From Isoetes taiwanensis (taxonomy: Eukaryota; Streptophyta; Lycopodiopsida; Isoetales; Isoetaceae): a DNA stretch of 64,000 nucleotides. Location: positions 62,001-126,000 of the forward strand of contig JAJEKV010000491.1 of NCBI GenBank assembly GCA_021234155.1, read 5' to 3'. This document shows positions 1 through 64,000 of the stretch, one piece after another. The notes below the pieces were generated by a model. The model did no database searches and was not told the origin of the DNA. It worked only from the letters and a program-made list of their open reading frames with translations. The translations under genes were made by a program, and so were the position numbers. How positions within the stretch are numbered: position 1 is the first letter of the stretch; the number at the start of each line of letters is the position of its first letter.

Positions 1-2020
1 GTTCGACCGACCGTCGGGGAAAGCGATATAGCGAGTTTGAAATCATTTGCTCGCCGTTCCGGGCCAATCGCCATAGCCAACTCCTCGCATTGTTACCTTG
101 CTTTTCCTATTCTGAATTTTACGTCTCACGCCCTATCCGCCATAGCCGAGCTCGGGCAAGGATGCTGCTTTATTCTTGTGGCTTTTTTGTTTTTAACATT
201 GGCGATTGGATGCCTTAAAGATGTGCTTGCCCGCTCTTCCGCAGGTCTCGGCATTGTGGCGGTGGATCGAGCACCGACCCGTTACTTCCGCAATAATGGG
301 TGGTAATCCGGGGTTTCTAAAGGCGCCCGCCAAATTTAAAAGTTGTTACGGCAAAGAAAAGGGGAGCGTTTGATCCGCGGCAAAGTGCTCAAGCAATCAT
401 GGCGAGGCAAACCATTTCTCACATTTACGGTTTATTCATATGGTGCACTCCTTTCTACACGATTCATCGTGCACTTTTAGAAGTTGAGAATCCAAAGATT
501 TGTTAAGGCATATTACGAGTTTCTATTTGGTCCGCATGTTTGTTCTTTGATGCATGTTTGTCTCGGGACCGGGATTCAAATATTAGGATTCTTTGCTCCA
601 ACAAAACTCGGCTTCATTCTCCACGGGGTTTTTAGACTCTAACTCATGCTATTTCAAATTTTCTTTTGAATCAACATCATAAGCTTTGATCATCGTTTGC
701 GCAAAAACAAAAACCCGGATAGCAGTTTGGAGCTTTTGTCCCCGAGGAACACCCAATGGGAAGTCAAAAGGCACATTCGACCGATGAAGGGATCTTTAAA
801 GCGGCATGCAATAATAGCCGACTCTCGATCTATCGCTACAAAGGGCAAATCGGTAATAAGAGCTTTGGCTCTGATGATTTTAAGTGTTCCATTTTTCTTT
901 ATTACGGCCTTTTAACACCATTCATTTGTGCATTATGTGCGGCGCTTTAGGAATTTGCATTCCAACCGGGCAAACAAAAGGCAACTATTGTGTCGGCTCT
1001 ATATTATGGAAGAAACTTGAATGGAGGTATGATGTGATCCAATAGTCAAAGCAACACTTGATTTAACACTTGATTTAAGATCTTCCTCTTTGAAAGATTA
1101 TGGAGCACATGATAGCTCCCTAGGAATCTTTTTAGTGGGTTTTGGTTCTGGGAAGGTTTTGTAACAATTTGTTTGGTTAGCAATGGCGGTGGTATCCAAC
1201 GGTAGGGGCGTTGTTTTTCAATAATCTCGGCATCATTGAAGGACCTTTCGTGTGCTCCAAGTTTGTTCAGAGGAGGAGCATAAAGAAGGAAGACGCTCCA
1301 TTTGATTTGCCACATATCCGAAATCCGTGTCCGAGCTGTTTTACTGTTTGCCTTCATTTAATAAAATTCCATGTTTCTCTCATTTTTTCTCTTTGCAAGA
1401 CAAATAATTATGTAGAGGTGTTAACATTGTTAAATAGTGCATTTGCTTTCTAACAAAATGCATATCACGGGTTGTAATAATATTTTAGAGATGGTGTGGA
1501 AACTTACAATTTGAGGTCAACATCTTCTATTAGATGTGATGGTGCATGAATGTGACTTGAGAGATGATGCAATCGATCTACATTTTTGCGAGCTTAAGAC
1601 CTTAATGTGTACAGAATTCGAGAAGCAATGAAGACTCTTGCAAGGGGTCATGGGTGTCATAGAAGGTGGAAATAGACCCACAATTACCGGATGCCATATG
1701 TCTCAATGCAATTAGAAATGGCCAAAGTAATAATTGGCTTTTGCATAATGAAAAGAGCAAGGAAATACTACCAAATTATGCTTATTAATTGGGAAATAAA
1801 TATAGCAACATGCACAAAATGCAAATTAGATGCAAACATCTTTGGTAATATGAGTTAAATTAGAGGAACAAAATCAAAAGCACACCTTCTAGGAAAAAAC
1901 AGTAGTGACAAATAAGAGAGTTGTACTCTTAGCCATGCTCCTTACAGAAACAAAAATAATATATTGATGCCATAAATAATGTAGCTCCACAATCCTATTT
2001 TGCATTAAACTTGAGTAAAC

Positions 2021-2059
2021 GTGAGTAAATAATGTGAGTAAATAATGTGAGTAAATAAT
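2021..2059 (+). repeat. 13-bp tandem repeat, three copies
   Basis: The unit GTGAGTAAATAAT occurs three times head to tail, with a degenerate fourth unit before it. The same array is present in the other Helitron copy near 8,222-8,262, so it was already in the ancestor of the two copies. Confidence 0.85.
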
Positions 2060-3666
2060 GCTCTCAATGGTGTTAACCGACATTCCACTCATAGATTTCA
2101 TGGGAAAAAGGCCATTTTAGAAGAGAAGTATTAGAAGATAAGTTTGCCCCATTCTAGCAAAGGGAAGCTTAGTGAACAATTGTAATCCAGAAAGTAATGG
2201 ATCTAGACATAGTTGTTACTATTGAAGAAGCGCCAAGCCATTTGATCATGGGTGAAATTGCAGAGTATTCTAGAGTAAGAACATGAAATTTAGTACTTAC
2301 TTTTTAAACAAACGAGCACATCACATTGAAAAATTATGCCAAAATTATAGAACATTGTTAAGACTAAGCATGGAATGAGGCATGGCAGCACCAAATGCCT
2401 CCTAAACTTGATTCCAAATTTCTTTTGAGATTAACACAAAATCTACTTATGGCTGCAACATTGGCACAAATGTAAATTTGGTCTAAGTTGATATAACACT
2501 ATGAGCCTCAAGAAAAAAATGTGGCAATTGAGAGGTTGTATTCAATGTGAATTTGGTCTAATTTTCAAAACCCATGAGAAATGGCTTAAGAAGAGACGTC
2601 ACAAATCGACGGTATATAAACACATGTGCTAGAGTTTATATTGGATGAAACTATTCTCACTCTATCTATCTACAAACACATGTACTAGGGTTTACATTGG
2701 GTGAAACTATAGTCACTCGCTCCAACTAATGCACGACAACTAAAGCACATGAACCAACCTTTGTATGGCATTTTGAGAATAACATTTGAGGATCATATTT
2801 CCTACTTAAAAAAAAAGGTTTCGTTGCCTCCCATATTCCTTATAAAACATTGGGCTCTCTCTTTGGAACGTGTCTTTTAATTGTTAGAATTCAATACATT
2901 GAGATCTTGTTGGTAGACAATTTCCACAATATATAGCAAGGCAAATAGCATCCAACACCAAACTTTGTCGTTTTAACAACATCCGATATTTCACATGTTT
3001 TCCGGAAGAATAAGGCAAGTAAAAACACACAAACTCCAACTTTCGGGCGAGAATGCGGGGCACACTTTAGCACGACATGGTGAGCTCCTCAATTTTCATG
3101 CTTGCTACCCCATGCACATGAGCATGGCATTGTCATTCCCAATCATACCATGACCCAAGAGCGTATATGACAAAACACTGGAGACGTGATAACTCTTGAC
3201 ACCCTTTAGGCATTTGGCGATATGGCGACCAAAGACATACCACGGGACCAAAATCAAAGACATACCACGGGACCAAAAATATTAATACATTGACGACAAT
3301 GTAATTAGACAATTTCAATAAGAAAAATAATGACAAAATCAAATAAAATCTATTTTTGTCAATATACATTTGTTGAAGTTAAGCGATATGGACGTTAACG
3401 GTCGAATAAAAACACATGCCAGGACGTTACCGGCAACGCCTTGGATAGTTTGCCAACTTTATCGTTATAAAGCATTGTTTTCTCTACTGATATCCATAAA
3501 CGGAAAGTTATTACATTGATGGTACTGCTATTACGTAATTTCAGTAATAAAAAATGACTACAAAGGTAATACTGTCCATTCTTAGCAATATCAACATGCG
3601 GCGATGTCAGAAGTTTCACATATGGACGTTAAAATTAAAGACCGGGTAAATACACGTAAGACATTA

Positions 3667-3696
3667 GCCCGGCAACGCCGGGCACACGTTTACTAG
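3667..3696 (+). other. Helitron 3' terminal hairpin and CTAG end
   Basis: Perfect stem GCCCGGC/GCCGGGC at 3,667-3,683 followed after nine bases by CTAG (3,693-3,696) and a flanking T. The layout is identical to the ends at 6,583, 19,981 and 30,959, which share the GCCC-GC-AAC-GC-GGGC hairpin. This defines one Helitron family present several times in this window. Confidence 0.85.
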
Positions 3697-6582
3697 TGTG
3701 GATTAAAATGCTTCAGATTTAAAAGTCTGACCTAGGAAAAGGCCTTGAAAACCATCTGCAATTACATCAAATCCTTGTATTTCACCTGCATAATACGAAG
3801 AAAGGCACATGTAAACAGATGCAGTAAATTATTCAAATAATCCTAAAGCAGACCTGTAACTTAGAAACCACCACCATAAGAACTAATGGAAACCGTTGCA
3901 AGTACAAAACAACAATTATTAAAATTGAAAGGCAACAAACTATTAAGAAGCATAGAAGCTATTACCATTAGAAGACCATATGATATGGCAGTATCAAGGT
4001 TGTTTGTTATGAAATACATAGTGTTCATCTGCATGGTTTCTAAAACATATGACCCATAACATATTTTCTTGCAAATAAAGAATGGCTATAAAAGATGGAA
4101 AATATACTCCAATGACGTTTAACAAAGAATAGATGGCATTGTGATATAACCTCAATGAAATGACATGTTATAGGTCGGTCAATCTGCATCCTGCCCTTGT
4201 TGTAGCTCTTGAAATTGCAAAAAATGAAACTAATAACTTTCCATCTTGTCTCGTCCACACTTCCAAATATTTTAATGCTTGCAAAAGAAAGAGCATATGA
4301 CTGCAATATAGCAGCTCCGAGCTCCATGGTTTCAATGCTATGCCTTGAGAATACCCTGATTGTTGTCACTTAACTATGGTCTCACTGTAAAATGGTAGTT
4401 GAACTAAAATTTAGCTCATTAAACCACCTATATTGGGCATAAATCAAATGCATACATACCTGATTTTTCCCCTCCAAACTTCACCACAGAAAAAAAAATC
4501 TCGCATCAGATAGGTGGCATATATTTTGCAAATGCCTTGACATATTTCTTTAACAATAATACTGAGCAATTTGTTTAAGACATTGCTTACATTGTTCATG
4601 GACATGTATTGGCAACTCTGCCTCAAGCACATGTACTCTGCAAACAAACAATAAGGCTTTTTATCTACAAACATATGTTTCAAGAAAAACGAATGAGAGA
4701 AAAATAAGGATATGTTTCAAGAAAAACGAATGAGAGAAAAATAAGGGTAACCTTTCAGAGGAAGAAAATCTGAAGATGTCCTTGGCAGTTAATCTACCAT
4801 TCAAATGGCTTGGCAGAATAGATATAATTCTTTAAATGTGAAACGATCACGTCTTGCTTGTTTCTTGCCACAACTCCTCTAGAGCCTACGAAATATAGCT
4901 CAAACCATGTTAGCATGCAGAATGGTCCAGAAAAATAGAAGAATGATTAGAAAATAGAAGGATGAATAGAGTCTGGATGAATAAACTTGATTTGCATGGA
5001 ATGGCCACCACAAAGCAATTTCAGTAAATTTTTATGCCTTACTTCTAAGATGGTCTACGCAACATTGCTCTCTCAATAAAATCACCTTTGCAATATATCA
5101 CCTCAAATATAAGGTCAGCTTTGCCAAAAACCTCAGCAATTGCAAACAATGAACTTCAAAAGCAGTGTTGCCTAAACCCAAGAAAGTTCTTATTTACCCA
5201 AGAGAGCTACAGAATGCAAATTTTACCTGATACAACCAGTAGCGGGCAAGCTTTAGAAGCCTTTCCCTTCAAAATGTCATAACCTTTTCTTGCAAGATGC
5301 CTGCACCAAAAAACGTCCATACATAAGCACAACAATATTGCTTTGGGAGTGTTTGAAGTTTTTTCTTTCAAGCCCGCCGACACAAAGCATTCATTCTCTT
5401 ATCCAGAATGCCAAGAAAGGCGGGGCAAAACGGAAACAATAAAGAAAAGTGGAGAAACCTTCGCGGAGGATTTTGTGCACAAGCGAGCATTACCAAATGA
5501 AGTTAATGAAATCAGAAACTATAATTACTATTGAAATGATAGCTTTGACAAATTTAGATGAAGCACTACGACTACAAATTAAAATGGAAGTACCAAAGAA
5601 AATAACACAGAAGCAAGCATTACCAAAAGAAGCCCCTGCCTCGATAAATAGAAACTCAAGACTCAGTCTTGTCCTTGTCGATATGCGTACAAATAAGAAT
5701 AGCGAAATAATAGTCCCCAAGGAGAAAACAGGTCTCAACAGAGAATCTTAAGCATTGATGACCTGCATCAAGAAGCAAAATTACAAAAACGCCGGTGAAC
5801 TTTACCTGCAAGCCCATTAAAAGCTCTGATATTTGAGTTGTAAGATAAAATCCTACAAACCCTGATCTTTGATATTAAAAAAACTAAAGCTGGCTCAGAG
5901 AAAATAACAAAGCAAGAGCAGGTCGCAGAACAAAGAATAGGTAGCACAAACCGTCAGGCTTAGTGTTCGGAGGTTCTGATATGTCATTCTCTTTTGTCTA
6001 GAAACCTGCATTCTTCAGCTTTCAGCGCTTTCATAGAAGAATTCGTGTCCATCTTTATGCCCGTAAGAAACGAAAGGGGCAAAATGTGTTAGCTACTCTG
6101 CATAAAACATAGAAAGTTACGCAGCCTTGTTCATCACAATGAAGAAAGCTAACCTTTCATATGGACCGTCAGTTTCGGCCATGCATTAATGAGAAATCTT
6201 TGCAAGAGCTCGAACTTCATTTTCGTTTCCGTATTGCAGAAGGCACTGCATTGTCTCCTGCAAGAAACAATAGCTATAATATCGAAACGTATTCAATCAA
6301 AGAAATTATAGACAGACCTTAGATTAACCTGGAAAACAGTGATCGATCGCCAAGGCAGCGCCATCGCTATTTTGCTACGAAATAACCAAAGAAACGTTTA
6401 GCCCTTGCCCTATCGCCCAGAAAAAACGCTTGCACAGAGTTGTTGCCTCGGCCGAAAAGGAAATACGGCCATCGGAAAAATAAAACACGAAGATGTAACG
6501 CCGGAAAAAGCGTAACATCCGGCGGCCGGAAAGGGGACACCGGCATCAGCCAAAACCCCCAAAAACTTTTTAAGTAAGTAGA
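3697..6582 (-). mobile_element. Probable second minus-strand Helitron abutting the first; 3' end not found
   Basis: On the minus strand this segment starts at 6,582 with TCTACTTACTTAAAAAG and continues for about 85 bases in close match with the 5' end of the neighbouring Helitron (10,460 downwards). It therefore looks like another Helitron 5' terminus placed directly after the CTAG end of that copy, a tandem arrangement known for Helitrons. No hairpin plus CTAG end of the right orientation is visible before the left Helitron copy at 3,696, so the 3' end is missing or very diverged. The body carries exon-like pieces of an unidentified gene. Confidence 0.5.
5060..6364 (-). pseudogene. Exon-like fragments of an unidentified gene
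   Basis: On the minus strand an ATG at 6,364 opens a 12-codon exon (MALPWRSITVFQ) ending in CAG|GT at 6,329. A good acceptor (TTCTTGCAG) precedes a second exon from 6,257, reading ETMQCLLQYGNENEVRALAK before a stop. Further exon-like pieces with splice borders are at about 6,050-6,010, 5,300-5,225 (HLARKGYDILKGKASKA) and 5,150-5,075 (VFGKADLIFEVIYCK). I do not recognise the protein. The premature stop and position inside a Helitron-like body suggest a captured, non-functional gene fragment, but a poorly modelled host gene is possible. Confidence 0.35.
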
Positions 6583-9500
6583 CTAGTAAACGTGTGCGCT
6601 GCGCGCTAATGTCTTACGATGTATTTACCCTGGTCTTTAATTTTAACGCCCATATGTGAAACTTCCGACATCGCCCCGCATGTTGATATTGCTAAGAATG
6701 GACAAGATACCTTTGTAGTCATTTTTATTCTTGAAATTACGTAATAGCAGTACCATCAATGTAATAACTTTCCGTTTATGGATATCAGTAGAGAAAACAA
6801 TGCTTTATAACGATAAAGTTGGCAAACTATCCAAGGCGTTGCCGGTAACGTCCTGGCATGTGTTTTTATTCGACCGTTAACGTCCATATATGCTAACTTC
6901 AACAATGGATATTGACAAAAATAGATTTTATTTGATTTTGTCATTATTTTTTTCTTATTGAAATTGTCTAATTACATTGTCGTCAATGTATTAACAGATT
7001 TTGGTCCCGTGGTATGTCTTTGATTTTGGTCCGTGGTATGTCTTTGGTCGCCATATCGCCAAATGCCTAAAGGGTGTCAAGAGTTATCACGTCTCGGTGT
7101 TTTGTCATATACGCTCTTGGGTCATGGTATGATTGGGAATGACAATGCCATGCTCATGTGCATGGGGTAGCAAGCATGAAAATTGAGGAGCTCACCATGT
7201 CGTGCTAAAGTGTGCCCCGTGATTTCACCGAAAGTTGGAGTTTGTGTGTTTTTACTTGCCTTATTCTTCGGAAAAACATGTGAAATATCGGATGTTGTTA
7301 AAACGACAAAGTTTGGTGTTGGATGCTATTTGCCTTGCTATATATTGTGGAAATTGTCTACCAACAAGATCTCAATGTATTGAATTCTAACAATTAAAAG
7401 ACACGTCCAAAGTAGAGAGCCCAATGTTTTATAAGGAATATGGGAGGCAACGAAACCTTTCTTTTAAGTAGGAAATATGATCCTCAAATGTTATTCTCAA
7501 AATGCCATACAAAGGTTGGTTCATGTGCTTTAGTTGTCGTGCATTAGTTGGAGCGAGTGACTATAGTTTCACCCAATGTAAACCCTAGTACATGTGTTTG
7601 TAGATAGATAGAGTGAGAATAGTTTCATCCAATATAAACTCTAGCACATGTGTTTATATACCGTCGATTTGTGACGTCTCTTCTTAAGCCATTTCTCATG
7701 GGTTTTTGAAAATTAGACCAAATTCACATTGAATACAACCTCTCAATTGCCACATTTTTTTCTTGAGGCTCATAGTGTTATATCAACTTAGACCAAATTT
7801 ACATTTGTGCCAATGTTGCAAGCCATAAGTAGATTTTGTGTTAATCTCAAAAGAAATTTGGAATCAAGTTTAGGAGGCATTTGGTGCTGCCATGCCTCAT
7901 TCCATGCTTAGTCTTAACAATGTTCTATAATTTTGGCATAATTTTTCAATGTGATGTGCTCGTTTGTTTAAAAGTAAGTACTAAATTTCATGTTCTTACT
8001 CTAGAATACTCAGAATTTCACCCATGATCAAATGGCTTGGCAGTTCTTCAATAGTAACAACTATGTCTAGATCCATTACTTTCTGCTGGATTACAATTGT
8101 TCACTAAGCTTCCCTTTGCTAGAATGGGGCAAACTTATCTTCTAATACTTCTCTTCTAAAATGGCCTTTTTCCCATGAAATCTATGAGTGGAATGTCAGA
8201 AGTTAACACCATTGAGAGCATTATTTACTCACATTATTTACTCACATTATTTACTCACGTTTACTCAAGTTTAATGCAAAATAGGATTGTGGAGCTACAT
8301 TATTTATGGCATCAGCATATTATTTTTGTTTCTGGTAAGGAGCATGGCTAAGAGTACAACTCTCTTATTTGTCACTACTGTTTTTCCTAGAAGGTGTGCT
8401 TTTGATTTTGTTCCTCTAATTTAACTCATATTACCAGCATGTTTGCATCTAATTTGCATTTTTGTGCATGTTGCTATATTTATTTCCTGAATTAATAAGC
8501 ATAATTTGGTAGTATTTCCTTGCTCTTTTCATTATGCAAAAGCCAATTATTACTTTGGCCATTTCTAATTGCATTGAGACATATGGCATCTGGTAATTGT
8601 GGGTCTATTTCCACCTTCTATGACACCCATGACCCCTTGCAGCAGCGCCACTGCTCTCGAATTCCTGTACACATTAAGGTCTTAAGCTCTGGCAAAAATG
8701 TAGATCAGTGCATCATCTCTGAAGTCACATTCATGCACCATCACATCTAATAGAAGATGTTGACCTCAAATTGTAAGCTGCACACCAGTCTCTAAAATAT
8801 TATTACAACCCAGATATGCATTTTGTTAGAAAGCAAATGCACTATTTAACAGTGTTAACACCTCTACATAATTATTTGTCTTGCAAAGAGAAAAAATGAG
8901 AGAAACATGGAATTTTTATTAAATGAAGGCAAACAGTTCAGACCTGGATTTCAGATATGTGGCAAATCAAATGGAGCGTCTTCCTTCTTTATGCTCCTCC
9001 TGAACAAACTTGGAGCACACGAAAGGTCCTTCAATGATGCCAGAGATTATTGAAAAACACTGCCCTACTGTTGGATACCACTGCCATTGCTAACCAAACA
9101 GAAATTGTTACAAAACCTTCCGGTAACCAAAACCCACTAAAGATTCCTAGGGAGCTATCATGTGCTCCGGTAATCTTTCAAAGAGGAAGATCTTAAATCA
9201 AGTGTTAAATCAAGTGTTGCTTTGACTATTGGATCACATCATACCTCCATTCAAGTTTCTTCCATAATATAGAGCCGACACAATAGTTGCCTTTTTTGTT
9301 TGCCTGGTTGGAATGCAAATTCCTAAAGCGCTGCACATAATGCACAAATGAATGGTGTTAAAAGGCCAGAATAAAGAAAAATGGAACACTTAAAATACTG
9401 TAGCCAAAGCTCTTATTACCGATTTGCCCTTTGTAGCGATAGATCGAGAGCTGGCTATTATTGCATGCCGTTTTAAAGATCCCTTCATCAGTCGAATGTG

Positions 9501-10460
9501 CCTTTTGACTTCCCATTGGGTGTTCCCCGGGGACAAAAGCTCCAGCCTGCTATCTGGGTTTTTTTGCTTTTTTGCTGCAAACAGATGATCAAAGCTTGCG
9601 TGATGTTGATTCAAAAGAAAATTTGAAATAGCATGAGTTAGAGTCTAAAAACCCTGTGAGAATGAAGCCGAGTTTTGCTGGAGCAGTGAATCCTAATATT
9701 TGAATCCTGGTCCTGAGACAAACATGCATCAAAGAACAAACATGCGGACCAAATAGAAACTCGTAATATGCCTTAACAGTGCTGGATTCTGAACTTCTAA
9801 AAGTGCACAGATGAATCGTGTAGAAAGGAGTGCACCATATGAATAAACCGTAAATGTGAGAAATGGTTTGCCTCCGCCATGATTGCTTGGAGCACTTTGC
9901 CAGGCAGATCAAACGCTCCCCTTTTCTTTGCCAGAACAACTTTTAAATTTGCGGAAGCGCCTTAGAAACCCTGGATTACCACAGATTATTGCAGAAGTAA
10001 CGGGTCAGGTGCTCTGATCCACCGCCACAATGCTGAGACCTGCAGAAGAGCGGGCAAGCACATCTTTAAGGCATCCACTGCCACGTTAAAAACAAAAAAA
10101 AGCCACAAGAATAAAGCAGCATCCTTGCCTGAGCTCGGCTATGGCGGATAGGGCGGCGGACAGAAAATTCTGTAGAATAGGAAAAGCAAGGTAACAATGC
10201 CGGAGTTGGCTATGGCGATTGGCGAACGGAACGAAGGAGCAGCTGATTTCAAACTCTGCTATACGCTTTCCCCCTGACGGTCGTAACGGCTGCGTTACCC
10301 ACCGCCTACCGCCCATTAAGTGCCCACCGCCCACCACTGAAAGAAAGAGAAAATGTCGCCGGAAAAAAGCGTTTTTTGCCGGAAAAAGCGTTACATCCGG
10401 CGGCCGGAAAGGGGACACCGGCATCAGCAAAAACCCCAAGAAACTTTTTAAATAAGTAGA
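6583..10460 (-). mobile_element. Non-autonomous Helitron, right copy, complete (3,878 bp)
   Basis: Minus-strand Helitron with both ends visible. The 5' end reads TCTACTTATTTAAAAAG from 10,460, flanked by A on that strand; the 3' end is CTAG at 6,586-6,583 with a partly decayed terminal hairpin upstream, followed by T. It is homologous to the left copy at 1-3,696 in inverted orientation. No RepHel gene is present. The two copies differ mostly by short clustered changes at CAG/CTG or CG sites. The sequence just left of it repeats its own 5' end, indicating a tandem Helitron junction at 6,582/6,583. Confidence 0.8.
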
Positions 10461-13190
10461 TGAGCGCTGGAGGATATGAGCCCTGGAGGCAGCAAACAAA
10501 AGATGCATCTGTTAGCAAAGGTAAGCATAGAGTGGCGTGCTACTATTTTTCGTATTCCTTCTAATGTACCAATGAAGTAAGTCGCACCTTCGAGCATTTG
10601 GCTACATTCTTGGGTGTTCTATGCATTTTACATTGTTTATAAAGAAATGAAAGTAGACTGGTTGAATCCCTCGCCTAGATCTTGTATTTTTGCCCTATGT
10701 TATCTGAAGGATTGTTGTTTTTCTTGCAGATGCCACAGTGCTTAGTTGATACGAAAGACGTCTTCCTATATATTCAGTTTCATCATCTGCATCTGGCCGA
10801 CTTTTGCAAAAAAAAATTTGAATCTTATCATTGTGCTCGCTATTTTTGTAATGTTTTTGTGCTTGCTACTATGCTATTAGCAAGTGTTGCTCCCTAAAGA
10901 ATATTATGAGAAATGCTTCCCTTTGTTTTTTCATCCTTATGAAGTAAAAAAATAATCTCCAGATGAGATGTGAAGCTGGAGCTTTTGTTTATCATGCATA
11001 ATGTTAGTATGTTGTTGTATCATTTTCGTAAACTAGAATATATTGTCTTGTCTTCTTCAAGATATATTAGCCAAGATGTCTTGGCTAATTTTTATTCGTT
11101 GCTAACTGATTTTATGACCGGTTTTTAAATTATAAGGATTGATATTAAGTTTGAAGGAAATTGTAGACGAGATTTTAAATTCTAGGATAACTACTGGTTG
11201 GTGTTAAGTTTATAGGAAATTGTAGGCTGGAATCACAACTTAGCAGGCTTCTCTGAAAACTATAGGAAATTTTCCTTTCATACATAAAAAATTTCCCGAA
11301 CCAAGCCGCCCATGTTTGAAATGGCTTTGCCTCGCTTTAAAAGCTTCCCTAGGCAGATTAACATGGTGGAATTGTTCTTAAGCATGACATCCCATCAGAT
11401 GAAAGTGAATGTATGATAATGAAGAAACAAAGCAGTTTACTTTATCACGCCTACTTTGACATGCGAAATGAACTTTCATCTAACGCTTCACGAACTAATA
11501 AAAAATTAGATCAACCATTACATCGACGTAATAGAACCTTAAATTTGAAGTCTTCAACTTAAAATCTTTTTCTTCTGGCTTAAAATCATGACATGTCCAT
11601 TCTAAAGATTCTTTAGTTCACTGATAAGCATAACCATTGCAATCATTTCCAATTTATTAGGTAATGATATAATGAAATGGCAAGTAAGAAATCATGCTGA
11701 TGAAATAGGAAACAAGCAACCATAAATCATTGACATATGTTCAAACTGAGGACAGAAAGTATAAGTTGATGTACAATTGCCATAGAAGTCTATGCATGCC
11801 TCCTTAAATACTACATGTCAAAAGAACTATATCAACATAGAAAATATCACGTTCGTACTTCTCCCTTCAGTTTAGGTGTCCAAAGACCAAGATCAGGCGC
11901 TCAATCCAGACTAGTCTCTCTCAAATCAATCAAAAAGGGAATCCACATTAAGATCGGGAGCTATAACCACAGAGAAACAGAGAAGAGCAATAAGCCTCGC
12001 GCGTTAACTGTTAAATGTTAAGTTGTCAGATGATAAAAAGGGTAGATGAATTGTTTGATGCTTCAAAGTTGTCAATGGAGCAATAGTTTACATGATTGGG
12101 GGAAGGTTTTGTTTATAATTGAAAATTTCCAATGGTTGTGAATGAGCTCTTTTTCGAAGGTATGCATGTGGGATAAATTGAATCGAAAGCAAGTCGTTTT
12201 CCAACGGAATGCCTGTGGGATAAACTCAAGCACTATTGTTTCCATCTGTGGCTGCTAGGATCTTGCCTAAACCGTCGGAATGAGCAAATAAAAGCACAGG
12301 AGAATGACTACAAAGATACACTTGCAGACTATTGTTGTGTGGAGCAGAGAAGACAGCCGGAAGTGCTACAGTTCTCGACCCGATCCCTTAGCTACAGTGT
12401 TTCAATGGTTTAATGACTAAGATTTGTTTCAATGGTTAAAAGTATCTATGGGAAGTTAAGCTAAATCAAAGGATTAGGGACCATAACTTGGCTCCTTTGA
12501 TTAGATTTGTGATCTTCATATAAATTTGCTTAGCTTCCATTCTTCCTTGAATATTAGAGAAGTTTGCATTATTGACTTCAACAAGGTGTCTTAAATTTTC
12601 TAGAAGGAAATAAGTTCTTGTTGACTCTCATTTTCTATCATTAACTTGACCTGGCACACATCCTTCATCAGTACTATAAGAGTATGCTCCGTCTTCCCTC
12701 TAGATTTCACACAGGCCTGCCCCAAAGGGGTGGTCTAGTTGCTCCCCTTGCTCACTCTCCAGCATAGCACCCTGATGCTCCATACAACAGTAAAGAACCA
12801 TGGCCTCCCGTCCTGGATACCTTGTTTGATTCCTTTCCTTAACCAATCTGACTGATTCAATGTTAGCTTATAGAACTTGATCTTCCCCTAGCTAGGAAGG
12901 GGAATGGTTTGACAGCTGGAAAATTCTAAAGCCCATGTGCATTTAAAGCGCAAGGGCAGACAGTGAAGCCACTATCTGCCACATCCACTCAAATCACAAG
13001 AGCCCAAACACCCGGTTGTGCATATGGCTTGTGAACAAAACCCCTACAAACAACACAAAAGCCCTGATATACAGCACCAGCTCAATCTGAATACAACTGC
13101 AGTGAGTGCAGCCTCCAAGTGCAGTGAGTGCAACCAAGAAACTAGAAGAGTGTAAGACTATTCAGAATTGAAAACCTTGCCAGGATAAAG
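10461..13190. other. No gene recognised
   Basis: A/T-rich intergenic sequence. Open frames here are short and show no family motif, no splice-bounded exon series and no transposon terminus that I can support. Confidence 0.6.
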
Positions 13191-13195
13191 ACCAC

Positions 13196-13278
13196 AAATC
13201 CCTAGCAATAGCACAAAGGATTCAAGGACACAAATGAACTAGAAATCCCTAGCAATAGCATAAAGGATTCAAGGACAC
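13196..13278 (+). repeat. 47-bp tandem duplication
   Basis: A unit beginning AAATCCCTAGCAATAGCA is present twice, starting at 13,196 and 13,243, nearly identical. No coding function is apparent. Confidence 0.8.
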
Positions 13279-13976
13279 ACATAGGGTTCACGTTTTGGAG
13301 GTCGAAACGTGGTTGTTTTTATAGATAACTAGGCGCACCATTTCTGAACATGCATGCAGAGCCATGACAACTAAAATAACAGAGTTTGGATCTGTCGGCC
13401 ATCCCGAACGATCCCAAACAATCTTGCTACTGCAAAAGGCGCTCTTGACTTCTAATTACCATACTGGGAGGAGGATAAATCCAAACCCCATTCTGTCAGT
13501 TTCTATTGCTTTGCATTTTCAATTGCAGCTTCTCGACCGTGTCCCAAGTGGAACCGACCAAAACTCGACCTCCATAACGTAAACCCTTCAATAACCTAGC
13601 AACACACAGGGTTTAAGTTTCGGAGGCCATATCCTAGTCAGATTCGACTATAACCTTGCACAATGTCATCGCGTAGAGGGAGGGTGTTGACGCCAGAAGA
13701 TGGACCCTTAAAACCTTCTGGAAGCAGTTCACCCCAATGATCCTCTCTCGAAGGCCCCTGGCCAAGGACGAGCAATTGTCCCACTTTAGAACTGTGAATT
13801 GGCTCTGCCAATGGACTCAGAACATCAACATTACCCTTGGGACCAAGTTTCGTGGGCAGAAGACCACCCCTTCTCCAAAAAGCGCCAAAGTAGCTCATGT
13901 CTAACACGTTCGTAATCAATTGGCCTAGGAGATGGTTGCAGAATAATGCCATGTCGCGCGTTCGTGTCTCTTTCGT

Positions 13977-15603
13977 TGGAGCCTGGTAGCGCGTGTTGGA
14001 GCCTGGTGGCATTTTGGAGCGTGTGGGAACCTGGTGGCATTTTGGAGCCTAGATGGCATGTTTGAACCACCTTGGCATGTTGGACCCTAGGTGGCACGTT
14101 GGAGCTTGCATGACATTTCGGAGCCTAGGTGGCATGTTTGAGCCACCTTGGCATGTTGGAGTCTAGGTGGCATGTTGGAGCCCACATGGCATATTTGAGC
14201 CACCTTGGCATATTTGAGCATAGGTGGCATGTTGGAGCCCACGACATGTTTGAGCCACCTTGGCATATTGGAGCCTAGGTGGCATGTTTAAGCCATGCTG
14301 GCATGTTGGAGCCTAGGTGGCATGTTGGGAGCCAACGTGGCATGTTTTGAGCCACCTTGGCATGTTTGAGCTACCTTGACATGTTGGAGCCTAGGTGGCA
14401 TGTTGGAGCCACGTAGCATGTTTGAGCCACCTTGGCATGTTTGAGCCTTGGTGGCATGTAGGAGCTCGCGTGGCATGCTTGAGCCACCTTGGCATGTATG
14501 AGCCTAGGTAGCATGTTGGAGCTACGTTGGCATGTTGGAGCCTAAGTGGCATGTTGGGAGCCAACGTGGCATGTTTTGAGCCACCTTGACATGTTTGAGC
14601 TACCTTGACATGTTGGAGCCTAGGTGGCATGTTGGAGCCCGCTTAACATGTTTAAGCCACCTTGGCATGTTGGAGCCCAGCGTGGCATGTTTTAGACACC
14701 TTGGCATGTTTGAGCCTAGGTGGCATGTTGGAGCCTACGTGGCATGTTGGAGCCTACATGGCATGGCATGTTTGAGCCACCTTGGCATGTTGGATCCTAG
14801 GTGGCATGTTGGATCCTAGGTGGCATGTTTGAGAAACCTTGGCATGTTGGAGCCCATGTGGCATGTTGGAGCCCGTGTGGCATGTTTGGACCACCTTGGC
14901 ATGTTTGAGCCACCTTGGCATGCTGGAGCCTAGGTGACATGTTGGAGCCCACGTGGCATGTTTGAGCCACCTTGGCATGTTTGAGCCTAGGTGGCATGTT
15001 GGAGCCTAGATGGTATGTTGGAGCCCACATGGCGTGTTTGAGCCACGAGCTCACGTGGCATACACCTTGGCATGTTTGAGCCTAGGTGGCATGTTGGAGC
15101 CTAGGTGGCATGTTTGAGCCACCTTGGCATAGGTGGCGTGTTGGAGCCCGCATGGCATGTTTGAGCCACCTTGGCATGTTTGAGCCTTGGTGGCATGTTG
15201 GTGCCTAGGCGGCATGCGTGAGCCAGCTTGGCAGGTTGGAGCCTAGGTGGCAAGTTGGAGCCCACATGGCATCTTTCAGCCACCTTGACATGTTGGAGCC
15301 TAGGTGGCATGAAGCCCATAAGGCATGTTTGAGCCACCTTGGCATGTTTGAGCCTAGGTGTCATGTTGGAGCCTAGGTGGCATGTTGGAGCCTACGTGGC
15401 ATGTTGGAGCCTATAGGTGGCATATAGGAGCCCGCATGGCATATTTGAGCCACCTTGGCATGTTTGAGCCTAGGTGGCATGTTGGTGCCTAGGTGGCATG
15501 CTTGAGCCACCTTGGCATGCTGGCACCTAATTGGCATGTTGGAGCCCACGTGGCATGTTTGAGCCACCTTGGCATGTTTGAGCCTTGGTGGCATGTAGGA
15601 GCT
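13977..15603 (+). repeat. 19-bp minisatellite array, about 80 units
   Basis: The array is built from TGGCATGTTGGAGCCTAGG and the variant TGGCATGTTTGAGCCACCT, both 19 bp, alternating irregularly for about 1.6 kb. Because 19 is not a multiple of three, three units (57 bp) encode a 19-residue period in any frame. The minus strand therefore shows repeated peptides such as MPPRLQHAKVAQTCHVGSN. The edges are more diverged (13,977-14,050) than the core. I regard the long open frames as a by-product of the repeat, not as genes. Confidence 0.95.
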
Positions 15604-16330
15604 CGGTGGTGCTTTGCTTAAGAAATAGCCTCAAAAAAACCATACTTCCTTAAGAAATAGCTACGTAAAAACTACACCACTTCAGAAAACCACGCTTCTA
15701 TAAAAAACAGCCACTTAAAAACTACACCTACTAAAAAATCACACCTCAAAAAACCATACTTACTTTAAAAAACAACTACTTAAAAAGTATACCTAGTTAT
15801 ATAAACCACACCTAAAAAAATCATACTTTCTTAAAAATAGCTTCTTAAAAACTACACCTAGTTATAAACTACACCACTTCAAAAAACCATACTTTATTAA
15901 AAACAGCCACTTAAAAACTACACCCGCTTATAAACCACACTTCAAAAAACCTTACTTCTTTAAAAAATAGCTATTTAAAAACTACACCCACTTATAAACA
16001 ACACCTCAAAAAACAACACCTCGATTGAAAAAAATCATACCACTTTAGAAAACCATACTTCCTTAAAAAACAACCACTTAAAAATATACCTCCTTATAAA
16101 CCACACTTAAAAAAACTATACTTCCATAAAAAATAACTACTTAAAACTACACCTAGTTATAAACTACACCTCAAAAAACAACACCTTCTTAAAAACAACA
16201 CCCCCTAAAAAAAATAAGCAACACTTCTTTTAAAAAAACAACACCTCAAAAAAAGATCACATCTTCAAAAAAAAAAAACTATTGCTCCATAAAAAAAACT
16301 ACACCGCCTCCTTAATAAACCACACCTCCA
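15604..16330 (+). repeat. Degenerate A/C-rich tandem repeat
   Basis: Imperfect units of roughly 60-70 bp built from phrases such as AACCATACTTCCTTAAAAAA, AGCTACTTAAAAACTACACC and ATAAACCACACCTCAAAAAA. It directly follows the 19-bp minisatellite with no unique DNA between. No gene is visible. Confidence 0.8.
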
Positions 16331-16453
16331 CATAACCACATGTAGATTTTTTGGAACAACGACATATGGTGGTGTGGACCCAGAATTGGGGTGGTTGTGA
16401 AAGGCAGAGAATTGGATTTGGTTTTTACAGCATCTGCGCAGTAGTTTACATGT

Positions 16454-16484
16454 AAACAAGGTGACGGTGCAAACGCACTAATGA
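16454..16484 (-). repeat. 31-bp element shared with the start of the MULE transposase relic
   Basis: On the minus strand these 31 bases are identical to 49,922-49,952. In both places the core is GTGCGTTTGCACCGTCACC. The copy at 49.9 kb immediately precedes the MULE transposase open frame, so the pair may mark related MULE copies or captured sequence. Confidence 0.75.
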
Positions 16485-16682
16485 CCTGTGGTGCAATTGC
16501 AGATTCCTTTTTCAAAAACAAGTAAATTCGACAGTTTTGACCATTTAAAAAAAAACAACTACCAAAAAATAAAGTCGCATTCCAAATATGGCCAATTTTA
16601 AAAGCGGGCGACAGATTTTGTGTTAAGACACACTAAGAAGATGCACTTTCTTACGACACAAAAATACAAAGGAAAGGAAGAA

Positions 16683-17190
16683 TGTCTATGCGCGCGTACA
16701 ACAAAGTTATATTTCAATAATTCAGTACAATAATATAGGCACTTAAAAAAATGTTCTTTTTTAGCACACATCAAATATCAAGAGGAGGTAGGTGTTTGCT
16801 TCAACAAACGCAAATATAAATTCCTTGCTTTGCTTGTAAGTTTTAATTGGTGTACAAGCATTACCAAGTTGAATTTGCCGCATCTTTGCAAATAAAAGTA
16901 TTTTCCAAATTCATAAACTACTAAACAAAGGAAGAATAAGAAACCAAAGCAAAAGAACTCATAGAGTAGACACAGACATGCCTATGCGTGCATAGAAACA
17001 ATGAAGAAAACTAGATACCTGTCTATGCATGCATGGCCAGGAGTTTCTAAAGAGTGCGTCCTGTCTATGAGCACATGGGCAAGCACCTACTTTTATAAAA
17101 CGGCTAGAGGTTCAAAGTATATCATTTGCCTATGCGCGCATAGACAAGCAACAAATGTTGAAAGCTCTTGCCTATGCGCGCATAGACAAG
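16683..17190. repeat. Cluster of TATGCGCGCATA palindromes
   Basis: Perfect TATGCGCGCATA at 17,131-17,142 and 17,173-17,184, each followed by GACAAGCAACAAA, plus degenerate versions at 16,687, 16,983 and 17,025. Similar palindromes recur at 19,332-19,362 and 49,125-49,188. The spacing is irregular. Function is unknown; the sites could be hairpins or binding sites of a dimeric protein. Confidence 0.7.
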
Positions 17191-18235
17191 CAACAAAATT
17201 TAAACAGCAGTGTTAATTTCCTAGCAACAAATTTTAAAACTTCTTCATTTATGCTTTCATTGAATCAAGGAAATTTCCTTAAGTGCCTGACATGGGATTG
17301 AGCAAGGTTATATTTTTTTTCAAGTCCACATCAGTAGCAATTAATAACACTGTAGCATTGATGCTTAAGCTCCAGAACATTTGGTAGAAGATCTGGATCC
17401 TTATGTGTTAGCAGCAATTTTCGGAAAACCATGTATCATTTTTATGCATCAAAACTTACCAAAACTTACCGAATTCACAATCTAAAGTTGGGAAAGAGCC
17501 TGTAACTTAAAGCATGGCAAACAGAATGCATAGAACACCAATGAAGAAAATTAAATGCGTTTTGGGCAATATTTCGCCATAATATAATCTGTAAGATTTT
17601 GCCATTAGTATCATGTTAAATGTATCATGTTACAAGTACCATTCCCAAGACAGATTACTGGATCAGGTTGCAGAATATGAATTATGCTTCGTGTTGTATA
17701 CCCATTGGGTAACTCCATTTTCAAGCTCTATTGCAGGCATCCAGTTTGCCTAGACTTGTAAGGCCATTTCCCTTGTATCTGCTCCTTATGTAACAGATTA
17801 ACAGATTTGTAACATTTATCTGCAGATACGCTTGCATCTGCTCATTTATTAGCAGATTATCATATGATTCAAGGACAAATTACTTGAACTTTATCTGCAT
17901 ATGCTGATTTTGATCAGTGTACTGGAGAAATCTCAAATGCCCAGTGAGGAATATTAACTGGATCTTGGTCAATATTTTGCCATAATCTGCAAAATTTGCC
18001 ATAATCTTACCGTATAATTGGGCCTTTGCACATGAAGATGCAATCTGAGTTGCTAGAATAGACTGGAAAATCTAATACTGTTTACAAGTGTTATAACTGA
18101 AGCCAGCTGATCTTCGACACTTGAAACCTCAGGCTCAAATTTAATATTGCCCCTGCAGCAAATATCAACCGACCAATACAGATATTGTGAGCCCAGACAA
18201 TCGGCTCAAAACCTGCGCCCAACCTCAGCAATCGA

Positions 18236-18410
18236 CCAAGAACCTCAGCAAAAATCAAGAACCTGTGGCAGAAAACGGAGCAACAGATAACCTGTGGCAG
18301 AAAATCAAGAACCTGTGGAGATAATCAAGAAACCTGTGGCAAAAATCAAGAACCTATGGCAGAACCTGTGGATTCAACAGATAACGGAGCAGCAGATAAC
18401 GGAGCAGCGA
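18236..18410 (+). repeat. Short irregular repeat based on AACCTGTGGCAGAAAATCAAG-like phrases
   Basis: Variants of AACCTGTGGCAGAAAATCAA and GATAACGGAGCAGCA recur several times in 170 bp. Nothing else is recognised between 17,220 and 19,250, which is A/T-rich. Confidence 0.6.
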
Positions 18411-19254
18411 CCTGAGGAAAAGCAGCAGCCGGATTCAACGGAACAATGGTGTGGAGATCATGGAAAAAATTAGTGGCTATTAATAGCCAAATGGCGATTT
18501 TTTAGGGGGTCTAGACAATTTTTGCGGCGAATTTTATGAAGGGGGATTTCTTTTAAAAAAATAAAAAATAGCCATAGTTAAAACAAGTACTCCATTATTT
18601 TTCTAGGATTAGCCAAACTATTTTTCCCATTTTCCTTAAAGAAAAAGGGATTAGCCTTTCTTTATATTACAATATTTATATAATAAATCATTAATAGCCA
18701 AATGAAAATAGATTCTTATTATAGGCTTTTACACATCCCCGCCTACCATCATCAGTGATAGTAAATTTTCAAACAATGAATTACTATTAAATATACTACA
18801 TATGCATCTTTAAAAAAGAATTGTAAAAGATGGCCAATATCCCTCTAGATGCCCGAGTTGATTGCATAACGTCTTCCTTGAAGGGTTAAAGATAAGTGCA
18901 ATTTGATCACAATATCTAGAAGGTGTTGTTGTATTAAACGTAGTTCAGACTATGGATGTTATAAGCTATGTGTGAGCTTCTGTTAAAAGTTTTTTAATAT
19001 TATTGTATGTTCCTTGATTGTTGATTATTATTTGTAATTGCGGTACAATATATCTAAAGCTACAAAATTTAATTTATATTTTTTGTTGTTTTTTTTTTCA
19101 GTTAGAAAAAGTAGCTAAGTAAAAGTTTATAGTACATAATTTAAAAGTTTCGCCAAGTCCAAATATATATAAATGTAATAATAATAACAACTTTAGCCAA
19201 ATGTATATCATAAAATATTGTAAAATTTTGAAAAATAGCCAAACCATTTTTTAT

Positions 19255-19980
19255 AAAAAAATATATAATATGCTTAATTTTTTCCCTGGTGGAGATGCGA
19301 AAACCCTAGTTTTACAAAAACGCACTGATCCTATGCGCGTATAGGATGCCTATGCGCGCATAGGCACTACCTACCAGTCATTCTTTCGACCTATCTGGCG
19401 GCGTTCAAAGACGATATCACGGTCTCAAGGCATTATACCGATCAAGGCCATTAAACGACATACATTACAGCCGATCCGGTCGGCGTAACGACGGCGGCCA
19501 TCGCGCAAAGGGCGCCCTAGAGGGCAACTTGCAATGGTGCGCACACTTAGCAATGCGCGCACCCTTAGACCTTTAACCCATTAAAGGTAGACCAAGGGTC
19601 GTAGAAACCCTAAACCTAACTGATAGCCTACATAAGGCATCAAACCCTAACATTCCCTTTTTCGCCCACAGACCTTCTGAGCTCCGATTCGCACGCCTGA
19701 GGAGTCAATTCCAACTCCCACGATCTGCCTGTGCGCCCCAGCTAGTCAGATCTCCTTTCCGACCGCATCTCGAAGCAGAACTGCGACATGGACGCCTTCG
19801 AATTCAGAGGAGTGAACCAGGGATCAGGTATTTAGTTGATTGAATAGCCTAAACCTTATTCCAGCCTTCGAACCAGTAGGTTTAGCCTATTAAATCACCC
19901 CTATTAGCCAAGCTGATCCCGAGATTGACTCTAACTAAGGAACCTAACTCTATGAGATAGATTAGTTCTTTATTATATTA
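19255..19980 (+). mobile_element. Left part of a Ty3/gypsy 5' LTR, split by a Helitron
   Basis: The stretch from 19,500 to 19,980 aligns with the solo LTR at 40,887-42,541. Shared blocks are GAGGGCAACTTGC, GGATCAGGTATTT, CAGTAGG-TTAGCCTATT and AACCTAACTCTATGA-ATAGA. It stops exactly where a minus-strand Helitron begins (CTAG at 19,981). The missing right part is found at 36,403-37,330; together the two pieces are about 1.65 kb, the length of the intact solo LTR. The exact LTR start is uncertain (19,255-19,290). Confidence 0.75.
19788..19827 (+). other. 40-nt LTR leader exon with splice donor
   Basis: ATG opens MDAFEFRGVNQGS and ends at G|GTATTT, a plausible splice donor. The solo LTR has the corresponding 40-nt exon (41,416-41,455, MVELRSGGATQGS) with the same phase and donor. 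Joined to the AG acceptor at 43,468 it runs in frame into gag. Known LTR-element biology allows spliced gag mRNAs; this particular splice is inference. Confidence 0.55.
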
Positions 19981-20008
19981 CTAGAAAAAGTGCCCAGCGT
20001 TGCTGGGC
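19981..20008 (-). other. Helitron 3' terminal hairpin and CTAG end
   Basis: Stem GCCCAGC/GCTGGGC with an AAC loop, then CACTTTTT and CTAG on the minus strand. It belongs to the same family as the ends at 3,696 and 30,959. Confidence 0.85.
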
Positions 20009-20015
20009 TTTTGTG

Positions 20016-20869
20016 GGGATTAAATTCACAACAAAAAAAAAAAAAAAAAAAAAAAGAAAAAATATATGGCAAATGTCATTATTAAATTTTAGTATGGCAA
20101 CAAAAGCAAATATGGTTCAAGAATAAATGTTGAGGTACGTTCTTGGCGTTGTGGCATTGACTTCTTCAAAAGTGTAATTGTTTTTAAGTTCGTCAATATA
20201 TTCTTCCAGCTCAATAGTACTTGCACCAAACATGCTTGTACCCTGTATGTCAATATGAATGCACAACAATGATATCCTTGATTTTCACCACAATCATACT
20301 CGCACCCAAAATCCTCGTAAAAGTCAGTATTGCAATATTTATTTTTTTAATTATTTTTCTGAAATGTTCCATGTCCCATATTTCATATTAAAGCAGTCTT
20401 TTTTTTACAATTGTACAATGTCCTCCAATTATAAACAGAAGCTTATTCAACATTTTTCAACCTTCAAGTATTTGAATTATGGCTTACCATCCAAATTCAT
20501 TGCTAGAATTGGTATATAGAGGGCCACATATCGCTTAAACGAAATTACAATAGGGATTTTCAAGCGAAATTACATGCAAGCCTGTAACTGGAGAGGTATG
20601 CAGTTACATTGCTTGAAAAACTGGAACAGAATAGAATAGAATATGATTTTATCGTCCACGGAGACCAACTGGCCTATGGGACCCAAGTACAAAAAGAGAG
20701 AGCAAAGAAAGCGCGTATTACTACCCGGGATTAAAACCCCCGCCCCGAAGGGTTTTCTGGGAAAACCTTAGTAGCAATAAGGGATTCGACATACCTGATT
20801 ATTATATACATAATCACACAAATGCAATACCGAGGTTAATGCCGGACGGGGGCATAAGCGAGTCCACAG
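20016..20869. other. Non-coding part of the Helitron; poly-A tract
   Basis: Contains an A-rich run at about 20,031-20,065 and A/T-rich sequence to about 20,630, then G/C-richer sequence that may be the 3' tail of the LINE that follows. No gene is recognised. Confidence 0.5.
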
Positions 20870-22900
20870 TATCCATTACCTCCTGGAGGTAACGATCCCA
20901 ACAAGCCTACATAGGCGTGCTTTCGATTAGCTCATGCAAGGCCCGATGGGGCACAACTAACGAAAGCATACTGAGCCGGATATATGTGCTTCGGACAGGA
21001 CACCGAGAGGGCGTGACTTTCATCCTCAATGGCCGCTGACAAAGATTGGATGCACTCTGTCCTCACGCGGCTCCGAATCCATCTCCCTGTCTCAATGCGG
21101 AGGTGGTGTGCACTGTCGCGAATGGAAGCAATCACCCTGCGCTTTTTTCATGGGTAGATGGGTGCAGGTAGTGGTGTGGCCCCTCGTGAGCATGGGATTA
21201 ACCTCTTTGTCGATAATTTGCCACCTTGACATGTGCGGGGGGCTCTGCATCCCAAAGCTTGGCCATGAAGCAAGCATCCAATCTTTGCTTCAAGGCGGTA
21301 GCGTTCGCCGGTGCATGCTTTGGTCCACATCGTGTGCTCGCACATTCCATAGCGAGAACCACCGGGCTTGCTTGTCTTTCCAGCGAGGCTTTGAGTCATT
21401 TGCGGGCCCATCGCCATTTGCCAAAGCAAGGTTGGGCAACCGGGCTTCATCCATAGCCACCACCTTCGGAAGTAAATAATGTGGCGTTCAGTAGCAGCCC
21501 TCGTAATGGAAGGAAGCCTGTCTCTGGAGCAAGATCGATATGGGACCGTGGATTTCACTCCCGATGCGGGCCAAGAAGGCCTTCGTAGACTGCTCTAGAT
21601 CGTTCCAAGTGGTGAGGGATATCACCGCCCCCCACATACGCCCCATAGAGGAGGACCGGTTCAACCAAGGCCACGAACAAGTGTGCTGGTGACCCCATGC
21701 ATCTGACTACGCCTTTGTGACTATTGTTTTGCATTGCATCTGGGGCTTTCCGGCCTGCAGTGACCCGTAACGATGGATGCATCCCGGTGTGTGGTAGTAG
21801 AAAACTCAATGCCCAAATACTTATAAGATGAGCCACCTCCACTACCCGCCCTTGGTAAGTGAATGAGGGAAGGCGTGGGTGCGAGGATGATGGGACCAAA
21901 GCACCCTTGTCTTGGCCAAGTTAACTCTCATGTCGGTGAATTGGCGTAAAGTGTCCAAAGCATCCGGTGGCGTTGCATGTCCTCCGGGGGTATATCGCGG
22001 CGAGGTCAACATCATCGCGATATATGAGTTGCCGGATTATGTGGTGCATCAACTGAGCGCCTCCCCGTGCTCAGCTAGCCATTCTTCTAGCTGGTCAATG
22101 TACAAGCCGAAGAGCGCCGGGGATAGAGGGCAGCCCTGGCGCACCCCAATGCTACTAACAACGGGCTCCCCCGGCGGTGTGAGGCGACCGGAGCAAGCCT
22201 CATTATAGTGCGTATATAGCATTGCGCAAGTCGGCGGGGTCCCTAGCCGTCTCAATCTATCCCACAACTTATCCCGAGGCACTGTGTCAAAAGCCTTTGC
22301 GAAATCCACAAAGCAACAATACAGATTCTGGCGTCGATTCCGGCTATCCTCTATGAGTGTTCGCAGAGTGAAGATATGGTCAATAGTAGAATGCGGGCGG
22401 AAAGCTGCACTGCGAGAGCCCAGCACTTCTCCATCCTCCCGCCCAAAGTGTCAATCGCCGCCAAGAATCCCGGCAAGCAACTTGGCAAAGCGAACCCGAC
22501 CATAATGGTGCGATGGTTGGTGGGGCTGTTGGGGTCCCCGCTTTGTATATGGGCACAACTCTCTCTGGTAGTCCAAAGGCGGGGAAGCCTTCTTGCAATG
22601 CCCCCGTTGAAGAGTCTTTGTGAGAACCGGCACCATTGGGGCCCGCCCACTTGAGAAGCTCTGCACGCATACCATCCAAATCACGCGCCTTCCGTTAGCG
22701 AGGGCTGCCAGGCCCATTATGACATCCCCTTCAGTAATGACTAGTGCTAGGCCTGTCTGCGGAGGTACTGGTGCCCGGCTTCCCATTGGGTCATACAGCT
22801 GCTGCAAGTATCTCACCCATTGTCCCGGGGTAATATTTCCAGAAGATGGAGCAATATCACCGTCATAAACATGTATGATTTCATGGCCATGTATGAACAA
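20870..22900 (-). mobile_element. 5'-truncated LINE (non-LTR retrotransposon) with reverse transcriptase
   Basis: Read from 22,900 downwards, broken frames give the usual order of a LINE RT. First comes the fingers region with DGMRAELLKWAGPNGAG and RVVPIYK. Next is NHRTIMVG. Then the palm with CCFVDFAKAFDTVPRDKLW (22,310-22,250) and GVRQGCPLSPALFG (22,150-22,110). The catalytic box is degraded to YRDDVDLAA near 22,010, where YADDV is expected. A thumb and C-terminal region reach about 20,930. No endonuclease domain lies upstream, so the copy is 5' truncated. Several frameshifts make it inactive. G/C content is well above its neighbours. Confidence 0.9.
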
Positions 22901-23570
22901 TGGCCCGAACCAGGTGGGTTTAGAAATAACGATATAACAACCTGCTAATTTTGTGGATAATTAGAATCAAATGAGGCAAACCTAGCCTAAAAGCTTATGA
23001 GGCAATTTATGCAAATTTTGAATTGCCAAAATAATAATAATAAAAAAAAGGAACATACTCAGAGTATGTGGACAAATAAGTAGCAAAAAAAAAAACAACC
23101 TTTAAAACCTTTTAAATTATTTTAGCTATAGATTGGATCATGAAAGAAACAACTCTTTCTAGGGTGAATAAGGATGCAATCTGCACCTGAAAAAGTCAAG
23201 CATAGGAAGCATAATCGTTTTGGCATATCTCTGATTGGAAAGTTAGCTGCAGTAGCATTTGATATTTCAAAAAGTCAAGTATGTGGACCTCTGTTGTGCA
23301 CCCAAACCAAAGGGGGTTTCAGGGGGATTTTCATTTAAATGTGTTGGATGCAATGGTTTGTATTAATAATGTTACTGTTAGTTATATGTTGGTAGTTAAA
23401 AAAAAAAATTTGGGCCCTTCGGGCCCTAACAAAATCAGACAAAGAAAACAAGATAAACGCATTGAAAAAAAACTATGGTGCTGCACCACATACTCAAGTT
23501 ATAAAAAGTATTTTAGAATTTGCCACCAATTGTGGTCTCATTCGTCCATGTACATGTGGAGATTTCAAAC
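22901..23570. other. No gene; contains a GGGCCCTTCGGGCCC hairpin
   Basis: A/T-rich spacer between the LINE and the Kelch fragment. At 23,413-23,427 a run of A is followed by GGGCCCTTCGGGCCC, a perfect 6-bp stem with TTC at the tip. It may be another transposon end or simply a repeat; I cannot tell. Confidence 0.5.
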
Positions 23571-23579
23571 ATATAAATA

Positions 23580-24180
23580 TCACCAAAGATAGTGGCGCCA
23601 TCAAATCCCCAAACATGTAAAGTTTGTTACCAATAGCAATTAATGAATGTGAATACCGTGGAGATGGTATGTCGCCTCTACATTCAAGTAATGACCAATG
23701 TCTCAAGTGGGTATCCAACACTAGCAGGTCACCATAAGCTACAGATCTCCCTAAACCCCCATGAATGTAGATTCTTGAACCAAGCGATGCACCTGCATGG
23801 CGATGCCTACAAAAGAGATGCTGATATCATAAGATCCAAAGGAAAGCAAAACAATTATCTCTGAAGCATCCAAAGCTCTAGAAAGGGTGTTTGCAAGCAT
23901 CATGAGATTGTACCTAGGTAGAAATTTTGCCCCAGTGGTTTTCACATTATTCCATTGCAACGTATCTATGTCAAGGACCATAACTTCTTGGAGAGGGGTG
24001 CTTGGATCCTCCCTCCCACCTATCACCCACATCTTATCACCTAAGACAAAAGCCCTATGTCCCATCCTTGGAGAAGGTGGCTCAATAGTATCCAAATGTT
24101 TGCTGACTTTTGCAACATGGAGTGCAAAGATAACAGTCATGTTGCTTATCTGACCTTTAAATTCCACATTGCACCACATC
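23580..24180 (-). pseudogene. Kelch-repeat protein gene fragment
   Basis: The minus strand encodes Kelch blades: PPSPRMGHRAFVLGDKMWVI with GG, then VMVLDIDTLQWNNV with a following TGAKFLPRYN. After a gap comes VLDTHLRHWSLLECRGDIPS, PRYSHS and IGNKLYMFG. These match the Kelch pattern (R..H......KMWVIGG, then a WD-like end and a new R-S--Y strand). The frame is broken between blades at about 23,720-23,760 and no start codon or further blades are seen. I infer a fragment captured by the surrounding Helitron. Plant Kelch/acyl-CoA-binding or F-box proteins are possible parents; the blades alone do not decide. Confidence 0.75.
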
Positions 24181-24199
24181 TAGAACAATGTCCCCATAT

Positions 24200-27140
24200 C
24201 CGCCGCACCATTGCACGAGTTGAAAACAAATCCACGACTTGAGTTGAAAACAAATCCACGACTTCAAAAGATGTTCCTAAAAATCGTACAAAGTAAACCC
24301 ATAACATGTTCATATATTATATATTGCGGATGATTCTATTTTCCAATTTACTTCCTATTTATGCACGATTTTCACCTAACTTTTCTAAATTTCTAAGGCA
24401 TCTTAAGGTCAACAAGTTGAACATATCACTTTCACATCTTCAAGATCTTGAGGGATAAAAAGAATCAGGAAGTAGAAATGAGATGGAAGATCTCTGCTTG
24501 CTTTCTACTTGTAATTCTACACGTATTCTACACATTTGCTGACCATGCTATACCAACATTCGTATCATTGTTTTAAATGAAGTAGCAAACTATGCTTACT
24601 TTGGAAAGAAGCGCGATAACTTCTGCTTTGTCTACTGCAAATCTTGTTGAAATTGCATCTACGGTCATTTTTTTGAGGAGAAAAATAGGATTAGACATAG
24701 ACCATTTAACTACCGCGTGTTACAATTCCTATAAGATGCATACGTTAATATCAACATATGAGTAGCATTTCCAGCATAATCCTGTCCAGTTCCTTCTTGA
24801 TATTTTCACCCAAAACCTGCAGGCACAAAAGTTGTTACTTGACCATCCTGAACCAGGAGCATTTAAAAGCACAGACTCTTGCCGTTGTTGGCAGTTTCAC
24901 ATCGGGGCTTTAGAAAAAAATGCCTCTTTCAAATCTAGCTCTGGTATTTTTTTCAACAAAGACATGGTTTGGCCGGTTTGAGTAAAGCTCGATTGCGGAA
25001 GAGAAAATAAGAAATGATTCAAAGCCGGTGGTTTCTTGTAGAGCAAGAACCACAACATCAACATAGTGCTAGCAGGATAATTTTACCTGTTGAGAAAACT
25101 GAATCTTGCCATACCCCACCTTAAGACAATAGCCAAGGTTCCAATGCTCCATAGTTACGACCTCCTCTCAAAAATCCAGCCAGATGCACTGACGGATTTG
25201 CAAACTGAAGATATCAGCAAGCGGGGCTTAGCTCGGATCTACCTCGAACCCCGATTCGAGTTATATTTATGAAGCAAGGGGGTTCGAGCAAGGGAATGTT
25301 TTAGGGATCCGTGTAGCTTTGCAAGTTTTCAATCGAAGGAAATTTATGGCAAGGGAGCGTATCTGTCATTAAGTCTGCAGCACCAGAACCTGGAATCTGT
25401 AAGCAAAGATCCAATAGCTTAAGCACTCTGTATAAATCGGAAAGAATTAGGAAGGAAGAACATGCTTTCCATGGCTTTACCGTAAAAAGGAGCCGACATA
25501 ATTTGGTGTTGGGCAGGATGGAGATCCCTGTGTTCGGGCACCTGTGCTGGTGCGGTTCTTCTGGAGACAGTCCGGATGCTCGAATGTTGATGCTGAGGCC
25601 TGACTAGCTGCCGGATGCTGAAGGAAGCCAACACATAACCCTAAAATGGGTTATCTCGAGGCTTGCATGACGAGCAGAATATGATACTACAAGAAAATAC
25701 AATAATATAATAAAGAAATATATGACATATGGGTCTAAGCCATTGGAATTAGGCATCAAAATTAGTTCAAGGGTATGCGCACTCTAGATATACTAATTAG
25801 TATACCTCATCAAATACATCCATGAAATCATATAAAAACCTTAGGAAAAAACGTACAAAAATACAAAAGAAACCCCCTGTTATTTTGCTACATATTCTTG
25901 TCCACTTTTCTGTCTTATTCCAGTTATATGCATGTCTTGCTGGTCCATGAGCCTACCTATATGTTGCACAAGCCATTGTTCATACTTATTTGCAAGCATA
26001 GAAGTTTGTAACCAAAGCTTTTGCCCTAACAAAAATAAGTAAAAACAATAAATAGGAAGTGGCATATTGAAAGTCGTAATGTGGCAGAGGATGCATCCTT
26101 CTTGGAATATCAATGCAGTGGTTAAGAGTAATTTTTCTAGATATCAATTGATCATCTATATGGGTAACCACCTATTTTGTCATCTGCTTTTGGGTTTAAA
26201 AGGACCACGGCTCTTTTTTGCATTGTTTAGTCTTTCTTTAGTGCTGAATCCTGAACAGATTCAAGATAAAAGTTGTCTCCTCCAAGATAAAAGTTGTCTC
26301 CTCCATTATTCTCACTGCGAAAAGAACTGGTTTCAATAGGATCTCTAAGCGTTTCTTCCCTATGTTTATGTTATTGATATATATGTTTAGGTAGGTGTAA
26401 GGTGATTTGGGCAGCAAGGGATAAGGTGATATAGGGGTTTCTGGCAAGCATCGAACTTTCTTGTAGTTTTGTCATGTTCCATCGGTATCGTCATTTTTAA
26501 AGCTATTTTTCAGCTTTAAATTGATTGCAAAAATGAACATTTCATCTAAATGCATATTCAACGTATTGAAATGAATATAGAATGACAAATGGATAGAACA
26601 CAAAGTCAAGCTGGGAACTGACGGCAGCATTTAGACAGATGTAACAATCAAAATGATGAATAAGCATATGCATGCACTGTACAAAAGCAATGCTGGTCCA
26701 GTATGTCATGCTTGTATTGATGACCCATGTAGCTATATCAAAGCAAAACTTCGAGACCTATTTTCAAAAAAACTATTGTTGAACTGATACATAGATTCTC
26801 AAAATAAACCAAGCTTCCTTCTTAGCAACTGTACTTTTCTGAACCCATAGAAGTGCCATTGCCAAGCATGCTACCAATATAAAGAGAAACAATAAAAAAT
26901 TACGTAATGCATGAAGGCATTACATGAAAACGCAGGTGAGGCCTACGAATTTCAATTAACATTTTGAGACAACTGGATAATTTAAGATTACCTTGCATTG
27001 TTGGGGATAGATTTCAAAACTTCAAAACTGCCCGTTGAACTCCGGGATCAACAAACTGCTTTAAATCTTGAGGGAGGATCAATCAATGAACTTCAAATTA
27101 GCGCATGGACATGAGAATCAAAAGAACCAAAAGGGAATGT
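24200..27140. other. No gene recognised; a few weak exon-like pieces
   Basis: A/T-rich sequence. A minus-strand open frame at 25,419-25,634 and a plus frame at 25,090-25,272 show no family motif. They may be 3' parts of the LNK fragment that lies upstream on the minus strand, but nothing supports that directly. Confidence 0.4.
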
Positions 27141-27149
27141 AAAATGGGT

Positions 27150-28350
27150 TAAAACGTCACCATACCTCAAATTGCAAAGCTTCATGCCCGCTGATTTGTT
27201 GGTGGAGTTTGCTCCAAGCCAGAGGTAACAAAAAGGATATAGAACCTGATTTAAGAGATTGAACTCCTCTTCTATCTGCTAGATCTGACAGTTGTGATAA
27301 AAACATATACAGTCGCCTAGATCTTGCCCTGCGCTGAACAAACCCTCTATATGAATCTTCACCATGTTTCCCATCATGGACAAGCAAGGTAAAGGGATAC
27401 GAGCCTTGGTAAAGCTTGCATTTGCTTCCGTCAACTCAACTTGTCAATTTTTTCCTGTGAAGTCATGTCTATCCCAGAAACTGGTAGTCCTATTTGGTTC
27501 TGAACATACTGTTGTCTTTGGGGCATGGGTCCAGCATGTTGGTATCCCACCAATACATGTTGAGACGGTTGTATTTGCAGGGAACTACCAGGGACCTACG
27601 AAAGGCATATGGTTAACATGCCTGGGGTGCCATAATAAAATGATGTCCAACGTTTGTTTGCAGTTGGAGATTGGACAAGTTGCTTGGAGTAGAGTAAATT
27701 CATAATGGTCCTATCAATGGGATTGGTGTCAGTTTCAAATCCCATGTTACCTGGTAACTTAAACGTAACAATGGTTTATAATCATTAACAACAAATTACA
27801 TAAACATCCCATAAGAATCTCAGTAAAATACATGAAAAGTGATTATAACCTGTTTGCATCATTATCAGCTATTGCAAGAGAGTGATTGAATCCTTGGACG
27901 TTTGCATAATATCAGAAGAAGGCCGCATCATTGAAGTTCTAGCAAAGTCTATACAGGGAATCTCTTATGCATAATCTTGCTCTGACCACCGACTGCAGTG
28001 GTTTAAAAAAGGACAATTAGATAAAATCTTATATTTCAAGTAGATAAAAGAAAATGAGACTACCTGTGACATTATGCTATCCGGCTGGCCAAGAACTTGA
28101 GCTCCCACTGGAGTCGCTTCTTTTTCTGACTTCAGACGTAGATGCACCATGGGAGAAGGTTGAAAACCCATTCCAGGCCCCTCTGATAGTTGTGAATACA
28201 AGGGCAGTACTGGAGGCTTTTATTGTGCACCAAAGGCTGGTGGTCTAATGCATGTTGATGATGATGATGTCATAGAGCTAATTTTGCCTTAATTTGCTTC
28301 CGCCACCTCAATTTCTCAATCTTTTCCTGCAAAGCCTTTTGCATGAGAGA
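27150..28350 (-). pseudogene. LNK-like clock cofactor gene, degraded fragment
   Basis: LNK proteins are plant transcriptional cofactors that act with RVE8/LHY-type MYBs in the circadian clock. Several family motifs appear in order on the minus strand. SLMQKALQEKIEKLRWRKQI (28,350-28,270) corresponds to the LNK EKI-LR-RQQM motif. LCIRDSLYRL (about 27,970-27,940) is the conserved R-DSL-RLA motif, with a frameshift before ARTSMM. TNPIDRTIMNLL (about 27,730-27,690) matches the C-terminal TNPIDR-NLL motif. Splice borders are present at 28,064 (donor) and 27,992 (acceptor). A second EKIDKL motif at about 27,445 suggests internal duplication. Stops and frameshifts mark it as a pseudogene carried in the Helitron. 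Confidence 0.7.
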
Positions 28351-28399
28351 ATGCCATAGAATTCATTTTTGTAGATTGCAAATTTCCTCCCATCAAAGA

Positions 28400-30930
28400 C
28401 TGTTATGAAGTGAATTCTAAAGCATTATTTTGAGAACTATATGGGATTCTTTTGAAGGAAAGTATCTTGCCATCACGCCTTTTACGGTTGACAAATTGCC
28501 GTTTCATCTGGTATGTCTATCACATTATTAATGGGCATGGTTAAGAAAGGGATCATTATCTACAGATGCCTATATCTTATATTATCTACAGATGCCTATA
28601 TCTTATATTATAATGTTTTGTAATGGACCACGCCCTAATTTGGACGGTCCAGATTTGACGAAACGGATGGTGAGGATGATGCCATGTCACAAAGTTTTAG
28701 GGTTCGCGAGAGGAAGGAAAAACGCACGGCCAGGCTCTAGAACGAGATTAACTTCCGGCAGATTGGCAGCATTGCAGAATGGCATGCATCAAAAATCGCG
28801 CTGCTCCGGCCCAGATCGTGGAAAGCATTATAAAAAACCCAACACGGATCGTGCTACAGGGCCCAAGCATAGGATCGGAAGATTGTCGGCTTAATGATTC
28901 AAACCCAAAAGAAAGAGAGCCGTCTCGGCATGTATTTTCGAAAAACCGCCGGTGGTAAATTGGTTGAAACCTTCCTGTAGGTCAATAAATTATGCTGTAT
29001 AAGAAAACATGGAGAGGAAATGTTTACGCTTTTTTTTTACATTATCTACACTTGGCGTGCCTGGCTGATGCCCTTGATATGTTTCAGGAAATGCAGCTAT
29101 GCCATTTTTCATACATGCCCTTGGTATAATTCAAAAAGTCGCGACTTTTTTTTTGTTACCATATTTTGTGTATGAAATTTGGATCTACAAAATAGGCAAC
29201 AACTTGAAGTCGACACGATCATTGTGAACCTACTCATGTGTTCATCGCGCTGCCGGTGTCATCTTTGGCAGCCCAATTTTGATTGGTGTGAATCACATAG
29301 AATAGAAAGTATACTGGCAAATGGTATAGGCACACTCACGTTGGCAAATGTCTACAAAAAACATGTACTTCTAATATTGAACTTTGCAACAGGGTGCATT
29401 TTTTAGTACAATGCACAACATCCTTTAGGAAGTGGAGCTGGATTTACAGAGGAAGATACCACCAACTTTATTGGGTCGATTTGCCCACCTCGCTTGCTCT
29501 AACCTCTCTATGAGGTCACGAAGAAGAAGGTACCATTCTTTTCTTCTTTCGCCACCTATATGCTTAGCTTAAAGCAGGAAATCCATTTTTTAGAATTATG
29601 AACTTTAGAATTCAAGTTGCTAGATATGGCAGACATAGATTAATTATCCATTGTCAAAGCTGCAGATCTACAAACAGTGTTGGATCTCTGTGCAGTTATA
29701 CAAAGACAGAGCAAGAAAGGTATTTTGCCTTGCTCTACTTCCTTTGCAGTGTTAGGTAACAATTCGTAACTTTTTTCTTGCTGTACTTTCTTTGCAGTTA
29801 CCTGAAGCATCAAGAGCATGCATTGCACTGCTTTGCTTCGTCACCATAGCCAAGCCCATATCCGGCAACATAAACCACCAAGACCAACAATTTTACCCCA
29901 TTTTTGTTCAAATAAGGCCTCCCAAAGATGATTGCTGGTACATCTTTTTCTGAATATATTACAAACTCCAGCAAGTTGAAGCAACGAATCGGCTGAAAGG
30001 CGAGCTGATTTTTCTATGCTGGAAAGTATAGCATCTTGGTCAGCTACAGCTACGCATTGTAGACTCTCTTGAAGGCTACTAACTAATTTTTTACTTCAGA
30101 AGGACTGAAGCTGGCATTCAACATAAAACTGTAAAACAATTACCTGACATCTATCAGTGAATAAGCCTGCATATGATCGTGATTAAGCTATAAGTAACTT
30201 AGACTTCTGAGAGCTGGAAGTCCAAACGAGTCAAACCAGTATAAAGCATGTTATATGTGGTCTAATCAATTCTTAGTTGGCATTTGCTAAACTTTTATGT
30301 TCCAAGAACTTTATTTTTGTAGTCATTGTTATTTTTTTTCTGCAAGCATGGGAGCTGATTTATAGTGGCCTTTAATATTTGGTTATTAATGTTTATAGAC
30401 ATGGGTGGAATCTGGTGCCATCCAATGCCCTTCACCCAAATATTATAACGAATTCCTTGAAAAGAAGACATAGGTAGAATCTGATCCTTCAAATTTGCTA
30501 TCAAATGGCCTTCATCGAAAATAGTATGAGAAATTCCTTAAGAAAACCAGGTACAACGTAACAGGTTGATATTTTAAGATGATTTATTAACAATTTGTAT
30601 TGTAGTGCTTTTAGGTTCTGTTGGGCCCAGCCTTGGGCCAGTACTTGAAGCATCTCTCAATCCCACTACCCGGTGAGACGCATAGCCATTGTGGTATGAT
30701 ATGTGCCACTTAATGTGGAGACCTAAGAATTGCTATGAACAAAGCATCATCCTGTTCTACTCAAAGCTCTCAGATAGATACCGATGCAACACTATCTAAC
30801 ATGAAGGAGCTAGATGTCTTATAGACATTGTTATACCTTTGAAAGTTTCCGCTATAATAAAAAATTAAATAGTTGGATTCTTCCCGCAAGCTTTTCTTTT
30901 GCGACCAAAAACTTACAGGCTCCCAACATA
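28400..30930. other. No gene recognised; small tandem duplication at 28,560-28,612
   Basis: A 25-bp unit containing CTACAGATGCCTATATCTTA is duplicated head to tail. The rest is A/T-rich with short unsupported open frames, except for a G/C-richer patch at 28,640-28,960. Confidence 0.5.
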
Positions 30931-30931
30931 T

Positions 30932-30959
30932 GCCCAGCAACGCTGGGCACCATTACTAG
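30932..30959 (+). other. Nested Helitron 3' end, + strand
   Basis: Hairpin GCCCAGC-AAC-GCTGGGC (30,932-30,948), then ACCATTA and CTAG (30,956-30,959) followed by T. The body must extend leftwards; the matching 5' TC end was not located. Its orientation is opposite to the enclosing 16.4-kb Helitron. Confidence 0.8.
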
Positions 30960-31315
30960 TCACACAGAAAAAAATAGTCATCTCCCGGGGATTTTACCAT
31001 TAAAAATCCGTATCTAACATGTGCGTGACTGGTTAGGGGTTTTTTTTGGACCTCACCCGTTCGCATACGGTCCAAAAATTATACGGGCTTATGGCCAAGG
31101 AGTCGTAGGTGGTCGAGAAGGGGAAGATGGGCGGGAACGCCCATTCCCGTATCATACGGTGAGGCATTAGTCTTGAAGATCCGAGGCGCCATATCTTGTA
31201 TTAGCATGGAAGTTTAGGCTGAAAAAACATCCAGGTACGAATGCCACAAGCAGGTTTATTTTTTTCCCTTCCGGCTCCATAGTTTTGGATGTTTTCTGCT
31301 TCTTACAGATTGACA
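30960..31315. other. No gene; LTR-like G/C-rich patch
   Basis: Between the Helitron end and the ISCU fragment lies sequence with CATACGGTCC and ATCATACGGTGAGG, reminiscent of the TATACGG phrases of the gypsy LTRs. The similarity is too short to call an LTR. Confidence 0.35.
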
Positions 31316-31573
31316 ATGTTCGGTGTTGTGGCGAGAAGCACTTTGAAATCTGCTGCTCTTAGGAAGCTTAAGAGTCCCGGTGGTAACTTTCACAAGGGAA
31401 TATCATGAAACGGTCGTTGAGCACTACAACAACCCTAAAAATGTAGGTTCATTTGATAAAAACGATCCAAATGTTGGTACAGGACTTGTTGGCACACCAG
31501 CTTGTGGCGATCTGATGAGGCTTCAAATAAAGGTCGACAAGGTTACTGGAAAGATTGTCCATTCACGGTTCAG
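31316..31573 (+). pseudogene. ISCU/ISU1-like iron-sulfur scaffold gene, N-terminal fragment
   Basis: ISCU (ISU1 in plants) is the mitochondrial scaffold on which Fe-S clusters are assembled. ATG at 31,316 opens MFGVVARSTLKSAALRKLKS, a typical mitochondrial presequence rich in R, K, S and A. After one frameshift near 31,395 the frame gives YHETVVEHYNNPKNVGSFDK, then NVGTGLVGTPACGDLMRL and QIKVDKVTGKIVHSRF. The first cluster-ligand cysteine (PACGD) and the conserved NP-NVG motif are present. The second and third ligand cysteines are absent because the homology stops at 31,571. It is a truncated, frameshifted copy, fused to a golgin-like fragment. Confidence 0.88.
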
Positions 31574-31596
31574 CGAGATGTCTGACAGTTTCACAG
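31574..31596 (+). repeat. 23-bp direct repeat, left copy
   Basis: Starts CGAGATGTCTGACAG and ends TTTCACAG; identical to 32,873-32,895. It begins where ISCU homology ends and golgin-like sequence begins. Confidence 0.9.
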
Positions 31597-32825
31597 CGCC
31601 TGCCTCATCTTCATGCCGATTCTGTTGCTTCGCAGTCAGCTCTGGCTATGGAGCTTCATGCCCATTCTGCAACTCAGATCCAGGTGCTTACATTTACCTT
31701 ATTATGTTGAATTAATTATTCCAAAGAAAAGTGGTTCATTCCATTCATTTGGGCAGGAATTTGTTGAGTTCTATACTTTGTATTGCAGCTACAAATGAGG
31801 GAATCCTCATTACGTGCTGGGAATATAGCTTATGGAAAAGCTCTTGCAGCGAGGCAGCAGGAAGCTGAAGAGAGAGCCCAGGAAGTGCAGCATCTTGAGG
31901 CTGAACTACAGGTAAAAATGATGACTCTCCATGGATATGATGAATGGGATTTTCTCCATGGATATGATGAATGGTATTTGAAGATTGTGATCTGTATAAA
32001 TTATTTTCCTTACCATGTCTCAACATAGTGTTTTGAAGGTTATGACTTTTCAGAATGACTAACGTGCACCTTAAAATTCTAAAATGAATTTACTTATGAA
32101 TTTAAGACACCATCTCAGGCGTTGGAAGCATCTGCAGATGAAAGGGAGCACTTAGATTAGAAGTTCACACGATAAAGTTACCAGTGCCTTACTACATCTC
32201 TTCGTACTTCAAGTCATCTGTGTGTAGTCCACTGATATTGGGAGTCATTGGAAATTATTTGTAGTAGTGGGGCTGTCGACTGTACTTTCTGCAGCAATAA
32301 TGGAACGTGGTTCCTGCTCTACTCTTTCTTATATAGGGTCTTTTTTGCAGGAGCTTGCGGTCTTGGAGAAGAACTTGAATCAACAACTAGAGAATCTTAT
32401 GGACGAAGTGGTCGAAATGCACATGCACCAAGAGCCATTTCTTATCTCTTCAGAGAACATAAGGTCAGAAGAGCATGTGGAAAGAACAAGAGGTTCAAAT
32501 GTTACAAACTGAGCTTGTTAGTATCTTTCTGTGCATTATACCCCATTGTATGCGTATTTTGTTAATAGTCAAACCATGTAATGCTGTGGTTCAGGAAACT
32601 TGGCAAGCTAAAGTTGCTGACCTGCAGAAGGAGCTCATGACTGCAGAACAGAACTCTGCACAATGGCCTTCATCTGGTGATTAGACAAGTTTTGGTCCAC
32701 GTTTCCTCTGCAAAGTTTGCAAATTTATGACATGTTAATAAATTCTCATGTTTAGCTCAACGAGAAAAAGAGCTGGAGCGTCGTTTAAGGAGTTTGACAG
32801 AGCAGTTAATGGCTAAACAGGTAAT
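31597..32825 (+). pseudogene. Golgin-like coiled-coil gene fragment with introns
   Basis: Exon pieces with normal plant splice borders read as one coiled coil. The first exon ends at 31,682 (ADSVASQSALAMELHAHSAT). The second is 31,789-31,912 (LQMRESSLRAGNIAYGKALA onwards). The third starts at 32,119 (ALEASADEREHL). The fourth starts at 32,351 (ELAVLEKNLNQQLENLMDEV). The fifth starts at 32,595 (ETWQAKVADLQKELMTAEQN). The last ends in KQ|GTAATA at 32,820 (QREKELERRLRSLTEQLMAK). The last segment resembles the ELE-RLR-LT--L--KQ region of golgin-84 (plant GC1/GC2 type), a Golgi tether. An in-frame stop in exon three, a frame change near 32,480, and missing N and C termini make it non-functional. 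The family call is moderate. Confidence 0.55.
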
Positions 32826-32872
32826 AATAGAATGCAAATACTGAGGTTGCAAATAAAGTTGAGAGGTTGGCA

Positions 32873-32895
32873 CGAGATGTCTGACAGTTTCACAG
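32873..32895 (+). repeat. 23-bp direct repeat, right copy
   Basis: Identical to 31,574-31,596; it lies just after the last golgin-like exon, so the two copies bracket that fragment. Confidence 0.9.
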
Positions 32896-32899
32896 TTCT

Positions 32900-34700
32900 C
32901 TTTCTTAGGTTCCTTTTTTGTGCAAGGTAGTTTCTATAGGTTCTATAATGCTAAATTAAAATAAGGTTTTGGTTACGGTTGAAGGACAGAATATAGGTGC
33001 TTTATGCTATGTTAATCAGTGATTTCAAAGTGTTTAGTAACTAGGGCTAAGAACTGGGATAAACTGGTGGCAGAAGTGAAAAAGGAGGTGTGTTTCTATT
33101 CCTCTCGTTATTCCTCAAGTTTACTTATTTTTCTGTTCATTTATTTCTCTATTTGTTCCTGCAGATGCACGAACTTTGTTGGATTGGAGGACAATGGTGC
33201 TTTGAATAGGCGAATCATACCGTGGAATCATAATTGTAAGGGATGAGCATATGTTCAAGTTGTTGGTGCATATAGTGTTCTTAATTTTTGCTTGCAAAGA
33301 ATGGGAACTAAAATATATGCAGTTAGTTGCTTTTGCACAACGCAAGCAGCACATCTTTGTATTTTAGATTTGCCTGTAATTGATTATCAACACTTCACAG
33401 AATAGACTGAGCAATCAAAATTTGCTCCTCATGTACATAGGAAATCTATCATGCTCCTTGAGAGCAATTTCATCAGTATATTGCTCTGCCATCTCAACGG
33501 GTAAATTCATCTCTTGAAACAGCTGAGTTGCTATACATCCACCAATTAAGAATTCAGGAGACAGAGATGCACGACATGTGCACTAGCTAACAGGCTGCAA
33601 CCCATAAATTATTTCACGGTATTTCATGGAAGGAAAGGTCCATGCTTGATTGAGTATGGAGTTCTGTACAAGATTTGTTTATCAAGATGATACTTCAGTT
33701 TTTAAATACTATATCATTTGTAAGACTGCATTCACAATCATTATATGTTTCAATTTGTTTCCCAAATGGTCAATTAAAAGCACCACAATTTCCTTGGGTT
33801 GACCATTGTAATTGCTATGATTGTGTCTATAGTGAAAGGTGCATGCGACCACAAAATAAGACCAATAGTGGAAGGTCCAATCAAAGGGGTTATGAATGCC
33901 ATTATGATCATAATGCTGCATGCAGAATTGGGGCTCGAAACCCGATTAATTAGGCAAATTACCCTCTTATATGCCATATATTTTATTATGGGGTCCAGTA
34001 CAATAAATGGTATGAAAAAGAATTTGTATCGATGTGTAGTCAAATACTTAAGACAGTTGATGCTGAAGGATATTCCAACATTTGCTTACCACTTGGATAA
34101 TTTGAAAACAATCCACTAGTTTATCCTTCAAATAGTTTAGACATTCCTAAACCCATATGCATTCTACAACCCCGTCTACAACCCTATACATTCTTACAAC
34201 TACAATGATCCCGGCAATGATTCAACATAAGGGACACATGCAATGAAAATTCTTGCATCTTAAGAGATAGATGCAATAGAGTCTTAACCAACGAGACCAG
34301 TTTAGACCGAGAATGAAGATGCGAGAAATGTCTATTAAACACTGTGAAATTTTTTTCCTTCTCCACAAACCATTTTTTTCTCTGAATAAGGCTACGGCAC
34401 AAACTCAAGTACAAGATGGGGTAGGGGTATGTAAAACGTAAAATAGTCCGGGCGTATATCTACGGTAGGGGGCAGGGAAACTGGGTTTTCCTATTTACGT
34501 ATGTAGGGGTTTTCGACCTCCAAAAGTCGTATACGAGGGGTTTTCTGGTGACCCCTTGCACGCACATGAGGTATCCCCATGTGCCTAGGTGAAGTCCCCG
34601 GGAGTCATCTCACCTTGTCCCTACCAGATTTATGTAATCTAAATCTCCAAATGTAATTGATTGACCTACTTGTTCAGAAGTCTCTGATGGCTGTAGAAGA
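32900..34700. other. No gene recognised
   Basis: Mostly A/T-rich. A short coding-like piece near 33,050-33,090 (RAKNWDKLVAEVKKE, followed by GTGTGT) could be one more golgin-like exon. G/C-rich sequence at 34,430-34,620 looks repeat-derived, but I cannot assign it. Confidence 0.4.
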
Positions 34701-34720
34701 AACAAAAAACGTGTAAGCAA

Positions 34721-35225
34721 AAGTCCCAAGTCTGTAGTTTGCTTTTGATGTAGTGTCCTGCGAATCAAATAGCATGCTACTGATTTTTTAAAATATCAAA
34801 TGCTACTGAAGTCCCAAGTCTGTTGTTCGCTTTTGATGTGAAGTCCTGCAAATTCTGAAATAAAGGCTCAGAAGGTTGAGAATATGACTCTGATAAAGCA
34901 CTTCGACTTTCGCTTCTTGATCTAGCACACTTTCCAGATTTGTTTATGGATATTGTGAACCTGTTTAAATAGTTATGCAATTGTCAGAGACCGTTCTAAT
35001 ATAAAGAAATTTGGAGTAAAGAGAAGGGAGCAGAATATATCTCAAGCATTTCACTTGAGATTTGGCACCAAAAGTATTTCTGATGGCACCAAGAACTACC
35101 GTTATCCATAGATTCTGATAAACCTAATAACACAGTAATACAAAAAGGATCACCTTCTCAAAAGGGAAAGTCCCAAGTCTGTTGTTCGCTTTTGATGCCA
35201 AGTCCTGCGATTCTTGGAATATGGG
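34721..35225 (+). repeat. Dispersed repeat unit, three copies
   Basis: The unit AAGTCCCAAGTCTGTTGTTC, followed by GCTTTTGATG and a GTCCTGCGA-like tail, starts at 34,721, 34,808 and 35,167. The sequence around copies two and three is also partly shared (GGGCTCAGAAGG or GGCTCAGAAGG). Confidence 0.75.
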
Positions 35226-35597
35226 CTCAGAAGGCTAAGTTTCAATTGCAGGTCCGTTTTGAAATGGAACTTGAAGGTAGTGAAGCCCGATATGTGGTTA
35301 GAACTTTAGCACAATTGGAAAAGCTAAAATCTATTCTTCACAGTCCCAATTGCAACCTGCAGAGCTTGAAAATAAATTTGGATAATGTGATATATTGGGA
35401 TGGATCCCCCCTACAATCTTTCTGCGAGGACGTAGCAGTTGCACTTCTCAGGGGGCGATGTGGTGGACTTTGGGATCTGGATCTTTCACATGTGTATCTT
35501 TCGGATTTGGATCTGGATCTTGCAAGGAGAATGCTATTCCTGACACTTCAAGCATTTTTGAACATGATAATGCTTTGTTTATATCATTTGGAATAAA
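35192..35597 (+). pseudogene. Coding-like fragment, unidentified
   Basis: An open frame with natural-looking composition follows an intron-like CAG border at 35,251 (VRFEMELEGSEARYVVRTLA, then QLEKLKSILHSPNCNLQSLK). I recognise no domain. It sits inside the Helitron and may be another captured exon. Confidence 0.3.
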
Positions 35598-35626
35598 AGA
35601 AATCTCTTTCTTGTAAAATGCATCAT

Positions 35627-35956
35627 TCACTTAGCATCATCAAGAGATAGGCATTTTTGGACATGGGACTGGAGTGTTTTGACGGAATTATCAACGGAAA
35701 CATGAATGCCAACTTTGTACATAACTATATCTTGTTCACCAATGAGATATAGGGATCCCTTTATGTCGCAATCCTCACTTCTATCCAGGCCACTTTCATC
35801 GGACTCAACATAAACCCATTCGCCAGCTTCAATTTCACAGAAAAAATCATGCTTAGAACCTGTATTCTTACTGACATTTTCAATCTTAAAGGCATGAAAT
35901 TCGCTAGGTGTTCGAATTTTCAACCTCACGCCAGAAACAAAGAATAAGAAAGGCAT
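35627..35956 (-). pseudogene. Coding-like fragment, unidentified
   Basis: 109-codon minus-strand open frame with mixed composition (for example EFHAFKIENVSKNTGSKHDF and GSLYLIGEQDIVMYKVGIHV). No known motif. It could be a captured exon in the sense orientation of the Helitron. Confidence 0.3.
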
Positions 35957-36402
35957 GTGCTTTTACTGCATCTTGCGCTGCCATAGAGTATGCTTGGCTA
36001 GAAATCTTTGCACTGGAGTCCAAATAGAGGAGGAATTAAAGAAAAAAGCCATGCACAAAAAGCTACATTGGCAAGTCGACAGTTGCAGAAAAAAATAGAA
36101 GCGCTGGCCAACTTTCTTCCAGACCAGTGCCAAATTCCTAGGGATGCATACCCCCGAATTGAACAGAGTAGAAATATCTCAATCTCAATAAAAATATCTC
36201 AACATGTTGGACGGAGTTGGTGTAATGCAATATCGAGGGTTTTTTCCAAGAAAAAGCCTCGCAAGAAAATCTGTCACGGTTTCTTCTGCATATAACGTCT
36301 TTTGCCTTTCCCAAATCCTCAATCTCAACCATCTATCTACATCAACGGTTCAAAATTGAAATTGATGACAAACACTCAAAATCCCTTTAGTATAAAGAAA
36401 GA

Positions 36403-37330
36403 TTATGTTGATATGATGGACGGATGGATTCTGTGAACTCATTGTATTGGGAAGGGGGGTAGAGACTTAAAGCTTAGTAGATGATGCTCCTAGTTAGTCC
36501 CTCTTAGTGCATTACTAGAATTCGGCCTGTGCACAGGAGCCCACCTGGTTGTGGGTGAAGGGGCCAGACTGGCTTAGAATGAGGTTCGTGTTCTGACCCT
36601 CGACCGATCCCTCTGGTGTGTAAGGCCTACCGGGGATCAGAGTGACTAGGTCTAATGGCTTACCACTGAGTGTGGGTAAGGCATGGACTCGACACCCGTG
36701 GGGTGGTGTTCACCTTCCAGTGGGTTAAGTCGAATAAGGGCAGTGGCCCTCTAGTCACCTTGGGTCAGCATGTAGATCTCTGGAGGGAGCGATTCCCTAC
36801 CTGCCCCATCGGGACTGGGGAGATGTAACCCAGGAATAGCCCCTTTGGCTATGCACCCGGCGGGCTACAGTCAGGTCCCAACACTTTTCAACCTACTCTG
36901 CAAAGTGTGTACAGGAGGGGCGGATGGAGTGGACAACCCTAAGCCATGTTCTTATGCCAGCCCAATCCATTGTCATGAATTCTGTCTGCACTGAATTCTG
37001 GAGACCCAAGCTTGTCAGTCATCCCCCTGGAGTCTGAGCCTTGGGTAGGAACTTCCTTGTATTGTGCTGATCTTTGTCTATGCAGATGTTGATGTGCCAC
37101 CCTTCGAGGTGGATATATGATGCTATGTTACTGACGTGTATGTTTACGCTTCCGCAGCTAGGTAGGCCCTGAGGAAGACGGGGTAAAATGACCCCTTCAC
37201 TCTTCCCGCTGTGGACTCTAGACGGTCACAGTGATATGTGGAGGGCCCCCAGATCGGCGTGGAGTGGTGCGGGGGATGAACTCCTGTTTGTATACGGTGC
37301 GGGCATCGTATACGAGTAGGGGACGTCACA
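36403..37330 (+). mobile_element. Right part of the Ty3/gypsy 5' LTR
   Basis: Aligns with about 41,612-42,541 of the solo LTR: TTGTATTGGGAAGGGGGGTA, CTAATGGCT-ACCACTGAGTG, GAGGGGCGGATGGAGTGGAC and the end GTATACG-TAGGGGACGTCACA. It ends in CA one base before the primer binding site. The left edge coincides with the proposed 5' end of the Helitron, so this is the displaced right half of the LTR begun at about 19,255. Confidence 0.85.
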
Positions 37331-37331
37331 A

Positions 37332-37343
37332 TGGTATCAGAGC
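37332..37343 (+). promoter_or_regulatory. Primer binding site for initiator Met-tRNA
   Basis: TGGTATCAGAGC, the standard plant LTR-retrotransposon PBS complementary to the 3' end of initiator tRNA-Met, one base after the LTR end. Confidence 0.95.
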
Positions 37344-37535
37344 TATGTTCTTGGAGACCAAGAGCAAAGCACTGACCATGCTCCCAATAGTACTAACTTG
37401 ATAGGATCCTCAAGCCTCGGAAAAGTGGGAAATTTTTTTCTCATTTTTGTAGTTTATGCTAAGCTAGTAACAATTAAGAGAATTGGAACTTAATAAGACT
37501 AAAAAGAATGAACCAAAAATTTGCCAAGTAAGGTG

Positions 37536-37602
37536 GTCTCACAGCTCGCGCCTGGTCGAAGAACTAAACTTTAGTTTTTGAGCGAGGCGCAAGCTGTGAG
37601 AC
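37536..37602 (+). repeat. Hairpin repeat 1 (upstream of H3-like unit)
   Basis: 67-nt imperfect inverted repeat. An outer stem GTCTCACAGCT pairs with AGCTGTGAGAC, GCGCCT with AGGCGC, and an inner AACTAAA with TTTAGTT. Four copies occur in the element, in two pairs about 190-200 bp apart, each pair ahead of a TATA box and a histone-like frame. Confidence 0.9.
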
Positions 37603-37725
37603 ATCGAGCCAAGATCACTCAAACATGATGAATTTGAGAAAACTAATGTGGTAAGGCTAGTTCTAAGATAGGAATTAATTAGAATAGCATGTTTTAATTG
37701 CTTAAATTACTTAAAAATGTGTGAG

Positions 37726-37792
37726 ATCTCACAGCTCGCGCCTGGTCTAAAAATTAAACTTTAGTTTTTGAGCGAGGCGCGACCTGTGAGAC
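37726..37792 (+). repeat. Hairpin repeat 2 (upstream of H3-like unit)
   Basis: Second copy, 190 bp after the first, same design with a few mismatches (ATCTCACAGCTCGCGCCTGG at the left arm; ACCTGTGAGAC at the right). Confidence 0.9.
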
Positions 37793-37894
37793 CAATAAGT
37801 AGAAAAAGTCTGAAATAAGTGTAAGTTTTAACTAAATAGGTGCCTTACAGTGTTAAAAAGACCAACTTGAATTTTGACCTAAAAATTTGCCAAG

Positions 37895-37904
37895 CTATAA
37901 ATAG
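37895..37904 (+). promoter_or_regulatory. TATA box of the H3-like unit
   Basis: CTATAAATAG, 110 bp before the ATG at 38,005, followed by AATTAGACCCCCCTCATTT. The second unit has the same box and a similar downstream phrase (GTCCCTCATTT), so both units appear to have their own promoter. Confidence 0.7.
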
Positions 37905-38004
37905 AATTAGACCCCCCTCATTTGAACATTCCCGCCTTAGAAACCAGCTCTCGCTCCCTAAGGTGATCTTTGGCGCCCGAGATCCAATTGACGATCCGTC
38001 AAAC

Positions 38005-39339
38005 ATGGCACGGACCAAGCAGACTGCGAGGAAAGCCCGCCCAGGCGAAGCAACCAGCGCCCTTGATTCCAACACGATTCGGCGCATGCTTCAGGAGCGC
38101 CTTCTTGACCCCAACGGTCAACCTTCTTCGAGTGAGGGAGAACCCTCAAATGAGCGCAATAGTGGAGGATCCCAGCAGAGAGCACCACAGGACGAGGAGG
38201 TAAGCCAGCACTCGTATGCCGGGACAGAGCTGATTGACGAAGAAGAAGAAGAGGAAGTAGCAAGCCGGGAGAGGAGAACCAAGACCCGAGAGGAGCAGAG
38301 GATGCCGACTCCAGAGCCGACCATTGAGGAACAAGTTGAAGCCTGGATTCGAGAAAAAGAGGCGGAGGAGCAGCAAGAGCAGAGCGAGCCGAGGCTCAAG
38401 CCGGCAGAGGAAGCAGACCTCGCTGCTTTTATCAGGAAGTATGAACGCCGAGAGAGGAAAAGAGAACAAAAGAAGAGGAAGAGGGAAGAAGAGGAGCAGA
38501 AAGCGGCCGAGGAGCTCAAGAAGAAGAAAGGGAAATGGGTGGGGAGCCCCAGGAAACTCAAGGAAGTCCCCATGGTGAAAAAGCCCAACCCCAAGATCAC
38601 CATTACCGAACGCCCACCCGATCAGCCCCCGGCCTCCTCAGAGGATTCTGACGAAGAACCTAACCCCAACACAGCAGGGGCAAGTTCTTCCAAACCCCCG
38701 GTTGGCCGAAAGGTGTTACCGCTGGAGTGTAGTGACCGAAAGGTGTAGCCCGAGGAGGAGCAAAGAGACACGCTGAAGAAGCCCTCCTTACCCGAAATGG
38801 GACAGGAAGAAGCAACCCCGGCCTGCTCGGGAGTCCTATGTAACTAACCCCGTTAAAATCTACGAGCGAAAGATGCGGGAGCATGAGGCCTATATGAAGG
38901 AGTGGGAGGCATACAACTCCTACTACCAGGAGAACAGGGTCAGGACCATCGAAGGAGGACACCCAACCAAGCAGCAGACCCTAAGACCGCCACCACCAAA
39001 GCCCAAGGTCCCGAAAAAGCCCGCCTGTAAGAAGCTCACCGAGGAGAAGCGGCTCGAGCAAAGAGCACTACGGGAGATTCGGCACTTCCAGCGCAGCTAT
39101 GGCCTCCTGATTCCCCGTGCCCCCTTTGCTCGGCTAGTTAGAGAAGTAATGCAGGATTTCGGGGCCGGACTACGTGGTCCGCGGATGAGATGTTGCTTGC
39201 ACTACTGAAGAACCGGAAAGCGTAAGATAGTGCAACACTTTGAAGACTCAACGGCTTACCTTTGTCCATGCCAAGTTTAGTGACACCGATGAGGCAAGAT
39301 ATGCAACTTGCTACTCGCATCAAGGGAGAGCGACCCTGA
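38005..39339 (+). pseudogene. Retroelement-encoded histone H3-like protein, frameshifted
   Basis: Start ATG at 38,005 gives MARTKQTARK, identical to the histone H3 tail up to K9; then ARPGEA replaces STGGKA. About 240 residues of linker follow, acidic near residues 75-85 and rich in K/R/E charged coil later, with no H3 counterpart. After a frameshift near 38,770 a basic proline-rich stretch leads into a histone fold at about 39,062: ALREIRHFQRSYGLLIPRAP and FARLVREVMQDF correspond to H3 ALREIRRYQ and FQRLVREIAQDF. Continuing through three more frame changes, FEDS, LC-HAK and QDMQLATRIKGERP end at the TGA at 39,337, matching the H3 C terminus. The order, spacing and both ends of H3 are kept. 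Known: H3 packages DNA in nucleosomes. Inferred: a captured H3 with an expanded tail, expressed by the element; this copy is broken. Confidence 0.9.
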
Positions 39340-39483
39340 ACATTTTGTAAATAATCGAAATTTTTTGTAATATAGAACAATTTTGAGTACTTTAATTGTC
39401 TGAACTTGCTTAATTAGGACAAGTTAGCAGGTTTTAGCTTTTATTTTAGTAAAACAGGACATTTACAGACCGAAAGGCGTGAT

Positions 39484-39549
39484 GTCTCACTGTAGTGCAC
39501 GGTCAAGAAACTAAACTTTAGTTTTTGAACGAGGCGCAAGCTGTGAGAC
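39484..39549 (+). repeat. Hairpin repeat 3 (between the two histone-like units)
   Basis: Third copy; left arm partly diverged (GTCTCACTGTAGTGCACGG), core AACTAAACTTTAGTTTTTG and right arm GAGGCGCAAGCTGTGAGAC kept. Confidence 0.9.
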
Positions 39550-39683
39550 CTTGCCCAAAACTTGCCCAAAACAGCTCCAAATTGACCAAATAAGGGGTCA
39601 ATTCTACCTAATTTGATGAGCCCATCATCCTTACACCCTTAATTTACCCAAATTGGACACGTTTTAATCAAAATGGGACTGAT

Positions 39684-39750
39684 GTCTCACAGCTCGCGCC
39701 TGGTCAAGAAACTAAACTTTAGTTTTTGAGCGAGGCAAAAGTCATGAGAC
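39684..39750 (+). repeat. Hairpin repeat 4 (between the two histone-like units)
   Basis: Fourth copy, 200 bp after the third. The left arm is intact (GTCTCACAGCTCGCGCCTGG), the right arm has decayed to GAGGCAAAAGTCATGAGAC. Confidence 0.9.
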
Positions 39751-39940
39751 CTCCTACCATTTCTTCACCAGAACTTGCCCGAATGATCTTCAACCTGTTG
39801 AATAGCATCTTTAGGTAATCCAGCCACACTCAAACACTTGAACTAGTCTTCAAATTCCCATTTTGACCTCAGTATAGACTAGAATTGCCCAACCCCAGGA
39901 ATTTTCCAAGTCATCCAAAAAATTAGGGTTTCCCCCTTTT

Positions 39941-39950
39941 CTATAAATAG
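39941..39950 (+). promoter_or_regulatory. TATA box of the H4-like unit
   Basis: CTATAAATAG, 123 bp before the ATG at 40,064, preceded by the second hairpin pair. The upstream phrases ATTTTGACCT and CCAAG are shared with the first unit, which suggests that the two promoters descend from one by duplication. Confidence 0.65.
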
Positions 39951-40886
39951 GTCCCTCATTTCACACATAGCACCCTACAAGTTTGCTCCTGCCTTCTTAG
40001 CCGATTTTCCAACTCCCTGAGGCGCTCTTGCAACCGTTTGATACCCTCTTCCGCATTTAACCAATGGCAACCCTCGATTTTTCGCGGATGGTACGGCACC
40101 GGTAGCTCATCTTTGCCGAGGCCGACATCGACCAAATTTTCCATGTCTTCAGGAAGGAGGTAGATGTCCAAGCAACTTTGCACGCAACCCCAGCTTACAG
40201 TAGAGTCCTGTCTGAATTCCAAGCTAGGGTAGAACCAGCACTAGTGCAACTCCCACCTTGCATAGGTTACTTTGTTCCTAGGCAATCCCAATCCACATAG
40301 CGACTTTAGGTGATGTTCCAAACATTGCCAAGTACGACAAACAAAGGCATAGCGACGCGCCGAGAGCCAATGGTCCTAAGCGTCAATAGGACCAAATATT
40401 TTCTTTCAACACTTGCCTTGGCAATTTTTCTTACCCATCGCTACGAGAACAACGTGGGAGAAACCTCCATTCCCCATGGACGTGGACCCATTAGCCATAG
40501 CAAAGACGGAACAACGACTCCTTACGCAATATCTGAACGAGAGCGGGGAAGAAAAGAAGAGGAGGACTCAGAAGAACAGGAATCAGAAGAGGAGGAAGAC
40601 TACGTCGAGCTCAACCCAGCGGAAGAGTGGCGACAAGCAGAACAAGAGTGGCAAGACTTCGAAAGAAGCCGCCAAACTCTTAGAGTCGCGCCGCCCCTTG
40701 GGCTAGGCATTACAAGCCTAGCCCCCATCATTGTCGAGGGCGAAGAATTTTTGCTCCTAAGCGACATCCAAAACCTCCCGTAGTGCAGGGAAAGGGAGTA
40801 TCGAGCTGAAGAGTTGCTGCACCAACTCCGAAGAACGGACCTGGACGACTTCATCGTCCGAGGAGCCTCCGACTTCCCACTCCAAG

Positions 40887-42541
40887 TGTGACGTTCCAGC
40901 ACAGTATACGGTCCCAGGACGTATACTGTACTGCCCCATCACGCGTACACGCCACTCCGACTGACGTGTACGCCGACGTATAGCCAAGTGGGTAGCCCCT
41001 AGGGGGCAACTTGCTAAGAATGAGTGCATTGGCATTAATGTGCACACTTACCAATGTACACATTAATGTGGGCACACATTTCCACATGGACACTTTATGC
41101 CAAGTGGGCCATACCCATAGGTACAATTAATGTGCACATTTTCCAATGTGCACATTCATTAATGTGCACACATTTCCATGTGAGCACAAGTGGGTGCACA
41201 CATTTCCATGTGGGCACATTTGGCCACCTAGCCCTTAAAGGCAAGTGGGCCCTTTTCCAATTATCCCACATGCCAAAAGGGGATAATTGGGAACCCTAGC
41301 CAACCCCCTTGTCTATTTAGGGAGGGAAACCCTAAATCACCCAATTTTCGTTTCTAGGGTTCCAGAGCTCTGTTTTGGCTGCCTCAAGAGCCCTTGATTC
41401 GAGCGTTTCAGCAGGATGGTCGAACTCAGGTCAGGAGGAGCCACTCAAGGATCAGGTATTTGGCCAATTAAATAGTCTCAACCCTGTTTCAGTCATAAAA
41501 TCAGTAGGGTTAGCCTATTTAATTGCCCATAGCAGCCTTCTAGATCTCTAGATACCAGACTCTAACTAAAGAACCTAACTCTATGATATAGATTAGATAT
41601 AGTTCTTTAGTTCTCCTGTGATGTATATGGATGATGTATCTCTATGAACTCCTTGTATTGGGAAGGGGGGTAGAGACCTAAAGCTTGGTAGTAGATGCTC
41701 CTAGACTAGCCCCTCTAGCACCATATAGATTCGGCCTGTGTACAAGAACCACACCTGGTTGTGGGTGAAGGGGCCAGACTGGCTAAGAAGGGGGTTCATG
41801 TCCGGACTCTTGAACGATCCCTCTGGTGTGTAAGGTCTACCAGGGATCATTGTGATAGGTCTAATGGCTCACCACTGAGTGCGGGTGAGGCATGGACTCG
41901 ACACCCGTGAAGTGGTGTACACTTTCCAGTGGGTTCAGTCGAATACGGGCAGTGGCCCTCTAGTCACCTTGAGTCAGCATGTAGATCTCGGAGGGAGTGA
42001 TCCCTTCACGCCCCATCGGGCTGGGAGGATGAAACCCGGGAATAGCCCTTTTGGCTATGCATCCGTGCGGGCTCTGATCAGTCCCGACACTTTTCACCTA
42101 CTCGCAAAGTGTGCACCCGGGAGGGGCGGATGGAGTGGACAACCCTATGCCATGTTCATATGCCCCCAATCCATTGCCATGAATTACATGCGCAATGAAC
42201 TCACGGAGACCCAAGCCGTCGGTTATCCCTCGAAGTCCGAGCCTTGGGTAGGACTCCCCCATATGTATTGTGGCCGATCATTGTCTATGCGGATGTGATG
42301 TACCACCCTCCGGGTGGATATATGTGTTGCTCTTATATACCGACATGTATGTTTACGCTTATGACTAGGTAGGCCCCGAGGGAGGCGGGGTAAAATGACC
42401 CCTTCACTCTTCCCACTTTGGAACCCCGCTACGGTTTGCGGTGTCATGTGGAGGGCCCACAGATCGGCATGGAGCTGGTATAGGGGGAGAACTCCTGTTT
42501 GTATACGGTGAGTGCATCGTATACCAATAGGGGACGTCACA
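40887..42541 (+). mobile_element. Solo LTR, 1,655 bp, with CCAAG target duplication
   Basis: Begins TGTGACG and ends CGTCACA (TG...CA with a 7-bp inverted end). It is flanked by CCAAG at 40,882-40,886 and 42,542-42,546. It is homologous to the split 5' LTR of the surrounding element and so comes from a related, later insertion that lost its internal region by LTR-LTR recombination. Removing it and one CCAAG restores the reading frame of the interrupted unit. Confidence 0.95.
41416..41455 (+). other. 40-nt LTR leader exon with splice donor (solo LTR copy)
   Basis: ATG, frame MVELRSGGATQGS, then G|GTATTT. Same length, phase and donor as 19,788-19,827, although the encoded residues differ, which argues that frame and donor are under constraint in the family. 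Confidence 0.6.
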
Positions 42542-43289
42542 CCAAGTAAGGGAAGCCGACACTTACACGGGAGAGTCGACCTCCGACATCCAAGCCTACA
42601 GCAACATCAGGCAGATGATGGAGGCAGACCAGGCCGCAAACCAACTGCCGACGGAGGAAGAGTTCCTTGCTCTACATGAACAGATGGGGATCCGCCACGC
42701 GACATCAAACATCTTAACGGCAAGCTCTTGAACGCTTCCCCTGAGAGAAGAGGCGAAGTTGACCCTCGGGAGAGCTTCAAAGAATGTCGAGACTCTGAGG
42801 AGCTCACCCGCGGTAGAGAGGTAGATGACTTTGAGGCGGGAACCACGGACATTTGGATGCCGAAAGTGGCGAGGATCATCCACGCAACGCCAACATTGTG
42901 TCGTTCGCGGTATTACCCCTGGCGACGGATGGAAGAATAGCGGTAATTCACCGCAAATTCACCCCCAGAGGCGAGGAAGGAGTATCGATGCTAATTGGCT
43001 CTCGAGGATTTGGCCGGCATCTTGGGTTACCCTCAACACCGAGTATGCCATCCTGGTGAAGAGAGCGGTAGCACTCGATGTTTTCGACTTCGCCATACCT
43101 TACAGGCGGCAGGGAAGACTGGCGGTGACCGCAACTTATACCTCCGACCGCAGAGTGGAAGACTTGGCGAGAGCTTTGCAGGGTGGATCTTCAGTCAACG
43201 TCCTTAGGAACTTGGGTCATTCAGTGGGAACAGCCCAAGTGAAGAAGTTCCTAGAGGACAATCCATCCTACCGGCGACATCAAGAATAG

Positions 43290-43468
43290 TTAGCAATCTT
43301 GATACCGGAAGTCTTTTGTAGTAAACATATTATATAATATGAATATAACTTCTTTGTATTTTTAAATGTTTTGTTGATATATTTTGTTCCGCAACTATAC
43401 CAACAACACATATAATGCAACAGAACAAACAAAACTAACCGTACAACCATGACCAATTGTGTATGCAG
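43290..43468 (+). promoter_or_regulatory. A/T-rich segment ahead of gag with probable splice acceptor
   Basis: Pyrimidine-poor but T-rich stretch ending TGTATGCAG at 43,468. An acceptor here would join the LTR leader exon (G at the donor) to AA AGG GAA, giving GAA AGG GAA in frame with gag. No ATG in the gag frame precedes the conserved part of gag, which supports a spliced start. Confidence 0.5.
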
Positions 43469-44368
43469 AAAGGGAACAACGCAATCGAGACAAAAAACAG
43501 AGGCCCAACAGAGATGAAGAAACTCCTGACAGGCAACCCCTTCAAAGGAACCTCTTCGAGGGATATGGCCCCATGACACTCGAAGAAGAGTTGTCGCAGA
43601 TGCGAACAGACCTGGACCAAACAAAGGCCCTACTAGCAGCCCAAGCATCAGCCGGGCTACAAGCGACACCCCGAAAGTCGGGGAAAGACAAGAAAAGGAG
43701 TAAGAGAAGGAGGTCCCCTAGCACAGAGACCTCCGAATCAAGCTCAACCTCGGACTCTGAGTCCGAAAAAGAGGCCGAGCAGGCGCCGGACCGTAGAGAC
43801 GGCAGGCAGAAGGACACTAAGGCCCTGGATTACCAGAAGAAGGTGGATCAGCACTGGGCAATGTGTGGAAAGCCCGGAAACTCGAACAGTTCTCGGGCGA
43901 GAACAGATCCGGCTTAGAGGCGGAGGCATGGCTGGACGAAATGAGTGAGTACGGCAATGCCTATGGCATGAAGGACAAAGACAAAGGCAGGGTGGCGACA
44001 GCCAACCTGAAAGGAGCCGCACGCATATGGTGGAAGGGCTATGCCAAAGCCCATGGGGAAGCAGGGACGCATGCCGATTTAAGAAGTTCTCAAAAGCTTT
44101 CAAGAAACACTATGTTCCTCGGGAACACAAGTCGAACATGATGCAGCAGGGGTACAAGATGGTGCAGAAGTACACCGAAGAGTTTATGAGACTAAGGCTA
44201 TATGTGCCAAAGCTGAGCGAGAAACACGCAGTGGAAAGCTACATAGAAGGACTGAACGAGGAACTCAGGAAACTCGTAAGGGCAATAGACCCCAAAACAG
44301 TGTCGGAAGCAGAATCCAAAGCAATTAGTTTGCAAGGATCCGAACAGCAGAACAGCACACAAAGATAG
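43469..44368 (+). pseudogene. gag of Ty3/gypsy element, frameshifted
   Basis: Three overlapping frames (to 43,917; 43,863-44,141; 44,027-44,368). The N-terminal part is charged with a coiled-coil-like stretch (MTLEEELSQMRTDLDQTKAL) and a serine/acidic region. The capsid core shows FSGENRSGLEAEAWLDEM, a tryptophan-containing segment (AARIWWKGYAKAHG) and EFMRLRLYVPKLSEKHAVES with YIEGLNEELR, the retrotransposon gag family pattern. Gag forms the particle around the RNA. The true start is probably supplied by the spliced LTR leader exon. Confidence 0.85.
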
Positions 44369-44485
44369 CCTCACTATCAGGATAGAGGCAAAGCAACAGG
44401 GAGCTACAGTCCGAGGGCAGCCAGCCCAAGCCCAGCCAAGTCCCCATATAATAGCAACCAGGGGAGACAGCAGGAAAGAAAGCAG

Positions 44486-45175
44486 GTGTCCTTCAAGGAC
44501 AAACAGGAAGGTTCCAACTACTCGAAAGCAGTACGATCCTTCTTACAGGCGATGCCCAAGGAGAAAAGGCAGGAATGCATAGAGAAGCAGTTCTGCTTTA
44601 GATGTTTCCAGCCGGGCCACCGAACGGCGAACTGCCCATTTGTTATGAGCTCAGCACTAGCAGAATTGGGCGGATGGGACACTCCATCAGACGAGGACGG
44701 CGAGGAGGCACGCGATTACATTCAGGGTGAGTGCCACATCTTCGCTGCTATAGATACAGAACAAGCAGAGACCCAGTATAAGGTAATCACCACAGTAGGG
44801 AAGGCAAAGGCCAAGTCCTTCATAGTCTTGATAGACTCTGGAAGTAGTCATAACTTCGCATCCCCGAGGATGGTTGAAATGTTGAAATTGAAACCCCTAA
44901 AATCCAAATCAAGACCCGTAATCTTGGCAAGCGGGGCAGTAAGACATACAGCCGGGAAGAGAATCAACTTCGACATTGACTTGCCAGGGATTAATATCCA
45001 GATGGGGGCAGAAGTAATGGGCATTGGCAAATACGACTTGATCGTTGCAATGGAGTACCTTGGACCAGCAGGGACCATCATCGATTGTGGAAAGCGGAAG
45101 GTGACCTTCCCAACGCCCGACGGCAAAGCCATTGAGATCACAGGTAAAGAAGTTACCCCCATCATGATCCGTTAA
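44486..45175 (+). CDS. Zinc knuckle and aspartic protease part of the polyprotein
   Basis: Open for 229 codons. The zinc knuckle is CFRCFQPGHRTANC (CX2CX4HX4C), the nucleic-acid-binding end of gag. It is followed by a retropepsin-like domain with catalytic VLIDSGSSHNFASP (D-S-G), a central strand (RPVILASGAVRHTAG) and IVAMEYLGPAGTIIDC, matching the WL-LGP-DVILG region of gypsy proteases. The frame stops at 45,173 and pol continues in shifted frames. Confidence 0.88.
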   Translation: MSFKDKQEGSNYSKAVRSFLQAMPKEKRQECIEKQFCFRCFQPGHRTANCPFVMSSALAELGGWDTPSDEDGEEARDYIQGECHIFAAIDTEQAETQYKVITTVGKAKAKSFIVLIDSGSSHNFASPRMVEMLKLKPLKSKSRPVILASGAVRHTAGKRINFDIDLPGINIQMGAEVMGIGKYDLIVAMEYLGPAGTIIDCGKRKVTFPTPDGKAIEITGKEVTPIMIR

Positions 45176-45179
45176 GAAG

Positions 45180-46640
45180 CTGCTCAAATCTATAAAGAGC
45201 GAGAAGGTAGCATACATCTTCAAACTCGAGATTGAGGAACCTGAGTCGGAAGGAAGCAAAGAGGACAAGGTGCTCAGCAAGTTGCCCAAGCCAATCGCCA
45301 ACTTGATTACGGAGTTCCACGATCTCTTTCCAGATGAGATCGAGAAGCTTCCTCCTTACAGGGGAGTAGAGTGTGAGATAGCACTCGAACCAGGGACCAA
45401 GCCGACGAGCAAGGCCCCATATAGAATGACCACACACGAACTCACGGAGCTAAAGAAGCAGCTACAAGAATTGCTTTCGATCTAGGCTTCATCCAAGTGT
45501 GTCTCACCATTTGGGGCACCCATCCTCTTTGTCAAAAGAAGGATGGAAGCTTGAGGATGCATAGATTACGACAATTGAACAAGCACACCATCAAGAACAA
45601 GTAATGCACTCCCCGTCGGGACGACTTGATGGACCAGCTCAAAGGGCAAAGGTCTTCCAAGATCGACCTAAAAGGTCAGGTTATCACCAGATCAGAATTA
45701 AAGAAGAGGACATCCACAAAACGGCTTTTTAGGACCGGATATGGGCATTACGAATTCACCATAATGCCATTTGGGCTATCAACGCTTTCACTACGTTCAT
45801 GAGACTCATGAAGCGATATCTTCGAAGAGAATACTTGGACACTTTTGTGATAGTATTCTTCGACGATATTCTGGTGTACAGCAAAACCATTGAAGAGCAT
45901 GTACAACACGTAAGAAAGGTGTTCCAGAAGTTAAGAAGGCATCAGTTGTACGCCAAGTTGTCGGGCGCCACCGCGAAAGAGAAGGTGGAATACCCGGTCC
46001 GCGTGATTTCAGCGAAGGAATCTCGACTGCACCGCCAAGATTGAAGCAATAATCCAATGGCCGGCACCAAAGAACGCCCATGAGGTCAAAGTTTTTGGCC
46101 TAGCGGTATTACGAGGAAGTTCGTGAAGAACTTCGCAAAGATAGCAGCCCCACTGACAGACTTGACAAAGGCAGAGAAAGTCAAAAATTGGGCAGACCAT
46201 TGGTTCAAGAAAGCCCAAGCAGGATTTGAGTTGTTGAAGGAAGCTTTGACAACCGCCCGCCTTGACCCCCCGACCGGACTTTAAAAGGACAAGTTAGTGG
46301 CTTACGGGACGCAAGCAAGATAGCATGTGCAGTGCGATGCGATGCAAGAAGAGCGGGTAATAGCGCACGACTCAAGGAAAATGAACGACGCCAAAACGCG
46401 CACCGACGCGATGATCAAGAGCTGCTAGCAGTTGTCGCATGCGTTGAGAATCTGGAGGCATTACCTCTTAGGGAGGAAATTCCGGTTTGACACCGATCAC
46501 CGAGCCTCCAAAGACGTATTCACGCAACCACATCTCAATCTGAGGCAGAGAAGGTGGATGGAATTTCTCGAGGAGTACGACTTTGAGATAGTCTACAAAC
46601 CCGGGAAGCTTAATGTGGTAGCAGATGCGCTTTCAAGGCA
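45180..46640 (+). pseudogene. Reverse transcriptase and RNase H, broken
   Basis: RT starts with LITEFHDLFPDEIEKLPPYR, then GTKPTSKAPYRMTTHELTEL, the usual gypsy RT entry. The palm region is disrupted by stops between 45,480 and 45,790. MPFGLS near 45,770 and [12 protein letters not shown] (45,849-45,885) hold the catalytic YXDD-type motif in the gypsy form FDDI. RNase H follows: FDTDHRASKDVFTQPHLNLR and RWMEFLEEYDFEIVYKPGK, then NVVADALSRH, the family-typical end. At least four frameshifts or stops make it inactive. Confidence 0.9.
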
Positions 46641-47870
46641 TCCACTGACAACCAGAGTGCACTGCAACGCAATCTCAACGCTCTTCAGCGATTTCGGGAA
46701 AAAGATAGAAGAAACCTTGCCAACGGATGTGGACTTCAAAGAAGTATGGGCAAGCTTGTCCAAGGAAGCGAGAACGGACAAGGAGAGAGAAACCTTCAAA
46801 AACTTTAAAAAGGAAGGTAACCTCCTATACCATAAGAACAAGTTGTGTGTGCCGGAATCATCTGGAGTAAGAAAGTTGATCCTCCACGACACCCACAACA
46901 GCCCAATAACTGGCCACGCAGGATTCATGAAGACATATTTCAAAGTGCGTAGCAGCTACTATTGGCCAGGAATGAAGAAGCGATAGCTCGCCACATCAAG
47001 GAGTGCCGCCTATGCCCGAAAAGAAAAGCGTAACAACTTCAATTCCGGTGCTTTGGAACCATTAGCTGTACCAAACGCTAAGTGGGAGGTCGCAAAGATG
47101 GATTTTATAACAGGACCGCCAAGAACAAAGAAGAGGTAAGGATGCCTTGATGGTCGTGGTCGACAAGTTGTCGAAGATGGCCCATTTTGTGCCTTGCGGG
47201 GACCACGGACACGACTATGGACACGGACGAGCAAAGCTCTTCACCAAAGAGATTTTCGGACTTCATGGCATGCCAAGGGAAATTATCTCCGACCGAGATC
47301 CGAAGTTCATCGATTGCCTTCGGCGGATCCCTTCACAACGATTGGAACGGCTATCCATGAGCACGGCCTATCATCCCACAGACGGATGGGCAAGCGGGAG
47401 TGTCAATAGAATTTTGGAAGACATGCTCGAAACTACGTCTGGAACAAGCAAGGTATGTGGGAGGAATTTATTCACTTGGTGGAGTTTGCATACAATAGTA
47501 CCAAGCGGGGAATCATCCCAAATGTCGCCATTCATGATCAACTACGGCTACCAATGCGACTCGCACACTTGGCACAATCCGTGTCAAAAGTGGAAGTCTC
47601 CCAACAAATGTTGGCGACATGCACGGCGGCTTCGTAGAAGAAGTGCGGGGATATCTCCTAGCAAAGAAGGAGTCGTCAAAAGAGCATCGCCGACAAGCAT
47701 CGAACAGTCAGGCAGTTTGAAGTTGGCGACAATGTGTGGCTCAAGATCAAGGTGAAGCAGGCGAAGCTCCGCATCGGGAATTGCAAGGAACTTGCTCCAA
47801 GGTGGGCTGGACCCTTCAAAATAGTCAAGAGAGTGGGTAACCAATCCCTACGAGGTTAGACTTGCCAAAG
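46641..47870 (+). pseudogene. Integrase, broken
   Basis: The N-terminal zinc-binding region includes RKLILHDTHNSPITGHAGFM and TYFKVRSSYYWPGMKK (H-H part of the HHCC fold). The core begins after a frameshift with MVVVDKLSKMAHFVPC (first catalytic D) and EIISDRDPKF (second D). The third acidic residue is expected within TAYHPTDG...VNRILEDML. In this copy the DGQ-ER-N motif reads DGWASGSVN, so the glutamate is not in place. Frameshifts occur near 46,985, 47,150 and 47,640. Confidence 0.85.
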
Positions 47871-47898
47871 ACACTTAAAGATCCACAAAGTCTTCCAC

Positions 47899-48201
47899 GT
47901 GAGTTTGCTGAAGAAGCACACTCCCAACCCAGATGAAATCCTGGACACCCCAACGATGTTGGAAATGACAGAGGAGCAGTTGGAAATAGTTCCAGAGCTA
48001 ATTCTTGACAAAGCATTCAAGAAAACAAGGAGATCAGAATTCCTCCAATACTTGGTTAAGTGGAAACACTTGCCGGTGGAAGACGCGACATGGGTACTTA
48101 AAAGAGATCTAGAAAAACAGTACCCACAGTTTATGGAGCAATGGGACGGCAAGGTCATCTCCGAAGAAATTGGCTCAGGCATGTCGATTTGTATAGATTA
48201 A
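47899..48201 (+). CDS. Integrase C-terminal chromodomain
   Basis: Ends the polyprotein with PELILDKAFKKTRRSEFLQY, LVKWKHLPVEDATWV and a C-terminal helix LEKQYPQFMEQW, the chromodomain pattern (aromatic cage residues, VKWKG-like turn, ATW). In chromoviruses this domain steers integration to heterochromatin, commonly through methylated histone H3. In this element the same genome also encodes an H3 tail with the ARTKQTARK sequence, which is a potential ligand. Confidence 0.9.
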   Translation: MSLLKKHTPNPDEILDTPTMLEMTEEQLEIVPELILDKAFKKTRRSEFLQYLVKWKHLPVEDATWVLKRDLEKQYPQFMEQWDGKVISEEIGSGMSICID

Positions 48202-49110
48202 CAGCTTGCCTAGTTAAGTATAATCTACGCATGCAACCTATGAAGTAAGGGTTGCATGCGTTGTAACTGATGATGAGATTACTACGGTGATCTCTAGGAC
48301 GTGGTGTAATGTCAATGTAGGCATGACCGCGGTGCCGCTTGGAAAGTCTACTTCTGTCCTACGGAAGTAGACAACCTCGAGAGAAAGGAGGTCATTGAGG
48401 AATGCATTGATAGGAAAAGCACCTCTAGCCCCATATATGCTTTGATAGGAGGAATCTGGCCTTCACGCCCCATATACGGGAAGGACCTATCCTCCACGCT
48501 GGGCAACTAAAGGTGTAGGCATGAGTGGCATATAGGCATATAGGCGCTATCTCCTCGGCCATAATGGAAGATTCACCCTCTTCCTACGCCGAGAGATTAG
48601 CCATGCATCCATGTAGCTAGGTGGGGTGGTCACCATATAACCAAAAATTTTATTTAATATTAATGGTACTAACGTAGTGTTGACCTGCAGGCCAATAGAG
48701 CGCTCCGGAGGGCCAGGAGGTCGAACTACGAAGACTTGCAACACAATTTTGTTGTAATGTGTTGCAAGGAATAAAGAGTACCTCGAGCAATAATTGTATA
48801 TATAATAATAAACCGAAACATTAGGATAATGACATAAGTGATAACCATTGGATTGGATAATAGTATAATAATGTTCTATAAATATTACCTTGAGGTAATC
48901 CTATTAAAATAACAATAATAATAAGTATGTGGTATGCATGAGGTTGATTGCAGGTTAAGAAGATCCCAAGGTGGGGAGACCCATGATGCTGCGGACAGCA
49001 TCAATTCAAGGTCGTAAGCTCTGATTTAGATATACGCATTTAGGCAAGCAATATTTTTAAAAGCTCTTTTTACGATTCTTACACAAAACCTTGGGTTTTC
49101 GGAAGAACCT
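48202..49110. other. 3' region of the element; no 3' LTR recognised
   Basis: No match to the LTR end motifs (TGTGACG, TTGTATTGGGAAGGGGGG, GGGGACGTCACA) is visible here. The stretch has a G/C-balanced part to about 48,780, then becomes A/T-rich. The LTR is lost or the element is cut. Confidence 0.5.
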
Positions 49111-49118
49111 AAATTGTG

Positions 49119-49194
49119 TTTGTCTATGCGCGCATAGACAAATACTAAGGTTAAACATTGTGCAATTGTGTTTGTCTATGCGCGCATAGACAAA
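49119..49194. repeat. Two perfect 24-bp palindromes
   Basis: At 49,119-49,142 and 49,171-49,194 the same 24-bp perfect palindrome occurs, centred on CTATGCGCGCATAG with TTTGT/ACAAA arms. They share the core with the cluster at 16.7-17.2 kb and with 19,332-19,362. Confidence 0.9.
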
Positions 49195-49329
49195 TACCAT
49201 TGTTACAAATACCAATGTTAAATATTGTACATACATAAGTTATTTTTAGGACCTGTCTGACAAAATCTAGAACTTCATGTTAGGGTGCAACAAGTTTTGA
49301 GGTATAATCACTATCGACCGAGATCAATG

Positions 49330-49560
49330 ATGATTCCATTGAATTTGTTGATCCAGTTTCTCTTGAAGGTCTATGTCAATTAGATGAACTAGTAGCACCA
49401 GATGATGTTTCTTCCCTTACTAACATACTTGCAGAAAGTGAACAAGAAAATGGAGTTTATGCTCCAACAAAAAACATCTCTTGATATCAAAAGAGTCAGC
49501 GTTACTTGTTATTTGCAAAAACTGATGTTCCTTTGTGGCGTGGAATATAAATATTTAATC
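49330..49560 (+). pseudogene. Coding-like fragment ahead of the MULE transposase
   Basis: One frame reads EFVDPVSLEGLCQLDELVAP, then DDVSSLTNILAESEQENGVY, with a stop and further coding-like residues after it. It may be an N-terminal part of the transposase or a captured exon; I recognise no domain. Confidence 0.35.
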
Positions 49561-49921
49561 ATGTTTTTGGGTTTTCTAGTCAAAATGAAATGCATGTTGT
49601 CGTTCTCCTTGAGCAATATGAAATGCATACGGCTTTATTTCCACGTTTCAGTCTTCATTATTCGTCAACATTCTGATGGTTCTTTCATTTTCCCACTTTC
49701 CATGTGTGTCCCAAAACCACCTAAATTAGATTTTTATTTTATACTTAAATTAGGGATGTCAAATTAACAAGACGCCAACTTTATTGTAATTTTGGCCCCT
49801 AAAATGGCACATACAATTGTAAATTTAGGGTCATTTTTTTAAGTGACCCCCCAAAAGTGGCAGAATTTAAGGGTATTTTAGGGAATCTTTGAAAGATGCT
49901 TTTTATTAGTGCAAACGCAAG

Positions 49922-49952
49922 TCATTAGTGCGTTTGCACCGTCACCTTGTTT
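49922..49952 (+). repeat. 31-bp element shared with 16,454-16,484
   Basis: Identical to the minus strand of 16,454-16,484 and immediately upstream of the transposase homology. Confidence 0.75.
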
Positions 49953-50893
49953 GTAGATGCAGGGCTTACATTTGTATCAGACAGAGACAAGGGTTTGCAG
50001 GAGGCTTTGTATGTTGTTTTCCCTGGCTGCCCAAATGCATATTGCATGAGACATCTCGAGGCAAACCTCAAGAAGAAATGCAATAATATTGAGTTTCTGC
50101 ATTTCTTTTGGGAAGCGGCGGTACGAGCAAACACAATTGTTGATTATGATGAACAAGTTGCTAATATGAGAAAAGTGAATATTATAGCAACAGATTGGTT
50201 GTTAGGAACTGTACCATCTGAATGCTGGGCTACAGCTTATTTCCAGGGACAACGCTTTGGTCACCTTACTTCCAATTTATCAGAGGCCAGGGAGAAACCA
50301 ATTATTGCCATGCTTATAGATATTAGACAATCATTGATGGAGAGGTTTCATAAACGAGGTAATGAAGCTAGACGATCATTGGTATCTGCAGGGCAAAGTA
50401 CAGCTTACACATTAGTACCTGAGGAGGAAAAGCGCATCACAGAATCACTTACTCGGGCTAGGCAGTACAAAATTTTACCTTCAAATGGCATTGTATTTGA
50501 AGTTATCACACCGGAGCATAGGCGGATTGTGGATCTTAAACATTATACATGCAGTTGTTGTGCTTGGCAGCATATAGAGGAATTCCTTGTGCTCATGCAG
50601 TAGGAGCAATCCTCTGGTTGAAAAGAAGACCACAAGAGTATACTCATCCAAGATATTCATTAAAGGCATGGTGTGATGCATATGTAGGTGCAATATTTCC
50701 ATTTGAAGATGTTTTAGAGGAAGAAGAGACAAATCTGAAATCTCCTGCTACACGTAAGCCGCCGGGACGTCCAAAAAAGAGATGGATCCATACGGAGGAT
50801 CGCTTCAAAGAAATTCGTCCTTACAGATGCTCAAGGTGTGGGCAATATAGATGCTATAACCGGAAAAGTTGCAGGAATGCAATTGCAGATTGA
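49947..50893 (+). pseudogene. MULE (MuDR-type) transposase, C-terminal half
   Basis: Mutator-like DDE transposase. The frame enters at FVSDRDKGLQEAL (catalytic-core D), then AYCMRHLEANLKKKC (the family C--H motif) and the helical tail. The SWIM zinc finger is YTCSCCAWQ, continued after a one-base frameshift near 50,575 as YRGIPCAHAVGAI (CXCX(n)CXH). Behind it are an AT-hook-like RKPPGRPKKR and a zinc-knuckle end, RCSRCGQYRCYNRKSC. The N-terminal half with the first catalytic residue is missing, so it is inactive. No terminal inverted repeats were identified. Confidence 0.9.
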
Positions 50894-51390
50894 CATGTAT
50901 TCTTTAATTTATAGTCATTTCTTGATATGAAATGATTCAATCACATTACAATTGTATGGCATTTATAGTCCTGCTTTCCACTCTTATGAAATGTTATGCT
51001 GTAGGGAATAGATTTAAGTTGTTATGCCGCCTAGTTTTGAGAGGACATGGATTATTGTTATGCTGATTATTGGAAAATTGCATGTGCAATGTGTTTAGTT
51101 CATATTTCATTATGACATGTAACAGTTCCCTCAACGAAGCTGCAGCTCAAGCATCATCATCATCTTGTTCTGCCATAAATGTTGGCGTGCTTCCTTTGCC
51201 AGGTTTTGATTAATCCATCCTCGTTGGCCTAACCATTTGCAGTCATGAAGTAGATGCATTATTTGTGAGTTAAGATCAACAAAAGATCTCTCGCAATTCT
51301 GAAACACATGTTACTAATATGGTCTTGGTTGCTGTCACTTTTTACATTGGTTTTTTCTTTGTTTGCTTTCCATAGTTAATGCATTTCTGT
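50894..51390. other. No gene recognised
   Basis: A/T-rich spacer after the MULE relic. Confidence 0.5.
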
Positions 51391-51394
51391 GCAG

Positions 51395-51608
51395 GTTAAG
51401 AGATATCTTGAGAGTACACGTCAACCACCATAAGTGGTTTTCCCAAAGCAGATATCTTGCATCTAATCATCTGCTTGACAAATCTCAGAACAGTATGAGA
51501 GATATAGCCTAGATCTTAAGTGATGATATCGATTTGAGTACGTTCGACTTAAGAAGGCAAATAACAGGAAACTTGGATTTCTTGAATGCAGCAGCCTCTT
51601 TGGCAAGG
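51395..51608 (+). pseudogene. Exon-like sequence, unidentified
   Basis: After a GTGCAG acceptor one frame stays open apart from a single TAG for about 70 codons and ends at AG|GTAAAA. It reads NHHKWFSQSRYLASNHLLDK, then SQNSMRDIA, stop, ILSDDIDLSTFDLRRQITGN and LDFLNAAASLAR. The composition is protein-like, but I do not recognise the family. It lies 0.6 kb upstream of PFD1 on the same strand. Confidence 0.4.
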
Positions 51609-52227
51609 TAAAAATGGACCCAGTTTGGGGATGTTGAGATGGCGATTAAATTAGCTTTGTTGTTTCTTTCTGTCCTCATTCATGTGATTGCATTGCGGAG
51701 GTTCTTTGACTATGCTTTAAGCATGATAAAGGTTGTGTCAGAAGAATGCATCACCTTCACCTGGTAGTCAATTTGTAATCGTGGCAAAGTAATCCCATGC
51801 TTCGGAGATCCGAAAACAAAGAACAATGTGCAAAATCTTGTGTCGTATTTAGTTGTATGTGTGACGTAGGGGCATTCTAACAATTAAAACAAATACAAGG
51901 GTATATTCATAATTTTTAGGAAATATAGGGGCAATTTTAGACATTTCTCTATCTTATAGTGTGTATTTATTTGAGTCAGGGGCATTTTGGTAATTTTGAA
52001 ACTCATAAGGGCATTTTGGTAATTACATAAACTCATAGGGGTATTTTGGTAGTTTTCCCATTATTTTTACGTTTTCAGTTTCAAAATAACAGATCTGATT
52101 GGTTAAAGGAGAATTCTAGGAATATTCGCTCACCCTCCTAGAGTATGAAAACTCATGAAGTCAAATGATGCTGATATATAAAAAAAAAACTGTTGTATTC
52201 GACGAGCAGACTTAGGGCAATAGTAAT
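51609..52227 (+). promoter_or_regulatory. Region upstream of PFD1
   Basis: A/T-rich with repeated GGGGCATTTTGGTAATT-like phrases at 51,970-52,050 (three degenerate units). The PFD1 promoter and 5' UTR must lie here; no clear TATA box can be assigned. Confidence 0.4.
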
Positions 52228-53830
52228 ATGGCGTCGGAGATCAACAAAGAGGTAAGGGTTTTGCTTCATCGTAGCCCGTATGGCTGCATTCGGATTTAGT
52301 ACACATTTCGTTCGATGCAGGCGTTTGTGGAGTTGCAAGGCCGGTTGCTTGATACTGCTAGCAAGTTAAAACAGGTTCGTGTCTCTATGCAGGTTTTGAC
52401 ATACATATTTCTTGTTGTTTGCCATTAATGAATACTTAATCTAAAGCAATCCTCGATTTCTAGATATAGCATACTGCATAATATAATTGTCACATTTATT
52501 GAGCTTATTGCTAGCCTGTGACCAAATCATGTGATTGGTTAATTGGTCAGATTCAAACTCAAATACGCAACAAAGAGGCTGAGAAAAAGCGTGCTATTTT
52601 AACATTGGAGGAGCTCGAAAATTTGCCCGATGATACAAATACATACAAAGCAGTCGGTATGGCTTTTGATTCTATAAAGAAGTTATTATGAAAGAGATTC
52701 TGAAATCCCCACAAAGAAATGATAATGAATTATTTCAAAATTCATGGACTGGCATGAGTAATATATTGCATTTTCTTGAAATTTCTTGTTTGAGTGCCAT
52801 GTTTTTGCTTTTGAAGTCATAATGATTGAGTGAAATATCATATGCATAAGTCAGTTCTAACGTGTTCCAAGAAGAAGCAACTAAAAGTAGTACTATATGT
52901 CTTTTTAAGTTCTAATTTTTTTGGATGATTTGTTTATAGATTGATGGCTGTCGTCTTTGTTGCAGGTAAAGCGTGAGTTCATCTTTGCATACACTACCTG
53001 CGGAGGAAGAATATTCTGTTCCTTGTAGTTGTTCCTTAGAGAAACTGAAGAGACAGCTTTTTTAAAAATAGAAACTGTTGAGTTGCTCAAGCCATATGCT
53101 GGCTAGACTGCCTGGATGAAACAAGATTTTAGAAATACAAAATAGGGATTCATGCACAAAAAGCAGAGGGAATTTAGAATCTTAGTACTTATACATATAT
53201 CTCTTTGAGGAAATATCTAGAACATGAAAGAAGGGGTTTAGTTATGCTCAATGGAAGATGAACATCTCAATGATCTCGTGCTCCAGTGATCTGATACAAT
53301 GGCCCCCACATAGTTCTATTAGCCAAGAAGCCTGTTGGCGCACTTTTCATTGTGATAAAGATGCATGCATAGATGTATTATCTATATTGGTATAGCATGT
53401 GTCATACCATAACAGTGCCTAAACTCGTTGATGCACTTTCTCTTTTTTTAACTGTAGATTCAATGTGTATAATATTTTCTGTGTTTGCAGGTTTATTTTG
53501 GAGCCCAAGGCCATGCTCACAAGAGAACAGCAGGAGAAGGCTGAAGAATGTGACAGCACACTCTCCACCTTAACAGTCAGCTTTCTTTCATTCAACTTCA
53601 ATTTACATCTGATAGAGATTTACTTGAGAGAGATAATATCATTTGCTTGTGTGAAGGTTCCGTGATTGCATTGCGATTTCAACGTGAGTTAGCTCATCTT
53701 TTTTAGTGCTTCTTAGGTTTCAAAAGAGTACCTTGAAAGGCAAATGCGGGAAGTGGAAAGCAATTTTAAGGAGCTTCTGCAGCAATCACCTGCACTTGCA
53801 AGACAAGTCATGTCAATGTCTGTGTCCTGA
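52228..53830 (+). CDS. PFD1: Prefoldin subunit 1, intact six-exon gene
   Basis: Beta-type subunit of the hexameric prefoldin chaperone that holds unfolded actin and tubulin for CCT in the cytosol. Exons: 52,228-52,251; 52,321-52,374; 52,551-52,656; 52,966-52,972; 53,491-53,575; 53,717-53,830. All introns are GT-AG. The joined frame is 129 codons, against 128 for the Arabidopsis protein, without stops. It starts MASEINKEAFVELQGRLLD, has the central KRAILTLEELENLPDDTNTY and KAVGKAFILEPKAML hairpin region, and ends LLQQSPALARQVMSMSVS. Two coiled-coil arms flank the beta hairpins. Exon 4 is only 7 nt (GTAAAGC) but is required: it supplies G-K-A between KAV and FILEPK, exactly matching the family. 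This looks like the one functional host gene in the window. Confidence 0.95.
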
Positions 53831-56830
53831 AATTTAAGAATTTTGTGTCTGAATCTGGATACGCAATTTTGGTGTAGCTTTGGAAAATATTTCCTTAGTT
53901 GAAGCTGTCCTCCTGCTAGTGCTGATCTTTGTCATTTATGATTGCCCTTCATGGCCGCACTGTTATCTTTTATATCCATCATTGGTCTCCAATAGATCTT
54001 TGCTTGGTAGTAAATGTGCCATTGTGACATGAAGAGTCTAATTAGTTCACAGGGACAACTAAGTAGAGAGCGTGTCTATCCACTGTCTATATCTGGATCC
54101 CTAAACCATCATGAACAGAATAGTGAACTGAGTTTCCTTCATCTGGAATGCCGTTGTATTTAATTACTTTTTTTCGCATCTAGCATCTAACATATCGGTG
54201 ATAAGATTGGCGTTTTTGGTCTTTGGTTTATTTTGAATGCTGGACATGCTTTCCTAATTTCAAGTAGGGATTGGTTTGCCCAAATGCATCAGGTAGGTCA
54301 TCTTCTTTTGAACAATTCCTTGATAGACATTAGAAAACTGTATGGGTCGTAGGGCGCTGCTTTCAAGACTTTCCATATAGATCAACAAGGGTAATAGCCA
54401 GTGGCAATTTATAGCTCAGAACCGGTTGGGCATATGGACTTAAATCCTTTTTTCAAGCTGATGCACATGCACTAAGGATGCACAAGAATGCAATCTTATT
54501 TGGCATTACCCCTTCGTCATCTGAGCATATCTATTTCTAAGGCATCCTTAAGATGATGATGCTTCTATCCAACAAAGTAGAAAATCCGAATTTCATTACA
54601 GTATAGATTTAAATAACATTTTGTAGCACAATATAGTATACAAGCTAAAATCAGCATATCCGGAGTTAGCATCTAGAGTTCTGAGCTTATTAAAAATACA
54701 ACCAAGGCATTGCAAAAGTATTAGGAGCTAGGGAAACAACTTACAGAGCCGATTTCTTCCTTTTTCATACACAGTTCTTTCTTCGAAAAATTACCAGCTC
54801 CAAGGATTAAGCTCCCTGTGGCCCTTATTTTTAAGCGATGTCTTCATCATCAACATGCAGAAAAGATGCGGTCGGATTCAGCTCAAAAGCCCGATTGACA
54901 AAAGGCCCACCTTGGATATAGCTTCCTCTAAATATAATTTATGTTCTAAAAATTTTGCTATCTCCCGTACAACCAAGGCTACTTCGCCTTCCATCCACTG
55001 AAAGCAAAACCCATCCAATCAACCTGTACCCAAAAAAAACCAGATGTAGCCATCTAAACTTTGAGCCATACCTTACAACGAAGTTGACGCTCACGCCACT
55101 ATCTACCACAAAACTATCGGCCGAATTTGCCCGCAGCCATGCACAACTCCAGAGCTCCCAACCAATCCTTTGACCTCCCTGCCGGAACCCTTTCCCGATG
55201 CCAAATGTAATTTTTTTTAGGTTTTTTTTGCCCTGAAATATTTATTTTTGGATTTTTTTTGCCGGAAAATCACTTTTGTTTTTGCTACTAATCATATATA
55301 TAGGAAGATAATCAGAAAAGAATTTTTTAACGTCCAAAAAGTAGACAGTACAAAATGAAACTCATGGCACCCCTAAAGTTGATGTGGGTTTAGAAGCTGA
55401 GAATGTACAATGCATACCGAAGTATAGCTTCTTGATATAAACATCTACGCTCACGTTTGAGGCAATGTCCCATCTCAAATGGATTTTAGTTCTTTAAGAA
55501 GGAACTTGGCGAATCCAAATCAACAAACTGAGTAACCTCTATTATTCTGGAATCATCTAGCTGAACAACCGATGCCTTGCTCATATCAGACGTGTTTTCA
55601 TTAGATCTGGCACAATTTCTTAATCTGAAAGAGAAATGAAATAGAAGAAGAAAAACTTAATCTGAGATATTTTTAAGGGCTCTTATTGCTTTAAGCTTTC
55701 TATGGAATAAAATCATGTTTTCAGCCCTACCTTGTATATCTACAATATTGAACGAGATATGCAAACTTGTTTGAGCTTTATATTCTCCAAAAGTATTTGA
55801 AGAATTATGTTCTAAATCTGTTTTTAGATATATAAGGCTATTCCCTAGCTATGGGGTTTAAAAAGTAAGAGCACAAATACTTTTTTGTTTGTTACTATGC
55901 AACTTTATTTTGTGCAGTTATTTTACAAGGAATGTAGAGAAGTAGAAAAGGATGTAAAGCTGTGGAGTGGGATAAAGAGTTGAAAGAAAGTAAATCAGAC
56001 TGATCAAGAAAAAGAAATAGACGTTTACGAGAAATGAGCCAGAAATGAATATACACCACTATGTTGGCAAATGCTTTTTATCAAATTTTGGTTTGGGAAA
56101 AAAGGTTTTAATGGAAAATTGTTTATTTAGAGGTGTCTTTTTCAACCATTAAAATTTTTCAAACCAAGCTAAAAATAGCGATGCTTTTTTTAAGGACTGT
56201 ACAACATTTGGGGTTTGAGACGGCCATGAGGGTTTGGGCGACAAGCAGGGGCCGTGGGGGTTTGGGCGACAAGCAGGGGTTTGCTCGGCTACCATAGGGG
56301 AGGGTCCCCAACAAAGCCGCAATGTCTATTATTGACGCATTTTTTTTATTTTTGTTAACCCAAAAGTGTGCCAATGTTTTGTATCGAAATATTCCACATT
56401 TGATGCATCTATTTGCCGGCAGCGCCGAGACCTCCAGTTTCTTCTGACGCGTCTGTTTGCCGCAGCGGCGAGATCTCAAGTTAGTAGAGTGCGTAGAATG
56501 CACGGATTGGGGATAGAAATGGCAATGCCAATCGCCGAAGGTAACAATAATAAATGTTTCTTGCATGCTGAATCTTTAAAAGTGTTTTTTGTTTAAGGAA
56601 ATTTTGTTACTGAATGCTTGACGAATGGCTTAAAAGGGTTGGATTGGATTTCTTAAGGATCTCGCCAATTCATTTCTCGGATTACATCTCAAAAAAATCT
56701 TTAACTCTTTCAAGCTTCGGAAGCTCAACTAAGTTTATGTTTGATTATAATCTTATCCTTTCATTCTATCATATATGACTATACTATCTTCATTAGGTTG
56801 CATTTCTGAAATTCTTCTTCTCATTCTAGA
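53831..56830. other. No gene recognised
   Basis: The first few hundred bases are PFD1 3' UTR and downstream sequence. The rest is A/T-rich. A proline/threonine-rich open frame at 54,955-55,173 and frames at 56,159-56,596 show no known motif. Confidence 0.5.
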
Positions 56831-57615
56831 ATGGCCATATTACGTTCAAAACGCAATACCGTGAATGTTGTCACTGATTCAGCATCAACGCCGATTTCAA
56901 TTTCATCTGCTAAGCAAATCAAAGGTGCAAGAAGCAAAAAGGAGGAGAAGGGACATTTTCATAAAGCACATCCAAGGCAAAGCTAGATGCAGCTATAAAT
57001 GATGTTGAAGATAATACTATGTCCATTAGAGCAGCTGGACGAGAATACGGTATTCCTGAATCAACCATAAGAAACCATCTATATGGGAGGTCAAAACACA
57101 AGCAGAGAAGACATCGCAGATATCTTAGTGATGAAGAGAAATCAGAGATTGTAAATTGGTGTTTGAGAAATGCAGATGAAGGTAGAGGGGCGACAATAGG
57201 CATGCTAAAGAAAAAGGTTGCTGAAATATGTGTTGATAGAGCCACACCCTTCAAGAATAACATTCCTGGAAGGAATTGGTGGCAGCTCTTTCATGCCAGG
57301 CACCCAGAGGTTTCCTTATGTTCTGCTGAGATGCTAGATACAGCACGTGCTAGGGCTTTGTCTGAGCAAAACTTAGTTGCATTTTATAATGGTTTAGAGA
57401 ATGTGTACGATGAATTTCGGTTTCCCCCTTCCAAGATTTGGAATGCAGATGAAACAGATGTGCAAGCAGGAAAAGTTAGAGGGATGAAAATTATTGCTAG
57501 AAGGGGTGCAAGAAATGTGCATGAAGTGGTGATGCAAAATCGAGAATGGGTTGCAATTTTAGCTTGTTGTAATGCAGAAGGATATAGACTTTCGATGTGG
57601 GGTGTGGAGTCATAA
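56831..57615 (+). pseudogene. pogo/CENP-B-like (Tigger-type) transposase fragment
   Basis: ATG at 56,831 opens a basic N terminus; after a frameshift near 56,985 the frame gives a psq-type helix-turn-helix (MSIRAAGREYGIPESTIRNH). A CENP-B-like second DNA-binding segment follows (GRNWWQLFHARHPEVSL and ALSEQNLVAFYNGLENVYDE). Then comes the start of the DDE_1 catalytic domain with KIWNADETDVQAGK, whose D is the first catalytic residue. The frame ends at MWGVES and stop, so the remaining catalytic residues are missing. Truncated and frameshifted, so inactive. Confidence 0.88.
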
Positions 57616-59690
57616 AGAACCCAAATACTAGCATGTGCCCTGAGTTGACTAACAAATATACATGAAGCATCAGGTAGCGGCACACCTAAGTCAAATAACC
57701 AAGGAAGGTACTCCAGGCAGTCAAGGGAAGAACATCAGACGCGGGAGCAAATCTACGCAACACACTCGACCAGGAGCACCCACAAACCAAACAATGCAAG
57801 CACACAGACAGAGAGGAACGTCAGACGCCATGCAGCTAATCCACGCAACACACCATGTGCAAGCATCAAACGGGGAGTGGGAGAGGGACCGACTCACGGG
57901 AAACTCGGGAGAGGGTTACAAGATAAACCATACAACACGCACTCACCCCCCAAAAGGATCCATCACAACCTAAGAAATCATAACCAAACTTCCGGACTTC
58001 AAAACCCAAGACCAAACTAGGTTTTGGACCTCGAGGGATGCTAGATGGGCAAAAGATGTAATCATTCTCTAACCACATCGGACCCTAATGGTCCCAAACT
58101 TTCCCCCCGAACCGGGAGGTCAAAGGAAGTGGGACCTTCTCCCTTTGATCGCTAAGAAGCCAAACTCTAGTCCAAAGGCGCCAATATGCCTCCCTTTCTC
58201 TCGATGAGGGGAAGGGCGACTATGTTAAGGTGACAGACGTCACCAAACTAAATGACCTAAGGAGCGTCACTTTGCCCCTCCTCCCTTAAAGAGGAGGGGC
58301 TACCATGCTAAGGCACTTAAAGCTTGTACTACCCCTTTTTTTTTTTTTTTTTTTTTTTTCCATTTGCCCCCCAACCCTGATGCATGCAAGCCCTTGCCCT
58401 CTAATGCCATGCACGACACATGTACGAAAAAGAAAAAGGACACAAGGCACAAGAGGAAGGTGCGGGGCCTCGTACCTCCAACACCCCCATATACATCGTG
58501 TAGCGCGTACATAGGCCAATAGTGGGAAATACGTGAAAAAATTCACCCCATAAGGGGTATCCATGGGAAACACCCTTCCCAAGGGAGGCAAGGAAAATAC
58601 TAGTCCACCACATAATTTTTCTTTTTCGTGGACTTTTTTTTGGCTGTAAGTACACGTCTGGAAGCTTATTATTCTACATGAAACAAGTTGCAGTTGATTT
58701 CTATACTTGTGTTTTTGTCCACCATTTTTGTTGTCATGATTTACATTTCCACTTATAGATTAGTGCCTGAATGAATCTGTTTAATAGAATATCTGAATAC
58801 TTTCACTTCCAGATAAGTCTTCTGGTTTTAAAGAGTCTTGTAGCTCCTGAAGCTGGTTTTAAAACTCTCTAAGTACATGCTTAACATAAAGTCAATAAAG
58901 GTTAAAAATAGACATCTGCATGTGCCTATCTATCTGCTTAAACTTTTTAAATGCTTAAATCTGAATAGAAACAAAATGAAGTTCAAGTCATCGATTTTAA
59001 TTAAACTATCTCCCAAGTCCTCTACCTTACACTTGTAATATAAAGGCTGATTGAATACATAGCAGAAGAGTTTGTTTTCTCTATCCTATTATTTTTGAAT
59101 ATTTGCTGGTTAGTAGGCAGTTTGATATGTTTATCAGCTGTAAGTACTTATTATTGTGTTTTGTTCCCACTGTCTCAACTTCAAGGATAACATTTATTTA
59201 CTCGATGTCTTGGTATGGAAGTACCATTCTAGATTCGTCTAGATGTGGAATGATAATACTGCCTTTAGGGATTGACCTTGGCAGATGTCTTGCTAGTTGA
59301 CTGATGTCAAGGCTAGCAAAGGCTGGTGTTTTTTTTTTTTTTTGAAATCCACCTTTCCCTTCTTTAGTGCCCAACTCAGCTCCTAGGCACCTGCCACGTG
59401 CCCTTGGACACCTGCCACGTGTCCCCATGAATGGTCAAGGGAAGGTTTGACCCATTCCACACATGTGGCCCTAGGCCATCAATTCATGAGAAAAGCCCAA
59501 AATGGGGGTTTGAACCGTCCCCATATGACTCCAGCAGCCTATACTAGGTACCCTATGCCATCTTGGCAAGGGTACAATCATTAGAATTTAACCCCAAACT
59601 GCCCTGTTGGAGTCTAAATAGGCCCCAAAACTGTCAAAACTAGAGAACAGCCCCAAATTTTTAATTGACCAGGAAATCCCTCGAATTAGC
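57616..59690. other. Repeat-derived spacer with poly-T tracts; no gene
   Basis: 57,700-57,870 has two related ~90-bp units (ACATCAGACGC...TACGCAACACAC and ACGTCAGACGC...CACGCAACACAC). A poly-T run lies at about 58,337-58,359 and another at about 59,328-59,343. 57,950-58,320 is G/C-richer with GGGAGGTCAAAGGAAGTGGG and resembles decayed retroelement sequence. No reading frame is convincing. Confidence 0.5.
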
Positions 59691-60300
59691 TTCCAATTTT
59701 TTCTACACATGGTCGGCCTGCTATTCCGAGCTGATTGATCCAAAAAGCCCCATTGGATTTGCACTAATTAGAGCTGAATTGAAACTTTCCCTCTTTTGAG
59801 CCCATAACTGTCACAAACAGCCCCAAAAGATTCAATTGGCCAACTAATCCTTTGATTTTGCCTCCAATTTTTGCTGCACATGGTCGGATTATCATTCTTG
59901 ACATGCCCATGCAAAAAGCCCCTTCATAATAGTCTTAATTTGGGCTGAATTGAACCTTTATCCCTGATTTTGGCCAAGAACAGTCAAAACTCTGTCTCAG
60001 ACCTGTTTTCTCTTGATTTTTGGCCTATACTTTGCAATTAACCCCAAAATCTAGCCTCATGTGGTCGGATCTGATGCCCAAACTTCAAAAACTTGCTGGC
60101 CCCTTCAAATTTTCCCTCTTTTTGGGCTTGATTAGGCAAATGGGCCTGCTGCCCCAAACCCATTGGCCCGAAATGGGAAATCCCTGTAATACCCCTGTTT
60201 TTTGAGATCTTCTTTCCAATAGTTTGCTCAAACATGGCCGTCTGATCATTCTAAGCTCCCTTCTACCGAAAGCCCCTTCCAATTTGACTCGAAATGGGCT
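59690..60300 (+). repeat. Degenerate tandem repeat, about 175-bp period, four units
   Basis: The phrase CACATGGTCGG (or CATGTGGTCGG, ACATGGCCGTC) followed by a TC/AT-AT-C phrase recurs at about 59,706, 59,877, 60,059 and 60,232. Each time it comes with AAAAGCCCCTTC-like and TTGGGCTGAATT-like segments at equal offsets. This looks like an old satellite-type or LTR-internal tandem repeat. Confidence 0.7.
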
Positions 60301-61320
60301 GAATCAAGGGCTGATCCCTGATTTCTTCAAGAACTCCTTGCCCCTTTTGAATTTCTGTAAATGGGCATCCCTGACCTGCTTCAATCACGATTTTGGCACT
60401 ACTTTCCCTGAATCCCAGCTGATACATACCTCCAAATCAACCCCATGCTTCCATTGTTGCCACCTTACGTCTCTAGATCCACAAAAATCCCTCCCAAGGA
60501 TACAATATTACGGGATAGAACCAACCTTGTGGCGGAGAGACTCTAGAACCGGATTTCAGCAAGAATAGAGAGGAAACCTGAAGCTATTTTATCGTCTATT
60601 CATCAATGAAGTTCATACCTTGCAATGTAGCTCGAAAATCTTTGAAAACCGGCCTGATTTCTTGTGTTTTCAGCCCCACAAGACCCTTTGCTCCACAAAT
60701 AAACTTGAATCTTGCCAAATCCGGTCTCGGCGCCCTTCTTCTTAGTGTATAGCATGCACAAAACTGCCCATTCAGCCCCCCACCCTCAAGATTGACCAAT
60801 GGGACTTATGAAAGCCTCGTTTGGTGGCAAAGATTGACAAACCCGACCCCTTCTAAGCCAAAATCCGAGCTCCAATGAGGGGAAAATGATCTTGGGCACC
60901 TCCTTGAAGTTCCTACCCTGAATTTCATGGCAAATCGGCTTCCCCATCACCTATTCTTCTTCAAAACCTGCTGGAAATCTGCTGTACCAGCCCCAAACCT
61001 GGCCGAATCTTCAAACCCCAATAACTTGAGCTAGACTTTGTCAAATCCATCAAGAGATGGTGCTCCAGATCGGTCTTGACATGGCGCTTCCAATGGTGGC
61101 TGTTGCAGCTCAAGATCAAGCGTGGAATGAGCACGGATCAAGCAAAAACAGGCTGGAGAAAACACAAAACTAGAGTTGAAGGGCATGAAGGGCTGTGAAG
61201 GGCGCGCCCTTCCAGCGCCCTTCAAGCGCCCTCCTCCTCCAAGCGCCCTGGCGGGAATTAGGGTTCGATTCGGGAATTAGGATATAGACTTTCGAGTTAC
61301 TATATCTTCAAAGGAAAGCG
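60300..61320. other. No gene recognised; GCGCCCT repeats
   Basis: Continues the style of the previous repeat. Near 61,200-61,255 GCGCCCTTC or GCGCCCTCC is repeated five times. Short open frames are not supported. Confidence 0.5.
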
Positions 61321-61321
61321 G

Positions 61322-61800
61322 CTAACGGGACGTTATATCAATGGTTGTGAAAGAGGAGCAAGGCAAGGTGTTCAAGACCGAGCTTTTCATGCTTGGCCTT
61401 GATTCTGGATCAGGATTGCTACAGAGCAATCCCAAAGATAAAACCAATTTGATTTCCTCCTCGTTATAGTCTGTTATAGTCTGATTTGAGTTGAGGATCA
61501 GCAACAATGAGCAAGTCATCTCTTAATTGGGCTTCCCAGACCTAATACAATAGAAATTCTTGGCCTTTAGTAACATCAATAATAGATCTTCTACATGCCA
61601 CCTCCAAAAGAAGAATTCCAAAGGTTTTCACTAGCTTTGCCCAAATAAGCTAATTCTGGTGCAAAGTAGCCCCTCGTTCTTGTCTGTGTTATCTGTTCTG
61701 TAGTATTATCTTCCATGAGCTTTGCAAAACCAAAATCCCATCGCCCGGAATTTGCTATCCAATAGCACATTTGCTTTAATGTCTCTATGAACAATGACAA
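61322..61800 (-). pseudogene. Lectin receptor-like kinase, C-terminal kinase fragment
   Basis: On the minus strand from 61,800: a degraded catalytic-loop region, then FGFAKLMEDNTTEQITQTR (the DFG segment reads GFG) and RGYFAPELAYLGKASE, the activation segment and APE motif. After a gap comes EEEIKLVLSLGLLCSNPDPE and SRPSM, kinase subdomain XI. The wording LGLLCS-PDPE-RPSM and PELA-LGKA is typical of L-type lectin receptor kinases. The frame is broken in the middle (subdomain IX) and the N-terminal parts are absent. Confidence 0.75.
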
Positions 61801-61870
61801 TGTAGTACAATGACAATGGCTTTGTTAGGATTATTTTTGATAACTTGTTGCTCAGAAGCTTGCTGCCATC

Positions 61871-62092
61871 TTGACATTACTGGATAATGTAACATTGTTG
61901 GAGAAACAATGTAATATTACTGGAGAAACATTGCTGGTTCTTCATATTTGTTCTGCTATTCTTACAGGATTCATACTTGCAGAAGGGTGTGAACGTGTCA
62001 TGAGGCCGATAGCAACAAGACTACAAGACTGTACAGCACAAATAAGACAATGGGATTTGCAAGGTTTTTGGGAAAATGATTCCAACCATTGA
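61871..62092 (+). pseudogene. Coding-like fragment, unidentified
   Basis: 73-codon frame (for example LLVLHICSAILTGFILAEGC and ERVMRPIATRLQDCTAQIRQ) with a possible membrane segment. It begins in a short ACTGGA-AA-CAATGTAA repeat. No family recognised; it may be chance. Confidence 0.25.
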
Positions 62093-62099
62093 GCAAAAA

Positions 62100-63530
62100 A
62101 GAAAAAAAAGGTCCCTGCTGCTACCCTTTTTCCTATTGGGTTAAAGAGTTTAAAGTTTGTTTTGAAGTTTTGTTCAGTTTGTGTTGTTTCTTGCTCAAAA
62201 AAACTTTGGATTAAATATTGATATACAGGCCTATGATAATATGCTAATCAGTCTGGTGAAGAATACGAGCTGACTTTCTACTAGTGGCTCATCAAACTTG
62301 GCATAAAATCTGTTTTAGTGTTTCTAAAATACCAAGGTAAACATTTCTTTTTGCATGTGATCTATTCAAGCAATTGTTGCTCTTAAAGCTTGAATACTAA
62401 AGCCGAATTTTATCATTCAAATTCAGTATGATTCGCTAGTATTTCTGTTCAGCTTCAGTCTTAAGTTTGAAAGTATTATAATTTGACATTGACAAAATGA
62501 TTCTCCCTGTGAGCTCTATGTACTGTATGAGTGGTAGGACCAGTTAGTAAAGAAATGGTATTTTCACAAATATTGGTGATGTTTGCAATTAGGCAAAAAA
62601 TACATTCTACAATGAGTCTGCATATTAATTTGATTCTATGTAACTGTATACTAGTCTTTGTTAATGCACAACAGGTATGCATAGTTACGACATTCATATT
62701 TATGTAGTGAAGAATGTTTTAAGATATGCATGCACAGTTTTCATTTCATAAGCAGCTTACCATTGGGATAATAAGGAAGCAAAGATACAGGATGTTTGTA
62801 GCAAAGAACCCCAGCATATTTGTAGCAAAGATGGCATCTATGGCAGATACAGGAGCGAAGAAATGAAGGCAGTGTTTTGATTCAAAGTTGGCAGATACAG
62901 GAGCGAAGAGATGAAGCCAGTGTCTTAATTCCTTTGTTTTCATTCATGTTTAATTCAGGAAGAGCGCATTTTTCAGATTGGATTCAGATTAATTGCAACA
63001 AAGTTGCCCTGTTTTCATATTGCATTCACCATTGTAATTCATCCAGAATAAACATTAATCCAAAAGGTGAAATTCTGTGCGGCATATGGGTTGAACAATC
63101 CAAAAGGTCATCCATTGTCTTCATTCATTGCCCTGTTTCATTGATTTTCATATTTTCATTGCTATTATCTGTTCCTTCTCATTCATTGCCTTGTTTAATT
63201 GATTTTCAGATTTTCATTGCAATTATCCCTTTGTTTTCATTCATTGCCCTATATAATTGATTCATTTGGAGTAAATGGTTGCCCTATTAAATTGACAAGA
63301 GGTCGCTATCTGGCTTAAATAAAGCTGCCCCCTAAGGTAATGGTCCAAGTAAATGTTCTTGTTATGACCCAACAAAATTAGCATCCAATAGGTCCAAGGA
63401 TAGATATCATCCATTGTTTTTTGTGAGGGTCCAATGAAATTAGCATCCAACAACCCAAAGGATAGATGCCATGTTTTGCATGTAGTTCTTTTGTTGTACT
63501 TGCAAGAGGACAACTAATAATTGCATATAG
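62100..63530. other. No gene recognised
   Basis: A/T-rich. A short repeat containing TTGGCAGATACAGGAGCGAAG occurs twice (about 62,840-62,860 and 62,888-62,908), and TTCATTGCCCTGTTTCATTG-like phrases recur at 63,120-63,260. Confidence 0.5.
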
Positions 63531-63821
63531 TTGTATGTCTACCTTATCAGTGTGCATGAATCAATAAGTTTTGGCAAGGATTCAGGTTTTAAAACCAACA
63601 AGATACAAGAGCACATAGTTGAGACTGCCATCATAAGTGCTCGAGAACTTCCAGATGAAGCTGTTAGATGGCTGAACTTCAAGGAGAGGAGGGCCGACAT
63701 TAAGGCGGATTTGGGGTCTCAAAATGGCTCATATCTTGGGTTAAAGATTTCCACGCCGATTCGCCCGCGACCAATCGGGGTTTGCGCCTTTTACGAAAAG
63801 TCAATATTAGTTGGCGTGTAG
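63531..63821 (+). pseudogene. Coding-like fragment near the window end, unidentified
   Basis: Open frame with natural composition in its middle (HIVETAIISARELPDEAVRW, then LNFKERRADIKADLGSQNGS). No start or domain can be assigned. The last 200 bases of the window become G/C-rich and may be the edge of another element. Confidence 0.25.
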
Positions 63822-64000
63822 AAGGATGAGCAGGCTTACTTGGCATCCACATGGCGTATTTTCATAGGGGATGCCTACGCTTTTGTTGCAACCATTTTAA
63901 TGGCCCGTATTTTTCGGGAATCACTTCGCCGCCCAAAATAATGGTGACTTTGACCGCCTACTGTCAGCGTCACCAACTCCCTTGTCAAATTTTGGCGCCA

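Follow-up and report, generated by a model that had tools for sequence, protein, structure and literature searches.

The locus analyzed here raises the question of how an open reading frame that begins with the exact N-terminal tail of histone H3 and ends with segments of the H3 fold came to lie within a plant retroelement, and whether the element makes use of it. The locus belongs to a stretch of 64,000 nucleotides from Isoetes taiwanensis (assembly GCA_021234155.1, contig JAJEKV010000491.1, positions 62,001 to 126,000 of the forward strand), which we refer to as the window. In a previous sequence-only reading of the window, it was proposed that a Ty3/gypsy element had captured a host H3 gene, with a chance insertion of a single H3 pseudogene as the alternative.

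The H3-like gene, which we call ORF1, starts with the ATG of MARTKQTARK at position 38005 of the window, and its last TGA ends at 39339. In the window copy, the gene is broken by a TAG at 38746, a frame change between 38745 and 38873, and a TGA at 39206. The frame 38777-39205 contains ALREIRHFQRS...FARLVREVMQDF, and the remainder, as judged by eye, is formed by two different frames up to 39339, with FED...LC followed by QDMQLATRIKGERP. The MARTKQTARK start and the H3 segments in H3 order are present in the window as first described, and the long charged linker that separates tail and fold is found both there and in the copies with open frames. The middle frame alone matches the Pfam Histone family at 3e-10 (positions 38996-39175) and H3 proteins in the PDB at 5.5e-9. 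Since the likeness of ORF1 to H3 persists in a profile search, it is not due to chance.

The element around ORF1 is a decayed Ty3/gypsy chromovirus, in which ORF1 is situated between the primer-binding site and gag (Table 1). The assignment to Ty3/gypsy in the earlier reading can thus be made more precise, and the gag, protease, reverse transcriptase (RT), RNase H, and integrase domains were detected in the Ty3 order by Pfam and tblastn in the window and in other copies. The primer-binding site TGGTATCAGAGC is presumably complementary to the initiator-Met tRNA. Two later insertions disturb the window copy, namely a solo LTR in ORF2 and a 16.4-kb insert in the 5' LTR. The latter splits the LTR at about 19979-36404; we take its ends (a hairpin with CTAG at one end and TC at the other) to be Helitron-like on the minus strand, and its ORF at 31380 presumably resembles an iron-sulfur scaffold protein. 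The pair of LTRs that was seen first had been considered as a small non-autonomous element, and this was rejected since the second LTR is complete at both ends, is flanked by a target duplication of its own, and is not followed by a primer-binding site. The 3' LTR of the window element was sought by comparison with the genomic copy L027 and was not found in the window.

Table 1. Features of the ORF1-containing element in the window
Feature	Position in the window	Strand	Remarks
5' LTR, 5' part, separated from the 3' part by the 16.4-kb insert	19508..19981	+	89% identical to the adjoining LTR stretch of L027
5' LTR, 3' part, ending ACGTCACA	36405..37330	+	92.4% identity with the L027 LTR
Primer-binding site TGGTATCAGAGC	37332..37343	+	same 12-mer in 17/20 copies
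Two 70-nt hairpins before ORF1	37536-37605, 37726-37795	+	
ORF1, first part: MARTKQTARK tail, then A, charged linker	38005..38745	+	open frame; TAG 38746-38748
Second frame of ORF1, covering the linker end and the alpha-N and alpha-1 helices of the fold	38777..39205	+	TGA 39206-39208
Decayed end of ORF1 (C-terminal part of the H3 fold), split between frames	39209..39339	+	segment kept open in other copies
Two 70-nt hairpins after ORF1	39483-39552, 39684-39753	+	
ORF2 remains, with a solo LTR inside	40063..43289	+	start aligned to MATSDF... in other copies
Solo LTR inserted into ORF2, from the LTR family of the element, with target duplication CCAAG	40887..42541	+	
Gag-pol in a decayed state, comprising capsid, CCHC, protease, RT, RNase H, integrase, chromodomain	43459..48201	+	
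Chromodomain at the end of the integrase	47989..48147	+	PF00385, 4.8e-11
Match to L027 DNA just before its 3' LTR	48842..49012	+	comparison with L027

We searched the I. taiwanensis assembly (1,658,258,908 bases in 1,110 contigs) with the fold piece of ORF1, which matched at least 150 places with E-values from 4e-72 to 4e-45 and 74-100% identity (all 150 places scored, from 7,204 first-look candidates). Likewise, a 20-base degenerate codon pattern for EIRHFQR, with one mismatch allowed, had 1,086 matches in the genome versus 10 for the reversed control. Twenty of the 150 places, representing what we call family A, were retrieved as 10-kb stretches picked for long open frames, and as a result of this selection all 20 copies have an open frame of 446-492 aa that extends into the H3 fold. 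The exact 12-mer of the primer-binding site is located upstream of ORF1 in 17 of the 20 copies, while ORF2, the gag capsid, and RT are located downstream in 18, 16, and 15 copies, respectively. In the sole copy for which both LTRs were compared (L027), these are 96.2% identical over 1,461 bp, with TG...CA ends and the duplication CTGCC. Since ORF1 occupies the same place and order across the copies, it belongs to the element. A lone insertion does not describe this pattern, and ORF1 is almost certainly not a stray pseudogene but a gene that resides in a chromovirus family of high copy number.

Counted from the start codon, ORF1 encodes 419-450 aa in eight family A copies, compared with about 136 aa for core H3. 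The protein of copy L031 (444 aa) is composed of the tail, a linker with predicted long helices, and a complete C-terminal fold of H3 type, which matches H3.3 in the PDB at 4.3e-29 over residues 318-443 and the Pfam Histone family at 1.5e-28. The ORF1 linker is highly charged. The stretch preceding the fold may in part be a worn H3 tail, as hinted by the PDB alignment of L031, which begins at H3 residue 11. The family A fold aligns with the host H3 without gaps, 45-53 of the 89 residues being identical (excluding copy L021, which has a four-codon deletion). A set of H3 residues that we take to be contacts with DNA or between H3 and H3' is mostly retained: R49, R69, R72, R83, C110, and K115 are kept in all 32 copies compared, and H113, A114, R116, T118, D123, L126, and I130 in 30-31 of them. 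Within the same presumed set, P takes the place of R63 in all 32 copies and R or H that of K64, while no more than 20 copies retain R129.

At the other end of the protein, residues 1-9 of the core H3 tail ARTKQTARKS are kept in family A and S10 is replaced. MARTKQTARK is exact in 13 of the 20 copies; the others include one with ATA in place of ATG, three altered tails (MAQ..., MVR..., and MARTKQTTRV), and three that could not be aligned. Sixteen of the 20 copies keep the K9-x-R-P-G context, and in these the residue after K9 is A (10 copies) or P (six copies) and never S. The loss of S10 pointed out for the window, where the residue is A, is hence a property of the family. Structure prediction contributed little. 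The full-length AlphaFold model (pLDDT 57.7) had no histone found by fold comparison, and a second model (pLDDT 59.0), which had host H3 in its input alignment, matched H3 with a TM score of 0.36 and E-values of about 3e-5 to 1e-4, nearly all of the 50 matches listed being nucleosome-bound or octamer H3. Both models are poor.

We calculated dN/dS by the Nei-Gojobori method for copies preselected for open frames that reach the fold. For the fold, the ratio was 0.110 in 33 family A copies (pooled pN/pS 0.158, bootstrap 0.104-0.222). For the tail, the ratio was 0.042 (0.037/0.879) in the 18 alignable rows of 21, taken without a tail filter; this recomputed value replaces a ratio of 0.023, for which the copies had been chosen by their tail. 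The RT core, used as a control, had a ratio of 0.044 (0.033/0.746, 12 copies), so the constraint on the tail is close to that on the polymerase core, its codons varying while its residues stay. The corresponding ratios were 0.24 for the linker and 0.21 for the pre-fold stretch (14 copies). Thus, in the comparison across open-frame copies that the sequence-only reading had suggested, the ratios for tail and fold are far below 1. Both parts are under purifying selection, and their conservation suggests that the element really uses the histone. In favor of ORF1 as a passive passenger, an H3 copy that drifts while being multiplied along with the element, one could point to the broken frames of the window copy and of many others, and to the hitch-hiking H3-like copies described for fungal hAT elements (PMC6710886). 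We consider this extremely improbable, because dN/dS in both parts is well below 1, with the tail as low as RT, and two sister families keep ORF1 in the same place.

The sister family, family B, was recovered by a search with a plant H3 sequence, in which 150 places were scored out of 9,022 candidates. These included 15 full-length host H3 genes (96-98%) along with 135 other places, many with frames of more than 400 aa, of which we sampled six. In these six copies, ORF1 is 409-420 aa long and has a different N terminus (MAITK..., MANIK..., or MANTK...), without the ARTKQTARK tail. The fold is identical to the host H3 in 76-77 of 89 residues and matches the Pfam Histone family at 8e-41; its dN/dS is 0.027, and that of the N-terminal 200 codons is 0.081. 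In the one family B copy that was followed downstream, ORF2, gag, pol, and the chromodomain stand behind ORF1 in the family A order. The two families are 79.8% identical over 321 aa of RT, 73% over 225 aa of integrase-chromodomain, and 53% over 134 aa of gag. Both have ORF2 between ORF1 and gag, with 26% identity (L033:4744-6168 and L051:6893-7951), and ORF2 had no Pfam family above the cut-off in the window or in the family A and B copies. Altogether, the H3 fold is the part common to families A and B, and the exact tail is special to family A.

We tentatively propose, with a probability of roughly 0.45, that the histone encoded by the element is taken up into nucleosomes and there tethers to chromatin an N-terminal module specific to the element. 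We infer that translation of the first ORF in the element RNA yields the ORF1 protein, which would pair with host H4 and become part of nucleosomes, either on host chromatin or on the newly made DNA of the element. The N-terminal module would thereby be held at chromatin, where it could help direct integration or influence what chromatin forms on new copies. The family A tail, with K4 and K9 but without S10, could also be methylated free of the phospho-switch. The proposed anchor is consistent with the conserved layout across copies, the low dN/dS of fold and tail, the mostly kept contacts, and the gapless fold, and with family B, which combines another N terminus with an even better H3 fold. 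Against it stand the replacements of R63 and K64 and the incomplete conservation of R129, the poor AlphaFold models, the preselection of the copies for open frames, the broken window copy, and the seven of 20 tails that are not exact MARTKQTARK.

The tail could also be viewed as the active part of a histone mimic or decoy, which together with the fold would sequester H3-H4 chaperones, readers, or the methyltransferases for H3K4/K9 and so allow the element to escape heterochromatin formation. The conservation of ARTKQTARK by selection while its codons vary, and the absence of S or T at residue 10 wherever the context survives, are in agreement with such a role, and decoys for chaperones would need the fold alone. 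However, family B has no such tail and its fold is under stronger constraint, which argues that the tail is not the common function and makes pure tail mimicry a weaker general explanation. The mimic or decoy is therefore doubtful, and we favor the chromatin anchor over pure tail mimicry because the fold is common to both families whereas the exact tail occurs only in family A. A role in the cytoplasmic particle, where the H3-like protein would use its basic linker and fold to bind the element RNA or cDNA together with gag and not act in nucleosomes, would suit both the same-strand position of ORF1 immediately ahead of ORF2 and gag and the highly charged linker. This role appears unlikely, as a protein that binds nucleic acids generically could do without the H3-H3' residues and, in family A, without the exact H3 tail.

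The two families differ in the grouping of their folds. In a tree with H3-like database proteins, family B was placed with the host H3 (94/88), and family A formed one clade (98/95). In AU tests on this tree, the grouping of A with B was marginally rejected (p = 0.043) and that of A with the host was rejected (p = 0.032), while A, B, and host together were not (p = 0.19). When three plant CENH3 folds were included, the grouping of A with CENH3 was not rejected (p = 0.405), those of A with the host and of A with B were (p = 0.0006 and 0.0005), and that of A, B, and host was not (p = 0.085). The trees are based on 89 columns and have long branches. The capture of a host H3, as originally proposed, fits family B in identity and grouping, but for family A the host grouping was rejected in both trees. 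The family A fold may be derived from CENH3, and the trees would be accounted for either by two histones captured or exchanged in the sister elements or by a very fast change of the family A fold. A plain CENH3 identity of the family A fold was not upheld, as loop 1 is of H3 length in families A and B and lacks the CENH3 insertion.

A fold of CENH3 origin could take family A elements to centromeric chromatin. The residues LIPxAPF, F54, L119, R121, and M124 in family A are CENH3-like by comparison with CENH3 sequences, and the unrejected single clade with the three plant CENH3 folds, along with the rejected host grouping, points in the same direction. Centromere targeting is nevertheless very unlikely in view of the H3 length of loop 1, the canonical H3 tail, the H3-like fold of family B, and the presence of matches on many contigs. 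Of 19 candidates from a protein database search with the fold piece, 12 were divergent H3-like proteins (81-189 aa), and none of these 12 has the length or layout of ORF1. When ORF1 was read through, the protein database gave nothing at E <= 0.001 (46 and 5,262 candidates), and among viral contigs there were seven pattern matches, none of which was confirmed. The metagenomic H3-like proteins P0001, P0004, and P0005 have an extended loop 1 and have the stretch LLIPRAPFARLVREVMQD in common with family A.

The element chromodomain was identified in copy L052 (PF00385, 5.8e-11), and its motif is also found in L021 and in the family B copy L051. Based on a by-eye alignment of three element chromodomain sequences to HP1, only the middle W of the three aromatic cage residues is kept. 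As type I chromodomains, which read methyl-lysine, have all three cage residues (PMC3350952, PMC6317226), we classified the element chromodomain as type II. With its cage residues missing, it is unlikely to read the K9-methylated tail of the element's own histone in the usual way. The partners of type II chromodomains are described as not identified in PMC6317226, and ORF1 represents a candidate partner. One may go further and suppose that the two sister chromoviruses make chromatin of their own, family B from a canonical H3 and family A from a canonical tail joined to a CENH3-derived fold, and that the element nucleosomes dock the element's own integrase via the type II chromodomain; we regard this extended scheme as quite unlikely.

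No retroelement-encoded histone was named among the literature matches listed, which covered titles and abstract beginnings on retroelement and viral histones, extra ORFs, and chromodomains, subscription papers and preprints being outside this set. Ty3/gypsy elements of Phalaenopsis carry an ORF for an AlkB m6A demethylase and resemble the Isoetes element in being high-copy plant Gypsy elements with an extra host-derived ORF that bears on epigenetic control, but they encode an enzyme whereas the Isoetes element encodes a histone (PMC9289625). In the screen of 121 angiosperm genomes, no histone is among the extra domains named in the main text (PMC9289625). Plant LTR retrotransposons with additional sense ORFs likewise have an extra ORF beside gag-pol; however, the reviewed sense ORFs are located between pol and the 3' LTR, while the Isoetes ORF1 precedes gag, and in the available text of this review the word histone is absent and no such element with a histone is described (PMC7264820). 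H3-like sequences are also present in fungal hAT DNA transposons, including 784 copies in Pseudocercospora fijiensis; these copies are mostly truncated and RIP-damaged, with premature stops, although putatively functional ones are reported for Pyrenophora tritici-repentis (PMC6710886). The capture and amplification of an H3 coding sequence is common to these transposons and the Isoetes element, but the former are DNA transposons, and no fused long ORF comparable to ORF1 was seen in that account (PMC6710886). Histone-encoding DNA viruses (PMC9145170, PMC11500106) similarly represent foreign genomes with a core histone but are DNA viruses, and the terms retrotransposon, retrovirus, and retroelement are absent from the available text of the review of viral histones (PMC9145170).

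If ORF1 works as a histone, a reverse-transcribing element would supply a core histone to host chromatin or to its own DNA, and this would open a direct way to study how chromatin is selected and modified by retrotransposons. Family A constitutes a natural experiment on the H3 tail, in which K9 is kept, S10 is removed, and the remaining tail is replaced. In practical terms, the element protein may be among the targets of antibodies against the H3 tail and among the genes annotated as H3 in Isoetes.

ORF1 is bracketed by two hairpins on either side (Table 1). The four hairpins are near-identical, with energies of about -28 to -46 kcal/mol, and all four are present in the window and at fixed places in 16 of the 20 family A copies, the other four copies having two or three. 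No such hairpins were found in seven family B stretches, which contain little upstream sequence. Over 46 sequences, 92.1% of cells pair, compared with 90.0% in shuffled and 26-47% in slid alignments. There is some covariation: the number of cells changed on both sides was 28 versus 16.2 in shuffles, but the pairs with such changes numbered five, no more than in shuffles (4.5). The hairpins may have a role in translation, splicing, or packaging, or may be a trace of the gain of ORF1.

Elsewhere in the window, the ORFs at 56965-57615 and 49929-50603 resemble by eye transposases of the pogo and MULE types, respectively, and a tandem array with about 83 copies of a 19-bp unit occupies positions 14034-15602.
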